A stretch of 64,000 nt of DNA from Alphaproteobacteria bacterium (GTDB lineage: Bacteria > Pseudomonadota > Alphaproteobacteria > Reyranellales > Reyranellaceae), in contig JAFKFL010000010.1 in the NCBI GenBank assembly GCA_017308235.1, positions 310,001 through 374,000 on the forward strand. The letters run 5' to 3'. The translations under genes were made by a program, and so were the position numbers. Numbering within the stretch: the first letter of the stretch is position 1; every line of letters starts with the position of its first letter. Below are positions 1 through 64,000 of this stretch, one piece after another. Under the pieces are notes generated by a model. That model searched no databases and had not been told where the DNA came from. It saw nothing but the letters and a program-made list of their open reading frames with translations.

Positions 1-89
1 ATGAAGCCCATGAGGCCGGCGAGCAGGATACCGGCGGTCAGCAGGGTGGTAGCGACGGGCCGCGCGATGAAGACACCCGAAAAGCTCAC
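1..89 (-). CDS. mdtC: RND multidrug efflux permease, MdtC-like (5' end only)
   Basis: Only the first 29 or so codons are in the window; the gene continues past the left edge. A GTG start at 87-89 overlaps the stop of the preceding permease gene by four bases (GTGA), so translation is probably coupled. The peptide begins with the [11 protein letters not shown]-type segment that opens the first transmembrane helix of HAE1-family RND pumps. Following an MdtB-like gene, it is best read as the MdtC partner; in E. coli MdtB and MdtC form a mixed trimer. The function assignment rests on context, as so little protein is visible. Confidence 0.7.
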
Positions 90-3000
90 GGCCGGAAGCC
101 CTCAGGCAGCTCGGTAGGCTCCGGTCCGCCGCCGCTCGCCAGGGGATAGGCCGGCGTGTCGAGCGGTATGCCGCGCAGGCGTCGCGCGATGCGGTCGAAG
201 GCGAGATAGATCACGGGCGTCGTGAAGAGCGTCAGCATCTGGCTCACGATCAGGCCACCGACGATGGTGAGACCCAGCGGATGGCGCAGCTCCGACCCGG
301 TGCCGGTGCCCAGCATCAGCGGCAGGGCGCCGACCAGTGCGGCGATGGTCGTCATGAGGATCGGCCGGAAGCGCAACAGGCAGGCCTGATGGATCGCCTC
401 CTGCGGCGCCTTGCCCTCGTGGCGCTCGGCGTCGAGTGCGAAGTCGATCATCATGATCGCGTTCTTCTTCACGATACCGATCAGCAGCACGATGCCGATG
501 ATGGCCACGACGCTGAGATCGTCGCCTGCGATCATGAGGGCGAGCAACGCACCGATGCCGGCCGACGGCAGGGTCGAAAGGATTGTGATGGGGTGGATGT
601 AGCTCTCGTAGAGCACGCCCAGCACGATATAGACGGTGACGATTGCTGCGAGGATCAGCAGGAGCTGGCTGTTGAGTGCCTTCTGGAAGGCGAGAGCGGC
701 GCCCTGGAAATGGGTCGAGATCGAGCGCGGCATCCCGATCTCCGCCTGCGCCTTGGTGATGGCGTCGACCGCAGCGCCAAGAGAAGCGCCCGGAGCCAGG
801 TTGAAGGAGATCGTGGTCGCCGGGAACTGGCTTAGCCGGTCGAGACGCAATGGGCCAGTCTGTTGCTCGAAGGTGGCGATCGCCGACAACGGCACCTGTT
901 TGCCGGACGTCGAGCCGGGAAGATAGAGGTTGTTCAGCGCGTCGAGCGAACCGGCCATCGAGGGCATGAGCTCGTAAATCACTCGATACTGGTTGGATTG
1001 CGTGTAGACGGTCGAGACGATGCGCTGGCCGAACGAATCGTAGAGCAGGTTATCGACCGTGGCGGCGGTGATGCCGAAGCGGGCGGCTGCGTCACGGTCG
1101 ATCTTGATGAACACCGTGAGGCCCTGGTTCTGCAGCTCGCTCGTGACGTCGACGATCTCGGGGATCTGCGACAGGCGTTGCACCAGCCGCGGCACCCAGG
1201 TGTCGAAGTCCTTTGGATTGGGGCTCTCCAGCACGAACTGATACTGCGTGCGGCTCACCGTCGAATCGATGGTGAGATCCTGCGACGGCTGCATGTAGAG
1301 CTGTATGCCCTCGACCGCAGCGGTCTCGCGCAGGATCCGGCGGATGATCTGGCTTGCCGACAGCGAGCGCGAATCGCGCTCCTTGAGGTTGATCAGCATG
1401 CGCCCGGAGTTGAGCGTCGGATTGGTGCCGTCGACGCCAACGAAGGAGCTGAGGCTCTCGACATCGGGATCCTTCAGGATCACGTCGGCAAGTGCACGTT
1501 GGCGATCACGCATGGCCTCGAACGAGACGGTTTGCGACGCTTCAGTGACCGCCTGGATCAGGCCATTGTCCTGGACCGGAAAGAAACCTTTGGGAATGGC
1601 GATGTAGAGCGCGACGGTCAGCGCCACCGTCGCGACCGCAACCAGGAGCGTGAGCGGCTGATGCCGGAACACGACCACCAAGCCGCGGTCGTAGAGATCG
1701 ATCAGTCTGCCGAACCAGCGGGCGCCCAGCGCCTGGGCCTCGGGATGGGCCGTCGCACTCGGGGGTGGCGGCTCGCCGGGGCGGCTCTGCCCGACGTCGC
1801 GCCGGCGCAGGAGCTGGGCGCACATCATGGGCACCAGCGTGAGCGAGACCACCGCCGAGATCAGGATGGTGACGGCGAGCGTGATTGCGAACTCGCCGAA
1901 CAGCCGGCCCACAACGTCGCCCATGAATAGGAGCGGGATCAGCACCGCAATCAGCGAGACAGTGAGCGACACGACGGTAAAGGCGATCTGGCTCGACCCC
2001 TTCAGGGCCGCCTCGAACGGATCGTCGCCTTCCTCGATATAGCGGGCGATGTTCTCGATCATGACGATCGCGTCGTCGACCACGAAGCCGGTCGCGATGG
2101 TGAGCGCCATGATCGAGAGATTGTTGAGCGAGAAGCCGGCGAGGTACATCACCGCCAGGGTGCCCACGAGCGACAATGGCACCGAGAGACTGGGAATGAT
2201 GGTGGCCCGCCAATCCCCCAGGAACAGGAAGATGACGGCCACCACCAGCAGGACGGCGAACGAAAGCTCGATCTGCACATCGCGTACCGAGGCCCGGATG
2301 GTGACCGTGCGGTCGGTCAGGACCGACACGTCGATCGAGGGCGGCAGCGTCTCGCGCAGTTGCGGCAACAGGGCCTTGATGTCGTTGACCACGGCAATGA
2401 CGTTGGCGCCGGGCTGCCGCTGCACGTTCACGATTACCGCCTGGTCGGTGTTCACCCAGGCGATCAGGCGATTGTTCTCCTGGCCGGCCTCGACACTGGC
2501 GACGTCGGAAAGCCTGACCGGCGCGCCATTCCGGTAGGCGACGATCACGTTGTTGAACAGCTTGGGATCGGTGATCTGGTCGTTGGCGTTGATCGTGTAA
2601 TTACGCGTCGGGCCGTCGAAGTTGCCCTTGGGTGTATTGACGTTGGCATTGGTGATGGTGGTGCGCAGGTCATCGACGTTGAGCCCGTAGGCGGCCAGCG
2701 CCGTCGGGTTGGCGCGGATGCGGTAGCCCGGCTTTTGCCCGCCTTCGAGTGTGACCAGGCCGACACCGGCAACCTGCGAGATCTTCTGGCCGAGCCTCAC
2801 GTCGATCAGGTCGTAGACCTTGGTAAGCGGTTCAGTCTTGGAGGTGACGGCAAGGGTCAGGATCGGCGCATCCGCCGGATTGACCTTGGCGTAGATCGGC
2901 GGGGCGGGAAGATCGGCTGGCAACAGGTTGCCGGCCGCGTTGATCGCCGCCTGGACCTGCTGTTCGGCGATGTCGATGCCGAGCGACAGGCTGAATTGCA

Positions 3001-3277
3001 GCGTGATCGCCGAAGCGCCGGCCGAGCTGGTCGAGGTCATCTGGTTGAGACCCGGCATCTGGCCGAACTGCCGCTCGAGCGGCGCCGTCACCGAGGAGGT
3101 CATCACCTCGGGCCCCGCGCCGGGATAGAGAGTGAGGACGCGGATGGTCGGGTAGTCGACCTGCGGCAACGCGGCGAGCGGCAGGAAGCGATAGGCGATC
3201 ACGCCCACCAGCATGATCGCCACCATCAGGAGGGATGTGCCGACCGGTCGCTCGATGAATATCCGCGACGGATTCAT
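86..3277 (-). CDS. mdtB: RND multidrug efflux permease, MdtB-like
   Basis: This 1063-residue inner-membrane proton/drug antiporter has the length and layout of the HAE1 RND family: TM1 at residues 10-30, a large periplasmic loop, a TM2-TM6 block from about 335, a second loop and a C-terminal TM block. The double aspartate of TM4 (D401-D402, in a [11 protein letters not shown] motif), needed for proton relay in AcrB-type pumps, is present. The N-terminal half strongly resembles E. coli MdtB, including the DYPTI and LYPGA segments. It starts 13 bases after the adaptor gene and overlaps the next permease, giving mdtABC order. Substrates cannot be read from sequence; MdtABC pumps export bile salts, novobiocin and similar compounds in enterics. 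Confidence 0.92.
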
Positions 3278-3290
3278 ACCGCGGACGCGA

Positions 3291-4505
3291 CTATTGGTTG
3301 GACTGCGCCGGACGTCCGGCGCCGCCGCCCGCTGCCTCTGCGTCCGCTCGGGCGGGCGCGGCGGCGACCGGTCTCGCCGGCACCCGGATCTTGCTCCCGT
3401 CGCGCAGGCGGTCAGCGCCGTCGATCACCACGCGATCGTTGAGCGCAAGGCCCTTGGTCACGGCGATCTTCTCGCCGTCGCTGGCGCCGGTCTCGATCAC
3501 TGCGATCTCCACCGTGTCGTCGGCCTTCACGCGATAGACAAAGGTGCCGGGCTGCCCTTTCTGGATTGCCGCGACCGGCACGACCAGCGCATCCCTCACC
3601 GTATCGACCAGCAGCCGGATATTGACGAACTGATTGGGGAACAGCGCTTCATCGCTGTTGTCGAACATCGCGCGCAACTTCACCGTGCCGGTGGTCGTGT
3701 CGATCTGGTTGTCGGTGGTGGCGAGCTTGCCGACACCCAGCTCGACCTTCTGTGCGCGATCGAGCGCCGTCGCCTGCAGGATCGCGCCCTCGCGCAGCCG
3801 CTTGCGCACCGCCGGCAGCGCATCCTCGGGGATGGGGAACAGCACCGACATCGGCTGCATCAGGGTGATGACGCAGATTCCGGTGGCATCGCCCATGGTC
3901 ACATAGTTGCCCTGGTCGACCAGGCGCAGGCCAATCCGGCCGTCGGTCGGCGCCACGATCCGGGTGTAGACGAGATTGAGCTTCGCCTGGTCCACCGCCG
4001 CGCGGTCGGTCACCAGCGTGGCCTCATATTGCCGGACCAGCGCGGCCTGGGTGTCATAGACCTGGCGGGCCACCGAGGCCTGGGCCACCAGCTTCTCGTA
4101 CCGTGCCAGGTCCAGCTCGGCATTCTTGAGCAGCGCCTGGTCCTTTTCCAGGGTGCCTATGGCTTGCTGAAGGGCGACGTCGTAAGGGCGCGGATCGACA
4201 ACCGCGAGCAGGTCGCCCTTCTTGACGGCCTGCCCTTCCGTGAAGGCGACCTGGACGAGCTGGCCCGTGATCTGGGTCTTGACGGTCACCGTCGCGAGCG
4301 GTGTGACGGTCCCCAGCGCCCTATCGACAATGGGGATATCGCCCTTCGCGACGCTCGCCAGGCCGACCGTGACCGCCTGGTTGGCGGCGGCGTTCCGGCC
4401 GCCCCGGCTCTGCGGCGCCGGTCCGGAATGCGTGAAATACCACGCGGCGCCGATGACGACCGCGAGCCCAACGCCAATCCCAAGCAGGGTGCGCAGTCGA
4501 TTCAT
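3291..4505 (-). CDS. mdtA: Membrane-fusion adaptor of RND pump, MdtA-like
   Basis: This 404-residue periplasmic adaptor bridges an RND pump to an outer-membrane channel. It starts with a signal/anchor helix at about residues 5-25. Next come the first lipoyl half (about 70-110, with the [18 protein letters not shown] segment), a coiled-coil hairpin (about 110-180), the second lipoyl half ([20 protein letters not shown]), a beta-barrel, and a C-terminal membrane-proximal domain. The extreme C-terminus is rich in Ala, Gly and Pro. It is the first gene of the mdtABC-like operon, 13 bases ahead of mdtB. No outer-membrane channel gene is visible in this operon, so it may use a TolC encoded elsewhere or beyond the left edge. 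Confidence 0.9.
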
Positions 4506-4588
4506 GGCTTAAAAAGCCTCAAAAGCAGGTCCTTTCCCTTATACGCAGGAACTGCTCGGAGTCTCCCCCAGCCATGGCGGGGGGGCAA

Positions 4589-4629
4589 GGCGACCGGGTG
4601 ACCTCTCCAGCCGAGGCCCACCGGTCGCC
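4589..4629 (-). terminator. Possible terminator hairpin after thiC
   Basis: A GC-rich inverted repeat lies 8 bases beyond the thiC stop. The arms GGCGACCGG and CCGGTCGCC are perfect and the loop is about 20 bases. No clear U tract follows, so it is a weak call; it could act with Rho or only protect the 3' end. Confidence 0.35.
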
Positions 4630-4636
4630 GCGAGCG

Positions 4637-6628
<1,992 letters not shown>

Positions 6629-6751
6629 AGCCATCCTAGACCGAACCGCCCGGGGAAAAAACCCGGTCATACCCGCCAACCGAAACGGTCCTTGCCAAGG
6701 CGTCTGGCGTCTACAATATCAGAGCTCGAATATCATGAACGGAGCGTCCGC

Positions 6752-7228
6752 ATGTCCGATTCCCGCGTCAGCTACCAGGAATTCGCAAAAATCGCCCCCG
6801 CCGCGCAGGCCGCTTTGCTGGCCATGGGCAAGGCAGTCGAGGAGACCGGGCTCGACAAGCAGCTCATTGAGCTGGTGAAGCTGCGCGTCTCGCAGATCAA
6901 CAACTGTGCCTTCTGCCTGCAGATCCATCTCAACGTCTCGCGCCGGATCGGAGTGCCGCAGGAAAAGCTCGACCTCGTCGCCACCTGGGAGGAAGCCGGT
7001 ATCTTCACAGCTCGCGAGTGCGCGGCGCTCGCTTGGGCCGAGCAGCTGGCGCATTTGCCCGGCCACTCGGTTTCCGACCAGGCCTACGCGGCTGCCCGCG
7101 AGCACTTCAGCGAGAGCGAGTTGCTGTGGCTCAGCGTCGCTATCGCCAACATCAGTGCCTGGAACCGCCTGGGCGCCGCCTTCCGCTTCACGCCGCCGAT
7201 CCCCAAGAAGGCCGCAGCGGCGGCCTGA
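6752..7228 (+). CDS. Carboxymuconolactone decarboxylase/AhpD-family protein
   Basis: This 158-residue cytoplasmic protein of the CMD/AhpD fold carries the redox motif CAFCLQIH (CxxC followed by His), diagnostic of the AhpD-like peroxidase-helper branch rather than the decarboxylase branch. An upstream in-frame extension is possible, but the ATG at 6752 has a GGAG element about 8 bases ahead and gives the usual family N-terminus. The gene sits between the thiC leader and a convergent histidine-kinase gene whose stop is only 3 bases away. Likely role, from the family: thiol-based defence against hydroperoxides. The electron donor cannot be told from the window. Confidence 0.85.
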   Translation: MSDSRVSYQEFAKIAPAAQAALLAMGKAVEETGLDKQLIELVKLRVSQINNCAFCLQIHLNVSRRIGVPQEKLDLVATWEEAGIFTARECAALAWAEQLAHLPGHSVSDQAYAAAREHFSESELLWLSVAIANISAWNRLGAAFRFTPPIPKKAAAAA

Positions 7229-7231
7229 CCG

Positions 7232-8584
7232 TCAGGCAGGCCTGAGTTTCAGGGTGAAGATCGCGCCGCCTTCCGGCCGGTTCGCGACAGTCACGCTACC
7301 GTCATGGGCTTCGGCCACGCGGGCGACGATCGCAAGGCCCAGGCCACGGCTCTCGCCGCTCTCGCGATCGCGTCGCCAGAAGCGGCGGAAGATCGATTCG
7401 CGATCGGCGTCGGGGATCCCCGGCCCGTCATCGAGAACTCGTACGCTGCCATCCTTGGTGACCTCGACCTCGATCGACACGCCAGGCGGCGTATGTCGGA
7501 TGGCGTTCTCGATCAGGTTGCGGACAGCGCGGAACAAGGCCTCGGCCTGGCCGCGCACCCACACCGGACCGGCATCGCCGATCAGCGCAATGGTCTTGGA
7601 CATCTCGACCGCCAGCGGCGCCATGAAGCCCACTGCGTCGGCGCAGACCGCCTGGAGATCGGCCTTCGAGTCGGTGCCCACGATGAAGGCCTCGAGCTCC
7701 GCGATGTCGAGCACCTGATTGACCGTGCGCGTCATGTTGACGAGATCGGCCCGCAACGCGTCGCGTGATGGGCCGGGCTCGAGCGAGTCGACGCGAGCGC
7801 GCACGATGGAAAGCGGCGTGCGCAGCTCGTGGGCCATGTCGGCGGTGAAGTCGCGTTGTGCGCGAAAGCCCGATTCGAGTCGGTCGAGGGCCTGGTTCAT
7901 CGCGTGAACCAAAGGCACGATCTCCTTGGGCAAGGACTGCTCGGGCAGTCGCAACTCGGTGCGCTGAGGCCCGATCGACGCCGCCGCCGTAGAGGCCGCT
8001 CGGACCGGCGCCAATGCCCGGCGGAAAATCAAGATGTCGATCAGCAGCAGGATCAGCAGGATTGGAAAGGTGATCCAGGCAACTCGTGGGAAGAATGAGC
8101 GCACGACATCATCGATGATCACGTCGCGGTGCGCGAGATCCTGTGCGACCTGGATCGAATAGAGCTTCTCGCCGATCGGCTGAATGACCGTGACGCCGAA
8201 CAACGTCGAACCGGTCCTGCTGTACCGGGTGGTCCATTCGCTGACCGACCGTGCGCTGGGAACGAACAACGCGCCGCCGTCGGCACGCGAGGTGAAAAGC
8301 ACGTGGTCCTCCGCATCCAGGACGGCGAAAGCGTAAAGGCCGTAGTCGGAGGAATAGAGCGGTCGGGCATCGGCCGGAATGTCGAGGGTAAGCTCGCCAT
8401 CGGACTGCGGGTGCAGATAGCTGCGGATGGTCAGCGCCTCACCGCGCAACGCATCGCGCAGAAGGGTGTTCGCGGCCTGGTTCAACAACCAATAGAGCGC
8501 CAGCGGCATCGCGATCGAGGTCGCGGCCAACGCCAGGATATGCAGCGCGACGATGCGCGTGATGATCGAATGGAAGCGGATCAT
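7232..8584 (-). CDS. Two-component sensor histidine kinase
   Basis: This 450-residue inner-membrane kinase has TM1 at about residues 10-35, a periplasmic sensor domain at about 36-165, TM2 at about 168-187, and a HAMP linker. The dimerisation domain has phospho-acceptor H252 in DMAHELRTPLS. The C-terminal ATPase domain shows the N box (NLIENAIRHT), G1 box (DDGPGIP) and G2 box (GLGLAIV). The domain order matches QseC/PmrB/TctE-type kinases. It lies 43 bases downstream of its response regulator, and the pair is divergent from the RND operon at 9466, so it probably controls that operon. The signal is unknown; the periplasmic domain shows no obvious metal-binding cluster. Confidence 0.92.
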   Translation of the reverse strand: MIRFHSIITRIVALHILALAATSIAMPLALYWLLNQAANTLLRDALRGEALTIRSYLHPQSDGELTLDIPADARPLYSSDYGLYAFAVLDAEDHVLFTSRADGGALFVPSARSVSEWTTRYSRTGSTLFGVTVIQPIGEKLYSIQVAQDLAHRDVIIDDVVRSFFPRVAWITFPILLILLLIDILIFRRALAPVRAASTAAASIGPQRTELRLPEQSLPKEIVPLVHAMNQALDRLESGFRAQRDFTADMAHELRTPLSIVRARVDSLEPGPSRDALRADLVNMTRTVNQVLDIAELEAFIVGTDSKADLQAVCADAVGFMAPLAVEMSKTIALIGDAGPVWVRGQAEALFRAVRNLIENAIRHTPPGVSIEVEVTKDGSVRVLDDGPGIPDADRESIFRRFWRRDRESGESRGLGLAIVARVAEAHDGSVTVANRPEGGAIFTLKLRPA

Positions 8585-8627
8585 GGCGACCGCCTCGGCT
8601 GGAAAAAGCCGCCGATCATCGGTGCCT

Positions 8628-9305
8628 CTATGATTTTTCCTCGACCATCAGGTAACCGACGCCGCGCACGGTATGGATCTTGGTCGTGGCGCCGGCATCG
8701 CTCAGCATCTTGCGCAGGCGATGGACGTAGACTTCGACGGCGTTCGACCCGACTTCGCCGGAGAGGCCGAATAGATGGTCCTCCAACAGCCGCTTGGGCG
8801 CGACATTGCCGCCGCGGCGCAGGAAGATCTCCAGCACGGCGGTCTCGCGCGCAGGAAAGGCATGCGCCATGCCGCCGATGAACACCTGTCGCCCTTCGGT
8901 GTCGAGTGAAACGTTGCCGAACGTGAGCTTGCGGCCCAGAAGATTGCCCGGCCGTCGCAGCAGCGCCTGAAGGCGTGCGACGAGCTCCTCCATGGCGAAG
9001 GGTTTGGGAAGATAATCGTCCGCGCCCTCGCGCAGGCCAGTGACGCGGTCAGTCACGCCGTCGCGCGCCGTCAGGACCAGAACAGGAGTCGAGTCGCCTT
9101 TGCGCCTCATCTCGCGCAGCAGCGTGAGCCCGTCCTCGTCGGGCAAGCCAAGATCGAGCACGACGGCGACATACTTCATGGCGGCGAGCGCCAACCGTGC
9201 ATCGGCGACGCTACCGACTGCATCCGCGGCCAAGCTGTTTTGCCCCAGACCCTTGATCAGGAGTGGCACCAGCTGCGGATTGTCCTCAACAAGAAGCACT
9301 CTCAT
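8628..9305 (-). CDS. OmpR-family response regulator
   Basis: This 225-residue DNA-binding regulator has a receiver domain (residues 1-115) with acidic pocket E7-D8, phospho-acceptor D51 and the conserved Lys in YLPKPF. The C-terminal winged helix (about 125-222) ends in the KIHTVRGVGYLM segment typical of OmpR/PhoB proteins. It is transcribed ahead of its kinase partner and divergently from the adaptor/RND operon. The 160-base region between the two start codons holds tandem repeats (9362-9394) that are candidate binding sites. It most resembles QseB/TctD-type regulators; no closer assignment is justified. Confidence 0.93.
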   Translation of the reverse strand: MRVLLVEDNPQLVPLLIKGLGQNSLAADAVGSVADARLALAAMKYVAVVLDLGLPDEDGLTLLREMRRKGDSTPVLVLTARDGVTDRVTGLREGADDYLPKPFAMEELVARLQALLRRPGNLLGRKLTFGNVSLDTEGRQVFIGGMAHAFPARETAVLEIFLRRGGNVAPKRLLEDHLFGLSGEVGSNAVEVYVHRLRKMLSDAGATTKIHTVRGVGYLMVEEKS

Positions 9306-9361
9306 CGGCGCACTCGGCTTTCCGCCCCAGCTGTCAGCTTAGCACGCTGCCCGGTTCGCCG

Positions 9362-9394
9362 GGTATCCGTCAGATAGCCGGTATCCGTCAGGTA
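9362..9394. promoter_or_regulatory. Tandem repeat, candidate response-regulator operator
   Basis: Two copies of a 15-base direct repeat (GGTATCCGTCAGRTA, one variable base) start 18 bases apart at 9362 and 9380. They lie between the response-regulator start (9305) and the adaptor start (9466). OmpR-family proteins bind direct repeats, so this is a plausible operator for the divergent promoters. The period differs from the usual 10-11 bases, so the assignment is an inference. Confidence 0.5.
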
Positions 9395-9465
9395 AAAGTA
9401 ATACGAAGGCGCTAGGTGTCTTCAATCCGTTCCTTCTTTCTCATGCGCAGGAACGCGCTCCGGAA

Positions 9466-10722
9466 ATGACGATCACTAAGCCGCCACCTCCTGCCTATGT
9501 AAGTGTAAGGCGCAACCGTCTTTGGATTGCGGGTGGCGGCGCGTTGGCCATCGTGGTGGCCGTGATCGCCTTCTGGGCGCTCGACAGCAGTTCAGGCAAC
9601 GCCGTCAGCCGGCCCAACACGGTAGCGCAGGATTCCGACGGAGCCTTCTCTCCAAGCGAGTCACAATGGGCCGGCCTCAAGGTCACGACGGTCCGCCAGG
9701 TAGCGTTCCGTGACGAACGCGTGACAGACGGCAAGATCGCGATCAACGAGGAGACGACGACTCCTGTCTTCTCGCCTTACTCCGGCCGCGTCAGCCGCCT
9801 GATTGCCAAGCCAGGCGACCATGTCGAGCGCGGCGCGCCGTTGTTTGCCATTGAGGCAACCGAGTTTGTTCAGGGCCAGAACGATCTCGTCACCGCGGTT
9901 GCAGGCGTCGAGAAGGCGAAGTCGAGGCTCGAGCTCGCCAAGACCACCGAGAAGCGCCAGCGCGAACTGCTGGCGATCAAGGGCGGCGCGCTCAAGGATC
10001 TCGAGCAGGCGCAGTCTGATCTGGTCAACGCCCAGGGCGACATGCGGTCGGCTGAGATCACCCTTGCCGCGGCCCGCAATCGCCTTCGCATCCTCGGCCG
10101 ATCGGACGAGGAAATCGCGCGCCTGGAGAAGGTCGACCGCATCGGCGCCGAGACCGTCGTCTCCGCACCGATCGAGGGAACCGTCATTCAACGCAAAGTC
10201 GGCCTTGGGCAGTACATCAACACCGGCGCGAGCGATCCGATCTTCACCGTCGGCGACCTCGGCACCGTCTGGCTGGTGGCGAACGTGCGCGAGTCCGATG
10301 CGCCGCTGATGAAGGTCGGCGCCCCGGTCGAGGTGTCCGTGCTGGCCTTTCCGGGCCGCACCTTCAACGCCAAGCTCGCCTATGTGGCGCCGGCGCTCGA
10401 TCCCAGTACCCGTCGCCTGCCGGTGCGCGCGGTGATCCAGAATCCGGGCCGAGAGCTTCTGCCGGAGATGTTCGCGATGTTCCGAATCGTGGCCGGCCAG
10501 AGCCGGTTGACGCCGGCGGTGCCGCAGGACGCTGTGATCTACGAAGGTGCGCAGGCGCGTGTTTGGGTCGCGCGGCCGGCCGACAAGAAGGTCGTGAGCC
10601 GCCCGATCGAGGTTGGCGGCACCGAGAACGGTCAGGTCGAGGTGCGCAAGGGTCTGTCGGTCGGTGAATCAGTGGTGACGAGCGGCACGTTGTTCATCGA
10701 CCGCGCGGCGGCACGCGACTGA
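9466..10722 (+). CDS. Periplasmic adaptor of HME-type RND efflux system
   Basis: This 418-residue membrane-fusion protein resembles the CzcB/CusB branch. It has a membrane anchor at about residues 21-40, a first lipoyl half with the VSRLIAKPGDHVERGAPLF segment, and a coiled-coil hairpin at about 150-215. The second lipoyl half reads VSAPIEGTVIQRKVGLGQY, followed by a barrel domain and a C-terminal domain. No N-terminal His- or Met-rich metal-binding extension is seen. It is the first gene of a five-gene operon, 21 bases ahead of the first RND permease, and is the operon's only adaptor, so it presumably serves both permeases. The start is supported by position only; the ribosome-binding site is weak. 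Confidence 0.9.
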   Translation: MTITKPPPPAYVSVRRNRLWIAGGGALAIVVAVIAFWALDSSSGNAVSRPNTVAQDSDGAFSPSESQWAGLKVTTVRQVAFRDERVTDGKIAINEETTTPVFSPYSGRVSRLIAKPGDHVERGAPLFAIEATEFVQGQNDLVTAVAGVEKAKSRLELAKTTEKRQRELLAIKGGALKDLEQAQSDLVNAQGDMRSAEITLAAARNRLRILGRSDEEIARLEKVDRIGAETVVSAPIEGTVIQRKVGLGQYINTGASDPIFTVGDLGTVWLVANVRESDAPLMKVGAPVEVSVLAFPGRTFNAKLAYVAPALDPSTRRLPVRAVIQNPGRELLPEMFAMFRIVAGQSRLTPAVPQDAVIYEGAQARVWVARPADKKVVSRPIEVGGTENGQVEVRKGLSVGESVVTSGTLFIDRAAARD

Positions 10723-10743
10723 TCGTCCGAGCCGCCGGTCGCC

Positions 10744-13700
10744 ATGAAAGCCATCATCGCCGCCGCGCTCAAGCAGCGCATCCTGGTCGTCATCCTGGCT
10801 GGCGTGCTGATGACGGGCGGCCTGTTCGCCTACGGACAGCTCAATATCGAGGCCTATCCCGATCCGGTGCCGCCGCTGGTCGACATCATCACCCAAAATC
10901 CCGGCCAGTCGTCGGAGGAGATCGAGCGCTACATCACGATCCCGATCGAGATCCAGATGGCGGGCATCCCCTACGTCAAGGCGATCCGCACCATCTCGTT
11001 GTTCGGTCTTTCCGACGTGAAGGTGCAGTTCACCTACGACCTCACCTACGAGCAGGCGGCGCAATACGTCATCAATCGGCTGAGCCAGCTCCCGCCGATG
11101 CCCAATGGCGTGCAGCCGCAGCTCTCGCCCACCAGCCCGATCGGGGAGATCTATCGCTATCGTGTCGTCGGCCCGCCGGGTTACACGGTGACCGACCTCA
11201 AGACCATCCAGGACTGGATCCTGCAGCGCCGCTTCAAGGCGATTCCCGGCGTCATCGACGTCACGGGCTGGGGCGGCAAGACCAAAACCTATGACATCAC
11301 CGTGGATCTTGCCCGATTGCAGGCCTACGGCCTCACGCTGAAGCAGGTGCTCGACGGCCTGAACAACGCCAACATCAACGTCGGCGCCAACACCGTGAAC
11401 ATCGGTCCGCAGTCGGCGATCGTGCGCTCGGTGGGCCAGATCCGTTCGATGGACGACATCCGCCAGACCATGCTGGCGGCGCCCAACGGCGCCCCTGTGC
11501 TGGTGTCGGACGTCGCGACGGTGACGGCCGGGAACGAACCTCGGCTCGGCATTGCCGGCCAGACCAGCGACGACGACATCGTGCAGGGCATCGTACTGAT
11601 GCGACGCGGTGCGCAGACGTTGCCGACCCTGCAAGGCGTGCTGGCCGAGGTCGACAAGATCAATTCCTCGGGTGTCCTGCCGCCCGGCGTGCGCATCGTG
11701 CGGATCTACGATCGCAGCCGGCTGGTCGACGTAACCACACACACCGTGCTGCACAACATGGTCGCGGGTGTCGTGCTCATCTTCCTTATCCAATGGCTGT
11801 TCCTGGGTGACCTGCGCAGCGCCCTGATCGTGTCGGCCACCATTCCCTTCGCCCTTCTGTTCGCTGTGACGATCCTGGTTCTGAGCGGCGAATCGGCGAA
11901 CCTACTCTCCATGGGCGCGATCGACTTCGGCATCATCGTCGATGCCACCGTCATCATGGTCGAGAACATCTTCCGCCACCTGTCGCAGGTGCGCGCGGGT
12001 CCGGGGCTACGGGCGGCAGCGCCCGTCCCGGCCGCTCTCACCGGTAAGCTTGCCGTGATCTTCACCGCCTCGACCGAGGTCACGCAGGCGATCTTCTTTG
12101 CCGCCACCATCATCATCGCGGGCTTCATGCCGCTCTTCACCCTGTCGGGCGTGGAAGGCCACATCTTCGGGCCGATGGCGAGGACCTATGCCTATGCCCT
12201 GTCGGGAGGGCTGCTGGCGACCTTCACCGTCTCGCCGGCCTTGTCGGCCCTGTTGCTGCCCGAGACGGTGGCCCATGCCGAGACGCGCGTGGTCCGGACA
12301 CTGGCCCGCCTCTATGCCCACGTCCGAGACCTCGTGCTCGACCGGCCGCGCACGACCATCTTTGCTGGGCTGGGCGCGGGCGCGCTGGCGGTGCTGGTGG
12401 CCAGCACGATTGGCCTCGAGTTCCTGCCCAAGCTCGAGGAAGGCAACATGTGGATCCGCGCCACGATGCCGTCCTCGATCTCACTCGAGACCGGCAACGA
12501 CTACGCCAATCGCATGCGCAAGCTGATCGCGAGCTTTCCCGAGACGGAGACCGTGATCTCCCAGCACGGTCGTCCCGATGACGGGACCGATTCCACTGGC
12601 TTCTTCAACGCCGAGTTCTTCGTGCCGCTGAAGCCGCTCGATCAATGGCGCAAGGGCGTCGACAAGGAAGCGCTGATCGCCGAGATGAACGAGGCGCTGG
12701 AGAAGGCCTTCCCCGGAGTCGAATTCAATTTCTCGCAGTACATCCAGGACAACGTCGAAGAAGCGGCCTCGGGCGTGAAAGGCGAGAACTCGGTCAAGGT
12801 CTTCGGCAACGACCTCGAGACGCTGGCCAAGGTGGCCGACGAGATAAAGGCCGCAATGGAGACGGTGCCCGGCGTCACCGACCTGTCGGTCTTCGCCTCA
12901 TTGGGGCAACCGACCATCCGTATCGATATCGACCGCAGCAAGGCCGCCCGCTACGGCCTCGCTCCTGGCGACATCAATGCCACGGTGCAGGCGGCGGTCG
13001 GCGGACAGGCGGCGGGCGATCTCTATGAGAACGGTAGCGACCGGCACTTCCCGATGGTCGTGCGCCTGGCGCCGCGTTATCGCCAGAGCCTCGAGGCGAT
13101 CCGGAGCATCCCGATCGGCGTGCAGGGTCCCAACGGCGTCACCCAGGTGCCTTTGTCGGAAGTGGCGACCGTGCAGCTCGTTTCAGGCGCGTTCTACATC
13201 TACCGCGAGCAGCAGCAGCGCTACGTGCCGGTCAAGTTCAGCGTACGCGGCCGCGACCTCGGCAGCGCGGTTCTCGAGGCCCAGCAACGTGTCGCCGAGA
13301 AGGTGAAAATTCCCGGCGGCTACCGTGTCGAATGGGTGGGCGAGTTCGGCAACCTCAAGGCCGCCCTGCACCGGCTGGCGATCGCCGTGCCGATCGCCAT
13401 CTCGCTGATCCTGCTGCTGCTCTACGTCAGCTTCGGCAACGTGCGCGACATGCTGCTGGCCGGCAGCGCCATTCCGATGGCCCTGACCGGCGGGTTGCTG
13501 TCGCTGTTCGTCTTCGGCATGCCGTTCAGCATTTCCGCCGCCATCGGCTTCGTCGCGCTGTTCGGCATCGCGGCGATGAACGGGATCATGGTGCTGTCCT
13601 GTTACAACCGCCTGATCGATTCGGGACTCGATCGCCCCAATGCGCTGAGGCAAACCTGCGAGCAGCAGATGCGTCCGGTGCTGATGACCTGCGTGGCAGC

Positions 13701-13899
13701 GTGCGTGGGCCTCCTGCCGGCCGCCTTCTCGACCGCGATTGGAAGCCAGGTCCAGCGGCCGCTGGCGGTCGTCATCGTGGGCGGCACGCTACTCGCACCT
13801 TTCCTGTTCCTGACCGTCCTGCCAGCCGCGATCGGCCTCTTCTCTCGCCGCCAACCCAGGATCGGCGTGCCCGCGCCCAGCGACATCGAGGCGCCGTGA
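10744..13899 (+). CDS. RND efflux permease, HME (CzcA-like), first copy
   Basis: This 1051-residue inner-membrane permease has the full RND duplicated layout. TM4 carries D394, D400 and E407 in GAIDFGIIVDATVIMVEN, matching the DFG-VD-EN pattern of CzcA-type heavy-metal pumps (D402, D408, E415 of CzcA), rather than the double Asp of drug pumps. The central region also follows CzcA (SQHGRPDDGTD and FNFSQYIQDNVEEA). It has no methionine triad of the CusA kind. The stop overlaps the start of the channel gene by one base (TGATG). A second permease of about 75% identity, by hand count over the first 150 residues, follows at 15501. The true substrate, metal or organic, is not established. Confidence 0.92.
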   Translation: MKAIIAAALKQRILVVILAGVLMTGGLFAYGQLNIEAYPDPVPPLVDIITQNPGQSSEEIERYITIPIEIQMAGIPYVKAIRTISLFGLSDVKVQFTYDLTYEQAAQYVINRLSQLPPMPNGVQPQLSPTSPIGEIYRYRVVGPPGYTVTDLKTIQDWILQRRFKAIPGVIDVTGWGGKTKTYDITVDLARLQAYGLTLKQVLDGLNNANINVGANTVNIGPQSAIVRSVGQIRSMDDIRQTMLAAPNGAPVLVSDVATVTAGNEPRLGIAGQTSDDDIVQGIVLMRRGAQTLPTLQGVLAEVDKINSSGVLPPGVRIVRIYDRSRLVDVTTHTVLHNMVAGVVLIFLIQWLFLGDLRSALIVSATIPFALLFAVTILVLSGESANLLSMGAIDFGIIVDATVIMVENIFRHLSQVRAGPGLRAAAPVPAALTGKLAVIFTASTEVTQAIFFAATIIIAGFMPLFTLSGVEGHIFGPMARTYAYALSGGLLATFTVSPALSALLLPETVAHAETRVVRTLARLYAHVRDLVLDRPRTTIFAGLGAGALAVLVASTIGLEFLPKLEEGNMWIRATMPSSISLETGNDYANRMRKLIASFPETETVISQHGRPDDGTDSTGFFNAEFFVPLKPLDQWRKGVDKEALIAEMNEALEKAFPGVEFNFSQYIQDNVEEAASGVKGENSVKVFGNDLETLAKVADEIKAAMETVPGVTDLSVFASLGQPTIRIDIDRSKAARYGLAPGDINATVQAAVGGQAAGDLYENGSDRHFPMVVRLAPRYRQSLEAIRSIPIGVQGPNGVTQVPLSEVATVQLVSGAFYIYREQQQRYVPVKFSVRGRDLGSAVLEAQQRVAEKVKIPGGYRVEWVGEFGNLKAALHRLAIAVPIAISLILLLLYVSFGNVRDMLLAGSAIPMALTGGLLSLFVFGMPFSISAAIGFVALFGIAAMNGIMVLSCYNRLIDSGLDRPNALRQTCEQQMRPVLMTCVAACVGLLPAAFSTAIGSQVQRPLAVVIVGGTLLAPFLFLTVLPAAIGLFSRRQPRIGVPAPSDIEAP

Positions 13900-15443
13900 T
13901 GAGGCCTGTGGCGCTTCTTCTCGCCGGCTCGGCTCTTTGTTCAGCGCTCTCGGGCTGCATGGTGGGGCCGGACTTCAAGCGCCCGTCTCCGCCGAAGACG
14001 GAAGCCTATCTTTCCTCCGATCCGCCGACCGATCTCGTCGCTGGCGGAATCCCCGGCGGCGAGGCGCAGACCTTGGTGCGCGGCATGGATATCCCTGGCC
14101 AATGGTGGCAGGTGTTCCAGTCGACGCCACTCAACGGCCTGATCGAGAGCGCGTTGCGCGCCAATCCGGACGTGCAGGCAGCGGCAGCCGGACTCAAGGT
14201 GGCGAAGGAGAATGCCCGTGCCCAGCGCGCCACGCTCTTCCCCACGATCCAGGCGAATTTCGGCGCGTCACAGAACGAGACACCCGGTAGCCTGTCGCCC
14301 GCGACCGCGTCGGGCGCCACGATCTTCGGGCTGTTCACGGCCGGCCTTACCCTCACCTATGCGCTCGATCTGTGGGGCGGCAACCGGCGCCAGATCGAAT
14401 CGCTCGACGCGCTCGCCGAGGCGCAATGCTTCCAGCTCGAAGGCGCCTATCTGTCGCTGGCGTCGAACGTCGTGGCTGCGGCGGTGCAAGAAGCCTCGCT
14501 GCGCGCCCAGATCGATGCCACCCAGCGCATCATCGCCGCGCAGCAGACGACGCTCGGCATCCTGCGCGGGCAGGCCAATCTCGGCGCCATTCCCGGTGGC
14601 GATGTCGCGACCCAGCAGGCCGCCCTCGCCCAGGCCGAAGCGACCTTGCCGCCGTTGCAGAAAGCGCTGGAGCAACAACGCAACCTGATCGCCACCCTGA
14701 CCGGACGTTTGCCGAGCGACAACATCGCGGCTCGCTTTCGTCTCGAAGACCTCACCCTGCCGCACGATCTGCCGCTCAGCCTGCCCTCCCGGCTCGTCGA
14801 GCAACGACCTGACGTGCGCGCTGCAGAGTCCAACCTCCATTCGGCGAGCGCCCTGGTCGGCGTTGCAGTCGCCAATCAGTTCCCGCAGATCACCCTCACC
14901 GCCAACATCAACACGCAGTCGCTCAGCACCGACACCTTGTTCGGGCCCGGCCTCACCGGCATGGCGGTCGGCGCCAGCGCCCTGCAGACGATCATCGACG
15001 GTGGGGCGCTCGCAGCAAAGAAGCGCGCCGCCAAGGCAGGCCTCGAGCAAGCCGATGCGCAATATCGCTCGGTCGTTCTCACCGCTTTCCGCAATGTCGC
15101 CGACACGCTGCGGGCGCTGCAGTACGACGCCATCACGCTCAAAGCTTCCGTCGATGCCGAGCAGGCCGCCGCGACCAGCCTTGATATCGCGCAGCGCCGG
15201 CTCGCGCTTGGCGACACGACCTACGTGACCGTGCTGCTGGCCCAGCTCACCTATCAGCAGACGTTGCTCAATCGCGTCCAGGCACAGGCGGCGCGCTTCA
15301 CCGACACGGCGGCCTTGTTCCAGGCTCTGGGCGGCGGCTGGTGGAACCGCGCGCCCGGACCCGAAGAGCAGGCGCGCCGTCTGCGCTGTCGCCCGCCGAC
15401 ACGCGACGATCGCGTTGCACAAGAGGTGAAGACGCAGCAGTAG
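13899..15443 (+). CDS. Outer-membrane efflux lipoprotein, NodT/OprM type
   Basis: This 514-residue TolC-like channel is anchored by a lipid. The signal peptide ends in the lipobox LSGC at about residue 20, followed by the family-typical MVGPDFKRP. Two OEP repeats follow: the first around 70-275 with FPTIQANFGAS and DLWGGNRR, the second from about 290 with VEQRPDVRAAESNLHSA. The ATG at 13899 is chosen for its one-base overlap with the permease stop and for the lipobox; the frame is open far upstream but only as a shadow of the permease. It supplies the outer-membrane exit duct for the pumps of this operon. Confidence 0.93.
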   Translation: MRPVALLLAGSALCSALSGCMVGPDFKRPSPPKTEAYLSSDPPTDLVAGGIPGGEAQTLVRGMDIPGQWWQVFQSTPLNGLIESALRANPDVQAAAAGLKVAKENARAQRATLFPTIQANFGASQNETPGSLSPATASGATIFGLFTAGLTLTYALDLWGGNRRQIESLDALAEAQCFQLEGAYLSLASNVVAAAVQEASLRAQIDATQRIIAAQQTTLGILRGQANLGAIPGGDVATQQAALAQAEATLPPLQKALEQQRNLIATLTGRLPSDNIAARFRLEDLTLPHDLPLSLPSRLVEQRPDVRAAESNLHSASALVGVAVANQFPQITLTANINTQSLSTDTLFGPGLTGMAVGASALQTIIDGGALAAKKRAAKAGLEQADAQYRSVVLTAFRNVADTLRALQYDAITLKASVDAEQAAATSLDIAQRRLALGDTTYVTVLLAQLTYQQTLLNRVQAQAARFTDTAALFQALGGGWWNRAPGPEEQARRLRCRPPTRDDRVAQEVKTQQ

Positions 15444-15500
15444 TGCGACAGCAGAAACTATGCATTAGCTGGCGACCGGGGGAGGCAATTCAGGGTCGCC

Positions 15501-18500
15501 ATGCAAGCCGTCGTCGGCGCCGCGTTGCAGCGGCGTGTCTTGGTGCTGATCCTCGCGGCCGTGCTGATCGCCGCGGGGCTGTTCGCCTATAAGCGGCTCA
15601 ACATCGAGGCCTATCCCGACCCAGTGCCGCCGCTGGTCGAGATCGTGACCCAGAATCCCGGCCAATCGTCGGAAGAAATCGAACGCTACATCACGATTCC
15701 GATCGAAGTGCAGATGGCCGGGCTGCCTTATGTGACCACGGTTCGCACGATCTCGTTGGTCGGATTGTCCGACGTGAAGGTGCAGTTCACCTACGATGTC
15801 AGTTACCGCGAGGCCTCGCAGCTGGTCATCAATCGGCTGAGCCAGCTCGGCACCTTGCCGGGCAACGCCCAGCCGCAACTGTCCCCGACCAGCCCGATCG
15901 GCGAAATCTACCGCTACCGTTTGATCGGGCCACCGGGTTACTCCGTGACGGATCTGAAGACGCTCCAGGACTGGGTTCTTGACCGTCGTTTCAAGTCGGT
16001 GCCGGGTGTGATCGATGTCACCGGCTGGGGCGGCAAGCTCAAGACCTATGACATCACGATCGATTTCGATCGACTACTCGCCTACGGCCTGACCTTGAAA
16101 CAGGTGCTCGATTCCCTGAGCGGCGCCAACATCAATGTCGGCGCCAACACCGTCAATCTCGGCCCACAGTCGGCCGTCATCCGCAGCGTCGGCCAGATCC
16201 GCTCGATGCACGATATCCGGCACACCATGCTGGGCATCCGTAAGGGCGCGCCAGTACTCGTCGGCGATGTCGCGACGGTGTCTGTGGGCTTCGAGCCGCG
16301 TCTCGGGATCTGCGGTCAGGACGTCGATAACGACATCGTGCAGGGCATCGTGCTGATGCGGCGAGGTGCGCAGACGCTGCCGACTCTCGAAGCCGTGGAG
16401 CGCGAGGTCGAGCGCATCAACAAGTCGGACCTGTTGCCTCCGGGCGTGCGAATCGTGCGGATCTACGACAGGCGGGTGCTGGTCGATGTGACCACACGCA
16501 CTGTCCTGCACAACATGGTGATGGGCGTCGCCCTCATCTTCCTGATCCAGTGGCTCTTCCTGGGGGATCTGCGCAGCGCGCTGATCGTGGCGGCGACCAT
16601 TCCTTTCGCCCTTCTGTTTGCCGTCACGATCCTCGTGCTGAACGGCGAGTCGGCCAACCTGCTGTCGATGGGCGCGATCGACTTCGGCATCATTGTCGAT
16701 GCCACGGTCATCATGATGGAGAACATATTCCGACATCTGGCCGAGGCCGGCGCCGGCCATCGATCGTCCGCCGTCGAGCCGCCGCGCGGTTTCACCGGCA
16801 AGATCGGCATCATTTTCACCGCCTCGGGCGAGGTCACGCGGGCGATCTTCTTTGCCGCCACCATCATCATCGCCGGCTTCCTTCCGTTGTTCACGCTTTC
16901 AGGCGTCGAGGGCCACATCTTCGGACCGATGGCCAAGACCTACGCCTACGCGCTGTCGGGTGGCCTGCTAGCCACCTTCACCGTGTCGCCCGCGCTGGCT
17001 GCTGTGCTGCTGCCCGAGAAGGTCGCCGAGACCGAAACGGCGATCGTCCGTTTCCTGAGGCGCAGCTATCGGCCGATCATCGGCATGGTGATCGCTCGTC
17101 GCCGCCTTGTCCTCGGCGCCGGCGCCGGTCTTGCAGCGATCGCCGCGTTCGTCGCGAGCACGGTCGGCCTGGAATTCCTGCCCAAGCTCGAGGAAGGCAA
17201 CATCTGGATGCGCGCCACCATGCCGGCCTCGGTATCGCTCGAGGAAGGCAACGTCTACGTCAACAAGATGCGCGCAGTGATGAAAAGCTTCCCCGAGGTC
17301 GTGACGGTGGTTTCCCAGAACGGTCGCCCCGACGACGGCACCGATCCCGACGGCTTTTCCAACGGCGAGTTCTTCGTACCGCTGAAGCCAATGGAGCAAT
17401 GGCGCAAGGGTCTCGACAAGGAGACGTTGATCGCGCAGATGTCCGACGCCTTGCGCAAAGCGGTGCCAGGCGTGAACTATGCCTTTTCGCAGTATATCCA
17501 GGACAACGTCCAGGAAGCCGCGTCCGGCATCGATGCCGAGAACGCCATCAAGATCATCGGCACCGACCTCGACCGGCTGCACACGCTTTCCGGAGAGATC
17601 CGCAGAGTGCTTGAGAAAGTCCCCGGCATCACCGACATCGCCGTGCCCCCTCTCGTCGGGCAACCGACCATCCGCATCGATATCGACCGCGACCGGGCGG
17701 CACGCTATGGCCTATCGCCGGGCGACATCAACGCCACTATCCAGGCCGCCGTCGGCGGACAGGCAGCTGGTGATCTCTACGAGACGGGCAGCGATCGGCA
17801 CTTCCCCATGAAGGTGCGGCTGGCGCCGCAGTATCGTCAGAACATGGAATCGTTGCGCCGGCTCACCATCGGCACGCAGGCCGATGGCGCGGTCACGCAG
17901 GTGCCGTTGGGCGAGGTGGCGGAGATCGGACTGGCATCCGGCGCCTTCTATATCTACCGCGAGCAGCAGGAGCGGTTCGTGCCGGTGAAGTTCAGCGTCC
18001 GCGGTCGCGATCTCGGTTCGGCCGTTCTGGAGGCGCAGGAGCGCGTCGCCCGGGAAGTGCCGCTGCCAAGCGGCTATCGGCTCGAATGGGCCGGCGACTT
18101 CGAGAATTTCCAGAAGGCCATCGACCGGCTGTCCATCGCCGTGCCGATCGCCATCGCGCTCATCCTGCTGCTGCTTTACGTCAACTTCGGATCGCTCGCC
18201 GACACGTTGCTGGCCGGCAGCGCCATTCCCATGGCCTTGATCGGCGGCATCCTGTCGCTGTGGCTGGCCGGCATGCCGTTCAGTATCTCCGCCGCCATCG
18301 GCTTCGTCGCGTTGTTCGGTATCGCTGCCATGAACGGGATCATGGTGGTCGGTTGCTTCAACCGCCTGACCGAGGCTGGCGTCGAACGTTGGGAGGCGGT
18401 CCGGCGGACCTGCGAGCTGCAGATGCGTCCGGTGTTGATGACCTGTGTTGCGGCGTGCGTGGGTCTCCTGCCGGCCGCCTTCTCGACCGCCATCGGCAGC

Positions 18501-18632
18501 CAGGTTCAGCGCCCACTCGCCATCGTGGTCGTGGGCGGCATGCTGCTGTCGCCGGTGCTGTTTCTCACCGTGCTGCCTGCCGCCGTCGGCGTCTTCTCTC
18601 GCCGACGCGTTGCGGCTACACAAGAGATGTGA
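15501..18632 (+). CDS. RND efflux permease, HME (CzcA-like), second copy
   Basis: This 1043-residue paralogue of the permease at 10744 is colinear with it without a gap over the first 410 residues and carries the same TM4 residues (D394, D400, E407). Divergence is concentrated at the N-terminus, around residues 101-123, and at the C-terminus. Both copies are intact, so this is an old duplication rather than a recent repeat. It follows the channel gene by 57 bases and overlaps the hydrolase gene by four bases (GTGA). Two permeases sharing one adaptor and one channel recall MdtB/MdtC, where the two form a mixed trimer; whether that happens here is inference. Confidence 0.92.
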   Translation: MQAVVGAALQRRVLVLILAAVLIAAGLFAYKRLNIEAYPDPVPPLVEIVTQNPGQSSEEIERYITIPIEVQMAGLPYVTTVRTISLVGLSDVKVQFTYDVSYREASQLVINRLSQLGTLPGNAQPQLSPTSPIGEIYRYRLIGPPGYSVTDLKTLQDWVLDRRFKSVPGVIDVTGWGGKLKTYDITIDFDRLLAYGLTLKQVLDSLSGANINVGANTVNLGPQSAVIRSVGQIRSMHDIRHTMLGIRKGAPVLVGDVATVSVGFEPRLGICGQDVDNDIVQGIVLMRRGAQTLPTLEAVEREVERINKSDLLPPGVRIVRIYDRRVLVDVTTRTVLHNMVMGVALIFLIQWLFLGDLRSALIVAATIPFALLFAVTILVLNGESANLLSMGAIDFGIIVDATVIMMENIFRHLAEAGAGHRSSAVEPPRGFTGKIGIIFTASGEVTRAIFFAATIIIAGFLPLFTLSGVEGHIFGPMAKTYAYALSGGLLATFTVSPALAAVLLPEKVAETETAIVRFLRRSYRPIIGMVIARRRLVLGAGAGLAAIAAFVASTVGLEFLPKLEEGNIWMRATMPASVSLEEGNVYVNKMRAVMKSFPEVVTVVSQNGRPDDGTDPDGFSNGEFFVPLKPMEQWRKGLDKETLIAQMSDALRKAVPGVNYAFSQYIQDNVQEAASGIDAENAIKIIGTDLDRLHTLSGEIRRVLEKVPGITDIAVPPLVGQPTIRIDIDRDRAARYGLSPGDINATIQAAVGGQAAGDLYETGSDRHFPMKVRLAPQYRQNMESLRRLTIGTQADGAVTQVPLGEVAEIGLASGAFYIYREQQERFVPVKFSVRGRDLGSAVLEAQERVAREVPLPSGYRLEWAGDFENFQKAIDRLSIAVPIAIALILLLLYVNFGSLADTLLAGSAIPMALIGGILSLWLAGMPFSISAAIGFVALFGIAAMNGIMVVGCFNRLTEAGVERWEAVRRTCELQMRPVLMTCVAACVGLLPAAFSTAIGSQVQRPLAIVVVGGMLLSPVLFLTVLPAAVGVFSRRRVAATQEM

Positions 18633-19423
18633 GCAGAGACGACTTCATCGATCTTGGCGACCGGACGCTGCGCGTGCGCCGTCTGGCGCCGCAACGCCAC
18701 GACGGACTCGATCGCACGACGCTCGTCTTCCTGCACGAGGGACTGGGCTGCATCGAGATGTGGCGCGATTTTCCGCAAAAGCTTTGCGACGCCACGATGT
18801 GTCCCGGCCTGATCTACGACCGCACGGCCTACGGGAAATCCAGCCCCTGGCCCTCCGATCCGGGCGTCCGCTACATGGAAATCGAGGCCGACATCGTGTT
18901 GCCGAGGCTGCTGGCCGCGACCGGAATCGAGGATTGCGTGCTGGTGGGCCACAGCGACGGCGGCACCATAGCCCTCAACTACGCCGCCGCCGATCCAGAG
19001 CCATTGCGCGCCGTCGCCACGCTGGCTGCCCATGCGATCAACGAGCCGATCTGCGTCGAGAGGATCGTGGAGGCCCAGGCCGCCTTCGCCTCCGGCGACC
19101 TGCGCCAGCGGTTGGCGAAGTATCACGGCGACAATGTCGACCGCGCCTTCCATCTTTGGGCGGACGCGTGGGCCGCGCCCGGGTTCGAGCCCATGGACGC
19201 GAACGGACGACTGCCCGGCGTGCAGGTCCCGACACAGGCCATCCAGGGCGAGGACGACGAATACGGCACCGAGTTGCAGCTCGGCATCATCGCCGGCAAG
19301 GTCGGCGGCTACTGCGAGACGCGGCTGGTGCCGGATTGCGGCCATAGCCCGCACCTTCAACAGCCGGCGTATGTGCTCGCCGAAATGAGCCGCTTCATCG
19401 CGCCCCTGGCGCTGGCGGGCTGA
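18629..19423 (+). CDS. Alpha/beta-hydrolase coupled to the RND operon
   Basis: This 264-residue cytoplasmic hydrolase without a signal peptide has nucleophile S109 in GHSDGG, an oxyanion-hole segment near FLHEGLG (residues 34-40) and a C-terminal His in DCGHSPHLQQP. The acid residue is probably in the GEDDEYG loop. The GTG start at 18629 overlaps the permease stop (GTGA), which strongly suggests translational coupling. The family includes esterases, C-C bond hydrolases and haloperoxidase-like enzymes; the substrate is not predictable. Its place as the last gene of an efflux operon suggests it modifies a compound handled by the pump. Confidence 0.88.
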   Translation: MSRDDFIDLGDRTLRVRRLAPQRHDGLDRTTLVFLHEGLGCIEMWRDFPQKLCDATMCPGLIYDRTAYGKSSPWPSDPGVRYMEIEADIVLPRLLAATGIEDCVLVGHSDGGTIALNYAAADPEPLRAVATLAAHAINEPICVERIVEAQAAFASGDLRQRLAKYHGDNVDRAFHLWADAWAAPGFEPMDANGRLPGVQVPTQAIQGEDDEYGTELQLGIIAGKVGGYCETRLVPDCGHSPHLQQPAYVLAEMSRFIAPLALAG

Positions 19424-19424
19424 C

Positions 19425-19443
19425 GCTTCACCTTCGGTGAAGC
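19425..19443 (+). terminator. Hairpin ending the double-RND operon
   Basis: A perfect 8-base stem (GCTTCACC paired with GGTGAAGC) with a 3-base loop starts 2 bases after the hydrolase stop. The following bases (TTGCGTTGC) are only weakly T-rich, so termination strength is uncertain. Confidence 0.5.
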
Positions 19444-19521
19444 TTGCGTTGCAGTCGCCGGACTTGACGATGGCGCTACCGGCCATCTTCCATGCAAGGA
19501 AGAAGGAAGAGGAGGAAGCGC

Positions 19522-20724
19522 ATGGAGACCACGATCAAGGTCCGGACCGCCTACGATCTGCCGCCGCCTTCGTTCGATCCAAACCTGGTCTCGGTGGCCA
19601 GGGGCACACCCGGCGGCGAACTGCTGCGACGCTACTGGCAGCCCGTCGCGCTTGCCACCGAAGTTGGCGATCTTCCGCTGCAGATCCGCGCGTTGGGCGA
19701 GGACCTCATCCTGTTCCGGACTCCGTCGGGGCGATTCGGCCTGATGCATCCTCGCTGTGCCCACCGTGGTACGACGCTGCTCTATGGCAAGGTCGAGGAG
19801 CGCGGCATCCGCTGCTGCTACCATGGCTGGCTGTTCGACACCGACGGCCGCTGCCTGGGGCAGCCCTGCGAGCCCAAGGGCGGACTCAATCGCGACCATG
19901 TCCGCCAGCCGTCTTATCCGGTGGAAGAGCGTTACGGACTGGTCTTCGCTTATATGGGCCCTCTCGACCGCAAGCCCGCGTTGCCGCGCTACGATGTGCT
20001 GGAGGATCTCGGCGAGACGCACAAGATCGTCACCGACGGCAGCAGCATCGGATCGGGCGGGCCAGAGCGCATGCCCTGCAATTGGTTCCAGACCCACGAG
20101 AACGTGATGGATCCACTGCATGTGTTCGTGCTGCACAGCACGTTCAGCACGCAGCAGTTCAACGACATGATGGCGGTGCCGCCCGAGATCTCGTTCGACC
20201 TCACGCCCTACGGCATGTACTCGGTCCAGCTTCGCACCTTCGCCGATGGCTCCCGGCTGCGACGGCTGACCGAGCTTGTCATGCCCAACATCCGCATCGT
20301 CGCCGATCCGTTCCTCAGGACCTTCACCAAGAGCAACAACGTCGCCTGGACGCTTCCCATCGACGACACCAACACGCGCATCTTCACGGTTTTCGCCTTT
20401 CCCAAGAACGAGCCGGTGCCGCGCTTCAACCGCAATCCAATGTATGGCGGCAAGACCTGGTTCGAGCTCGACGCCGAAGGCCACCAGCGCTTCCCGGGCG
20501 ATTACGAAGCCCAGGTTGGCCAAGGCGCGGTCACCTGGCATTCCGAGGAACATCTCGCCAGCAGCGATCGCGGCGTGGCGATGTTCCGTCGTCTCTATCG
20601 CGAGGCAGTACAGGCCGTGACCGACGGCCACGATCCGGTCGGCGCGTCGGCGGGCGAAAACATGTTGGTGCAAGTCCGCGCTGGCAACTACCTGATACCG
20701 ATGGCAAGCGCCGCCAGCGACTGA
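19522..20724 (+). CDS. Rieske non-heme iron oxygenase, alpha subunit
   Basis: This 400-residue ring-hydroxylating or demethylating oxygenase component has the Rieske 2Fe-2S site CxH-x16-CxxH at about residues 76-97 (CAHRG then CCYHGW). The mononuclear iron site is in the catalytic domain, with the NVMDPLHVFVLH segment supplying two His; the acid ligand lies further on. It is closest to the phthalate-oxygenase/vanillate-demethylase type of subunit. ATG 19522 is chosen because GAGGAA lies just upstream. No reductase or ferredoxin gene is nearby, so electron donors must be encoded elsewhere. The substrate is unknown; the upstream hydrolase belongs to another transcription unit if the hairpin at 19425 terminates. 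Confidence 0.9.
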   Translation: METTIKVRTAYDLPPPSFDPNLVSVARGTPGGELLRRYWQPVALATEVGDLPLQIRALGEDLILFRTPSGRFGLMHPRCAHRGTTLLYGKVEERGIRCCYHGWLFDTDGRCLGQPCEPKGGLNRDHVRQPSYPVEERYGLVFAYMGPLDRKPALPRYDVLEDLGETHKIVTDGSSIGSGGPERMPCNWFQTHENVMDPLHVFVLHSTFSTQQFNDMMAVPPEISFDLTPYGMYSVQLRTFADGSRLRRLTELVMPNIRIVADPFLRTFTKSNNVAWTLPIDDTNTRIFTVFAFPKNEPVPRFNRNPMYGGKTWFELDAEGHQRFPGDYEAQVGQGAVTWHSEEHLASSDRGVAMFRRLYREAVQAVTDGHDPVGASAGENMLVQVRAGNYLIPMASAASD

Positions 20725-20740
20725 TCCGCTATTGCGTTCG

Positions 20741-20863
20741 CTGGGGGCGCGCGACTCCTCAGCGGAGTAACCTCCGCTTGAGTCGCGCGTCTTTGTTGAT
20801 GAAAGGGAAGATCGCGCCACTGCGCGACGCAGTGACCTGCGCGCTGGAGTGGCGCGCCCCCAG
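20741..20863. repeat. Nested palindromic element between convergent genes
   Basis: A 123-base unit bounded by a perfect 12-base inverted repeat (CTGGGGGCGCGC at 20741-20752, complement at 20852-20863). Inside are two further hairpins. The left one has 10-base arms (CGCGCGACTC) and an inner 7-base stem (AGCGGAG). The right one has GCGCCACT/AGTGGCGC arms with an inner CACTGCG stem. It fills the gap between convergent stops and resembles a REP/BIME or short MITE-like unit; it may also end transcription from both sides. Confidence 0.7.
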
Positions 20864-20891
20864 CCACGAACGTGGCTACAGCGTAATCGTT

Positions 20892-21872
20892 CTAGAGTCG
20901 CCGCAGCTCGCTGGTCGCCGCCCAATTGAGTTCGGACACGGTCGGGCAGCGCGCTTGGGCGAGTTGGAACTGCTCGCGCGCCAGCTGACGTTCGCCGCGG
21001 CGCAATGCCTCCATGCCGATGAAGAAGGCTGAGGGGCATTTGCCGTTGGTGCGCTTGGCTGATTCATCTGATTCGGCCACGACTTCAAGTTGGCCGGGCG
21101 TCAGCCTTCCCATCAGGAAGGTCGCGATCGGTCCCGGCCAGACCGAGAGATCGGATTTGCCAAGTTCGGCCTGCAACACGGCACGCGCATCCTGGCGGGT
21201 ATGGACCTGGGCGGCATAGCGCCACAACTGCGAGGGCAGACGTTCTGCCAGCGTCTTGCGGCCGACCAGCGCGCCGCCGAAATCATCGACCGCTTGCTGA
21301 AAGTTGCCGAGATTGAAATCCGCGTGACCGCGATAATAGAACGCCGCGCGCCGCTCGGACTCGTTCGAGGACGCCGCAAGCGCAGAATCGAGCTGGCCCA
21401 GCGCACGTGTGAAGTCGGCGATCTGCATATTGACCTGAGCTTGCGCAATCATGAGCCAGGGATCGCCGGGTTTGCGTTGCAGCCCGTATTCAAGCGTACG
21501 TAATGCCGCCGCACGATCCCCGCCGCCCGCCAACTCAGGCTGGGTGCTGGACAGCACAACCTGCCAGACGCTGGGCAGCAATCGGCCCATTTCCGCCACG
21601 TCCTTCTGGCTGTCGGCCTCGCGGCCGACCCGATTCAGCTGGAAGGCCCGGATACTGAGGTAAACGGTGCGGTCCACCGGCGAGAGCTGGCTGGCCGACA
21701 GGATCTTGTCGAGCGCTTCGAGGGGCGGATTTCGGCCCGATGCGTTGCGGCGACCGAAATCGCGCGCCGAGAGGTCCCCGTCGCGATTGTCGCTATATTG
21801 GGCAGCGCCGTCGCCCGCAGCTGCTAGGAGGACGATCAGAGCGCCCCAAATGCAGCGTGTTCTCCAGCCCAT
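20892..21872 (-). CDS. Exported tetratricopeptide-repeat protein
   Basis: This 326-residue protein has an N-terminal signal peptide (hydrophobic core at about residues 8-24, cleavage after GAAQ likely) and then helical repeats of TPR type, clearest at about 125-200 ([23 protein letters not shown] and [19 protein letters not shown]). It has no Cys lipobox. Such proteins act as periplasmic scaffolds, NlpI being a well-known example, but no partner is evident. It is transcribed alone, divergent from acnA across 113 bases and convergent with the Rieske gene. A specific function is not assigned. Confidence 0.8.
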
Positions 21873-21985
21873 GGGTCAATCTCGCACACTGTCGGGCGGC
21901 CCGCATCCGCCGATTGCCTGTACCCCCTCCCTGCCCTTATTTTGCGACCGAATTTTGCCAAACCCGACCGCAGGAGTACGTTCTC

Positions 21986-24673
21986 ATGGCCGCCGCCCAT
22001 CCCGACAGCTTCAAGGCCCGGAAATCGCTCACGGTCGGTTCCAAGGGCTACACCTATTACAGCTTGAAGGCGGTCGAGAAGGAGGTTGGCGATCTTTCCC
22101 GCCTGCCCTTCTCCTTGCGCATCCTGATGGAAAACCTCGTTCGCAACGAGGACGGCACGACGGTCAAGAAGGCCGACATCGCCGCTTTCGCCGACTGGCT
22201 GCAGGCCAACGGTAAATCGAAGAAGGAGATCAACTTCCGGCCCGCACGCGTTTTGATGCAGGACTTCACCGGCGTGCCGGCGGTGGTCGATCTCGCGGCC
22301 ATGCGCGACGCGATGGGCAAGCTGGGCGGCGATGCCAAGAAGATCAACCCGCTGGTGCCGGTCGATCTCGTCATCGACCATTCGGTGATCGTCGACAATT
22401 TCGGCAACAGCTCTGCCTTCAAGGCCAACGTGCAGCTCGAGTACGAGCGCAACCTCGAGCGCTACCAGTTCCTGCGCTGGGGCCAGATGGCATTCGACAA
22501 TTTCCGAGTCGTGCCGCCGGGCACCGGCATCTGCCACCAGGTCAACCTCGAGTTCCTGGCGCAGGTCGTGTTCCAGCAGAAGGCCGGCAAGGAGACGGTG
22601 CTCTATCCCGACACGCTGGTCGGCACCGACAGCCACACCACGATGGTGAACGGGCTCGCGGTGCTGGGCTGGGGCGTGGGTGGCATCGAAGCGGAGGCGG
22701 CAATGCTCGGCCAGCCGCTGCCGATGGTCCTTCCCGAGGTCGTGGGCTTCAAGCTCACCGGCAAGCTCAAGGAAGGCGCAACCGCGACCGACCTCGTGCT
22801 CACCGTTACGCAGATGCTGCGCAAGAAGGGCGTGGTCAACAAGTTCGTCGAATTCTACGGCGAGGGCCTCGAGGAGCTGCCGCTCGCCAACCGCGCGACC
22901 ATCGCCAACATGGCGCCGGAATATGGTGCGACCTGCGGCTTCTTCCCGATCGACGAGATCACGATCGGCTATCTCAAGACAACCAATCGTGGCGCTGCGG
23001 CCAAGCTGGTCGAGGCCTATGCCAAGAAGCAGGGGATGTGGCGCTCGCGCAAATCGCCAGAGCCGGTCTTCAGCGACACGCTCACGCTCGATCTCGGCGA
23101 CGTCGAGCCGAGCCTCGCCGGCCCCAAGCGGCCGCAGGATCGCGTGCCGCTATCCCAGGCGAGCCAGCAGTTCGTGGCCAACATGGAGAAGGAGTTCGAC
23201 CGCCGCGACGACGGCAAACGCATCGCCTGCGAGGGCGCCGACTACGACCTCGGCCATGGCGACGTCGTGCTCGCCGCCATCACCTCCTGCACCAACACCT
23301 CGAACCCCTACGTCATGCTGGGCGCGGGCCTGGTCGCGCGCAACGCGGTGAAGCACGGACTCAAGGTGAAGCCGTGGGTGAAGACCTCGCTGGCACCGGG
23401 TTCGCAGGTCGTGACCGAGTATTTCGAGGCCTCGGGCCTGCAGAAGGATCTGAACAAGATCGGCTTCAACCTGGTGGGCTACGGCTGCACCTCGTGCATC
23501 GGCAATTCAGGCCCGCTGCTCGATCCGGTGACCAAGGCGATCGGTGACGGCGATCTCGTGGTGTGCTCGGTGCTGTCGGGCAACCGCAATTTCGAAGGCA
23601 GAGTTAACCCGCTGACCCGCGCCAACTACCTCGCCTCGCCGATGCTGGTGGTCATCTATGCGTTGGCTGGCTCGATGAAGATCGACATCACCAAGGACCC
23701 GATCGGCATCGGCAAGGGCGGCAAGCCGGTCTACCTCAAGGATCTCTGGCCCTCGAACGCCGAGGTCGAGAAGACAGTCAGCAAGTACGTCACGGTGAAG
23801 GCCTTCAAGAAGCGCTACGCCGACGTCTTCAAGGGTGACAAGTTCTGGCGCGGCATCAAGACCAAGCCCAGCCTCACCTATAGCTGGGATGACAATTCGA
23901 CCTACGTGCGCAATCCGCCCTACTTCGACGGCATGGGCAAGACGCCGGGCGCACTGGGCAACATCAAGGGTGCTCGGCCGCTCGGGCAGTTCGGCGATTC
24001 GATCACGACCGATCACATCTCGCCTGCCGGCTCGATCAAGAAGGACAGCCCGGCTGGGAAGTATCTGGAAGAGCACGACGTCGCGCCCAAGGACTTCAAC
24101 CAGTACGGCACGCGACGCGGCAATCACGAGGTGATGATGCGTGGCACCTTCGCCAACATTCGCCTCAAGAACGAGATGGTGCCGGGCATCGAGGGTGGCT
24201 TCACCCACGACTATCGCTCCGACGAGCCTGTGCCGATCTACGATGCGGCGATGCGCTACAAGAAGGAGCACACGCCGCAGATCCTGATCGCCGGCAAGGA
24301 GTACGGCACCGGCTCCTCGCGCGACTGGGCGGCCAAAGGCGTGAATCTTTTGGGCGTGAAGGCCGTGGTATGCGAGACCTTCGAGCGCATCCATCGCTCG
24401 AACCTCGTCGGCATGGGCGTGCTGCCACTACAGTTCAAGGACGGCATGACGCGCAAGTCGCTGAACCTCACCGGCCACGAGAGCTTCGACGTCGGCGGCA
24501 TCGAGAGCGGCCTGCGGCCCGGCATGGACGTGCCACTCACCATCCATCGCCGCGACGGCACGTCTGAGACGGTGACGCTCACCTGCCGCATCGATACGGC
24601 GGAGGAGATCGAGTACTTCAAAAACGGCGGCGTGCTGCACTACGTGCTCCGCAACCTCGCGCAGGCGGCCTGA
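21986..24673 (+). CDS. acnA: Aconitate hydratase A
   Basis: This 895-residue cytoplasmic TCA-cycle enzyme interconverts citrate and isocitrate through a 4Fe-4S cluster. The cluster ligands are visible in ITSCTNTSN and [11 protein letters not shown]; other active-site segments include [24 protein letters not shown] and the swivel-domain [14 protein letters not shown]. The length and order match AcnA/IRP-type aconitase, not AcnB. ATG 21986 is chosen for the CAGGAG site 9 bases upstream and the usual [15 protein letters not shown] start; in-frame codons further upstream belong to the intergenic region and the divergent gene. Confidence 0.97.
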
Positions 24674-24704
24674 GGCCGCCTCGGCTCGGGGAGAAGGGCA
24701 CATC

Positions 24705-25259
24705 ATGGCGACGGGGCTGGCTGGCCACTTCGTCGCCATGGCGCGCAACAACGCCTGGGCCAACCATCGGCTGCTCACCGCCTGCAAGACGCTGACGCCG
24801 GAGGAACTTGCGGCGCCGCGCGTCAGCTTCTTTCCATCGCTGCGCGCCACCCTGAACCATATTCTTTGGGTCGATATCTATTATATCGACGCACTCGAGC
24901 GCGATCCGACGGTGCTCGAGCGCTATAGCGATCCGCCACCTGATTTTGCCGATGCCACATCACTCTACGACGCCCAGCACGCCAGCGACCGCCGTCTGCT
25001 CGTCTTTTGCGAACGCCAGACCGAGGCCACGCTTGGCGAAGGCCTGGTGCTGCCGCGGCCCAATCGCACGCCGCCGCCCACCAGTGTTGCCTCCATTTTG
25101 GAGCATCTTTTCCAGCACCAGATCCATCATCGCGGCCAGGCGCATGCCATGCTCACGGGAACACACGTGAAGCCACCGCAGCTCGACGAGTTCTTCCTTG
25201 CCGGCGAGGAGCATCTGCGGCGTGACGAGTTGCGGGCGCTGGGGCTAACCGAGACCTGA
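24705..25259 (+). CDS. DinB-family protein
   Basis: This 184-residue four-helix-bundle protein has the metal-binding His triad of the DinB/YfiT superfamily: H52 in LNHILWVD, and H138 and H142 in FQHQIHHRGQ. Members include thiol-dependent transferases such as bacillithiol, mycothiol and maleylpyruvate enzymes, as well as damage-inducible proteins of unknown role. It starts 31 bases after acnA and its stop overlaps the next start by one base (TGATG), so the DinB gene and the VOC-hydrolase fusion are probably translated together. The substrate is unknown. Confidence 0.85.
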   Translation: MATGLAGHFVAMARNNAWANHRLLTACKTLTPEELAAPRVSFFPSLRATLNHILWVDIYYIDALERDPTVLERYSDPPPDFADATSLYDAQHASDRRLLVFCERQTEATLGEGLVLPRPNRTPPPTSVASILEHLFQHQIHHRGQAHAMLTGTHVKPPQLDEFFLAGEEHLRRDELRALGLTET

Positions 25260-26377
25260 TGCGACGTCCATCCTTCGCCGGCGCGGCCATCGAGGTGAGC
25301 GATCTCGCTCGGTCCATCGCCTTTCACCGCCTATGGCTGCCGACGCTCGGGTTCCAGCGGGTCTGGGAAGGGCCTGCAAGCGTGTTGTGGGCCCGCGGCT
25401 ACGACCAGCTCGTGATGCGCCAGGCCAAGGAGGGCGTGTCCTACGGCCCCGGCGCCCTCTCGCTGGCCGTGTCGGCCGAAAGCCGCACCCAAGTCGACCA
25501 GGTCTTCACCGATCTGCGGGCCGCCGGTGCAGCAGTCGAGCAGCCGCCGGCCGAGCGTGAGGATTTTGCGCCCGGTTGCTATGCAATGCGGTTCCGCGAT
25601 CCTGACGGCGTGCCGATGGAGGTCGTTTACCGTTGGCAGGAGCTGCCGGCCCTGCCCGACGGCGAACCGGTCAGCATTCCAGGCGTCGGCGTCACGCTCG
25701 GTGGCTATCTCTTCAAGCCCCAGACCGGGCAGCCGCCTTACCCGGCCCTCGTCCTGCTGCACGGCTTCGCGGGCCACGCCCACAACCTCGCGGGATTGGC
25801 GCGGCGGGTCACAGCCAACGGCTATGCAGCGCTCGCCCTCTCGCTGCGTGGCTGGCTGGGATCGGAAGGCGACAATGATCAGGGCCTGCGCCAGCCGCTC
25901 GATGTCCTGGCCGCTATCGACTGGCTCGCCCGCCGGCCACTGGTCGACCGCACGCGCATTGGCCTCGTCGGCACCTCCATGGGTGGCCAAGTTGCTCTTC
26001 TTGCAGCCGCGCACAAACCACCGATCGCCGCCGTCGCCTCTTATTTCGCACCGACCGACCTCGCCCGCTGGCGCGAGGCCAATCCCTTCATCCGCGACTA
26101 TCTCGACGACCTCTGCGGCCCGGAAGGTTTGCCGGTGCGCTCGCCGCTGCTGCGCGTGGCGCAGATCGACGTTCCGGTGCTGCTGATCCACGGCGATCGC
26201 GACGAGAACGTGCCGGTGGACCAGACGCATGCCATGGCCCGCTCGCTCAGCGAACATGGCAAGGAGGTCGAGACCTTCATCGTCGAAGGCGCCACGCACT
26301 ATTTCGACGACAAGGAATATGGCATTGCCTTGCGCAAGCTGTTCGAGTTCCTGCGTCGCCATCTTAATCGGAGCTAG
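25259..26377 (+). CDS. Glyoxalase (VOC) / alpha-beta hydrolase fusion
   Basis: This 372-residue protein joins two families that are normally separate. Residues 1-127 form a vicinal-oxygen-chelate half (AIEVSDLARSI at the start, RFRDPDGVPMEVVYRW at the end). Residues 140-372 form a dienelactone-hydrolase-like half with oxyanion segment LLHGFAG (167-172), nucleophile S240 in GTSMGG, acid D315 in HGDRDENVP and H347 in GATHYF. No signal peptide is seen. The reading frame runs through the junction without stops or low-quality sequence, so the fusion looks genuine. The gene overlaps the DinB gene by one base and is followed 6 bases later by a nitroreductase. Reaction unknown. Confidence 0.85.
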   Translation: MRRPSFAGAAIEVSDLARSIAFHRLWLPTLGFQRVWEGPASVLWARGYDQLVMRQAKEGVSYGPGALSLAVSAESRTQVDQVFTDLRAAGAAVEQPPAEREDFAPGCYAMRFRDPDGVPMEVVYRWQELPALPDGEPVSIPGVGVTLGGYLFKPQTGQPPYPALVLLHGFAGHAHNLAGLARRVTANGYAALALSLRGWLGSEGDNDQGLRQPLDVLAAIDWLARRPLVDRTRIGLVGTSMGGQVALLAAAHKPPIAAVASYFAPTDLARWREANPFIRDYLDDLCGPEGLPVRSPLLRVAQIDVPVLLIHGDRDENVPVDQTHAMARSLSEHGKEVETFIVEGATHYFDDKEYGIALRKLFEFLRRHLNRS

Positions 26378-26383
26378 CCGTTC

Positions 26384-27055
26384 ATGCGCGTGTCGGAAGC
26401 CGTCAAATCCCGTCGGTCCATGCGGGTCTTCAAGACGGATCCGGTGTCGAAGGCCGACATCGAATGGATCATCACCACCGCCAATCGCGCCGCGTCCAAT
26501 GGCAACCTGCAGCCCTGGAAGCTCTACATCACGATGGGCAAGGCTCGCGCGCGCCTGTCGGCGGCGATCCTGAAAGCGATGGACGATGGCGACATGGGAC
26601 CGGGCGCGGAGTACGACGTCTATCCCAAGCAGTTCGCGCCGGTCTACGACCAACGTCGCAAGCTCGTCGGCAAGCAGCTCTATACCCTGCTCGGCGTGCC
26701 GCGCGGCGACGCATCAGGCATGCAGAAGCAGTTCCGCAAGAACTACGAATTCTTCAACGCGCCCGTCGGCATGATTCTGTGCGTCGAGCGTGGCATGGGC
26801 AACGGCCAGTGGATCGACTGCGGCATCTTCCTCGACCAGTTGATGCTGCTCGCCCGCGAGAAAGGCCTGCACACCTGCCCGCAGGCGGCTTTCAGCCGTT
26901 TCCAACACGTCGTGCGGCGCGAACTCAAGGTGCCCGACGACCAGGTCGTGATCTGCGGCCTGGCGCTGGGTTACGCCGACCCCGACGCCGTGCCCAACAA
27001 CCTCATCACCGACCGCGCGCCGATCGAGGACTTCACCACCTGGTTCACGGAATGA
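26384..27055 (+). CDS. Nitroreductase-family FMN oxidoreductase
   Basis: This 223-residue flavoprotein has the N-terminal SRRSMRVF phosphate/FMN-binding segment, SNGNLQPWKLYI in the cofactor pocket, and a C-terminal VICGLALGYADPDAVPNN segment typical of the nitroreductase fold. Family members reduce nitro groups, quinones or enones with NAD(P)H. The gene lies 6 bases after the VOC-hydrolase fusion on the same strand, in a DinB/VOC-hydrolase/nitroreductase cluster that looks suited to detoxification of reactive organic molecules. A small open frame overlaps its stop (ATGA). Confidence 0.9.
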   Translation: MRVSEAVKSRRSMRVFKTDPVSKADIEWIITTANRAASNGNLQPWKLYITMGKARARLSAAILKAMDDGDMGPGAEYDVYPKQFAPVYDQRRKLVGKQLYTLLGVPRGDASGMQKQFRKNYEFFNAPVGMILCVERGMGNGQWIDCGIFLDQLMLLAREKGLHTCPQAAFSRFQHVVRRELKVPDDQVVICGLALGYADPDAVPNNLITDRAPIEDFTTWFTE

Positions 27056-27162
27056 AGCCGTCGCGTGTCGATCTGACGATTGCTGCCGTTTTCTGCGGCG
27101 TGATCGGCCTCTATGACACGCTTTCTTCGACGCCTTTGGCACCGTCGCCTGGGCTCGACTAA
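27052..27162 (+). CDS. Possible 36-residue membrane peptide
   Basis: A short frame starts with ATG at 27052, overlapping the nitroreductase stop by four bases (ATGA). It encodes a hydrophobic stretch at about residues 8-21 (LTIAAVFCGVIGLY) and then a Ser/Pro-rich tail. The coupling geometry copies that of the real genes in this window. Nothing else supports it: there is no recognised family, and a peptide this short can occur by chance. If real, it would be a single-pass inner-membrane peptide. Confidence 0.35.
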   Translation: MKPSRVDLTIAAVFCGVIGLYDTLSSTPLAPSPGLD

Positions 27163-27252
27163 AAGCCCAATACAAAGTCGAATTGCCGCGCCCCGCCGCG
27201 ACGAGGTAAGAATCGCGATAATCTGCGCAATTCAAGGCCTCGGGAGGAATCG

Positions 27253-29190
<1,938 letters not shown>

Positions 29191-29213
29191 TCAGAAAGAG
29201 AACCGAGCGACCG

Positions 29214-30554
29214 ATGGCCAAGCCCACGATCCAGCAACTCGCCGCGGACCTGGCCGCCGGCCGCACCACCTCTGCCGCGCTCACCGAGCAAGCCCTCGCC
29301 CGCATCGACGATGCCAAAGGCGAGGGCAAGCGCGCCTTCATCAAGGTCTACAGGACCGCGGCACTGGCGGCGGCGCAGGCGAGCGACGCGCAGCGTAAGG
29401 CAGGACTTGTGCCGTCGCCGCTCGCTGGCATTCCCGTTTCGATCAAGAATCTCTGCGACGTCGCCGGCGAGACAACGCTGTCAGGCTCCATCGCGCTCGA
29501 CGATACGCCGCCGGCAAAGCAAGACGCGCCCGTGGTAGCGCGCCTTCGCGCCGCGGGCGCCGTGATCGTCGGCAGCACCAACATGAGTGAGTTCGCCTTC
29601 TCGGGCGTGGGCTTCAATCCGCACTACGGCACACCGGGCAATCCGGCCGACCGTGCCCGGGTGCCAGGCGGTTCGTCGTCCGGTGCGGCGGTCTCGGTCG
29701 CCGACGGCATGGCGGTGGCCGCGCTCGGCACCGATACAGGCGGCTCGGTGCGCATTCCTTCGGCGGTGTGCGGCGTGGTCGGCTTCAAACCCACCGCGCG
29801 CCGCGTGCCGATCAACGGCGTCGTGCCGCTCGCGACCTCGCTCGATTCGATCGGGCCGCTCGCCAACTCTGTCGAATGCTGCGCCATTGTCGACGCCGTG
29901 TTTGCGGGAGAGCCGATCGCCGTACCTGAGGCAGCGCCTCTGGCCGGTTTGCGCTTCGGCATCCCCAAGCACTTCGTCATGGAAGAGCTCGACGCCACCG
30001 TTGCCAAGGCCTTCGAACGGGCTTGCAAGGCGCTGGCGGCCAAGGGCGTGCGGATCGAGCAGATTGACCTGCCGCAACTCAACGAGTTGCCCGCCATCAA
30101 CGCCAAGGGTGGCTTTGCCGCGGCCGAAGCCTACGCCTGGCATCGCAAGCTGATCGCCCGCCGCGGCAAGGACTACGACCAGATCATCCATCCGCGCATC
30201 ATGCGCGGCAGCGAGATGGGCGCGGCGGACTATATCGAGTTGCTGGAGGCGCGTGCAGACCTGCAGAACCGCGTCGCTTCGGTGACCTCGAACTACGACG
30301 CCGTGATCATGCCGACCTGCGCCATCGTGGCGCCGACGCTCAAGGATGTCTCGACGGCCGAGGGCTTCACCAGGAACAACATGCTGCTGTTGCGCAATAC
30401 GGCGGTCGGCAACTTCCTTGACCGCTGCGCCGTCAGCCTGCCCTGCCATACCGCGGGCGAACTGCCGGTCGGCTTCATGCTGATGGGCGAGGCGATGGCC
30501 GACAAGCGGCTGCTGGCCATGGCGCGCGCCGTCGAACCGGCGGTGCGGGGTTAA
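29214..30554 (+). CDS. Amidase-signature family hydrolase
   Basis: This 446-residue cytoplasmic amidase has the Ser-cisSer-Lys triad visible: catalytic Lys in PVSIKNLCDV (about residue 80) and the signature GGSSSGAAVSVAD with the two serines at about 155-179, followed by GTDTGGSVRIPSA. Members hydrolyse amides such as indoleacetamide, aryl amides or Gln in GatA; this is not GatA, as no gatB or gatC is nearby. The ATG at 29214 follows acs by 23 bases, and codons upstream in the same frame lie inside acs. The substrate cannot be assigned. Confidence 0.9.
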   Translation: MAKPTIQQLAADLAAGRTTSAALTEQALARIDDAKGEGKRAFIKVYRTAALAAAQASDAQRKAGLVPSPLAGIPVSIKNLCDVAGETTLSGSIALDDTPPAKQDAPVVARLRAAGAVIVGSTNMSEFAFSGVGFNPHYGTPGNPADRARVPGGSSSGAAVSVADGMAVAALGTDTGGSVRIPSAVCGVVGFKPTARRVPINGVVPLATSLDSIGPLANSVECCAIVDAVFAGEPIAVPEAAPLAGLRFGIPKHFVMEELDATVAKAFERACKALAAKGVRIEQIDLPQLNELPAINAKGGFAAAEAYAWHRKLIARRGKDYDQIIHPRIMRGSEMGAADYIELLEARADLQNRVASVTSNYDAVIMPTCAIVAPTLKDVSTAEGFTRNNMLLLRNTAVGNFLDRCAVSLPCHTAGELPVGFMLMGEAMADKRLLAMARAVEPAVRG

Positions 30555-30555
30555 A

Positions 30556-30571
30556 CGGAACGCCCGTTCCG
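30556..30571. terminator. Short palindrome between convergent stops
   Basis: CGGAACG and CGTTCCG arms with a 2-base loop sit in the 24-base gap between the convergent amidase and flavin-reductase-like genes. Flanking T/A-rich bases are few, so termination in either direction is only possible, not shown. Confidence 0.3.
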
Positions 30572-30578
30572 CTGTCGG

Positions 30579-31214
30579 TTATTGATAGCGCGGATCGTCG
30601 GGACGACGCATTTTCCAGACGTTCTCGGTCGTCGTGTATTCGCTGTAGCCGAGACGCGCCACGGGCCGGAAGGCCATCACGTCGACGCGGCCGTCCTTCA
30701 GGATGGTGTCGTCGATGTGCACGCCCACCACCTGGCCGAATACAACCGATCCGCGATGTGATTCGTGGCCTTTTTCAACCGGGAGTTCAAGCGTCTTCCA
30801 GTACTTGCACTCGAGCGCCACCGGCGATTCGGCGACGCGCGGCGGCTTCACGTACTTGCAGGCCGCGGGCGTCAGGCCGGCAAGCTTCATCTCGTCGACA
30901 TCGCGCGCCACCATCGCGGTCGTGACGTTCATCTTCTCGGCGAGATGGCCTGCCACCATGTTGACCACGAACTCGCCGGTTTCCTCGGCGTTCATGCGAC
31001 TGTGCTTGGTCGGGTTGTCGCCGTAAGTGCCGGTGATGGCGAAATAGACCATCGGCGGGTACTCGCTGACGCCGTTGTAGAAGCTGTAGGGCGCGAGATT
31101 GACCTGGCCCTGGCTGTTGACGGTCGAAATCCAGCCGATCGGCCGCGGCACGATCAGCGCCTTCAACGGATCGACGGCAAAGCCATGGTCGCGCTTGGCG
31201 GCATCGTAGAACAT
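30579..31214 (-). CDS. Flavin-reductase-like (FMN-binding split barrel) protein
   Basis: This 211-residue protein has the flavin reductase domain: VPRPIGWISTVNSQGQVNLAPYSFYNGVS at residues 23-51 is the typical FMN/phosphate-binding stretch, and EFVVNM follows in the core. Members reduce FMN or hold it for partner oxygenases. ATG 31212-31214 is chosen because GGGGGAG lies about 8 bases upstream and the product then starts at the domain boundary; an in-frame start at 31373 would only add Arg-rich sequence that looks non-coding. It lies 23 bases downstream of the alarmone-hydrolase-like gene on the same strand. Partner unknown. Confidence 0.87.
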   Translation of the reverse strand: MFYDAAKRDHGFAVDPLKALIVPRPIGWISTVNSQGQVNLAPYSFYNGVSEYPPMVYFAITGTYGDNPTKHSRMNAEETGEFVVNMVAGHLAEKMNVTTAMVARDVDEMKLAGLTPAACKYVKPPRVAESPVALECKYWKTLELPVEKGHESHRGSVVFGQVVGVHIDDTILKDGRVDVMAFRPVARLGYSEYTTTENVWKMRRPDDPRYQ

Positions 31215-31237
31215 CCTTGATCTCCCCCTCTGTGCCG

Positions 31238-31798
31238 TCAGGCGTTGAAACGCGCCCAGGCCTCGGCGTGGGCCCGATCGAACGCGGCATCGAGGGCGGC
31301 ATTGAGCCCGCGGCAGGATCGCACCACCGCCTCGGCCCAGTCGACATAGTCGCGCAACCGCTCCCTTGTCCATCCCGTTGGCGGGCTGGTCACCAGCCCG
31401 CGCAGGTTGGAGGTCTTGTCCGCGATCTTGAGCAGCTTGGCGCGCCGCGACTTGTGCGGCGTCGTCTCGACCTGCAGCCGCTTGCGCTCGGCCTTGGGCA
31501 GGCTCTTGTCATCGGTGACCTCGACCACCAGTGCCGCGACCTCGGGCCCGAATCGCTGGCGCAGGTCGTCGAAGGTGACGCCGGTATCCTCGATCGTGTC
31601 GTGCAACAGTCCGCCCATCACCAGCACGGGGTCATTGCCTCCCGTCGTTTCCGCCAGCAGCGTCGCCACCTCGGTCAGGTGGTTGACATAGGGCTCGGCG
31701 CGCTCGCCTTTGCGGCGCTGGCCGACATGCTGGCGCGCGGCATAATCCGTCGCCTGCATCAGCCGTACGAGATCTTCCGTCACTTTTCCGTGCTCCAT
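31238..31798 (-). CDS. MESH1-type HD hydrolase (small alarmone hydrolase)
   Basis: This 186-residue single-domain HD phosphohydrolase carries metal ligands H40, H66, D67 and D127 and the HDTIEDT motif at 66-72 with catalytic E70-D71. The segment around residues 94-112 (VTDDKSLPKAERKRLQV) closely follows animal MESH1/HDDC3, with the four metal ligands offset by five positions (human H35, H61, D62, D122, from memory). It has no synthetase, TGS or ACT domain, unlike RelA/SpoT. Predicted reaction: removal of the 3' pyrophosphate from ppGpp; MESH1 relatives also act on NADPH. ATG 31798 is chosen over an in-frame start further upstream because it matches the family N-terminus. Confidence 0.85.
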   Translation of the reverse strand: MEHGKVTEDLVRLMQATDYAARQHVGQRRKGERAEPYVNHLTEVATLLAETTGGNDPVLVMGGLLHDTIEDTGVTFDDLRQRFGPEVAALVVEVTDDKSLPKAERKRLQVETTPHKSRRAKLLKIADKTSNLRGLVTSPPTGWTRERLRDYVDWAEAVVRSCRGLNAALDAAFDRAHAEAWARFNA

Positions 31799-31872
31799 AT
31801 GTGTCTTTCCCGCGCAGCGTGCGACCAGCGGTCCGGCTTGTCGAGCCGCCGACACTCGACCATGTTGGGGCC

Positions 31873-32451
31873 ATGTCACGTACCATGAAGGCCGTGCTCG
31901 GCGTCTGGATCATTGTGCTGGTCGGCGCCGCGGGCTGGATCGGCTGGGACGCCTGGCGCGGCAACCAGCCGACAATCGGCGGTCCCTTCTCGCTGATCAA
32001 TCAGGACGGCCGTACCGTCACTGAGGCCGACCTCAAGGGCAAGCCGACGCTGCTCTACTTCGGCTACACCTTCTGTCCCGATGTCTGCCCGACCTCGCTG
32101 CTCCTGATGGAAACGGCCGCCGAGAAGCTTGGCGCCGACGGTCCGAAGAAGGTCAATCTGGTGTTCGTCACCATCGACCCCGAACGCGACACGCCCAAGC
32201 TGATCAAAGGCTATGTCACCAACTTCGGTCCCACCATCGAGGGCCTGACCGGCACCCCCGAGCAGGTCGCGGCCGCTGCCAAAGCCTATCGCGTCTACTA
32301 CCAGAAGGTGCCGGGCAAGGACGGCAGTCCTTACCTGATGGATCATTCCTCGATCGTCTACCTGCTCGACCAGCGCGGGCGCTTTGTCACCCATTTCACC
32401 GACCAGAGCAAAGCAGAGACGATTGCCTCTGCCGTGCAGCGGCTGCTTTGA
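31873..32451 (+). CDS. SCO1/SenC-family copper chaperone-like protein
   Basis: This 192-residue protein is anchored by one N-terminal helix (about residues 7-25), with a periplasmic thioredoxin fold. The copper site is complete: C68 and C72 in FCPDVC and H158 in MDHSS. SCO proteins load copper onto the CuA centre of cytochrome c oxidase or act as thiol reductants. No oxidase gene is nearby. The gene is divergent from the MESH1-like gene across 74 bases. ATG 31873 is chosen over in-frame codons from 31801 because it gives a compact membrane anchor; M5 (31885) is an alternative. Confidence 0.92.
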   Translation: MSRTMKAVLGVWIIVLVGAAGWIGWDAWRGNQPTIGGPFSLINQDGRTVTEADLKGKPTLLYFGYTFCPDVCPTSLLLMETAAEKLGADGPKKVNLVFVTIDPERDTPKLIKGYVTNFGPTIEGLTGTPEQVAAAAKAYRVYYQKVPGKDGSPYLMDHSSIVYLLDQRGRFVTHFTDQSKAETIASAVQRLL

Positions 32452-32494
32452 GTTCCCGCAGTTCCGCATAGATCGCTAACGCTGATCTCATGAA

Positions 32495-32526
32495 GAAGGC
32501 CCCGGCTTGTCACAGTCGGGGCCTTC
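32495..32526 (+). terminator. Rho-independent-type hairpin after the SCO gene
   Basis: A perfect 10-base stem (GAAGGCCCCG / CGGGGCCTTC) with a 12-base loop lies 43 bases after the SCO stop, followed by TCATTTC. The U tract is short. It may also serve the convergent gene that ends at 32554. Confidence 0.65.
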
Positions 32527-32553
32527 TCATTTCAAAGCTTTATTGCCCAGACC

Positions 32554-33093
32554 TTACTGGGTACGCGTCGGCACGCTCGTTCCGCCATTTCTCAGGGCCT
32601 GCTCTAGGACTGGAATGCCGGCTGCCGTATTGCCAGCAGCGCAATTCGCCATCGCTGTCGGCACCGCCGCGCCCGGGTTCTGGTGCTTGGGCGCCGTTTG
32701 CCGATAGGTTTTGCTCAACGCTGCGCAGTAGGCGGCATCGTCCAATGGAGCACTCGCCTGTCGAGGCTGCTCCGTACGATCGGGTGGAATGGGAATCCCC
32801 GCGCGCTGTAATGCCACTGTGAGGCCTGCGACGCCGGCAGCGAACTTGCCCTTGCGGCAATCCTCAAGTGCTACGTCCACATCCACTGAATGCATGTAGT
32901 TCACGCGGCCACTGTACTTCGAGTACGCGCCGTGAAGCTGATTGCATCGCGCCATATCCGCCTTTGGCGACGGTGTCTGGGCAATGCTCGGGCTCGCACT
33001 GCCAAGCACGATGAGAACACCGGAAAGCATTGCTGCCGAACGAAGGAACACTGGGCGCGAAGCAAGCGTTTTGATGGGAGCGTCGATGGCCAT
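32554..33093 (-). CDS. Secreted protein with duplicated two-Cys motif
   Basis: No named family is recognised. The 179-residue product has a signal peptide (hydrophobic core at about residues 18-36, cleavage after SIAQ). Its mature part holds two related units of about 55 residues: 49-104 (ARCNQLHG start, LEDCRKGKFAAGVAGLTVALQRAGIPIP end) and about 121-176 (AYCAALSK start, MANCAAGNTAAGIPVLEQALRNGGTSVP end). Each has two cysteines about 30 residues apart, followed by a Gly-Ala helix and a short Pro end, so one disulphide per unit is likely. Base composition is lower in GC than neighbouring metabolic genes. Probably periplasmic. Confidence 0.7.
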   Translation of the reverse strand: MAIDAPIKTLASRPVFLRSAAMLSGVLIVLGSASPSIAQTPSPKADMARCNQLHGAYSKYSGRVNYMHSVDVDVALEDCRKGKFAAGVAGLTVALQRAGIPIPPDRTEQPRQASAPLDDAAYCAALSKTYRQTAPKHQNPGAAVPTAMANCAAGNTAAGIPVLEQALRNGGTSVPTRTQ

Positions 33094-33353
33094 GGTCTAT
33101 ATCCCCGATTGAATGAGATATAGCACTTGGGGTGCGCGCCACTTCTTAGGAAGGGTCCGCGCGCCTTTCCGACGAACAAGAAGACCTTCGCACTTCATTA
33201 GAAAATTGCGTGATGTTACGCGCGATCCACCAATCATCCTCGCGGTTACCAAGTGAGTTCCTTCCGCGTACTTCACGCGTTACGTCACGGGAATGGCGAG
33301 CACAGGCGTGCTACGGTTGCCTTGGAAGGTCGTGCACTCACGAACTGGCGAGC

Positions 33354-33599
33354 ATGAAGCACACCGTCGCCCTTACTCTATTCGCCATCGTTAGCCTGGT
33401 GGGATGCTCCAACTGCGAGTCCTGCAAGCAAATGCCGGGCTGGGATGGTCGCTATGCCACTCACGACCGCGGCGCTAACAACCGTGAAGACCGGCGCGGC
33501 CAACCAGTCACGCCGTACGTCCCGCAGTGGCAAGGGCGTGGTGCCAACGTGCCGGCTTGGGGCTCCAAGCAAATAGATACGGCTCCAATAGACGGTTAG
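33354..33599 (+). CDS. Small Cys-rich lipoprotein
   Basis: This 81-residue lipoprotein has a signal peptide with lipobox LVGC (acylated C18), immediately followed by two more cysteines in SNCESC. The rest is hydrophilic and rich in Arg, Gly, Asn and Pro, without a recognised domain. ATG 33354 is chosen because it starts the signal peptide; in-frame codons from 33210 give no sensible N-terminus. The gene stands alone, convergent with the adenylate cyclase gene, in the lower-GC stretch. Function unknown. Confidence 0.6.
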   Translation: MKHTVALTLFAIVSLVGCSNCESCKQMPGWDGRYATHDRGANNREDRRGQPVTPYVPQWQGRGANVPAWGSKQIDTAPIDG

Positions 33600-33634
33600 C
33601 TGCGGTTTTGATGCCGACGCAGGCATCGCCGCGG

Positions 33635-35377
33635 TCAAATTTCCGTTCGCGCCGCACGGCCAGTGGTAACGGCAAATACCGGAACGGGCTGATCGAAGCC
33701 CTTCAATGTTCGAGGATCCAGTTCGATGAGAGGGATGCTCGAGCCAACGGCGCTCGCCGCGGCGCGGTCGATAAGGATTTCAGAATCTTCGGCGCTTGAA
33801 CATAAACGCGACGCCAGATTCACAGCATTGCCAATCGCCGTGTAGTGCAGCCGTCCTTGGGAGCCAATCCGCCCAACGGTGGCAAGCCCCATGGCGAGCC
33901 CCACACCGAAGCCAAGCCGATCATCCAGCGCGCGCCAACCTGCGAGAAGGCTTTGCATGCTCTTCTGCATGTCGCTTGCCATATTGACAGCACGAAGAGC
34001 GGGATCGACGCATGAGACCGGTGCGTTGACCAAAATCATCGCTCCGTCGCCATAAAAGTTGATCAGCGTCGCCCCATGATCACTTACGACGGTTTCGAGC
34101 GCATCATAGTATTCGCGTAATACCCGGATGACGGTTTCGGGTTCGGCACGAACCGAAAAAGCGGTGAAGCCACGCAGATCGCAGAATACGGCGACCACCT
34201 CGACGCGCCGACCATCCAGAACGCGATCATCCCCGCTGCGCTCAATGAGTTCGGCCACCTGGGGTGCAAGAAAACGCTTGAGCCGGTTTATGCGTTCCGA
34301 GCGCTCTTGGGAAACGGACAGCTCCGTGGCCATTTCGTTGAATCGAGTAGCCAGCCGCTCGAATTCATCGCTTGTTGCAAGGTTGATGCGGTGCTCGAAC
34401 TGGCCCGCGCCAATTTGGGCGACTCCGTCCTCCAGGACGCGTATGGGCCCAACCATGCGTTGGGTCATCCAATAGGCCAGTATTGCCGCGAGGGCCGCGC
34501 CGGCAATGAGCAGCACACCGGTTCGTCGAAGGGCGGTGTAGATCGGCCCGAACGCCTCGGCGAGAGGCTGGGTGACGATGACGCTCCAATCCAAGCCAGG
34601 GATGGGTGCCATCGCTGCCATCACCATGTTTCCCGCAATATCCTGGCCGGCAGCAGCCTGGCCGGATCGCGTGAGAATCGCGGCACGCAGGATTTGGAGC
34701 GGTTTCTGCGCGGCTTCATCGGCTTGCAGGACGAGGCCGATGTCGGGATGGGCAACGAGACGTCCCGGCCGATCGAGGACAAACGCCTCTCCCGTTCGTC
34801 CCACCCGAATACCCGACACGACCTCCCAGATGAACTTGAGGTTGACTTCGGCGACGGCTACGCCGGCAGCCGCGCGCGTGCCTGCGATTGCGATGGTCAT
34901 GAACGGTTCCGAACCGTCCTGGAAAGTAACAGGGCCAAACCAGGTTCGATCTGAAAGAGCTCCTCTCACCGCGGGCTTCGTCGAATGATCGTCACCGCCT
35001 TCGATCCTGTTCAGACCGATGCGCGACACGAACAAGCGTTCCTTTCCCTTGGCGTCAACCAGACTGAGGCTCTCGACGGCCGGGGCCTGGCGCAGCAGCC
35101 GCAACGCATCGAGCCGACGCCGGTCGCCGGGATTATCCGACCATGGCAACTGCACGGTCCAGGCCAACTGGTCGCGAATCCCATCAATGAAGTCGCCAAT
35201 CTTTTCTGCCGCCAATCGGGCTTCTGCATCGAGAACGTCATTCAGTCTGGCGCGCTGGTCGTGATAGCCGAACCACGCGTCGCTTCCGCCCGCGATCAAC
35301 AGAGGTATGACCGCCGCCGCAAACAGCGTGCTGAAATACCTTATGAACAGCGACGAGCGTGGGGCGGTATTGGACAT
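33635..35377 (-). CDS. Cache-HAMP class III adenylate/guanylate cyclase
   Basis: This 580-residue membrane signalling enzyme has TM1 at about residues 12-30, a periplasmic double-Cache-like sensor at 40-275, TM2 at about 285-303, HAMP at about 304-360 and a class III cyclase domain at about 390-565. The two metal-binding aspartates are present (D400 in FCDLRGFTAF, D444 in FYGDGAMILVN). The product, cAMP or cGMP, cannot be told by eye. It lies 33 bases or more downstream of a periplasmic binding-protein gene on the same strand. No ABC permease or ATPase is nearby, so the binding protein may feed ligand information to this sensor. Confidence 0.9.
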   Translation of the reverse strand: MSNTAPRSSLFIRYFSTLFAAAVIPLLIAGGSDAWFGYHDQRARLNDVLDAEARLAAEKIGDFIDGIRDQLAWTVQLPWSDNPGDRRRLDALRLLRQAPAVESLSLVDAKGKERLFVSRIGLNRIEGGDDHSTKPAVRGALSDRTWFGPVTFQDGSEPFMTIAIAGTRAAAGVAVAEVNLKFIWEVVSGIRVGRTGEAFVLDRPGRLVAHPDIGLVLQADEAAQKPLQILRAAILTRSGQAAAGQDIAGNMVMAAMAPIPGLDWSVIVTQPLAEAFGPIYTALRRTGVLLIAGAALAAILAYWMTQRMVGPIRVLEDGVAQIGAGQFEHRINLATSDEFERLATRFNEMATELSVSQERSERINRLKRFLAPQVAELIERSGDDRVLDGRRVEVVAVFCDLRGFTAFSVRAEPETVIRVLREYYDALETVVSDHGATLINFYGDGAMILVNAPVSCVDPALRAVNMASDMQKSMQSLLAGWRALDDRLGFGVGLAMGLATVGRIGSQGRLHYTAIGNAVNLASRLCSSAEDSEILIDRAAASAVGSSIPLIELDPRTLKGFDQPVPVFAVTTGRAARTEI

Positions 35378-35410
35378 CTTAGTGGCTCGCGCGACGACCG
35401 CTTTCGCGGA

Positions 35411-36448
35411 TCATTCAATGACCTGATCGGCGCTACTCAATAGCGAGGACGGAAAAGTTATGTTGAGGGCGCTGGCGGCATTGAGATTGATGAAGAGCTC
35501 GACTTTTGTGACTCGCTGCACGGGCAAGTTCGAGGGCTTCTCACCCTTGAGGATGCGTCCAGCGTAAACCCCTGTGTGATGGTGCGACTGATGGAAATCA
35601 CCACCGTAGCTCATCAGCCCGCCGGCAAGCGGGAAGTCGCGGGATTGGGTGATCGCGGGCACGCCACGACGGCTCGCGAGCGCGGCAAGTTGCCGACTGC
35701 GGTAGGTAAAATAAGGATCCGAGCTGAAGACGAGCCCGCCTGCCTGCGCTTCATGGACCGCCGCGAACATGCCCTCGAACTCAGGTTCGGTGCTGGCTTT
35801 CAGAACGACAAGGTTCAGTCCAAGGCTATCGGCGGCGACATGAAGGTTCTTCAATTGCGAGGCCGAAGTCGGGCTTGCCGGATTGATGGCCACGGCAAAC
35901 ACCTTCGTCCCGGGGCGCACCTCACGCATGAATTCCAGGCGCTTGCGCGAGACCTCCACGCTCAGGCTCGACACGCCAGTTAGATTGCCTCCCGGTCGGG
36001 ACAGGCTATCCACCACGCCGAGTGCGATGGGGTCGCCACCCATCTCGAAGACGATCGGAATTGTTGCCGTCGCCGATTTCGCCGCAAGCGCCACCTCGGC
36101 GCCGCCCGGCGCCACCATGACGGTGAGCTGACTGCTGGCTAAATCTTTCGCAAGCGACGGCAGCCGACTGTACTGACCTTGTGCCCATCGAAACTCGATC
36201 GCGACATTGCGCCCCTCGGCATAGCCGGACTGTCCGAGGCCATCGCGAAAGGCACCAAGGCGACTGCTGTAGCGTTCGGGGGATTCAGACCCAAGATATC
36301 CGATGACCGGCATAGCCTGAGCATGGGCGGGAATGATCGATGCCGCCGCGGCGCCGGTGAGCGCGATGAAACCACGCCGCTTCAATCCGTCTGTGGCTTC
36401 GGCAAAGGCACGGGGCACCCAAAGCAAGATGGTCTCCTCGGCCAACAT
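35411..36448 (-). CDS. Orphan ABC-type periplasmic substrate-binding protein
   Basis: This member of the ABC_sub_bind (TrpX-like) family has a twin-arginine-like signal (KRRGFIALTGAAAASIIPAHAQA) and then the mature core starting MPVIGYLGSESPERYSSRL. Typical core segments include GRNVAIEFRWAQG and IPIVFEMGGDPIALGVVDSLSRPGGNLTG. The start is uncertain. ATG 36448 is listed; a TTG at 36385 puts the Arg pair right at the N-terminus, and a GTG at 36544 gives a long extra leader. No transport partners are present. Family members bind amino acids such as Trp, Tyr or Phe, or other small organics. Its position just ahead of the cyclase gene suggests a sensory role. Confidence 0.85.
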   Translation of the reverse strand: MLAEETILLWVPRAFAEATDGLKRRGFIALTGAAAASIIPAHAQAMPVIGYLGSESPERYSSRLGAFRDGLGQSGYAEGRNVAIEFRWAQGQYSRLPSLAKDLASSQLTVMVAPGGAEVALAAKSATATIPIVFEMGGDPIALGVVDSLSRPGGNLTGVSSLSVEVSRKRLEFMREVRPGTKVFAVAINPASPTSASQLKNLHVAADSLGLNLVVLKASTEPEFEGMFAAVHEAQAGGLVFSSDPYFTYRSRQLAALASRRGVPAITQSRDFPLAGGLMSYGGDFHQSHHHTGVYAGRILKGEKPSNLPVQRVTKVELFINLNAASALNITFPSSLLSSADQVIE

Positions 36449-37128
36449 CTCCCATTTGGTCAACCGCAGTATATCTGCATATCCGCTGAGCCGCGAGCGG
36501 GCGGGCTTGGGCGCTCCTTCGTCCAACTGCGAGACGGTGACCACGCAGACCGTATCCTCGAAGTTTGGAGCTCAACCCTAACGTTGCCGATTAGGATTCG
36601 TGTTGAGCACTTTGAAAGTGGAAGGTCCTTGGATCGCAGAATCGACAAGCAGGCGATGTCTTGGTCGCGGCGTTCCAGTCTGTCTTTGGATGATGAGTTG
36701 CTCGCCGCGCCGCACTCGTCTGGCGCTCCGCGGGGGTTGTCTAGTCGTTCGATGACATCCGTTCCAGCGGCGCAGGATTTGGTCACCTTTTTGTTTGCTA
36801 TGCCCGTTCCAAGCTCACTTGAAACGGATCGAACTCCCGGCGCGGTGGCGACCGGAGCAGCGCATCCAGCAGGCTGATCGAGGCATGCCTTGTCTCGTCA
36901 TCGGGTTGGCGTCGTTTAAGCCGACGTTACGGTCAGATCGCTGATCGGAATTAACTCTATGCTGCATTGCCACAAAATAAGTACGGCAGGTCGGGTCTAA
37001 TCCAACTATATGATTGTTGCTCCTAGGTGTTCATGCGGCTGTCACTCTGACGCGCCGCAGCAAGCAAAGGCGGGTACCAATGCGGCTACATACGCACAAG
37101 TCTGCCGGCAATATCAAATAAAAACAAC
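36449..37128. other. Gene-free interval of about 680 bases
   Basis: No supported gene was found on either strand. Open frames here are short, overlap one another in different frames and lack family features. The sequence is lower in GC than most of the window, especially 36900-37128. It must contain the promoters of the divergent substrate-binding-protein and PHB-depolymerase genes, but no confident promoter or operator could be picked out. Confidence 0.6.
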
Positions 37129-38367
37129 ATGTTAGACACCAACGTGCTCTATTACGCCTACGAACTGAACCGCCACCTCGCGCAGCCGGTGCGGCTGTGG
37201 GCGAACACTGTCGGCCGGCTCTACTCGAGCCCCTACAATCCATGGGCCGACACCTGGTTCGGCAAGTCGGTGACGGCGAGCGCCGAGATCGTGGCGCGCC
37301 TCACCCAGGACTACGGCAAGCCCGCCTTCGGCCTCGCGACCACCCGGATCGGCGAGGAGACCGTCGCGGTCAACGAAGAGGTGCTGGTCCGCAAGCCGTT
37401 CTGCCAGCTCTTGCGCTTCCGCCGCGACACGACGCGACGCGATCCGAAGGTGCTGCTGGTGGCGCCCATGAGCGGGCACTTCGCGACCCTGTTGCGCGGC
37501 ACGGTCGAGGCGCTGCTGCCGGAGCACGACGTGCACATCACCGACTGGGTGGATGCGCGCGAGGTGCCGCTCTGCCAAGGCAATTTCGATCTCGACGACT
37601 ATATCGACTACATCATCGACTTCTGCCGCTATCTCGGCCCGGACGTGCATGTGATCGCCGTCTGCCAGCCGTCGGTGCCGGTGATGGCGGCGGCCTCGCT
37701 GATGGCGCAGGCCAAGGACCCGCGGCAGCCGCGCTCGCTCACGCTGATGGGCGGGCCGATCGACACGCGGCTCAGCCCGACCGTGCCGAACGATCTGGCG
37801 ATGCGCAATTCGATGATGTGGTTCCGGCAGAACGTGATCTCGACCGTGCCGTTCAACTACCCCGGCGCAATGCGGCGCGTCTATCCGGGCTTCGTCCAGC
37901 TCACGAGCTTCATCACCATGAACCTCGACCGGCACATCAATGCCCACATGCGCCAGTTCGAGCATCTGATCAAAGGCGCCGACGACAGCGCCGAAGGCCA
38001 TCGCACGTTCTACGACGAATATCTCGCCGTGATGGACCTCACCGCCGAGTTCTACCTGCAGACCATCCAGGTCGTGTTCAAGGAACACCAGTTGCCGCGC
38101 GGCGTCTGGGTGAGCCGCGACCGCAAGATCGATCCATCGGCGATCGAGACTGCGTTGATGACAGTCGAGGGCGAGCTCGACGACATCTCGGGCATTGGCC
38201 AGACCAAGGCGGCCCACGCCCTCACGCCGAACATTCCCGGTTCGCGCCATGTCCATTGGGAGCAGCCGCGCGTCGGACACTACGGCATCTTCAACGGCCG
38301 CAAGTGGCGCGAGCAGATCATGCCGCGCGTGCGCGAGTTCATCCGGAACAACGACGGGCAGCCGTAG
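37129..38367 (+). CDS. phaZ: Intracellular polyhydroxyalkanoate (PHB) depolymerase
   Basis: This 412-residue enzyme degrades stored PHB granules. It is of the intracellular, signal-peptide-free type with a cysteine nucleophile: C179 in VCQPSVP corresponds to C183 of Ralstonia PhaZ1 (from memory). The N-terminus (LYYAYELNRHLAQPVRLWAN) and the C-terminal PHVHWEQP-like segment with VGHYGIFNGRKWR, which holds the catalytic His, match this family. The gene stands alone and has no strong ribosome-binding site ahead of the ATG. It implies that the organism stores PHB. Confidence 0.93.
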   Translation: MLDTNVLYYAYELNRHLAQPVRLWANTVGRLYSSPYNPWADTWFGKSVTASAEIVARLTQDYGKPAFGLATTRIGEETVAVNEEVLVRKPFCQLLRFRRDTTRRDPKVLLVAPMSGHFATLLRGTVEALLPEHDVHITDWVDAREVPLCQGNFDLDDYIDYIIDFCRYLGPDVHVIAVCQPSVPVMAAASLMAQAKDPRQPRSLTLMGGPIDTRLSPTVPNDLAMRNSMMWFRQNVISTVPFNYPGAMRRVYPGFVQLTSFITMNLDRHINAHMRQFEHLIKGADDSAEGHRTFYDEYLAVMDLTAEFYLQTIQVVFKEHQLPRGVWVSRDRKIDPSAIETALMTVEGELDDISGIGQTKAAHALTPNIPGSRHVHWEQPRVGHYGIFNGRKWREQIMPRVREFIRNNDGQP

Positions 38368-38377
38368 CTTTCCCGTA

Positions 38378-39799
38378 TCAATTCCCGGTCATCACCGCTG
38401 AAGGCTCGGCTGGACCAAGCCCGAAGGTGAGCGCGGCCTGCAGGTCGATTGCGGCGAGATCGAAGTCTCGCCGCGCGTCGAGAGCCGCGGCATTTGCCGC
38501 GATCCGCGCGCGCTGGTCGGCCAGAACCCTGAAGTAGTCGACGCGCATGCTTTCGTTGGCGAGGACCGCCGAGCCGTAGCGCAATGCCATCTGCTGCGAC
38601 ACCACCTGGCGCAACGGCAGAAGGCGCTTCTCGTAGAAACGCGCGATGTCATAGGTGCTGCGATAGGCATCGGAAGCAATGCGGGCCTCCGACCGGGCAT
38701 TCACAGCTTTCGCGGCGAGCCGGTTGACCGCGCGCATATAAGTTTCGCGTGCCTTGCGTTCGCGCGCCTCGCCGGTGTCGAAGATCGGGATCTCCAGCTC
38801 GAGTGCCCCGCCGCCGCGCGTGATCGAGGTGTTGGAGGTGGTGAGCGGGTTGGCGTTCTCGTTGTTCACCAAACCGGCAAGCTGCAACATGGAGACGTAA
38901 CGAGTCGCCTGCGTGAGCCTGAGCGACTTGGCGAGCGCCACGACATCGTGGCGGGCCATCACCAGGTCGACGCGGCGATTGATTGCCTGGGTCTCGATAT
39001 CGGTCGTTGCGTCGGGCTCTCCCGGCAGGGGCGGCAAATCGTCGGGCAACTTGAAGTTCACGTCCCCGCCCCACAGGCCAAGGAGTCTCGTCAGGGTCTC
39101 GCGCTGGCGTCGCGCTGCCAGCCGCACCTGGCCGACACGCACGCTCAGCTCGGCATAGAAGGCCGCAATCTCCGCCTGATCGAGCTGGTCGCCGCCGCCT
39201 GCTTCGCCAAGCTTGGCGATCAGGCGCGCAGACTCGTCGGCGGTACGCCGTGCCTCGTCGAGGAAGCGGACCTGGCGCTCGGCCGCAATCGTGCGCACCC
39301 AGGCGCGGCGCACGTCGCCCGCCAGCGCCAGCGTCGTCTGCACCGCGCCGTGCTTGGCATGCTCGAAATGCTCGGCGGCGATCTTGCTGCGCTGAGGCAG
39401 CGTAACCAGGCTCAGGATGTCCTGGATCAAACGCAGCTCGAAGTCGGCGACACCCGTGCCACCGAAGTTCGCGAACGACAGCCTGGGATTGGGCGGCAGA
39501 CTTTGCTGCACATAGTCCGCCTCGGAGATGCCGAGATCGTTGTAGGCCGCCTGCAGATCGCGATTGCCAAGCAGCGCCACCTGCACTGCGGCGTCCGACG
39601 ACAGGGGCTCGGTCAACAATGCGGTCACCCGCTCACGCGCTTTCTGCGCCGCTTCGACGCTGTCGATCTTGACGGCTTGCGCGCCCGTTTCGCGCTTCAC
39701 GTCCTGCGCCACCTCGCCCATGCCGCCATCAGGTGAGAACGACGCGCAGCCGGCCAGGAGCACAGGGGCGACCAGGAAGAGAACGAAGCGAGCGCTCAT
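38378..39799 (-). CDS. Outer-membrane efflux lipoprotein of Cus-type system
   Basis: This 473-residue TolC-like channel has a signal peptide and lipobox LLAGC (acylated C18). OEP repeats are recognisable around residues 80-265 (VALLGNRDLQAAYNDLGISEADYVQQSLPPNPRLS) and 280-460. Its start overlaps the small lipoprotein gene by four bases (ATGA), placing it as the last gene of the Cus-type operon. Sequence style is nearer to CzcC/CusC-like metal channels than to OprM. Predicted role: outer-membrane exit for Cu(I)/Ag(I). Confidence 0.9.
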   Translation of the reverse strand: MSARFVLFLVAPVLLAGCASFSPDGGMGEVAQDVKRETGAQAVKIDSVEAAQKARERVTALLTEPLSSDAAVQVALLGNRDLQAAYNDLGISEADYVQQSLPPNPRLSFANFGGTGVADFELRLIQDILSLVTLPQRSKIAAEHFEHAKHGAVQTTLALAGDVRRAWVRTIAAERQVRFLDEARRTADESARLIAKLGEAGGGDQLDQAEIAAFYAELSVRVGQVRLAARRQRETLTRLLGLWGGDVNFKLPDDLPPLPGEPDATTDIETQAINRRVDLVMARHDVVALAKSLRLTQATRYVSMLQLAGLVNNENANPLTTSNTSITRGGGALELEIPIFDTGEARERKARETYMRAVNRLAAKAVNARSEARIASDAYRSTYDIARFYEKRLLPLRQVVSQQMALRYGSAVLANESMRVDYFRVLADQRARIAANAAALDARRDFDLAAIDLQAALTFGLGPAEPSAVMTGN

Positions 39800-39975
39800 G
39801 GCCTGTCTCCAATGCCGTGATTGACGGTGCCCGCCATGACCGGGCGATAGGGACGGTCAGCGGCGGGCGCCGTGGCATCGTCGGGATTGGGTGGAGCGGA
39901 TACCGCAGGCAGCGGCGCACTGTTGCTGCAGGCGGCGAGCAGCCCGACGAACAGGACGAGAAAAATGGTCCTCAC
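39796..39975 (-). CDS. Small lipoprotein embedded in the Cus-type operon
   Basis: This 59-residue product has a signal peptide and lipobox LLAAC (C16), then a Pro/Ala-rich tail with no further Cys or His pair. The GTG start at 39973-39975 overlaps the CusA stop (GTGA), and the stop overlaps the channel gene start (ATGA). These four-base overlaps at both ends make it very likely to be a true gene despite its size. It is the only gene between pump and channel, so it may be an accessory subunit of the efflux complex. No named family recognised. Confidence 0.75.
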   Translation of the reverse strand: MRTIFLVLFVGLLAACSNSAPLPAVSAPPNPDDATAPAADRPYRPVMAGTVNHGIGDRP

Positions 39976-42900
39976 GAGTGTGCCTCCCGAACGGCCGCCG
40001 GCACGGCAGCGCGCAGTTGCCAGCCCTTGACCAGGCTGTAGATGACGGGAATGACGACAAGGGTGAGCAGCGTGGAGCTTGCCATGCCACCCACCATGGG
40101 CACGGCAATGCGCTGCATCACCTCCGATCCGGTGCCGGTGCTCCATAGCAGCGGCAGCAGGCCCGCGACGATCGCGGTGACCGTCATCATCTTGGGCCGC
40201 ACCCGCTCGACGGCGCCTTCGACGATCGCTGCCCGCAGGTCGGCCGCGGTGGGCGCGCGGCCCTCGGCGGCGCAGACTTCGCGGCGATGCGCCCATGCCG
40301 AGTCGAGATAGATCAGCATCACCACGCCTGTTTCGGCGGCAACGCCGGCAAGTGCGATGAACCCCACCGCGACCGCGACGCTCATGTTGAAGCCCATCCA
40401 CCAGATGAGCCACAGTCCGCCGACCAGCGAGAACGGCAGCGACAGCATCACAATCAACGTCTCGGCGATGCGGCCGAAGTTGAGATAGAGCAGCACGAAG
40501 ATCAGCAGCAGGGTCGCCGGCACGACGACCTGCAGCCGCGCCTCGGCCCGCTGCAGATATTCGAACTGGCCGCTCCACACGGCGACAGTGCCGGGCGGCA
40601 GCACGACCTTGTCGCGCACCGCCTTCTGCGCATCGGCGACATAGCCCGCAAGATCGCGGTCGCGAAAATCGACGAAGACATATACCGCAAGCCGCGCATC
40701 CTCGGTACGAATCGAGGTCGGCCCCTGCGTCAATCTCACCTCGGCCAGTTGTCCGAGGGGCAACTGGCCGCCATTCATGGTTGGCACCAGGACCTCCTGC
40801 GCAATAGCGCGCGGATTGGAGCGCAGGTCGCGCGGATAGCGCACGTTCACCGAGTAGCGCTCGCGGCCCTCGACGGTGGTCGTCACCGTCTCGCCGCCCA
40901 GCGCGCTCGCGACCGCCTGCTGCACGTCGTCGAGCCGAACGCCGTACTGTGCCAGCCGCTCGCGGTCGGGAACGACATCGAGGAAGTAGCCGCCGGTGAC
41001 GCGCTCGGCATAGGCCGATGTGGTACCCGGCACAGTGCGGATCGCCGCCTCGACTTCGCGCGCGGCCTTCTCGAGCTGGCCGTAATCATGGCCCAAAAGT
41101 TTGACGCCGACCGGCGTACGGATGCCGGTCGCCAACATGTCGATGCGGGCGCGGATCGGCATGGTCCAGGCGTTGCTGATGCCAGGGAACTGCAATGCGC
41201 CGTCCATCTCGGCGACCAGCTTGTCGACCGTCATGCCGGGCCGCCATTCCGACCTGGGCTTGAGGTTGATCACCGTCTCGAACATCTCGAGCGGTGCCGG
41301 ATCGGTCGCCGTCATCGCGCGGCCAGCCTTGCCGAACACCGATGCGACTTCGGGGAACGATTTGATGATCTTGTCCTGGGTCTGCAGCAGCTCGGCCGAC
41401 TTGGTGACCGACAGGCCCGGCAACGTCGTCGGCATGTAGAACAGCGTGCCCTCGTTCAACTCGGGCATGAACTCCGCGCCGATACGCTCTGCCGGCCAGA
41501 TCGTGACGGCGAGCGCCGCCGCGGCCAGCGCGACCGTGAGCCAGCGCGCACGCAGCACCAAGCCGATCACCGGTCGATAGAGCCAGATCAGGGCGCGGTT
41601 CACCGGGTTGCGATGTTCGGGCAGGATCCGCCCACGCACGAACAGCATCATCAGTGCCGGCACCAATGTGACCGACAGCAAGGCCGCCGATCCCATGGCA
41701 AGGCTCTTGGTCCAGGCGAGCGGCTTGAACAGCCGACCCTCCTGATCCTCCAGCGAGAAGATCGGCAGGAACGATACGGTGATGATCAGCAGACTGAAGA
41801 ACAGCGCCGGCCCCACTTCCACCGCAGCATCGACGATTGCTGCGCCGCGCGACTGGCCGGGCTGCAGCCGTTCGAGGTGCTTGTGGGCGTTCTCGATCAT
41901 GACGATGGCGGCGTCGATCATGGCGCCGATGGCGATGGCGATGCCGCCGAGACTCATGATGTTGGAGCCGACGCCCAGCGCCTGCATGGCGATGAAGGCC
42001 ATCAATACACCGATCGGCAAGGTCACGATCGCCACCAGCGCCGAGCGCACGTGCAACAAGAAGACGACGCAGACCAGCGCCACGACGACGCTTTCCTCGA
42101 TCAGCGTCGATTTCAGCGTGTCGATGGCGCGATGGATCAGATCGGAGCGGTCATAGACCGTCTCGATATGCACGCCTTCCGGAAGGCTCGGTGCCATCTC
42201 CTTGATCCGTGCCTTCACCTTGTCGATGACGTCGAGCGCGTTCTGGCCGAAGCGCTGCAGGGCGATGCCGGCCACAACCTCACCCTCGCCATTGAGCTCG
42301 GTGACGCCGCGCCGCTCGTCGGGCCCCAGCTCGACGCGTGCCACGTCGCGCAGCAACACCGGCGCTTGACCGTCAGCCGTCAGCACGATGTTCCTAAGAT
42401 CGTCCGGTCCCTTGAGGTAGCCACGGCCGCGCACCATGAACTCGGTCTCGGCCATCTCGACCACGCGGCCGCCGGTTTCTCGATTGCTGGCGCGGATCGC
42501 GTCGATCACCTGGCCGAGCGGGATGCCGAAGGCACGCAGCTTCGCCGGATCGACGACGACGTTGTACTGACGCACGAAGCCGCCGACGCTCGCCACCTCG
42601 GCCACGCCCGGCGCCTTGGCAATGCCGAAGCGGATGTACCAGTCCTGCAGCGAGCGCAGCTCGGCGAGGCTCCTGTCAGCAGCAGTGACGACATATTCGT
42701 AGACCCAACCGACGCCGGTCGCGTCCGGGCCGAGCGCGGGCTTCACGTCTGATGGCAGCTTGGCGGTACCGGAGTTCAGATATTCGAGCACACGGCTGCG
42801 CGCCCAATAGATGTCGGTGCCGTCCTCGAAGATCACGTAGACGAACGACACACCGAAGAAGGAGAAGCCGCGCACCGCCTTGCTGCGCGGCACGGCGAGC

Positions 42901-43118
42901 AGCGCCGTGGTCAGCGGATAGGTCACCTGGTCCTCGACCACCTGCGGCGCCTGCCCCGGCATCTCGGTGTAGACGATCACCTGGGTGTCGGAGAGGTCGG
43001 GAATGGCGTCGAGTGGCAATCGCCCGACCGAATAGAGGCCGCCGGCGGTGAGCGCGACCGCGAGGATCAGCATCAAGAGAATGTTGCGCGCCGACCAGCG
43101 GATGACCGACGCGATCAT
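39972..43118 (-). CDS. cusA: Cu(I)/Ag(I) RND efflux permease, CusA-like
   Basis: This 1048-residue inner-membrane permease carries the three periplasmic methionines that bind copper in E. coli CusA. They are M562 (YMPTTLPG), M612 (PLEMFET) and M661 (RIDMLATG), each exactly 11 positions before CusA M573, M623 and M672 (numbers from memory). TM4 reads GGIAIAIGAMIDAAIVMIEN (D402, E409), the CusA/HME4 form without the first CzcA aspartate. It overlaps the adaptor gene upstream and the small lipoprotein gene downstream by four bases each. Predicted role: export of Cu(I) and Ag(I) from the periplasm and possibly the cytoplasm. Confidence 0.95.
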   Translation of the reverse strand: MIASVIRWSARNILLMLILAVALTAGGLYSVGRLPLDAIPDLSDTQVIVYTEMPGQAPQVVEDQVTYPLTTALLAVPRSKAVRGFSFFGVSFVYVIFEDGTDIYWARSRVLEYLNSGTAKLPSDVKPALGPDATGVGWVYEYVVTAADRSLAELRSLQDWYIRFGIAKAPGVAEVASVGGFVRQYNVVVDPAKLRAFGIPLGQVIDAIRASNRETGGRVVEMAETEFMVRGRGYLKGPDDLRNIVLTADGQAPVLLRDVARVELGPDERRGVTELNGEGEVVAGIALQRFGQNALDVIDKVKARIKEMAPSLPEGVHIETVYDRSDLIHRAIDTLKSTLIEESVVVALVCVVFLLHVRSALVAIVTLPIGVLMAFIAMQALGVGSNIMSLGGIAIAIGAMIDAAIVMIENAHKHLERLQPGQSRGAAIVDAAVEVGPALFFSLLIITVSFLPIFSLEDQEGRLFKPLAWTKSLAMGSAALLSVTLVPALMMLFVRGRILPEHRNPVNRALIWLYRPVIGLVLRARWLTVALAAAALAVTIWPAERIGAEFMPELNEGTLFYMPTTLPGLSVTKSAELLQTQDKIIKSFPEVASVFGKAGRAMTATDPAPLEMFETVINLKPRSEWRPGMTVDKLVAEMDGALQFPGISNAWTMPIRARIDMLATGIRTPVGVKLLGHDYGQLEKAAREVEAAIRTVPGTTSAYAERVTGGYFLDVVPDRERLAQYGVRLDDVQQAVASALGGETVTTTVEGRERYSVNVRYPRDLRSNPRAIAQEVLVPTMNGGQLPLGQLAEVRLTQGPTSIRTEDARLAVYVFVDFRDRDLAGYVADAQKAVRDKVVLPPGTVAVWSGQFEYLQRAEARLQVVVPATLLLIFVLLYLNFGRIAETLIVMLSLPFSLVGGLWLIWWMGFNMSVAVAVGFIALAGVAAETGVVMLIYLDSAWAHRREVCAAEGRAPTAADLRAAIVEGAVERVRPKMMTVTAIVAGLLPLLWSTGTGSEVMQRIAVPMVGGMASSTLLTLVVIPVIYSLVKGWQLRAAVPAAVREAHS

Positions 43119-44317
43119 TTGCCGTCTCCCGCCGTGAAGGCGGCGAGCGCCGCACGCAGGTTGCTCTCGGCGTCGATCAGGAAGGTGGCCGAGGTCACCA
43201 CCTTCTCGCCGGCCTTGAGGCCGCCGCGCACCTGCACGTAGCCGCCGGCGTGGGCGCCCAGCTCGACGCGGCGCGGCTCGTAGCGGCCCTCGCCGCGCTC
43301 GACCAGCACGACCTGGCGCAGGCCGCTGTCTATTACCGCCGATTCAGGAACTGCAATGGAATTGCCCAGCGGTGTCGCGATCTCGACGGTCGCCGCCATG
43401 TCGGCGCGCAGCAAGCCGTCGGGATTGGCGACTTCGATGCGCAGCCGCGCCGTGCGGCTCTTGGCGCCGACGCTGGGATAGATGAACCCGACCTTGCCGG
43501 CGATCGGCCGGTCGGGCCAGGCGTTGACCGTGACCTTCGCCGGATCGCCCACCTTCACGAAGGCCAGGTCCTGCTCGTAGACATCGGCCATGACCCACAT
43601 GGTCGAGGTGTCGACGATGCGGAACAGCACATCGCCCGGCTGAAAGCGCGCGCCTTCGATCGCCATTTTCTCGATGACGGTGCCGCTCGCCGGCGCCGGG
43701 ATGCCGATGACGCGCGGCGGCGTCTCGCCACGCCGCAACTTGTCGAACTCGGCCTGCGGATAGTCGAGGTTGCGCAAGCGGTTGTCGGCCACCTCCTGCC
43801 GCCCCTGCACGCCGCGCGCCACGAGATATTCCTGCTGCAGCACATTCAGCTCGGGACTGTAGACATCGAACAGCGTCTGCCCGCGCTGCACGACGTCGCC
43901 GGTCGCGCTCACCCGCAGCTTCTCGATCCAGCCGCCGAACCGAGGCGCCACGACATATTGCTTGCGCTCGTCGAACTGCAGGCTCGCGAAGGTGCGGATG
44001 GTGCGGCTGAGCGCGCGCTCCTGCACGACCTCGCTGCGCACGCCGAGCCGTTGCACCTTGTCGAGGCTGATCTTGACCGTGCCGGGCACCGCAGCGGCCT
44101 CGTCGGCACAGACCGCGATATAGTCCATGCCCATGGAATCCTTTTTCGGCACCGGCGAGGTGTCGGGCGCTCCCATGGGATTGCGGTAATATTTGACCTT
44201 GCCGTCCTTGCAGACATCCGATGCCTGCGCCGCTGCGACCGAGGCAAATCCGACGGCGGCCCAAAGGCCGATGAGAGCGGGCACGATCCAGCGCGCCCGA
44301 CGACGTTCCGTTGACAT
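43115..44317 (-). CDS. cusB: Cus-type periplasmic adaptor with metal-binding N-terminus
   Basis: This 400-residue membrane-fusion protein has a signal peptide (about residues 10-32). A heavy-metal-binding segment follows at about 36-72 (KVKYYRNPMG then KKDSMGMDYIAVC), of the type seen in CusB-like adaptors. Further on are a lipoyl half with APRFGGWIEKLRVSATGDVVQRG, a short hairpin at about 160-200, a second lipoyl half (IPAPASGTVIEKMAIEGARFQPGD) and barrel domains. Its stop overlaps the CusA start by four bases (ATGA). Methionines in the N-terminal segment are likely Cu(I)/Ag(I) ligands that hand metal to the pump. Confidence 0.93.
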   Translation of the reverse strand: MSTERRRARWIVPALIGLWAAVGFASVAAAQASDVCKDGKVKYYRNPMGAPDTSPVPKKDSMGMDYIAVCADEAAAVPGTVKISLDKVQRLGVRSEVVQERALSRTIRTFASLQFDERKQYVVAPRFGGWIEKLRVSATGDVVQRGQTLFDVYSPELNVLQQEYLVARGVQGRQEVADNRLRNLDYPQAEFDKLRRGETPPRVIGIPAPASGTVIEKMAIEGARFQPGDVLFRIVDTSTMWVMADVYEQDLAFVKVGDPAKVTVNAWPDRPIAGKVGFIYPSVGAKSRTARLRIEVANPDGLLRADMAATVEIATPLGNSIAVPESAVIDSGLRQVVLVERGEGRYEPRRVELGAHAGGYVQVRGGLKAGEKVVTSATFLIDAESNLRAALAAFTAGDGK

Positions 44318-44389
44318 GAGAAACTCCTGTAGACGCGCGCGCCTGCACGCCCACGCCAGGCGGCAAACGACCTTCGTTTAGTCAGGAGC

Positions 44390-44734
44390 TCAGGATCGAG
44401 GTGGCGTCGGGTCGGGTGGTGGCGAGAGACCGCGCAGGGCTGCGAACCGGTCGGGCCAGATCTCGCTGCCGCCCGCCGGGACCGCGAGTGCGGCGGAGGC
44501 GACGATCAGCGACGGCATCATGCCGACGCAAGCCACCACGCAGCCGGCCGCACTCGGCGGGCACGGCATGCCCTGGCACTCAGGGCAATGCTGGGTGCAA
44601 AGCGTGCCGATGGTTGCATGCGAGTGATCGGCAGAAGAAGCCGACGGCATCCAGGCATACGCAACCGTCGGCAATGCCGCCGCCAACACGGCGAGGCAGC
44701 CCAAAAATGCCGACAGGAAGCGCAAACGCACCAT
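44390..44734 (-). CDS. Small Cys/His-rich membrane or secreted protein
   Basis: This 114-residue product has a signal/anchor helix at about residues 5-27. Next is a Cys/His-rich loop (SADHSHATIGTLCTQHCPECQG, then a further Cys), a second hydrophobic stretch at about 65-90, and a Pro-rich tail. No family is confidently named; it is in the style of small proteins found beside copper and other metal efflux genes. It lies 72 bases ahead of the adaptor gene and probably leads the Cus-type operon. ATG 44734 is preferred over an in-frame TTG at 44776; neither has a strong ribosome-binding site. Confidence 0.6.
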   Translation of the reverse strand: MVRLRFLSAFLGCLAVLAAALPTVAYAWMPSASSADHSHATIGTLCTQHCPECQGMPCPPSAAGCVVACVGMMPSLIVASAALAVPAGGSEIWPDRFAALRGLSPPPDPTPPRS

Positions 44735-44823
44735 ATGGCTATGATGCTGACCGGCAGCCGCATTGCCAAGAGCCAATACATCAAAGATCTGCGACCTTCA
44801 GTCTGCGGATCATAACCGTGTTT

Positions 44824-44848
44824 GCAGGCGTAATAGCATTACGCTTGC
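44824..44848. promoter_or_regulatory. 25-base palindrome between divergent metal operons
   Basis: An inner perfect inverted repeat (GCGTAAT, 3-base spacer, ATTACGC; 44828-44844) is extended by a matching GCA/TGC pair on the outside with one mismatch between. It lies in the 136-base region between the Cus-type operon (start 44734, minus) and the Czc-type operon (start 44871, plus), 22 bases ahead of the latter start. It is best read as an operator for a dimeric regulator controlling both operons. It does not match the CueR/MerR pattern. No regulator gene is adjacent. Confidence 0.65.
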
Positions 44849-44870
44849 TTCATGGGGTATTGGGCGCGCC

Positions 44871-45290
44871 GTGAAATCAAACGTCGCCTTGCTTCCCCGG
44901 TCCCTGGACCGGCTGGCTGCCGCAGCCCTGCTGACGGTTGTGCTTGCCCTGTCTGCGCTGGCGCCGGCCATGGCAATGGCGGCGGAACGGGCGCAGCCGA
45001 CGGCGATCGTGGCCACCGCGAACACCTTGGACGTGCTCGCCGAGGCAGCGTTGTCATCGCAGACCGATGATGGCGACATCGCGGTCTGCGCGATCTGCAA
45101 GAGTCCGGTCTGCACGGGACACAGCGCAGTGCTCACTGCGTCGAGCCCCGACAGCGTTGTGCCTGTCGCCTGGACCCTTGTCCCGTCGCTTCCGTTCGCC
45201 GCGCCGAAGCCGCTGCCGGCCGGCCCGCCCTCTCGCACCTCCGCCCTCCCGCTCGCCTTCAATCCCCGCGCCCCTCCGTCCGTCGGCTGA
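44871..45290 (+). CDS. Small secreted protein with CxxC-x4-C-x2-H motif
   Basis: This 139-residue product has a signal or anchor helix at about residues 13-36. A central short motif VCAICKSPVCTGH at about 82-94 holds three Cys and one His, a plausible metal site. The C-terminus is Pro/Ala-rich. The GTG at 44871 is chosen because it starts the basic-hydrophobic leader; in-frame sequence from 44763 would overlap the operator. It appears to lead the Czc-type operon, 75 bases ahead of the adaptor gene, mirroring the Cys-rich leader gene of the divergent Cus-type operon. No named family assigned (it may be DUF2946-like). Confidence 0.6.
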   Translation: MKSNVALLPRSLDRLAAAALLTVVLALSALAPAMAMAAERAQPTAIVATANTLDVLAEAALSSQTDDGDIAVCAICKSPVCTGHSAVLTASSPDSVVPVAWTLVPSLPFAAPKPLPAGPPSRTSALPLAFNPRAPPSVG

Positions 45291-45365
45291 CGCCGACACG
45301 AGGGTACGCGCCGCAAGACGCACCGCCTTCGCTGTCGGCCCCTGACCGACGACGAGGGAATATCG

Positions 45366-46538
45366 ATGCGTGCTTCGAGAAAGATTATCTATTTTGGCGT
45401 TCTCATCGCTGCGGCCGCCCTGGTCGCATCGATGACGTTCCGTCTCTCGTCCGGTGTGATGGCACCGGAAGCGGCGACCCACGATGAGAAGCCGTCGGCA
45501 CCGGCGCTCAAGCTCGGTGCGGACGAGATCCGCCGCGCCGGCATCAAGGTCGAGCGGCTCGAAGCGGCGGAGTACGCCGCGACGCTGGCAGCCTTCGGCA
45601 CGGTGGGGCCCAACCGCAATGCTTTCGCACGTGTCACCCCGCCGGTCGCGGGCCGGCTGGTTAAAGTAGCCGTAGACCTTGGTGCCGAAGTTCCCGCCGG
45701 CTCACCACTCGCCGTGCTCGAAAGCCCCGAGCTCGCCGAGGCGCGGACCGCATTCCGACAGAGCCAGACCGAGCTCGATCTCGCCCGCCTCAATCTCGAT
45801 CGCGCGCAGAAGCTTTCGGTCGATGCCGCGATCGCCCAGAAGGATGTGCTGCGGACGCGCGCCGACTACGAACGCGCGCGGGCGGCGCTGGCTGCCGCCG
45901 AAGCGCGGCTTGCGACACTGGGCGTCACCGCCGAGCCACCGGCCGGAAGCTCGCCGGCCAGTCTGACGGTGAGCGCGCCGCTTGCGGGGACAATCGTCGA
46001 GCGCACGGCAGTGCTGGGTGAATATGCGCAGGCCTATCAGCCGCTGTTCACCGTCGCTGACCTTTCGACGATCTGGGTCGAGACCAACCTCTACGACCGA
46101 GACCTCGCCCACGTTGCCGTCGGCGCCTCGGCGACCATCACCGTCAGCGCCTATCCGGACCGCCGCTTCGACGGCAAGGTGACCTACATCGGCAATATCC
46201 TCGACAAGGACACGCGCACAGCGGTGGCACGGATCGAGGTCGCCAACGCCGACGGCCGGCTGAAGCCGGGGCTGTTCGCCAATGTCGAGATCGCGACATC
46301 CGGCAAACGGAAGGCGCTGCGCGTGCCCGAGGGCGCGCTGGTGCTGCTGCAGGGGCAGATGACCGCGTTTGTCGCAATCGGCGACGGCTTCGAGCCGCGC
46401 CCCGTCGAGACCGGCGAGCGCAGCGGCGGCATGGTGATCGTGCGGTCGGGACTCGAAGCTGGCGACGAGGTCGTCGTGTCCGGCGCCTATGCGCTAAAGG
46501 CGCGCCTGCTGAAGTCGCAGATCGGCGCCGCCGACTAG
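45366..46538 (+). CDS. Czc-type periplasmic adaptor
   Basis: This 390-residue membrane-fusion protein of the CzcB kind has an N-terminal anchor helix at about residues 6-28. The first lipoyl half has VTPPVAGRLVKVAVDLGAEVPAGSPLAVLESPEL, followed by a coiled-coil hairpin at about 125-180. The second lipoyl half has SAPLAGTIVERTAVLGEYAQAYQPLFTVADLSTIWVETNLYDRD, then barrel and C-terminal domains. No metal-binding extension is seen. It precedes the permease gene by 11 bases. Predicted to couple the pump at 46550 to its outer-membrane channel. Confidence 0.92.
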   Translation: MRASRKIIYFGVLIAAAALVASMTFRLSSGVMAPEAATHDEKPSAPALKLGADEIRRAGIKVERLEAAEYAATLAAFGTVGPNRNAFARVTPPVAGRLVKVAVDLGAEVPAGSPLAVLESPELAEARTAFRQSQTELDLARLNLDRAQKLSVDAAIAQKDVLRTRADYERARAALAAAEARLATLGVTAEPPAGSSPASLTVSAPLAGTIVERTAVLGEYAQAYQPLFTVADLSTIWVETNLYDRDLAHVAVGASATITVSAYPDRRFDGKVTYIGNILDKDTRTAVARIEVANADGRLKPGLFANVEIATSGKRKALRVPEGALVLLQGQMTAFVAIGDGFEPRPVETGERSGGMVIVRSGLEAGDEVVVSGAYALKARLLKSQIGAAD

Positions 46539-46549
46539 GAGCGCGAACC

Positions 46550-49500
46550 GTGCTGACCGCCATCGTGCAGCTTTCGCTGCGCTACAAGCTCCTGGTGATC
46601 GTGGCGTTCGCGATCGTCGTGTTCCTGGGCGTGCGCGCCTTCCAGCAGGTGCCGGTCGACGCGTTCCCCGACGTCACGCCGGTCCAGGTGAATGTCTATA
46701 CCGAGTCGCCGGGCCTCGCCGCGGAGGACGTCGAGACCCTGCTCACCTTTCCGGTCGAGACGGCGATGGCGGGCCTGCCGGGCGTCGAGCAGGTGCGCTC
46801 GATCTCGCTGTTCGGCCTCTCCTATGTCAGCATCTACTTCAGCGATTCGACCGACATCTATTTCGCGCGCCGCCTGGTCGGCGAGAAGCTCGCCGAAGCC
46901 AAGGCCCGCATTCCCGCAGGCTATGGCGAGCCCATCCTCGGGCCCAACTCCACCGGCCTCGGCCAGGTCTTCTGGTACACGATCGAATCGGCCGACCAGA
47001 AGCTCTCGAACATGGACCTGCGCACGCTGCAGGACTGGACGGTTCGTTTGATGGTGCGGACCGCACCGGGCGTCGACGACGTCACCTCATGGGGCGGCCA
47101 CGAGAAGCAGTTCCAGGTCCTGATCGATCCGCAGCGCCTGATCAAGTTCGGTCTTGGCCTCAAGGAGGTGATGGAAGCCCTGGACGCCAACAACCGGCAG
47201 GTCGGTGGTCAGTACATCGATCGTGGCCAGGAGCAATATCTGGTGCGCGGGTTGGGCCGGGTCTCCAGTGTCGCCAACATCGCCGACATCGTGATCGCCA
47301 CACGTGAGGCGACACCGATCCGGATCCGCGACGTCGCCGACGTGAAGGAGGCGCCGGGCCTGCGCTTCGGTGCGGTGACCCGCGACGGCAAGGAAGTCGT
47401 CTTGGGGATCGCGCTGCAGCGCTTCGGCGAGAACGCCGCCAAGGTCGCCGACGTGGTGAAGGCCAAGCTCGATCTTGTGCGCAAGGCGCTGCCGGCCGGC
47501 GTGACGCTCAACGCGGTCTACGATCGCACCGAACTGGTCGAAAAGGCCGTATCGACGGCCGAACGCGCCTTGATCGAAGGATCGGTGCTGGTCGCCGTCA
47601 TCCTCTTCCTTTTCCTCGGCGAGCTCCGATCGGCGGTGGTGGTGATCGTCGCCCTGCCGCTGGCCATGCTGATCGCCTTCATCCTGATGCAGCTGACCGG
47701 CCTTTCCGCCAACCTGATGTCGCTCGCCGGACTCGCGATCGGCATCGGCATGATGGTCGATGGCGCCGTCGTGATGGTGGAGAACAGTTACCGCTTCCTG
47801 AGCCACCACAGGGACCAGGTTGCGAGAGAACATGCCGCGGGCCGCAGCGAGATCATCCTCCGGGCGGCTTCAGAGGTGGTCAATCCGATCGCCTTCGCCA
47901 TCCTGATCATCATCGTCGTGTTCCTGCCGCTGTTCAGCCTGACCGACCTCGAAGGCAAGCTGTTCAAGCCGATGGCGCTCACCATCACCTTCGCCATGGT
48001 GGGATCGCTGCTCCTCACCATGACCTTCGTCCCCGTTCTTTCGGCGATCCTGCTGCGGCCGAAGGAGGAGAAGGACACCTTCATCGTGCGCTGGGTCAAG
48101 GCGTTCTACCTGCCGCTGCTCGACCATGCGCTCGACGCCAAGCGGCAAACCATGACGTTGGCGCTTGCACTGCTCGTCGGAGCGTTCGCGCTGTTCCCGT
48201 TCCTCGGCAAGGAATTCATGCCGCAACTGCAGGAGGGAATGCTGCAGTTCCGCGTCACCAGCATTCCTTCGACGTCGCTCGATGAATCGATCGAAGTGTC
48301 GAAACAGGTCGAGGGTACCCTGGCGGGCTTCCCGCAGGTCACATCGACGCTCGCCACGATCGGCCGGGCCGAGAAGGGTGAGACCAACGATGTGAATTAC
48401 ATGGAGGTCAATGTTTCCCTGAAGCCGATTTCGGACTGGCCGAAAGCGATCTCCTATCAGGCCCTCGCGGCGGAGATGCAGAAGAAGATCGAAAAGGACG
48501 TACCGACAGTGGTTGTCGCGCCGACCCAGCCGATCCAATCACGGGTCGAGGAGCTGATCTCGGGCGTTCGGGCGACGCTGGCGCTGAAGCTCTATGGCGA
48601 GGACCTGCCGACGCTCGACCGCTTCTCCGGCCAGATCAAGAACGTGCTCGCGACGATCCCTGGCGTTACCGACCTGTCGCTGGAGGCCAACACCGGCAAG
48701 CCGCAGATCTCGATTCGGCCCGACGCACCGACCATGGCGCGCTATGGCGTCAGCACCGCGGAGCTCATGGAGATCGTGCGTGCCGGCATCGGCGGCCAGG
48801 CGGTCAGCACGTTGATCGATGGCACGAAGCGCTTCGACATCGTGGCCTGGTTGCCCGAGCAGCACCGCAAGGACATCGAGGCCATCCAGAACATCCCGGT
48901 GCGCACCCAGACCGGCGCGCTGGTGCCGCTTTCCCAGCTCGCCAGGATCGAGGTCGACGATGGTTATTCCTTCGTCCGCCGCGAGCAGCTCCAGCGCTAT
49001 GCCGTGATCCAGATGGATGTCCGCGACCGCGCGGTCGATGCCTTCGTGGCCGACGCCAACGTGGCCATCGCCAAGCAGGTGAAGCTGCCGACCGGCTACT
49101 ACATCGAATGGGGCGGCGCTTTCGAGAACCAGCAGCGGGCGATGACACGGCTCGCGCTGATCGTGCCGCTCACCATCGGCCTCATCTTCATCCTGCTCTA
49201 CACCGCCTTCAATTCGGTACCGCATGCCACGATGATCATCGCCAACGTGCCGTTCGCGCTGGTGGGCGGCATCGTGGGTCTCTTCGTCACCGGCCAGTAT
49301 CTCTCGGTGCCGTCGGCCATCGGCTTCATCGCCGTGTTCGGCGTCGCCATGCTGAACGGCATCGTCCTGGTCTCGTTCATGAACGAGCAGCTCCGCCTCG
49401 GGCGCTCCATCCGCGAAGCCGTGCGCGAAGCCGCCGCGTTGCGATTGCGGCCGGTGTTGATGACGGCATCGGTGGCGATCCTGGGCCTGCTGCCCATGCT

Positions 49501-49687
49501 GCTGTCCCAGGGTGTGGGCGCGGAGACGCAACGACCCCTCGCGACGGTCGTGGTGGGCGGCCTTTTCACCTCGACAGTGCTCACTCTTCTGCTGCTGCCG
49601 CTGATGTACGAATGGGTCGAAATGCGCCGCGAACGACGCGAGCCACGGGTCGATACGGCGCAACCGCTGCAGGGACCGGCGGAATGA
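46550..49687 (+). CDS. RND heavy-metal efflux permease, CzcA/HME family
   Basis: This 1045-residue permease has the HME layout: N-terminal VPVDAFPDVTPVQVNVYTESPG, and TM4 with LAIGIGMMVDGAVVMVEN (one Asp, one Glu). The positions that hold copper-binding methionines in CusA are occupied by other residues (LQFRVTSIPS at the first site), so Cu(I)/Ag(I) is not the likely substrate; divalent ions such as Co, Zn, Cd or Ni are more plausible. The GTG start has AGGAG about 8 bases upstream. Its stop overlaps the channel gene start (ATGA). That channel gene is frameshifted, so the pump may now rely on another channel. Confidence 0.93.
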   Translation: MLTAIVQLSLRYKLLVIVAFAIVVFLGVRAFQQVPVDAFPDVTPVQVNVYTESPGLAAEDVETLLTFPVETAMAGLPGVEQVRSISLFGLSYVSIYFSDSTDIYFARRLVGEKLAEAKARIPAGYGEPILGPNSTGLGQVFWYTIESADQKLSNMDLRTLQDWTVRLMVRTAPGVDDVTSWGGHEKQFQVLIDPQRLIKFGLGLKEVMEALDANNRQVGGQYIDRGQEQYLVRGLGRVSSVANIADIVIATREATPIRIRDVADVKEAPGLRFGAVTRDGKEVVLGIALQRFGENAAKVADVVKAKLDLVRKALPAGVTLNAVYDRTELVEKAVSTAERALIEGSVLVAVILFLFLGELRSAVVVIVALPLAMLIAFILMQLTGLSANLMSLAGLAIGIGMMVDGAVVMVENSYRFLSHHRDQVAREHAAGRSEIILRAASEVVNPIAFAILIIIVVFLPLFSLTDLEGKLFKPMALTITFAMVGSLLLTMTFVPVLSAILLRPKEEKDTFIVRWVKAFYLPLLDHALDAKRQTMTLALALLVGAFALFPFLGKEFMPQLQEGMLQFRVTSIPSTSLDESIEVSKQVEGTLAGFPQVTSTLATIGRAEKGETNDVNYMEVNVSLKPISDWPKAISYQALAAEMQKKIEKDVPTVVVAPTQPIQSRVEELISGVRATLALKLYGEDLPTLDRFSGQIKNVLATIPGVTDLSLEANTGKPQISIRPDAPTMARYGVSTAELMEIVRAGIGGQAVSTLIDGTKRFDIVAWLPEQHRKDIEAIQNIPVRTQTGALVPLSQLARIEVDDGYSFVRREQLQRYAVIQMDVRDRAVDAFVADANVAIAKQVKLPTGYYIEWGGAFENQQRAMTRLALIVPLTIGLIFILLYTAFNSVPHATMIIANVPFALVGGIVGLFVTGQYLSVPSAIGFIAVFGVAMLNGIVLVSFMNEQLRLGRSIREAVREAAALRLRPVLMTASVAILGLLPMLLSQGVGAETQRPLATVVVGGLFTSTVLTLLLLPLMYEWVEMRRERREPRVDTAQPLQGPAE

Positions 49688-51079
49688 GCCTTCGTTCCCT
49701 GGTATCGGCCGCACTGGCGGCCGCGGCCGTCACGCTCGCGTCTGGCTGCGCCACCTACACCGCCAAACCGATCACGCCGGCGGCGACGGCTGCTGCGTTG
49801 GAGCAGCGCACGCTCGACGATCCCAAGCTCGCCGAACTGATCAGCACCGCCCTTCCGCAGCGAGCTGCGACCGCCGGCGGGGTGAACTGGGATCTGTCGA
49901 CGCTCACGCTGGCCACGCTCTATTTCCATCCGGAGATGGAGATCTCGCGCAGCAAGCTCGCCCTTGCCCGCGCCGGCGTCACGACGGCCGGACAGACCCC
50001 CAATCCAACCCTCAACCTCGATCCGACGCGGCACGGCGTCATCGTCGATCCCTCGCCGTGGACCGTGGGGATTCTCCTCAATCTGGTGCTGGAGGCCGGC
50101 GGCCGGCGCGAGAAGCGGCTGGAACAGGCGCGCCATCTTGTCGATGCAGCGCGGCAGGATCTGGCCACGGCCGCGTGGCAGGTCCGCGGCGGCGTGAGGT
50201 CGAGCCTGCTCGACCTGTGGGCGGCCAACGGCCGAGTGCGGCTGACGGCGCTGCGCCTGTCGGTGCAACAGCAGATCGTGGATTATCTCGAACGGCGCTT
50301 CACCGCGGGCGATGTCTCGGCGCTCGATGTCGCGCGCGAGCGCATCAATCTCAGCCAGGCACGGCTCGCCGCAAAAGAAGCCGAGCGGCAGGCGGCGGAT
50401 GCGCGGGCACGGCTGGCGACAGCGGTCGGTGTGCCGTTGCGCGCCCTCGACTCCGTCCAGCTCACCTTTGGAGATTTCGACAAACCCGCGGAGGTTCCCG
50501 ATCTCGCGGCACTCTCCACCGGAGCGCGTGCAGGGCCTCCTGGCGGAATACGAGGCGGCGCAGTCGGCATTGCGACTGGAGATCGCCAAGCAGATCCCCA
50601 ATGTGACGATCGGGCCGGGCTACACCTACGACCAGGGCGACGACCTCTACACATTCGGCCTCAGCACCGAGCTGCCGATCTTCAACCAGAACCAGGGGCC
50701 GATCGCCGAGGCCGAGGCGCGCCGTCGTGTGGCGGCAGCGCAATTCACCGCGCTGCAGGCAAAGATCATCGGTGACATCGACCGGGCCCTCGAGAGCTAC
50801 CGCTCCGCCGTCCGGTCGCTCGCCACTGCCGACGACCTCGTGCGCTCCGAAGAGCGGCGGCGGCGGCAGATCGACCGCTCGTTCCGTCTCGGCGAAGTCG
50901 ATCGCCTCGCCCCTCTCACCGCCGAACAGGAGCAGGCCGTGGTCGCGCTGGCGCGTTTCGAAGCCGTCGTGCAGCAGCGCGAGGCGATGGCGGCGATCGA
51001 GGATGCGGCGCAACGGTCGATCTTTGATACGACCGGCCCGCTCTTTTTGCAGTTCGCGACACGTCCGCCCAAGGACTGA
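49684..51079 (+). pseudogene. Czc-type outer-membrane channel gene with a frameshift
   Basis: This CzcC/TolC-like lipoprotein has an intact start (ATGA overlap with the permease, lipobox LASGC), and OEP sequence continues in frame to about residue 279 (ending EVPDLAALST, base 50520). Homologous sequence then resumes in the next frame (ERVQGLLAEYEAAQ, from about base 50522) and runs to a normal stop at 51079. One extra base, or two missing ones, between about 50518 and 50530 explains this; repaired, the product would have about 464 residues. Both halves look well conserved, so the break is recent, an assembly error, or a programmed shift; no slippery run is obvious. Confidence 0.85.
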
Positions 51080-51123
51080 ATTCTGGTCTGGCGCAAAGTG
51101 ATTCTTCCTCGGATCAAATCACC

Positions 51124-51240
51124 GTCGTCCCGAGCGGAGCGAAGCGAAGTCGAGGGACCTTGTCTCGACGATTTGCGGCCTATTGTTGAAACAAGGTCCC
51201 TCCACTACGCCTCGCTTCGCTCGGCTCCGGTCGGGACGAC
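51124..51240. repeat. Palindromic intergenic repeat, GTCGTCCCGA type
   Basis: A 117-base unit with 10-base terminal inverted repeats (GTCGTCCCGA / TCGGGACGAC). Inside is a second perfect 10-base pair (GGGACCTTGT at 51154-51163, ACAAGGTCCC at 51191-51200) and a near-match GAGCGAAGC-type pair. It fills the gap between the convergent Czc channel gene and recQ. Its look is that of dispersed palindromic repeats common in alphaproteobacterial genomes. It could also terminate transcription from both sides. Confidence 0.7.
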
Positions 51241-51263
51241 AAGGAACCTGAACCCATCCCGCT

Positions 51264-53081
<1,818 letters not shown>

Positions 53082-53355
53082 TGTGTTGGAGGTGCAGACT
53101 AGCGTCGCCCTCGCCCGCCTGCACTGTGGATGAACGCGAAGCGTGTTTTCGCCGCATTCGATTCACGATGAGTTCGCTCAAAAGCATGTGAGCGAGACAT
53201 CTTGTCGTCGGTATCGCGCGCCCGACTGATGCGCGCACATCACAGCAAGACGCTGCCTTTTCTCCTTCAAGCGGATGCCGCGCGAGCGCCGCTTTTCGGC
53301 GGCTCACTCCACCCACCCACCGACGATCCCTCTCAACTGTCTTGTGGAGTGTGTC

Positions 53356-54027
53356 ATGACGTTAAGGAACTCGATCGCTTTGGCCAGCGTCGCGGCCGCG
53401 GCGATCGCCCTGCCGCTTGCCGCCGAGGCGCAACCGGCCAATCCCTATTGGGAAGGCTTCTATGCCGGTCTCAACGCCGGCGGTCTGTTTAACCAGAGCT
53501 CGTCTGCAATCAACGAGAACGGCACGACCGGCGGCTTCAGTGGAACCGGCAGCGGTTTCGTTGGCGGCGCGCAGGCCGGCTACAACTACCTGATGGGCCC
53601 CTTGCTGCTGGGCGGCGAAATCGACTTCCAGGGCTCGACCCAGACCACGAACGTGAACGGTGGCGCCGGCTCCTCGGCCATCTCCGCGCAGGAAGCGGTG
53701 CCGTGGTTTGCCACCTTCCGCGCCCGCGTGGGTTATCCGGTCGGCTCGGTGATGCCCTACGTCACCGGCGGCGCTGTCTGGGGCCACCAGACGCTCAACG
53801 GCTACGACAGCGGCAGCGGTTCCTTCAACGCCTCCAATAACTTCTGGACCTATACGGTGGGCGGCGGCGTCGAAGGCCATATCGACGAACGCTGGAGCGC
53901 CAAGCTCGAATATCTCTATCTCGGCACGCCGGATACGTCGCTCTCGACGCCCAACACCACCGCCGTCACTGCCGGCAGCGGTGTCGGCAACCTGATCCGC
54001 GTCGGCCTGAACTACAAGTTCTACTGA
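53356..54027 (+). CDS. Outer-membrane beta-barrel protein, Omp25/Omp31 type
   Basis: This 223-residue outer-membrane protein has a signal peptide (about residues 1-26, cleavage after AEAQ). It then has a WEGFYAGLNAGG start, repeated amphipathic strands with GYNYLMGPLLLGGEIDF and PYVTGGAVWG, and the classic C-terminal barrel ending with Tyr (VGLNYKFY). These features match the small porin-like barrel family abundant in Rhizobiales and Rhodospirillales. ATG 53356 has a GGAG site about 7 bases ahead; the frame is open upstream but shows no signal peptide there. Monocistronic. Confidence 0.9.
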   Translation: MTLRNSIALASVAAAAIALPLAAEAQPANPYWEGFYAGLNAGGLFNQSSSAINENGTTGGFSGTGSGFVGGAQAGYNYLMGPLLLGGEIDFQGSTQTTNVNGGAGSSAISAQEAVPWFATFRARVGYPVGSVMPYVTGGAVWGHQTLNGYDSGSGSFNASNNFWTYTVGGGVEGHIDERWSAKLEYLYLGTPDTSLSTPNTTAVTAGSGVGNLIRVGLNYKFY

Positions 54028-54118
54028 TCTCTGATCGAACCGCCTTCCGCGGCAAAATCATGGCGGAACCCGCGTGCCCTCTGGCCGTTTCTCATGGGAA
54101 CGAATCGGAGAGCACGCG

Positions 54119-54418
54119 GTGCTTCTTGGACTTTCCCTGGTGCTGGCGACGGCGGCTGTCGCCCTCTTCCCCCGCTGGACCTACAGCCAGCGATGGGGCT
54201 ATGCGCCCAGCACAATCGTTGCAATCCTGCTTGTGACCGTGGCCGCCGCCGCTGCTTCCGGCCGGCCGGCCAGCTCTACGGACCTCCGGGTCACCCGGGC
54301 CCTGCCGGCGCCGGCCGCGCCCTTGCATAATCCGACGATCGACAACGCCCGCGATCGCCTGCTGTGGTCGAGCGCACCCAGCATCGCCGCGATCCCGACC
54401 GACACCAGCGTCGACTGA
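54119..54418 (+). CDS. DUF3309-like small membrane protein with extended C-terminus
   Basis: The first 45 or so residues match the DUF3309 pattern: a helix, FPRWTYSQRWGYAPS, then a second helix. Usual members are about 50 residues and end there. This 99-residue product adds about 50 more, low in complexity and rich in Ala, Pro and Ser, without a recognised domain. GTG 54119 is chosen because GGAG lies about 9 bases upstream; an in-frame GTG at 54074 is an alternative. Probably a two-helix inner-membrane protein of unknown role. Confidence 0.6.
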   Translation: MLLGLSLVLATAAVALFPRWTYSQRWGYAPSTIVAILLVTVAAAAASGRPASSTDLRVTRALPAPAAPLHNPTIDNARDRLLWSSAPSIAAIPTDTSVD

Positions 54419-54426
54419 CACCACGA

Positions 54427-54554
54427 CCTCATCCTGAGGAGCGCGCTTCGCGCGCGTCTCGATTCGCGCGGGGTCACCCCCGTGCTGTGATGGCAGCCGA
54501 CGAGGTCTTTTTCCCATCCTTCGAGACGGCGCTTCGCGCCTACTCAGGATGAGG
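54427..54554. repeat. Palindromic repeat, CCTCATCCTGAG type, left of the SDR gene
   Basis: Twelve-base ends CCTCATCCTGAG / CTCAGGATGAGG are perfect inverted repeats; farther in, the arms match imperfectly over about 40 bases and share the GTCTCGA block. The core of about 40 bases is unpaired. The unit starts 9 bases after the DUF3309-like gene and ends 7 bases before the SDR stop. It belongs to the same family as 55353-55460. Confidence 0.75.
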
Positions 54555-54560
54555 TTTGAC

Positions 54561-55334
54561 TCAATGCCGCGCCGCCTGCCCGCCGTCGAGGGTCACGACG
54601 ACACCGCTGATGTAGCTCGCGCGGTCCGACGCCAGGAACACGGCGAGGTCGGCGACCTCGTCCGGTTCGGCGGGGCGGCCGAAGGGCATATGGGTAGTGA
54701 GCTCCTTCCAGCGCTCGGCATCACCGAACTTCTGCACCGCCTGGTCGCGCAGCAACGTCGTCATACGGTCGGTCCGGGTCGCAGGCGGATTGATCGCCAC
54801 CACGCGCACGCCATGATCGACGCTCTTGGAGCCGACGGCGCGGGTGAAGGCCATCAGACCGGCATTGGCCATCGTGCCGGCGACGTAGTTGTAGTTGTAG
54901 GCCTCGCCCGCGAGCCCGATCACATTCACGACCACGCCCTTCTTGCGGGCGTACATCTTGTCCAGCATGGCGCGCGTGGCGTTGATATAGCCGAACACCT
55001 TGAGGTCCCAAGCCTCGCGCCATTTGGGTTCGGTCATGCCGAAGACGTCGCCGCTCGGGATGGCGCCGGCGTTGTTCACCAGGATGTCGGCATGGCCAAC
55101 CGCCTCGACGATGCCGCGCACGGTGTCGCCTTTGGAGAAATCGGCGGCGTGAATCTCGACCGGCACGTTGTGCCTGGCGCGGATCGCCTCGCGCGCCTTC
55201 TCGAGCGACTCCCTGGAGCGCGATGCGATGTGCACCGTGCAGCCTTCGGCGGCGAAGGCCATGGCGCAGGCAAAGCCGATGCCCTTGCTGCCGCCGCTGA
55301 TCAGGACTGTTTTGCCGGAAAGTTTCAGATCCAT
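54561..55334 (-). CDS. SDR-family protein lacking the usual Tyr-Lys active site
   Basis: This 257-residue Rossmann-fold protein of the short-chain dehydrogenase family has the cofactor-binding GGSKGIG at 14-20 and LVNNAG at 85-90. At the catalytic region (about 138-155) it reads NVIGLAGEAY with YNYNYVAGT: Y150 is followed four positions later by T154 rather than Lys, and the usual Ser is absent. A GGGAGA ribosome-binding site precedes the ATG. The gene is bracketed by two related palindromic repeats. It may bind NAD(P) and act by a different mechanism, or be non-catalytic. Substrate unknown. Confidence 0.87.
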   Translation of the reverse strand: MDLKLSGKTVLISGGSKGIGFACAMAFAAEGCTVHIASRSRESLEKAREAIRARHNVPVEIHAADFSKGDTVRGIVEAVGHADILVNNAGAIPSGDVFGMTEPKWREAWDLKVFGYINATRAMLDKMYARKKGVVVNVIGLAGEAYNYNYVAGTMANAGLMAFTRAVGSKSVDHGVRVVAINPPATRTDRMTTLLRDQAVQKFGDAERWKELTTHMPFGRPAEPDEVADLAVFLASDRASYISGVVVTLDGGQAARH

Positions 55335-55352
55335 GTGGCGTTCTCCCTTTCA

Positions 55353-55460
55353 CCTCACCCTGAGGAGCGGCCACAGGCCGCGTCTCGAAGGGTGGAAACG
55401 AGCACCTTGTCTGTTGCCCATCCTTCGAGACGCGGCCTGTGGCCGCTCCTCAGGGTGAGG
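55353..55460. repeat. Palindromic repeat, CCTCACCCTGAG type, right of the SDR gene
   Basis: Two 43-base arms (55353-55395 and 55418-55460) are inverted copies with a single mismatch, around a 22-base loop. Each arm contains its own small palindrome (GGCCACAGGCC-like). It is related to the unit at 54427-54554. It sits between the MBL-fold gene stop and the SDR start, leaving the SDR ribosome-binding site just outside. As RNA it would form a very stable hairpin. Confidence 0.8.
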
Positions 55461-55489
55461 TGGTATGTGTTCCGTCACCTCGCGTAGCT

Positions 55490-56383
55490 CTAAAGCCGGT
55501 AGACGCTGTCGATGCGCGCGTGGCCGTTGTCGGTCTTCACGCGGCCGTCCTTCACCATCTGGACGAGATGCGCCAGCATCGAGCGGCCGGCCGCGGCATG
55601 GAGATGAACCGGCGTATCGGCGTAGTTCCTGGCCACCATTTGCGGAATGGTCTGCGGGCCCTCCTTGAGGCGCGCCATGATCTGCGCCTCACGGCCCAGG
55701 CGATGCTCGATATAGGCTTCGACGAACGGCCGCGGATCGCGGATCTCCGCGCCGTGTGTCGGGATATAGAGCGTCTCCTGGCGCGGCAGCAGCTTGCGCA
55801 GGCTCGCGAAGTAGTCGGCCATGTTGCCGTCGGGCGGCGAGATCACGGCCGTCGACCAGCCCATCACGTGATCGCCCGACAACAGGGCGTTGTCTTCGCG
55901 GACCGCGAAGCAGAGATGGTTGGAGATGTGGCCGGGCGTGTGGATCGCCTCGACGTTCCAGCCGTCGCCTTGCACGACATCGCCGTCGTTGAGCTTGACG
56001 TCGGGAGCGAAGGAAAGATCACCCGCCTCCTCGACATGCTGGTCGGCGGGCGGCCGGGGATGCGGCCCGTAGGAATAGACCTTGGCGCCGGTCGCCTTGG
56101 CGAGCGCCGGCGTCGCCGGCACATGATCCATATGGGTGTGGGTGACGAAAATATGCGTCACCGTCTCGCCGCGCACGGCCCGCAGCACGGCATCGATGTG
56201 ATCCTGCAGGTCGGGCCCGGGATCGACGATGCCCACCTTGCCGTGGCCGACGATGTAGGTGCCGGTACCCTTGAAAGTGAAGGGATTGGGATTCTTGGCG
56301 ACCACGCGGCGGACGAGCGGCGTCACTTCCATCGCCGTTCCGTAGTCGAACTTGAAGTCCTTGATGAAGGGGATGCCAGGCAT
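55490..56383 (-). CDS. MBL-fold metallo-hydrolase, LACTB2/glyoxalase II-like
   Basis: This 297-residue cytoplasmic metallo-beta-lactamase-fold hydrolase has the zinc motif HTHMDH at about residues 80-85, a later His in IHTPGHISNH and the Asp of LLSGDHVMGW. The C-terminal 80 or so residues form the winged-helix-like extension of LACTB2 proteins (ARLKEGPQTIPQMVARNYADTP). Possible substrates are thioesters, lactones or RNA, according to the family; none is favoured by the context. It lies 12 bases downstream of the beta-propeller gene on the same strand, probably in one operon. Confidence 0.9.
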   Translation of the reverse strand: MPGIPFIKDFKFDYGTAMEVTPLVRRVVAKNPNPFTFKGTGTYIVGHGKVGIVDPGPDLQDHIDAVLRAVRGETVTHIFVTHTHMDHVPATPALAKATGAKVYSYGPHPRPPADQHVEEAGDLSFAPDVKLNDGDVVQGDGWNVEAIHTPGHISNHLCFAVREDNALLSGDHVMGWSTAVISPPDGNMADYFASLRKLLPRQETLYIPTHGAEIRDPRPFVEAYIEHRLGREAQIMARLKEGPQTIPQMVARNYADTPVHLHAAAGRSMLAHLVQMVKDGRVKTDNGHARIDSVYRL

Positions 56384-56395
56384 CGAGAATGGTTC

Positions 56396-58087
56396 CTATT
56401 TTTCAGGCGGCGTCAGTTTGTAGAGCGCATTGCGGATATCGGAACTCACATAGATCGCGCCCGACTTCGCGACCGCGACACCGGTCGGCACCAGCGCCGG
56501 CGGCCCACCGGGATAGGTCGGCAGGCCGATATCGAGGTTGGCGGCGATCACGGTCTTGGCGCCTGACGCGGGATCGATCGACACGATCCGCTTCTGGCCG
56601 ACCTCGGCGACATAGAGCTTGTTGTCGGGCCCGACGTCGATCCCTTCCGGCGCCGACAGGCCGTCGGTCACGACCTTGCGCGCGCCCGAGGCGAGATCGA
56701 TCTGGGTCACCGCGCCGGCCGCGATCTCCGTGATGTACACGACATTGTTCGGTCCGTGCGCCATCGCCACCGGCGCGCGCAGGTCCTTGGCGAAGGTGCT
56801 GCGCGTCTTGCCGTCGGGGCTCACCTTCACCAGGTTGCCGCCGATCTCGGCAACGTAGAGCGTGCCGTCGTTGCTTTCGATCGCATCGACGGGCTGCGCG
56901 AAGTCGCTCAGCGTCATGCCGAGCTTGCCGGTCTTGCGGTCGACCTTCTGCACGGTGCCGGAGAACCAGCTCGACAGCAGCACGTTGCGTGGCCCCACGG
57001 ACAGGCCGATCGGATAGGAATGCGTGTCGCCATGCACCCGCAGCACGTCGGTCACCGCACCCGTCACGCCGTCGACGGTGCGATAGCTGAAGACGTCGGC
57101 GACAAGTACCGTCTCCTTGCCGTTCTCGGTGACGACGGCGATATCCGACGGGATCGCGAGCTTGCCTTCGACGATGGTCTTCGCTGCGCCAGTCTGCTTG
57201 TCGACGAGATAGATGCCGTTGTCGGTCATCGAGCTCACGAACAACCGCCCGCGCGAATCGAAGGCGAGATTGTCGAGACCGGGTTTCAGCGTCGCCACCA
57301 GCTTCTTCGCCTTGTTGGTGAGGCTCACGCTCCAGATGTCGCCCGTGCCGGCGTCGGCGACGAAAAGATTGTCGCGATTCTGCGGATCGACGTTCACGGC
57401 CGCGGGTGTGACGAAGCCGTCGGCGATGACCTCGATCGCACCGGTCTCGATATTGATCTTCACGACCTGGCCCTTGAACCACAACGGCCCATAGAGGAAG
57501 CCGTCGTCGCGGCGGATCTCGAAGCCGTTCAGCCCGCCCAGTTTTTCGGCGACCTGCCGCAGCTCCTTGACGCCCAGCGGCTTGAAATCGGGCTTGTCGA
57601 CGTTCTTGACGTCGATCTCGTAGAGCGCATCGCCCAGGAACACCTCGGAGACGAACAGCCGCCCATCCTTGGTGAAGCCGATGGCGTTCGGCCCCGACAG
57701 GCCATTGGCGACCTCGATGACCTTGCCGTTGGGGCGACGGATATAAACCTTGCCCATGAGGAAGGCCGTCCAGGCCATCGTGCCGTCATCGGCAAAAGCG
57801 ATGTCGTCGGCCATGCCGGCCGGCGGCTCGACCACGCGATCGACCTCACCCGAATCGATCTGCACATGATAGAGCGTCTGGCCAATCACCGAGCCCGCGA
57901 ACAGCTGGTCGTCCTTGTTGAAGGCGATGCCGTGCACGCCGTGGAACGACGATCCCGGCACCAGGAACTGCTGACGGTATTGCGGCGCGGGACGCGTCGG
58001 CTTGGGCTGCGGCGACGGCTGTGCCAGCGCGGCTCCGGCAATGCCGAGCGCAACTGCCGCCGACACGAAAAATCCGCCCAACCCCAT
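56396..58087 (-). CDS. Exported NHL/SMP-30-like beta-propeller protein
   Basis: This 563-residue secreted protein has a signal peptide at about residues 3-22, a Pro-rich linker and then many blade-like repeats. The repeats carry patterns such as GPNAIGFTKDGRLFVSE, LDNLAFDSRGRLFVSS and PEGIDVGPDNKLYVAE, indicating one long or two stacked propellers. SMP-30 or NHL propellers are lactonases or scaffolds; no lactonase metal ligands were confirmed. The ATG at 58085-58087 has GGAGGAAG just upstream; the frame is open to 58261 but that part overlaps the divergent gene start. Probably co-transcribed with the MBL hydrolase. Confidence 0.85.
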   Translation of the reverse strand: MGLGGFFVSAAVALGIAGAALAQPSPQPKPTRPAPQYRQQFLVPGSSFHGVHGIAFNKDDQLFAGSVIGQTLYHVQIDSGEVDRVVEPPAGMADDIAFADDGTMAWTAFLMGKVYIRRPNGKVIEVANGLSGPNAIGFTKDGRLFVSEVFLGDALYEIDVKNVDKPDFKPLGVKELRQVAEKLGGLNGFEIRRDDGFLYGPLWFKGQVVKINIETGAIEVIADGFVTPAAVNVDPQNRDNLFVADAGTGDIWSVSLTNKAKKLVATLKPGLDNLAFDSRGRLFVSSMTDNGIYLVDKQTGAAKTIVEGKLAIPSDIAVVTENGKETVLVADVFSYRTVDGVTGAVTDVLRVHGDTHSYPIGLSVGPRNVLLSSWFSGTVQKVDRKTGKLGMTLSDFAQPVDAIESNDGTLYVAEIGGNLVKVSPDGKTRSTFAKDLRAPVAMAHGPNNVVYITEIAAGAVTQIDLASGARKVVTDGLSAPEGIDVGPDNKLYVAEVGQKRIVSIDPASGAKTVIAANLDIGLPTYPGGPPALVPTGVAVAKSGAIYVSSDIRNALYKLTPPEK

Positions 58088-58160
58088 TCGCTTCCTCCGA
58101 CCCCTTTTCGGCGGCGCGGACTTTAGACCGGCCCCGGCGGATCGGCTACTGTGCCGCGAC

Positions 58161-59021
58161 ATGCGAGCCCTGCTTGCTTTTTGCTTCTTCCTGCTGGCCG
58201 CGACCCTGGGCCCGGCGGTCGCCCAGGAGAGCGTCCACTTCGCTTCGCTCGACAGCGACAAGACACAGCTCGACGGCTATCTGTTCCGGCCTCGCGCAAC
58301 AACCGGACCCTTTCCGGCCGTCGTCTTCCTGCACGGATGCGGCGGGCTCATTTCAGGCATCAGCCATAAGATCATGTCGCGCGAGATGGATTGGGCCGAC
58401 AAGCTCAACCGGATGGGCATCGGCGTGCTGATGGTGGACAGTTTTGCGCCACGCGGTTCGGGCGAGATGTGCTCGCGCTCGGGGTTCAAGGAATGGCTCT
58501 ATCGCCGGCGCCCGGCCGACGCCTATGGCGCGCTGGCCTATCTGCAGGGCCTGCCGTTCATCCGACGTGACCGGATCGGCCTTCTCGGTTGGTCGAATGG
58601 CGGTGGCGCCACGCTGTTTGCTGTCGCAAAGACGAATCCCTTGCGATCGACGCGCCTCGCAGACCCGGACTTCGCCGCCGCCGCGGCTTTCTATCCCGCG
58701 TCGTGCAATGTCGAGCGGCTGGGCGCCGATTGGGCATCCTCGATTCCCCTGCTGATCCTGGCCGGCGAACTCGATGTATGGACGCCCGCAGCACCGTGCC
58801 GGCAGGTCGTCGATAGCGCGGTCGCTCATGGGGCGTCGATCGACTTCCACGCCTATCCCGGCGCCTATCACGACTTCGATTGGCCCGGCGCCAAGCGCCG
58901 CGAGCTCACGGCCTATACGACCCGGGCTGGAGTCGTGCCCATCACCGGCGAAGATCCGGCCGCGCACGCCGATGCCGTACAGCGGGTCGAGGCCTTCTTC
59001 TCACGCCACCTCTTGCATTGA
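58161..59021 (+). CDS. Exported dienelactone-hydrolase-like protein
   Basis: This 286-residue alpha/beta hydrolase has a signal peptide (residues 1-21, cleavage after AVAQ). The oxyanion segment is FLHGCGGL (57-64), the nucleophile S145 in GWSNGG, the acid in LAGELDVWTP and the His in GAYHDFDWP, so the triad is complete. Four or more cysteines in the mature part suggest disulphides and a periplasmic location. The start leaves 73 bases to the divergent propeller gene. The substrate is unknown; family members cleave lactones and esters. Confidence 0.87.
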   Translation: MRALLAFCFFLLAATLGPAVAQESVHFASLDSDKTQLDGYLFRPRATTGPFPAVVFLHGCGGLISGISHKIMSREMDWADKLNRMGIGVLMVDSFAPRGSGEMCSRSGFKEWLYRRRPADAYGALAYLQGLPFIRRDRIGLLGWSNGGGATLFAVAKTNPLRSTRLADPDFAAAAAFYPASCNVERLGADWASSIPLLILAGELDVWTPAAPCRQVVDSAVAHGASIDFHAYPGAYHDFDWPGAKRRELTAYTTRAGVVPITGEDPAAHADAVQRVEAFFSRHLLH

Positions 59022-59085
59022 CTCCAGTCGTGGGGCATCGAAAGCTCTTTCTGATCGCGATTTCCTATTTCGCAGGAGGAAAGTC

Positions 59086-60234
59086 ATGGTAGGGCCGCTC
59101 TCGGGACTCACCGTCGTCGAACTGGCCGGAATCGGCCCGGGTCCGATGTGCTCGATGATGCTGGGCGACATGGGCGCTGACGTGATCCGCATCGATCGGA
59201 CCAAGAGCCACGTCATGGATCGCCTCGCCGATCCGAAGTTCGCCGTGCACAACCGCAGCCGCCGCTCGATCTCGATCGACCTTCAGAAGAAGGAAGGCAT
59301 CGAGGTGGCGCTGCGCCTGATCGACAAGGCTGACGGCATGACCGAGCCGTTCCGTCCCGGCGTGGCCGAACGGCTGGGCGTGGGCCCCGATGTCTGCCTC
59401 AAGCGCAATCCGAAGCTGGTCTATGGCCGTATGACGGGCTGGGGCCAGGAAGGCCCGCTCGCCAAGGCAGCCGGCCACGACATCAACTACATCGCCCTCA
59501 CCGGTGCGCTGCATGCGATCGGCGGCAAGGACAAGCCGACCCCGCCGCTCAATCTCGTGGGCGATTTCGGTGGCGGCGGCATGCTGCTTGCCTTCGGCAT
59601 GGTGTGCGGTCTCCTGGAGGCGCAGCGCTCGGGCAAGGGCCAGGTGATCGACGCGGCGATGGTCGATGGCGCGGCCCTGCTGCTGGGCGGCGTCTACGGC
59701 ATGGCCGGCGCGGGCCTGTGGAACTACGAGCGCGAGGCCAACATGCTCGACGGCGGCGCGCACTTCTACGGCACCTACGAAACCAAGGACGGCAAGTTCG
59801 TCTCGGTGGGCTCGATCGAGCCGCAGTTCTACGACCTGCTGCTCGAGAAGACCGGACTGAAAGGCGAATCACTGCCGGCGCAAATGGATCGCAAGGCCTG
59901 GGCACAATTCAAGGGACGGCTGACGCAAATCTTCAAGACCAAGACGCGCGACGAATGGTGCGCGATCATGGAAGGCAGCGACATCTGCTTTGCGCCGGTG
60001 CTCACCATGCAGGAGGCCTCGCAGCATCCGCACGCCAAGGCGCGCAACGCCTATGTCGACGTCTCAGGCTTCCCGCAGCCCGCCGCCGCGCCGCGCTTTT
60101 CGCGTACCAAGGAAGCGGTCAAGGGACCCGCCGCCAAGCGTGGACAGCACACCGACGAGGTGCTGGGCGAGCGCGGCTTCTCGACCAAGGAGATCGGCGA
60201 GTTGAAGGCAGCCGGGATCGTCGGCCCGCAATGA
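59086..60234 (+). CDS. Family III CoA-transferase / alpha-methylacyl-CoA racemase-like
   Basis: This 382-residue CaiB/BaiF-family enzyme resembles alpha-methylacyl-CoA racemase (AMACR). The N-terminal LSGLTVVELAGIGPGPMCSMMLGDMGADVIRID is typical. The GHDINYIALTGALH segment holds the racemase His, and GQVIDAAMVDGAALL holds the catalytic Asp region. AMACR relatives epimerise 2-methyl-branched acyl-CoAs for beta-oxidation, while other members transfer CoA between acids. ATG 59086 is preceded by GGAGGA. It stands apart from other acyl-CoA genes here. Confidence 0.93.
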   Translation: MVGPLSGLTVVELAGIGPGPMCSMMLGDMGADVIRIDRTKSHVMDRLADPKFAVHNRSRRSISIDLQKKEGIEVALRLIDKADGMTEPFRPGVAERLGVGPDVCLKRNPKLVYGRMTGWGQEGPLAKAAGHDINYIALTGALHAIGGKDKPTPPLNLVGDFGGGGMLLAFGMVCGLLEAQRSGKGQVIDAAMVDGAALLLGGVYGMAGAGLWNYEREANMLDGGAHFYGTYETKDGKFVSVGSIEPQFYDLLLEKTGLKGESLPAQMDRKAWAQFKGRLTQIFKTKTRDEWCAIMEGSDICFAPVLTMQEASQHPHAKARNAYVDVSGFPQPAAAPRFSRTKEAVKGPAAKRGQHTDEVLGERGFSTKEIGELKAAGIVGPQ

Positions 60235-60245
60235 CTTTGGTCTTT

Positions 60246-60311
60246 GGACCGCGCGCTTCCAGCGCGCTCATTCGGCGCGTTCGCCTGAGGCGCGCAGGAT
60301 GCGCGCGGTCC
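60246..60311. repeat. Short palindromic element, GGACCGCGCGC type
   Basis: Perfect 11-base ends (GGACCGCGCGC at 60246-60256, complement at 60301-60311) enclose a GCGCGC-rich inner stem. It fills most of the gap between the CoA-transferase and EI24 genes, which run in the same direction. A terminator or REP-like role is possible. Its architecture recalls the unit at 20741-20863, though the sequences differ. Confidence 0.6.
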
Positions 60312-60318
60312 TGAAGAC

Positions 60319-61032
60319 GTGATCCGCGCCTTCGAGCTTGCCATCCAGCAGCTGGGTGATCCGCGGCTGCGTGGCGTCATCTGGCAGTCGCTGCTGCTGT
60401 CGCTTGCCCTGCAAGCCGTGATCGTGGGCGTTGCCTGGTGGGCGTTGCAGTCGTTCGTCACCTTCCAATGGAGCTGGGTCAACAGCGCGGTCCATTGGCT
60501 GGGCGGTGCTGCCGTGCTGGTGCTGGCACTGATGCTGTTCCCGGCGAGCTTCGGCATCGTGATCTCGGTCTTCATGGAGCGCATCGCCGATATCGTGGAA
60601 AGCGCCTACTACCCGCGACTCGGCAAGGCGCGCGGCATTCCGATCTGGACAGGGATCTGGACCGGCCTGGTGTTCCTGGTCGCCGTGATCGCGCTCAACC
60701 TCGTCCTGCTGGTGCCCTATCTCATCGCCTTGCTCTTCTTCGGCAGCGGCGCTGTCCTCTTCTATGCGCTGAACGGCTGGCTGACGGGGCGCCTCTACTA
60801 CGAGCAGGTGGCGCTCCGACGCCTGGACCCGGCCGAAGTCAAAGCCTGGCGGCGCGCCAATGCCGGCGTCCTGTGGGGCACCGGGATCGTCATCGTCTTC
60901 CTGGCGACCATCCCGGTCGTGAACCTGCTCGTGCCGGTCGTGGGCACGGCGGCCATGGTGCATGTGGCACAAACGCTCACGCCACCGCCGGCACCCGGCC
61001 GGCCCTTCAATCCACCGGCGGGTTCACGGTAA
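60319..61032 (+). CDS. EI24/CysZ-like integral membrane protein
   Basis: This 237-residue inner-membrane protein has about four long hydrophobic segments (around residues 22-48, 58-82, 115-155 and 190-215) and the ESAYYPRLGKARG loop characteristic of EI24-domain proteins. The family includes CysZ sulfate channels, but many members are of unknown function and no cysteine-biosynthesis gene is nearby. The GTG start lies 8 bases after a palindromic element. The product ends in a Pro-rich tail. It is followed 10 bases later by a small lipoprotein gene. Confidence 0.85.
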   Translation: MIRAFELAIQQLGDPRLRGVIWQSLLLSLALQAVIVGVAWWALQSFVTFQWSWVNSAVHWLGGAAVLVLALMLFPASFGIVISVFMERIADIVESAYYPRLGKARGIPIWTGIWTGLVFLVAVIALNLVLLVPYLIALLFFGSGAVLFYALNGWLTGRLYYEQVALRRLDPAEVKAWRRANAGVLWGTGIVIVFLATIPVVNLLVPVVGTAAMVHVAQTLTPPPAPGRPFNPPAGSR

Positions 61033-61042
61033 GATAAGTTTC

Positions 61043-61420
61043 ATGAAATTTGCCTTCTGGCCTCTGGCCGCAGCGACGTTGTTCCTAGGTGGCTGCGTTT
61101 CCGAACCAACCCCGCAATATTCGCTCTCCAGCAATGAACTGGGCACGTTCCGTTCGGCCAATGCCGGGCGACCGATCCCCGTGAGCCAGATCAAAGGCAT
61201 GGACTTCCAGCAGCTTCGTTCGACCTTCGGACTGCCGGCGCTCGACCGCAAGGACGCCGCCACGCGTGTCCTGCGCTATCAGTCTGATGCCTGCAGCTTG
61301 TTCGTCTACCTCTCGAACGATCGCGCGCAATATGCCGACGCCTACGACCTCAAGCTGCGCCGGCTGATGAACACCGACGAATGTGCAGGCTCGGTAGCGG
61401 CGCAGCGCCGGACGTCCTAG
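61043..61420 (+). CDS. Small lipoprotein of unknown function
   Basis: This 125-residue product has a signal peptide and lipobox LGGC (acylated C18), followed by a mature domain with two cysteines (C85 region in SDACSLFVYLS and NTDECAGS near the end) that may form a disulphide. The FQQLRSTFGLPALDRKDAATRVLRYQSDACSLFVYL pattern resembles small secreted proteins of the SmpA/OmlA style, but the match is weak. ATG 61043 is chosen as the start of the signal peptide. Its stop overlaps the convergent serine-hydrolase stop by four bases. Confidence 0.75.
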   Translation: MKFAFWPLAAATLFLGGCVSEPTPQYSLSSNELGTFRSANAGRPIPVSQIKGMDFQQLRSTFGLPALDRKDAATRVLRYQSDACSLFVYLSNDRAQYADAYDLKLRRLMNTDECAGSVAAQRRTS

Positions 61421-62571
61421 GCCGTAGTCGCCCGTAGGACGTCCCTGAAAACGCTCGCCTGCATCTGAAACGCCTGTGGGCTGTAGTCCTGGTAGTACCC
61501 CGCGGTCACTGCGACGACGAGGTCGAGCTCCGGGACGATGCGAATCGACTGCCCGCCTCGCCCAAGTGCGCCGGCCCAATGGACCTCGCGCCCGTTGTGC
61601 AGAGAGCGGCCGAGCCACCAGAGATATCCATAGAAATAGGCGCTTGAGGCCTCAAACCGCGGGGTCATCGAGGCGTCGATCCACGCTTTCGAAACGACTT
61701 GGCGGTCGTTCCACCGTCCGCCCGCCAGGACAAGCTGGCCGATCTTTGCCATGTCGCGTGGCCGCAGGCGCAATCCCCCGCCGGCATCGGTGTCGCCCTT
61801 GCGGCGCTTCCACTCCACGGCCGTGATGCCAAGAGGCTCAAACAACACCTCGCGGGCAAATTCGTCGAGCGGGCGTCCGGTCGCCTTGCGCATGATGGCC
61901 GACACGAGCGCGAGCGCGCCGGTGTTGTAGAAGAACTCCTTTCCCGGCGGGGCCGTCATCGGAAGACTGAGGACGTAACGGCAGGAATCCGGCGACCTGT
62001 TCATGCGCGCCTCGTCGTTGTCCTCGTCTCCCGTCTCCGGGGTCGCCTCCACCCACTTCTGACCCATCGACATGGTGAGCGCGTGCACCAACTTGAAACG
62101 GTCCCTCTCGGGAGAATGCAGATCGGACAGTTCGGGGAAGAAATTCAAGATCGGTTCGTCGACGCTGGCGATCAGGCCGCGATCGATCGCGATACCTGTT
62201 GCGAGCGACGCCACACTCTTCGAGACCGACTTAATGTCGTGCAGCGTGTCGGCATCGAAGACGACGTTTCTCACCTTGCGGTTGTCCACCTCATCGGGAC
62301 CGCTGAAGTACCGCTCGAACACCAGCTTTCCACTGCGTGCAACCAGGACAGAGTGCACGTTACCGTTGGTCGAAGCCGCGAGCCGATCCGCCATCCTGCA
62401 CAGCGCATCGCGGTCGATGAGCTTGTCGTCACGGGCGGAGGCGACGGGCCAGCCGTCGTCTCGCGCGACCGGAACACCGCAGCCGTCAGCCGCGTCCGCG
62501 TAACCTGGCAACGCGGCAAGCGGTGCGAGTGCTGTTCCCCCGAGAACTGAAACAAATTTACGCCGGTTCAT
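61417..62571 (-). CDS. Beta-lactamase-fold serine hydrolase (exported)
   Basis: This 384-residue penicillin-binding-protein-like hydrolase has an N-terminal twin-arginine-like signal (MNRRKFVSVLGG). The SxxK catalytic motif is SVSK at 115-118, a YxN-type motif (FFYNTG) lies at about 215, and a C-terminal HWAGALGRGGQS stands in the KTG position. Such proteins act as esterases, D-aminopeptidases or peptidoglycan enzymes (6-aminohexanoate-dimer hydrolase is one relative). ATG 62571 is chosen over in-frame codons up to 62670 because it begins the Arg-Arg signal. A palindrome 170 bases upstream may regulate it. Confidence 0.88.
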   Translation of the reverse strand: MNRRKFVSVLGGTALAPLAALPGYADAADGCGVPVARDDGWPVASARDDKLIDRDALCRMADRLAASTNGNVHSVLVARSGKLVFERYFSGPDEVDNRKVRNVVFDADTLHDIKSVSKSVASLATGIAIDRGLIASVDEPILNFFPELSDLHSPERDRFKLVHALTMSMGQKWVEATPETGDEDNDEARMNRSPDSCRYVLSLPMTAPPGKEFFYNTGALALVSAIMRKATGRPLDEFAREVLFEPLGITAVEWKRRKGDTDAGGGLRLRPRDMAKIGQLVLAGGRWNDRQVVSKAWIDASMTPRFEASSAYFYGYLWWLGRSLHNGREVHWAGALGRGGQSIRIVPELDLVVAVTAGYYQDYSPQAFQMQASVFRDVLRATTA

Positions 62572-62740
62572 TCGATCGCCCAGCCATTCTTTGGCAAATA
62601 GGCTGCTGCAGCATGCTGGTCGATCCCGAGAAACGTCATCGCCGTGCGCAGGCTGTCGAGCGCATGGCAACGGGACAGAGCAACGGATTCCCGAATCATT
62701 CCCCTCACCTTGTCCTCTCCAAGCGGACTCATATCATCAT

Positions 62741-62761
62741 GTATCTTGTATTACAAGGTAC
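62741..62761. promoter_or_regulatory. Candidate operator palindrome upstream of the serine hydrolase
   Basis: GTATCTTGTA, one central T, TACAAGGTAC: two 10-base arms with one mismatch, in an unusually A+T-rich patch of the 277-base gap between the serine-hydrolase start (62571) and the hydroxylase-like gene stop (62849). The half-site recalls operators of PadR-like repressors, but no such gene is in the window. No gene could be supported elsewhere in this gap. Confidence 0.45.
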
Positions 62762-62848
62762 CATGCTATGCCTTATAGGTCGATTGGAAGCACCTGCTGG
62801 CGCCGACCATAGTCCCCCAGCGCTCGCCGAGGCCGACGAGTTAGCATC

Positions 62849-63733
62849 CTAGTCGGCGGCGTTCAGCTCAGCCGCCCTCAACTCAGCCGTTGTCATACTC
62901 CGCCCGTTCGGCCGCCAGCCGGGTGGACCGAAGAGATAGTTCCAGACCTCATTCAGCGAGCGCACGCGGGCGAGATCGCGCGCCAGGTCGATCCATGGCT
63001 GCAGGTTGATCCGCATCGGATTGTAGGTCGTCACCGGGTGGACCAGGCCGTACTGGCACGGCAGGTCGTCCCGCTCCTCGACGTAGGTCCCGAACAGCCG
63101 ATCGAAGACGATAAGCACACCGCCGAAGTTGGCGTCGAGATACGCCACGTTGCGCGCATGATGGACGCGATGCGCCGACGGCGTGTTCAGCACGTATTCG
63201 AGCACGCCGAGCTTGGGAATCCAGTCGGCATGCAGCCAGAACTGATAGAGAAGATTCAAGAAGAGCGCCGCGACAACATCGAGAGGGCGGAAGCCGAGAA
63301 AGGAGAGCGGCGTCAGGAACACGCCTGTGCCGATGAACTTGTCGAACCAGCCCAGGCGATACGCAGCCGCCAGCGTGAGCTGATTGGGCGAATGATGGAC
63401 CAGATGCGCGTTCCAGAACCATCGGATCGTATGGCTAGCGCGATGTTGCCAGTAGTAGCAGAACTCGAGACCGACGAAGAGCAGCAGCACCGAGCCGATA
63501 CCCCGAAGGTGGAATGTGTAGAGCCGGTGTCCGTAGGCCCAGGCGAAAACCGGCGCGGTAAGGGCGAAAGGGACGAGCCCCAGCAGGCGACGCATGATCA
63601 GGTCGCCGGCCGACGTTGCCCAGGCGGCCCAGTCGTATTTTTTCCGCGCGGCAAAAAACCAAAGACCTTCGGCGATGGCGGCCACCATCACAAAAGGCAG
63701 GGCGATGTCCTTGAGGGTGTCGAGAAAGGTCAT
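62849..63733 (-). CDS. Fatty-acid-hydroxylase / sterol-desaturase-family protein
   Basis: This 294-residue inner-membrane di-iron enzyme carries the three His clusters of the superfamily: FCYYWQHRASH at about residues 91-101, NAHLVHHSPN at about 108-117, and HRVHHARN at about 188-195. Four hydrophobic segments are visible (around 5-27, 45-70, 75-95 and 145-165). Members hydroxylate or desaturate lipids, sterols or carotenoids. It follows the truncated TPR-like gene by 12 bases on the same strand and is probably in its operon. Substrate unknown. Confidence 0.9.
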   Translation of the reverse strand: MTFLDTLKDIALPFVMVAAIAEGLWFFAARKKYDWAAWATSAGDLIMRRLLGLVPFALTAPVFAWAYGHRLYTFHLRGIGSVLLLFVGLEFCYYWQHRASHTIRWFWNAHLVHHSPNQLTLAAAYRLGWFDKFIGTGVFLTPLSFLGFRPLDVVAALFLNLLYQFWLHADWIPKLGVLEYVLNTPSAHRVHHARNVAYLDANFGGVLIVFDRLFGTYVEERDDLPCQYGLVHPVTTYNPMRINLQPWIDLARDLARVRSLNEVWNYLFGPPGWRPNGRSMTTAELRAAELNAAD

Positions 63734-63745
63734 CCGATCAACTTT

Positions 63746-64000
63746 TCAATGGCAGCCGAGGCAAGTAAGCGGCGCCTTCGCCGCGGGATCGGCCAGCCTC
63801 AGCGCGGCATTCTTGGCATAAGACGTGTCGGGCAATTCGCCGGTCATGCGATCGAGGTAGGCCTTCGCCTTTACGGGCTCGCCGAGCTGCAGCCAGCTGT
63901 CGGCCAACGCGCCTAAAAGCTCGCCGCGATTGTGCGTCGCGTTCCAGAAGGAGGTGCTGGCCGTTAACACGAACTCGAGGTCGGCGATGACGATCCGCGT
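63746..64000 (-). CDS. TPR-like protein ending in CxxCH (C-terminal part only)
   Basis: The frame is open to the right edge, so at least 84 residues are present without the N-terminus. The visible part has helical TPR-style sequence (NRGELLGALADSWLQLGEPVKAKAYLDRM), an Ala-rich stretch, and ends with TCLGCH directly before the stop, a CxxCH of the kind that binds heme c. Whether this binds heme, a metal or nothing cannot be judged without the rest. Twelve bases separate it from the hydroxylase-like gene. Confidence 0.7.
   Translation of the reverse strand, partial: TRIVIADLEFVLTASTSFWNATHNRGELLGALADSWLQLGEPVKAKAYLDRMTGELPDTSYAKNAALRLADPAAKAPLTCLGCH

Follow-up and report, generated by a model that had tools for sequence, protein, structure and literature searches.

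Two paralogous HME-type RND permeases share one adaptor and one outer-membrane channel in Reyranella and may act as alternative motors

Gene content and metal site of the pump locus

The window analysed here is a 64,000-nucleotide stretch of contig C27 from a 6.3 Mb assembly whose source genome is placed in Reyranella (Alphaproteobacteria); the nearest named loci are those of Enhydrobacter aerosaccus ATCC 27094 (FUWJ01000002) and of several Reyranella records. Five genes follow one another on the forward strand. The first encodes a periplasmic adaptor (MFP) of the CusB/HlyD_D23 type (9466..10722; PF16576, and TIGR01730 above cut-off). Next come an HME-type RND permease, here RND1 (10744..13899), an outer-membrane channel of the NodT type (OMF, OEP; 13899..15443; 398 bits to TIGR01845), a second and paralogous permease, RND2 (15501..18632), and an alpha/beta hydrolase of the Ser-His-Asp type (18629..19423), recognized by PF00561 and by the motifs GHSDGG, GEDD and GHsPH. 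Successive junctions measure 21, -1, 57 and -4 bases, so the five-gene, one-direction layout given in an earlier note on this sequence is confirmed in full. The stop codon of RND1 and the start codon of the channel gene share one base (TGATG), and the hydrolase starts with a GTG at 18629, within GTGA.

That note did not include a two-component system (7232-9305) that is part of the pump locus. It is encoded on the reverse strand, divergent from the pump, and comprises an OmpR-type response regulator (8628..9305), assigned by profile matches and a response-regulator tree, and a sensor histidine kinase (7232..8584) with the Pfam architecture 2CSK_N-HAMP-HisKA-HATPase, kept at most Reyranella loci. 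The divergent region between response regulator and adaptor is 160 bp long. A promoter scan of the locus gave no sigma-70-like match, and sequences resembling terminators did not exceed the background level; therefore, no promoter or terminator is claimed.

The assignment of both permeases to the HME branch, made earlier from the sequence, holds. Model TIGR00914 (CusA/CzcA, HME RND permeases) has a curated cut-off of 701.45 bits, which RND1 (887.8 bits) and RND2 (896 bits) both exceed, and a maximum-likelihood tree groups the two with HME permeases and away from MdtB and MdtC. The acidic proton-relay motif of TM4, DFGxxxD...EN, is present in both as DFGIIVDATVIM(V/M)EN. Among relatives with solved structures, ZneA is the closest and CusA the next. 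With support of 100, the tree clusters RND1 and RND2, apart from CzcA, CusA and ZneA, with a chromid permease of Cupriavidus metallidurans CH34 (locus L119) to which they are about 51-52% identical, and which we take as ZniA from its position about 10 kb from ZneA, not from annotation. ZniA has been described, on the basis of motif, as an exporter of divalent cations (PMC11647595).

CusA, whose copper site is the Met triad M573/M623/M672 (PMC8092243), served as the yardstick for metal-site columns. R, N and E take the place of the triad in RND1, in RND2, in the L119 permease and in all 50 outgroup permeases, while the equivalent of E625 is kept; the TM4 acidic residues and all four metal-site columns (R, N, E, E) are identical in RND1, RND2 and the presumed ZniA. 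Other methionine pairs of CusA are mostly missing from RND1 and RND2. A copper pump (HME4, Cu/Ag) was rejected on the absence of the triad. Also rejected was asymmetric inactivation of one permease, as occurs in some heteromers, of which neither the proton-relay nor the metal-site columns show any sign. Because the residues R/N/E/E are common to RND1, RND2, the L119 permease and the outgroup, a divalent cation of the ZniA type is our best guess at the likeliest substrate. Two points speak against taking a metal substrate for granted: the M573 position is Arg, and the sensor kinase, at 199.7 bits, scores below the cut-off of 292.6 for the heavy-metal sensor family TIGR01386.

Origin and divergence of the two permeases

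RND1 and RND2 agree at 768 of 1037 positions (74% identity), with one gap of one residue, close to the 75% estimated before by hand over the first 150 residues. In the permease tree, RND1 (26 rows) and RND2 (17 rows) form sister clades with SH-aLRT support of 99 and 100, and the node that joins them has 100. Nearly every outgroup locus from other Proteobacteria, at 63-69% identity, contains a single MFP-RND-OMF set. Such strongly supported sister clades point to a single duplication at the root of Reyranella as the source of the pair, and the tree and the locus layout agree with the earlier proposal that the permeases arose by duplication around a common adaptor and channel. Purifying selection acts on both copies, with dN/dS of about 0.08-0.30 for RND1 and about 0.10-0.39 for RND2.

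Borders of the PC1, PC2 and docking subdomains are those of AcrB, transferred by alignment. Twenty-one positions are fixed differently between the RND1 and RND2 clades, and 13 of the 21 fall in PC1/PC2, which make up 15% of the protein (hypergeometric p ~1e-6). They include positions 617-621, immediately ahead of metal-site columns N622 and E624, and position 679, near metal-site E673. Over the first part of PC2, RND1 and RND2 from the same genome average 53% identity, against 81-85% inside each clade. Identity to the outgroup in PC2 is 71% for RND1 but 51% for RND2, which marks RND2 as the derived copy, moved away from the outgroup, and RND1 as the ancestral-like one. The docking domains, by contrast with the substrate side, carry a clade-fixed difference at just 1 of 177 positions, a pattern that suggests that the copies diverged on the substrate side while the surfaces used in assembly stayed mostly unchanged. 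Confinement of the divergence to PC1/PC2 supplies specific residues for swap tests of metal specificity.

Conservation and loss within Reyranella

The arrangement first noted in one genome is conserved beyond it and is no product of chance. The exact order MFP-RND1-OMF-RND2-hydrolase is found in the window and at L033, L040 and L043, and five more loci (L041, L042, L044, L045 and L046) have all five genes with one extra gene between the channel and RND2. The insert between channel and RND2 encodes a class III cyclase at L042, L044, L045, L046 and L052, and is an antisense MFS gene at L041; a hidden second adaptor between channel and RND2, considered as a candidate, is thus absent from these relatives. 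The inserted class III adenylate/guanylate cyclase is about 340 residues long and occurs at this place in one Reyranella subgroup.

Both permeases are kept in 15 Reyranella loci. With docking domains almost free of clade-fixed differences, nothing visible bars mixed trimers, and a facultative version, in which RND1 and RND2 assemble 2:1 or 1:2 with properties of their own while each is also able to act alone, is a possible but less likely reading. It draws on the high identity with one gap, on the docking domains, on a single predicted transcript and on the retention of both permeases in those 15 loci. There is, however, no sign that one copy has lost its proton relay or metal site while the other kept them, and the cyclase or antisense MFS gene splits the permease genes in six relatives, so that equal co-production is not protected.

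Eight loci have RND1 only (L029, L030, L032, L034, L035, L053, L152 and L154), with MFP-RND1-OMF followed directly by an intact hydrolase gene; L034 has in addition a short C-terminal remnant similar to RND2. Two loci have RND2 only, in the order MFP-OMF-RND2 and with adaptor and channel intact: L051 in genome G016 (77% complete) and L151 in G339 (97% complete). No RND1 was found elsewhere in G016 or G339 at E <= 1e-250. Counted over supported branches only of the response-regulator tree, the RND1-only and RND2-only states each entail at least two changes. The earlier note had named degeneration of one permease in relatives as evidence that would count against it, and this is seen in part, RND2 being missing from eight loci (as a remnant in one) and RND1 from two. 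Because RND1-only and RND2-only loci alike retain the adaptor and the channel, either permease is very probably functional without the other when joined to these shared parts. One further RND2 copy, G325:C187:473-3607 (L156), reads with one in-frame TAG and is either a pseudogene or an assembly error.

These losses bear on whether RND2 is a redundant, decaying duplicate that has survived by chance and is being lost. Several losses of RND2, one of them with a remnant, would fit that picture, as would the in-frame TAG in the G325 reading and a slightly faster protein evolution. Decay is nevertheless unlikely, given a dN/dS well below 1 across species, cleft changes that are fixed and conserved throughout the RND2 clade, and two lineages that lost RND1 yet kept RND2.

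The hydrolase is distributed more widely than the pump. Of 61 Reyranella genomes sampled, 57 have it; in the same 61, a search with RND2 gave any permease match at E <= 1e-250 in 33, a few of which have more distant paralogues only. Six pump-less loci (L150, L157, L160, L161, L162 and L165) consist of the kinase and regulator genes, 130-230 bp, the hydrolase, about 1 kb, and an aconitase gene, and at L158 the hydrolase and aconitase genes occur but those for kinase and regulator do not. In G013 the pump lies elsewhere in the genome, and L159 is a pump-less copy of the locus joining two-component system and hydrolase. Occurrence of the hydrolase is therefore not limited to genomes with the pump. 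Its candidacy as a pump partner, and with it the earlier suggestion that it processes a compound handled by the pump, falls away: this is a near-universal Reyranella gene that occupies the same chromosomal place where the pump is absent.

These findings weigh against the scheme put forward at the outset, in which an HME counterpart of MdtBC works only as a heterotrimer and the hydrolase belongs to its pathway. It would account for two permeases, one adaptor and one channel in a single operon; either permease has been lost while adaptor and channel were retained (eight RND1-only and two RND2-only loci), and the hydrolase keeps its position in pump-less genomes. We consider it highly improbable.

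The pump is instead a cassette set between the two-component system and the hydrolase. Repeated loss or exchange of this cassette is more likely than the hydrolase joining a pump, because response regulators of pump-less loci are scattered among pump-bearing ones in the response-regulator tree, and because related two-component genes flank related pumps elsewhere: in Rhodopila (L063), in Bradyrhizobiaceae (L085) and at the C9 paralogue in this genome (L129). The two-component system stays divergent to the hydrolase at pump-less L150, L157, L159-L162 and L165, which suggests that the hydrolase may be a target of the divergent regulator. In the window, a Rieske-type oxygenase gene (19492-20724) lies between hydrolase and aconitase; among the related loci mapped it occurs in this genome only, with no tblastn match reported in the others.

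Interpretation and comparison with known systems

The explanation that we favor, at a probability of roughly 0.55, is one efflux frame with two alternative homotrimeric HME motors, of which RND2 has a changed cleft. Adaptor and channel would form one tripartite, proton-driven frame powered by either permease, with RND1 and RND2 as alternative homotrimers on the shared parts. RND1 retains the ancestral cleft, and RND2, an older duplicate within the operon, has undergone remodelling of its PC1/PC2 substrate cleft. The second motor would widen or shift the exported range, probably ZniA-type divalent transition-metal cations. Control of expression presumably lies with the divergent two-component system, and the hydrolase is a separate, older neighbor, placed under the pump's divergent region in loci where the pump is absent. 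Most RND2-bearing Reyranella genomes also retain RND1, which is what cooperation between the permeases would predict and which counts against alternative homotrimers.

In the literature searched, none of the characterised HME systems is built in this way, in keeping with the earlier note, whose author knew of none. ZniCBA/ZneCBA of C. metallidurans are HME systems for divalent cations, and the presumed ZniA has the same residues as RND1 and RND2 at the metal-site columns (R, N, E, E) and the same DFG-D-EN helix; the Reyranella locus differs in having two paralogous permeases per adaptor and channel, in the order B-A-C-A'. MdtABC and MuxABC, drug pumps of HAE-1 clade B, likewise combine two paralogous RND permeases and one adaptor in one operon, but the Reyranella copies are HME rather than HAE-1, are 74% rather than about 50% identical (PMC7015380, PMC10872679), are separated by the channel gene, and can each be lost. 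CusCFBA of Escherichia coli (HME4, Cu/Ag) shares the superfamily, the tripartite plan and the CusB-type adaptor, whereas in Reyranella R/N/E stands in place of the Met triad and most of the other CusA methionine pairs are absent.

Two-permease HME loci were also found outside Reyranella. An Acetobacteraceae metagenome bin (L101:5491-14672) contains a direct MFP-RND-RND-OMF tandem from the same ZniA-like clade, an independent duplication. In another proteobacterial family, the locus OMF-CusA-PII-CusB-CusA' of G353 (L166:4664-14106; G353:C5:325000-344000) resembles that of Reyranella in its one channel, one adaptor and two HME permeases, here 72% identical, and differs in its copper-type CusA branch, its downstream multicopper oxidase and its independent origin; a PII-like gene and CusB lie between the permeases. 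Relatives of G353, from several related genera, have adjoining CusA genes, about 30-40 bp apart in G583 and G427 and within 350 bp in G572, G434 and G417. Since Reyranella, L101, and G353 with its relatives all show them, two-permease HME loci are recurrent, and in the literature searched they are seemingly undescribed. A published survey that covered 920 genomes and 6205 RND proteins assigned all of its 203 tandem permease pairs to HAE-1 clade B (Mdt/Mux), and the HME pairs stand against that published confinement (PMC10872679). A broader proposal holds that such forms evolved repeatedly (in Reyranella, the Acetobacteraceae lineage and the CusA-type family) and that the two copies, where both are present, assemble into mixed trimers whose metal range is wider or changed, an HME counterpart of MdtBC with several independent origins; we regard it as rather doubtful. 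Loci that arose more than once, some since reduced to either copy, amount to a natural test of alternative homotrimers against mixed trimers.

Further RND genes lie in the same window. On the reverse strand, 86-4505 and its continuation to C27:306838 encode an adaptor and an RND permease, next to which the contig has another permease; there seems to be a Mux/Mdt-like two-permease drug pump close to the HME locus in this genome. Another HME permease, CusA-like and with a Met ligand in each of the three triad columns, is encoded at 39975-43343 (reverse strand), and a permease of yet another HME type at 46061-49684 (forward strand).

Follow-up and report, generated by a model that had tools for sequence, protein, structure and literature searches.

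Gene content of the locus

The analyzed window, i.e., the whole 64-kb stretch of DNA, contains two divergent metal-efflux operons, whose start codons (ATG at 44734 on the − strand and GTG at 44871 on the + strand) flank a gap of 136 bp (44735–44870) with a GC content of 53%, versus 65% for the window. The genes and sequence features of the locus are as follows:

38378–39799, − strand: outer-membrane factor of the Cus operon
39972–43118, − strand: CusA-like Cu/Ag RND pump (bit scores, TMH4)
43115–44317, − strand: CusB-like adaptor
44390–44734, − strand: small exported Cys-rich protein, first gene of the Cus operon
44741–44769, − strand: separate sigma70-like promoter of the Cus operon, TTGGCA-17-CATCAT
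44809–44814, − strand: possible −10 element TATGAT of the Cus operon, 15 nt past the core on the opposite strand
44824–44848, no strand: imperfect 25-bp palindrome with a perfect 7-3-7 inner part at 44828–44844 (symmetry)
44830–44842, no strand: Zur-box-like 13-bp core GTAATAGCATTAC (kept at orthologous operons; matrix score)
44858–44863, + strand: probable −10 element TATTGG of the + strand operon, 15 nt past the core and 7 nt before GTG 44871
44871–45290, + strand: small exported Cys-containing protein, first gene of the + strand operon, weakly DUF2946-like (E 0.46, below cut-off)
45366–46538, + strand: CzcB-like periplasmic adaptor (domain and family searches)
46550–49687, + strand: heavy-metal RND pump; closest solved structure ZneA, CusA close behind (bit scores)
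49684–51079, + strand: outer-membrane factor, reading frame broken at ~50506–50534 (by eye and from relatives in L033, L034, and L036)

The pump of the − strand operon scores 1209 bits with CusA versus 552 bits with ZneA, and its TMH4 carries GAMIDAAIVMIEN, in line with a CusA-type RND pump; the assignment of this operon to the Cus type, made in an earlier sequence-only reading of the window, is thus supported. The same reading assigned the + strand pump to divalent metals, which is suggested by the slightly better match to ZneA (652 bits, versus 644 bits with CusA) but weakened by TMH4 (GIGMMVDGAVVMVEN), which lacks the DFG motif of CzcA-type pumps. The DFG-DGA-VEN motif, given for the czrCBA-type RND pump in the accessible text of an earlier study (PMC3637150), is absent from the + strand pump.

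The product of the first + strand gene was aligned with PF11162 (DUF2946) over positions 2–117 of 117 at E 0.46 and 11.7 bits, under the cut-off of 23.7 bits, and no PF11162 match was obtained for the other small proteins of + strand operons tested. Before the adaptor start (~45330–45365) we noticed by eye the sequence GACGAGG, found likewise in L004–L007; in several relatives it faces CCTCGTC as a possible hairpin, and it is possibly a translational signal. The frameshift in the outer-membrane factor, both halves of which are in frame in L033 and L034, may be genuine or may have come from the assembly. A regulator domain was found in none of the 20 neighboring ORFs scanned, a part of the ORFs present, in agreement with the earlier claim that no regulator gene lies nearby.

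The palindrome and the putative promoter of the + strand operon

Positions 44828–44844 form the exact inverted repeat GCGTAAT-AGC-ATTACGC, which confirms the palindrome that the sequence-only reading had placed between the two efflux operons. Its description as a 25-base palindrome holds for the inner 7-3-7 part, whereas the outer pairing in GCAGGCGTAATAGCATTACGCTTGC (44824–44848) is broken at G44827/T44845, so that the arms pair at 10 of 11 positions. The symmetry in itself is only modest evidence, since the window contains 16 perfect 7-3-7 palindromes (~0.03 expected per 136 bp); perfect palindromes with 7-bp arms and gaps of 0–8 number 116. The proposed genome search for GCGTAAT-N3-ATTACGC returned one exact copy of the 17-mer GCGTAATNNNATTACGC in 6.31 Mb and, with up to two mismatches allowed, one more place with two mismatches. 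The exact 17-mer is absent from the other 74 genomes of the family (1/75 overall). The idea that the palindrome is therefore non-conserved was rejected, as its 13-mer core is kept in orthologous promoters.

The dyad is centered ~22 nt ahead of the putative −10 element TATTGG and thus covers the −35 position, where a good −35 element is lacking. Such an arrangement suits either an activator-dependent promoter or a repressor acting at −35.

Conservation of the site

A scan for the adaptor of the + strand operon, covering one genome per species for 84,980 species, yielded eight loci; the named relatives are Reyranella MAGs, Enhydrobacter aerosaccus, and MAGs labelled Proteobacteria or Hyphomicrobiales. 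The palindrome recurs with three or fewer mismatches over the 14 arm positions at five of the eight loci (L055, L056, L058, L060, and L061) and with five mismatches at L059. No palindrome was found at L062 (best candidate with five mismatches), and none was seen in the 495 upstream bases present at L057. In the window and in four of the eight relatives (G032, G040, G038, and G006) the core is followed by exactly 15 bases and then TATTGG, TATGAT, or TATGAG. The mean pairwise identity among these five genomes is 0.88 for the core, 0.73 for the hexamer, 0.40 for the 15-base spacer, and 0.26–0.30 for the flanks. Overall, TAT[TG][GA][GT] stands at equal spacing in five of the seven sites compared; in the remaining two (G045 and L059) the site stands farther upstream and no longer has the hexamer. 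We consider this footprint, kept at orthologous operons, to be better evidence against a chance origin than the symmetry, and the spacing is the ground on which TATTGG is probably the −10 element of the + strand operon.

The neighbors upstream of the + strand operon vary among genomes, which indicates that the site travels with this operon. At the conserved sites the center of the palindrome is GCAT or TCAT, unlike the commonest boxes of uptake genes. The upstream region of L008 (G036, 49% identity) is different, and an alignment search through 385 genomes of the class added a single further relative, a distant one (L093 in G135).

Similarity to Zur-type boxes of zinc-uptake genes

Zur is a zinc sensor of the Fur family. 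The core of the palindrome, GTAA-N5-TTAC, belongs to the GTTA-N5-TAAC type with two symmetric departures, each of which occurs in uptake boxes of the clade, and every core base has its match at the equal position in at least one of the clade's zinc-uptake boxes. The genome contains two perfect matches to GTWATANYATWAC, one in the palindrome and one before a gene for an ABC ATPase nearest to AztA (zinc uptake); among the places with one mismatch are those in front of a gene of the ZnuA family, a receptor of the TonB type, and a CDF exporter. The pattern GTWATANYRTWAC was found in 72 of the 75 family genomes, in excess of a reversed control. Thirty places with this pattern were fetched, and they adjoin relatives of ZnuA (10), ABC ATPases (7), TonB receptors (6), CDF exporters (2), or none of these (5), so that 23 of the 30 have an uptake-gene context. 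The names of the uptake genes (ZnuA, ZnuC/B, and TonB) were first assigned by eye and have profile support for ZnuA (PF01297), the ABC ATPase, and the TonB-type receptor; with AztA the ABC ATPase scores 216.5 bits in the genome under study and 218.1 bits in L044, just under the cut-off of 220.

A positional matrix was built from 23 of 33 loci (L047, L048, L051, and 20 of the 30 loci L094–L123). Excluded were five loci with unrecognized context (L096, L098, L099, L112, and L113), three with known context but an off-centre site in a short locus (L094, L117, and L121), and two CDF loci (L101 and L102). The palindrome scores 14.3, the best in the window (the next place scores 1.7), compared with 24–34 for the training boxes, and this score was not attained anywhere in 6 Mb of random sequence; the matrix is not fully independent, since its training places were gathered by a pattern that the palindrome also fits. 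With reduced training sets the palindrome scores 12.5 (rank 1 in the window) for ZnuC only, 7.5 (rank 1; training minimum 25.4) for ZnuA only, 6.8 (rank 3) for TonB only, and 5.9 (rank 1) for ZnuA and TonB together. Given this dependence on the training set, the likeness to uptake boxes is good yet rests partly on the ZnuC-type boxes. On the 23-box matrix, the functional Caulobacter box considered below scores just 3.4 and the G006 ortholog is negative.

The composite GTAAT-N3-RTWAC-N15-TAT has six matches in the 75 genomes, with none for the reversed control; the matches are on both strands of the window, before the + strand operon in G038 and G040, before a CDF exporter in G038, and before the AztA-nearest ABC ATPase in G068. 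When the Caulobacter box was searched across the class, allowing at most two mismatches, 3 of 385 genomes had matches.

Several further boxes were noticed at related genes. Before the CDF exporter of G038 (L127, 8259–9252), GTAATATCGTAAC is followed by 15 bases and TATACG six bases before the ATG, the same layout as in the promoter of the window. The CDF exporter of the genome under study (L049, ~1440–1530) is preceded by the palindrome TTGTTCA-AG-TGAACAA and, directly before the start, by the Zur-like GTAACACTATAAC, which is replaced by GTAACGCTATAAC in L101 and L102; because of the additional palindrome and a promoter-like TTGACG/TATACA upstream, the L049 box was not counted as support. A DUF1223 gene (PF06764 match in L047) stands divergently from the zinc-type ABC ATPase across a Zur-like box in L047, L100, L104, L106, L114, L115, L121, and L123.

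Candidate regulator and proposed mechanism

Three Fur-family genes were found in the genome, one identified as IrrA above the cut-off, one nearest to Fur but under the cut-off, and one nearest to Zur (G000:C11:31381; best model NF008646, 120.6 bits, below the cut-off of 167). The sequence-only reading had left the controlling protein unnamed and supposed that it may be encoded elsewhere. The second part probably stands, with the zur-like gene as the candidate; as to the first, Zur is now the most likely identity.

On balance, we favor the view that the palindrome is a Zur-type operator of a zinc-activated promoter of the + strand operon, possibly with output in both directions. From these comparisons we infer Zur as the regulator, its binding to the box, activation rather than repression, and a possible two-way output. 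When zinc is plentiful, zinc-loaded Zur would bind the off-consensus box, which covers the −35 position in a weak promoter with TATTGG 15 nt past the core, and would help RNA polymerase to start the operon for the small exported protein, adaptor, RND pump, and outer-membrane factor. It is sensible to expect that a weaker box at an exporter would be filled only at higher zinc. Against Zur stand the score of the candidate protein below the family cut-off, the score of the palindrome well below that of every uptake box, and the exceptions among the orthologous sites: the negative score in G006, the lack of a site at L062, and the displaced sites without the TAT hexamer in G045 and L059. Further points against it are the partial dependence of the likeness on one class of training boxes, the low score of the functional Caulobacter box, the association of boxes over −35 with repression, the Caulobacter activator box being upstream of −35 and its promoter unshifted by Zur in vitro, and, in the + strand operon, the missing DFG motif and the DUF2946 match below cut-off.

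Possible output toward the Cus operon

Relatives of CusB, at E 1e-60 or lower, were found in 39 of the 75 family genomes. Upstream regions were surveyed for 30 loci, including the window, of the 47 places listed; two of them (L069 and L081) hold just 105 and 518 upstream bases. A Zur-type core GT[AT]A-N5-T[AT]AC was present upstream of none of the 29 other Cus operons, two of which have the 17-mer with three mismatches at −230. Elements related to TTGGC were recognized by eye before the same first gene in many relatives. The head-to-head arrangement with the + strand operon was found in none of the relatives examined: where both operons occur, they are on separate contigs (G006 and G045) or are separated by ~6 kb that contain genes for a ZntA-like ATPase and a CDF exporter (G038). 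The recurrence of the site with the + strand operon elsewhere and the 29 Cus operons without the core indicate that the site belongs to the + strand operon by descent.

The two operons may be coupled, because of the TATGAT on the opposite strand, at exactly the conserved spacing from the symmetric box and in this genome only. This hexamer, noticed after the fact, shares five of six bases with TATAAT. The chance of a hexamer within one mismatch of TATAAT at that spacing is 0.43%, that of TAT[GT][AG][GT] is 0.24%, and allowing spacings of 14–16 gives 1.3%, for an overall range of about 0.2–1.3%. Such a hexamer was found on the reverse strand at none of the six other sites of + strand operons.

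A competing explanation, to which we give a little less than even credence, is that the operator serves the + strand operon only, the TATGAT is coincidental, and the Cus operon uses its separate promoter, with either kind of regulator. The 29 Cus operons without an upstream core, the TTGGCA-17-CATCAT promoter, the missing reverse-strand hexamers, and the post hoc recognition of TATGAT all agree with it; its difficulty is that a near-consensus hexamer of such low chance probability stands at the exact spacing, and does so only in the locus that has a divergent operon. The sequence-only reading proposed that a single operator could couple both operons. The mirrored TATGAT, a possible −10 element judging by its spacing, makes driving of both operons from one box plausible but unproven; on the other side, the site came with the + strand operon. 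In the mechanism that we favor, the same bound Zur may thus also raise expression of the Cus operon, which would keep its own promoter. A fuller version, in which the single Zur box with mirrored −10 elements at 15 nt is a bidirectional zinc-activated core promoter that links Cu/Ag export to zinc status and arose when the + strand operon with its operator came beside the Cus operon, is tentative and rather doubtful.

Other possible regulators

As the main rival to activation by Zur, the palindrome could instead be the operator of another metal sensor, e.g., a repressor of the ArsR/SmtB or TetR type whose gene lies elsewhere and which would cover the −35 position of the + strand promoter and be released on metal binding. 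The position suits a repressor, the GCAT or TCAT center differs from the commonest uptake boxes, and the score falls below all of them; nevertheless, we regard this explanation as unlikely, though serious, since no gene for such a regulator was found among the neighbors scanned, each core base has its counterpart in the zinc-uptake boxes of the clade, and the box-15-TAT layout is also seen ahead of a CDF exporter and of a gene for a zinc-type ABC ATPase.

Control by a CueR/MerR-type regulator or a two-component system (CusR/CopR), which the presence of a copper/silver operon might suggest, is very improbable. In MerR promoters the dyad sits between −35 and −10, whereas here its center is 22 nt before the putative −10 element and over −35, which upholds the earlier statement that the pattern does not fit CueR; the sequence is also unlike the boxes of CueR and CusR, and no two-component pair was found among the neighbors scanned. 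That the palindrome is a functionless product of chance is scarcely credible, in spite of the 116 perfect 7-bp-arm palindromes in the window, in view of the conserved footprint within diverged flanks.

Comparison with known systems

The zinc-regulated czrCBA operon of Caulobacter (CC2720-26, czrCBA-zntA) is a parallel to the + strand operon under the favored Zur mechanism. According to the accessible text of its description (PMC4176598), zinc induction is lost in a zur mutant, mutation of GTAA in the box GCCGTAATTAAGTAACAGA abolishes induction, the promoter was not shifted by Zur in vitro, and the first gene encodes a DUF2946 periplasmic protein. As far as that text goes, both loci begin with a small periplasmic gene followed by RND efflux genes, both have an inverted repeat (GTAAT-N3-GTAAC in Caulobacter, GTAAT-N3-ATTAC here), and neither has an adjoining regulator gene. 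The Caulobacter pump is of the HME2 type with DFG (CzrA), unlike the + strand pump, which lacks it; the activator box there is upstream of −35, and here it is over the −35 position; and a divergent Cu/Ag operon is not mentioned in the text available for CC2720-26.

The zinc-uptake boxes of the clade (ZnuA-like, ABC ATPase, and TonB receptor) share the 13-bp core and its symmetry with the palindrome, but score 24–34 versus 14 here, and the logic would be activation instead of repression if Zur is indeed the regulator. As stated in the accessible part of a review, Zur boxes often lie over the −35 of repressed genes, and Zur activates the exporters zitB of Streptomyces and xc2976 of Xanthomonas (PMC6103462); czcR, an exporter regulator of Pseudomonas, is likewise described as activated by Zur in the available text of PMC9827704. 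In these three cases, as proposed here, Zur switches on metal export, although, as far as these sources describe them, the sites differ in sequence or position and the targets are CDF or regulator genes, not an RND operon.

Among the matches listed in a narrow search of the open-access literature, we found no prior account of a Zur box between divergent efflux operons or of zinc control in Reyranella. Zur control of metal export is already known in kind, and the possible addition of a Cu/Ag pump is perhaps a small twist. If the Zur interpretation is true, Zur activation of metal export would extend from Caulobacter to another alphaproteobacterial clade, with a compact box-15-TAT promoter layout, and a relocated operon could put a copper/silver exporter under zinc control.
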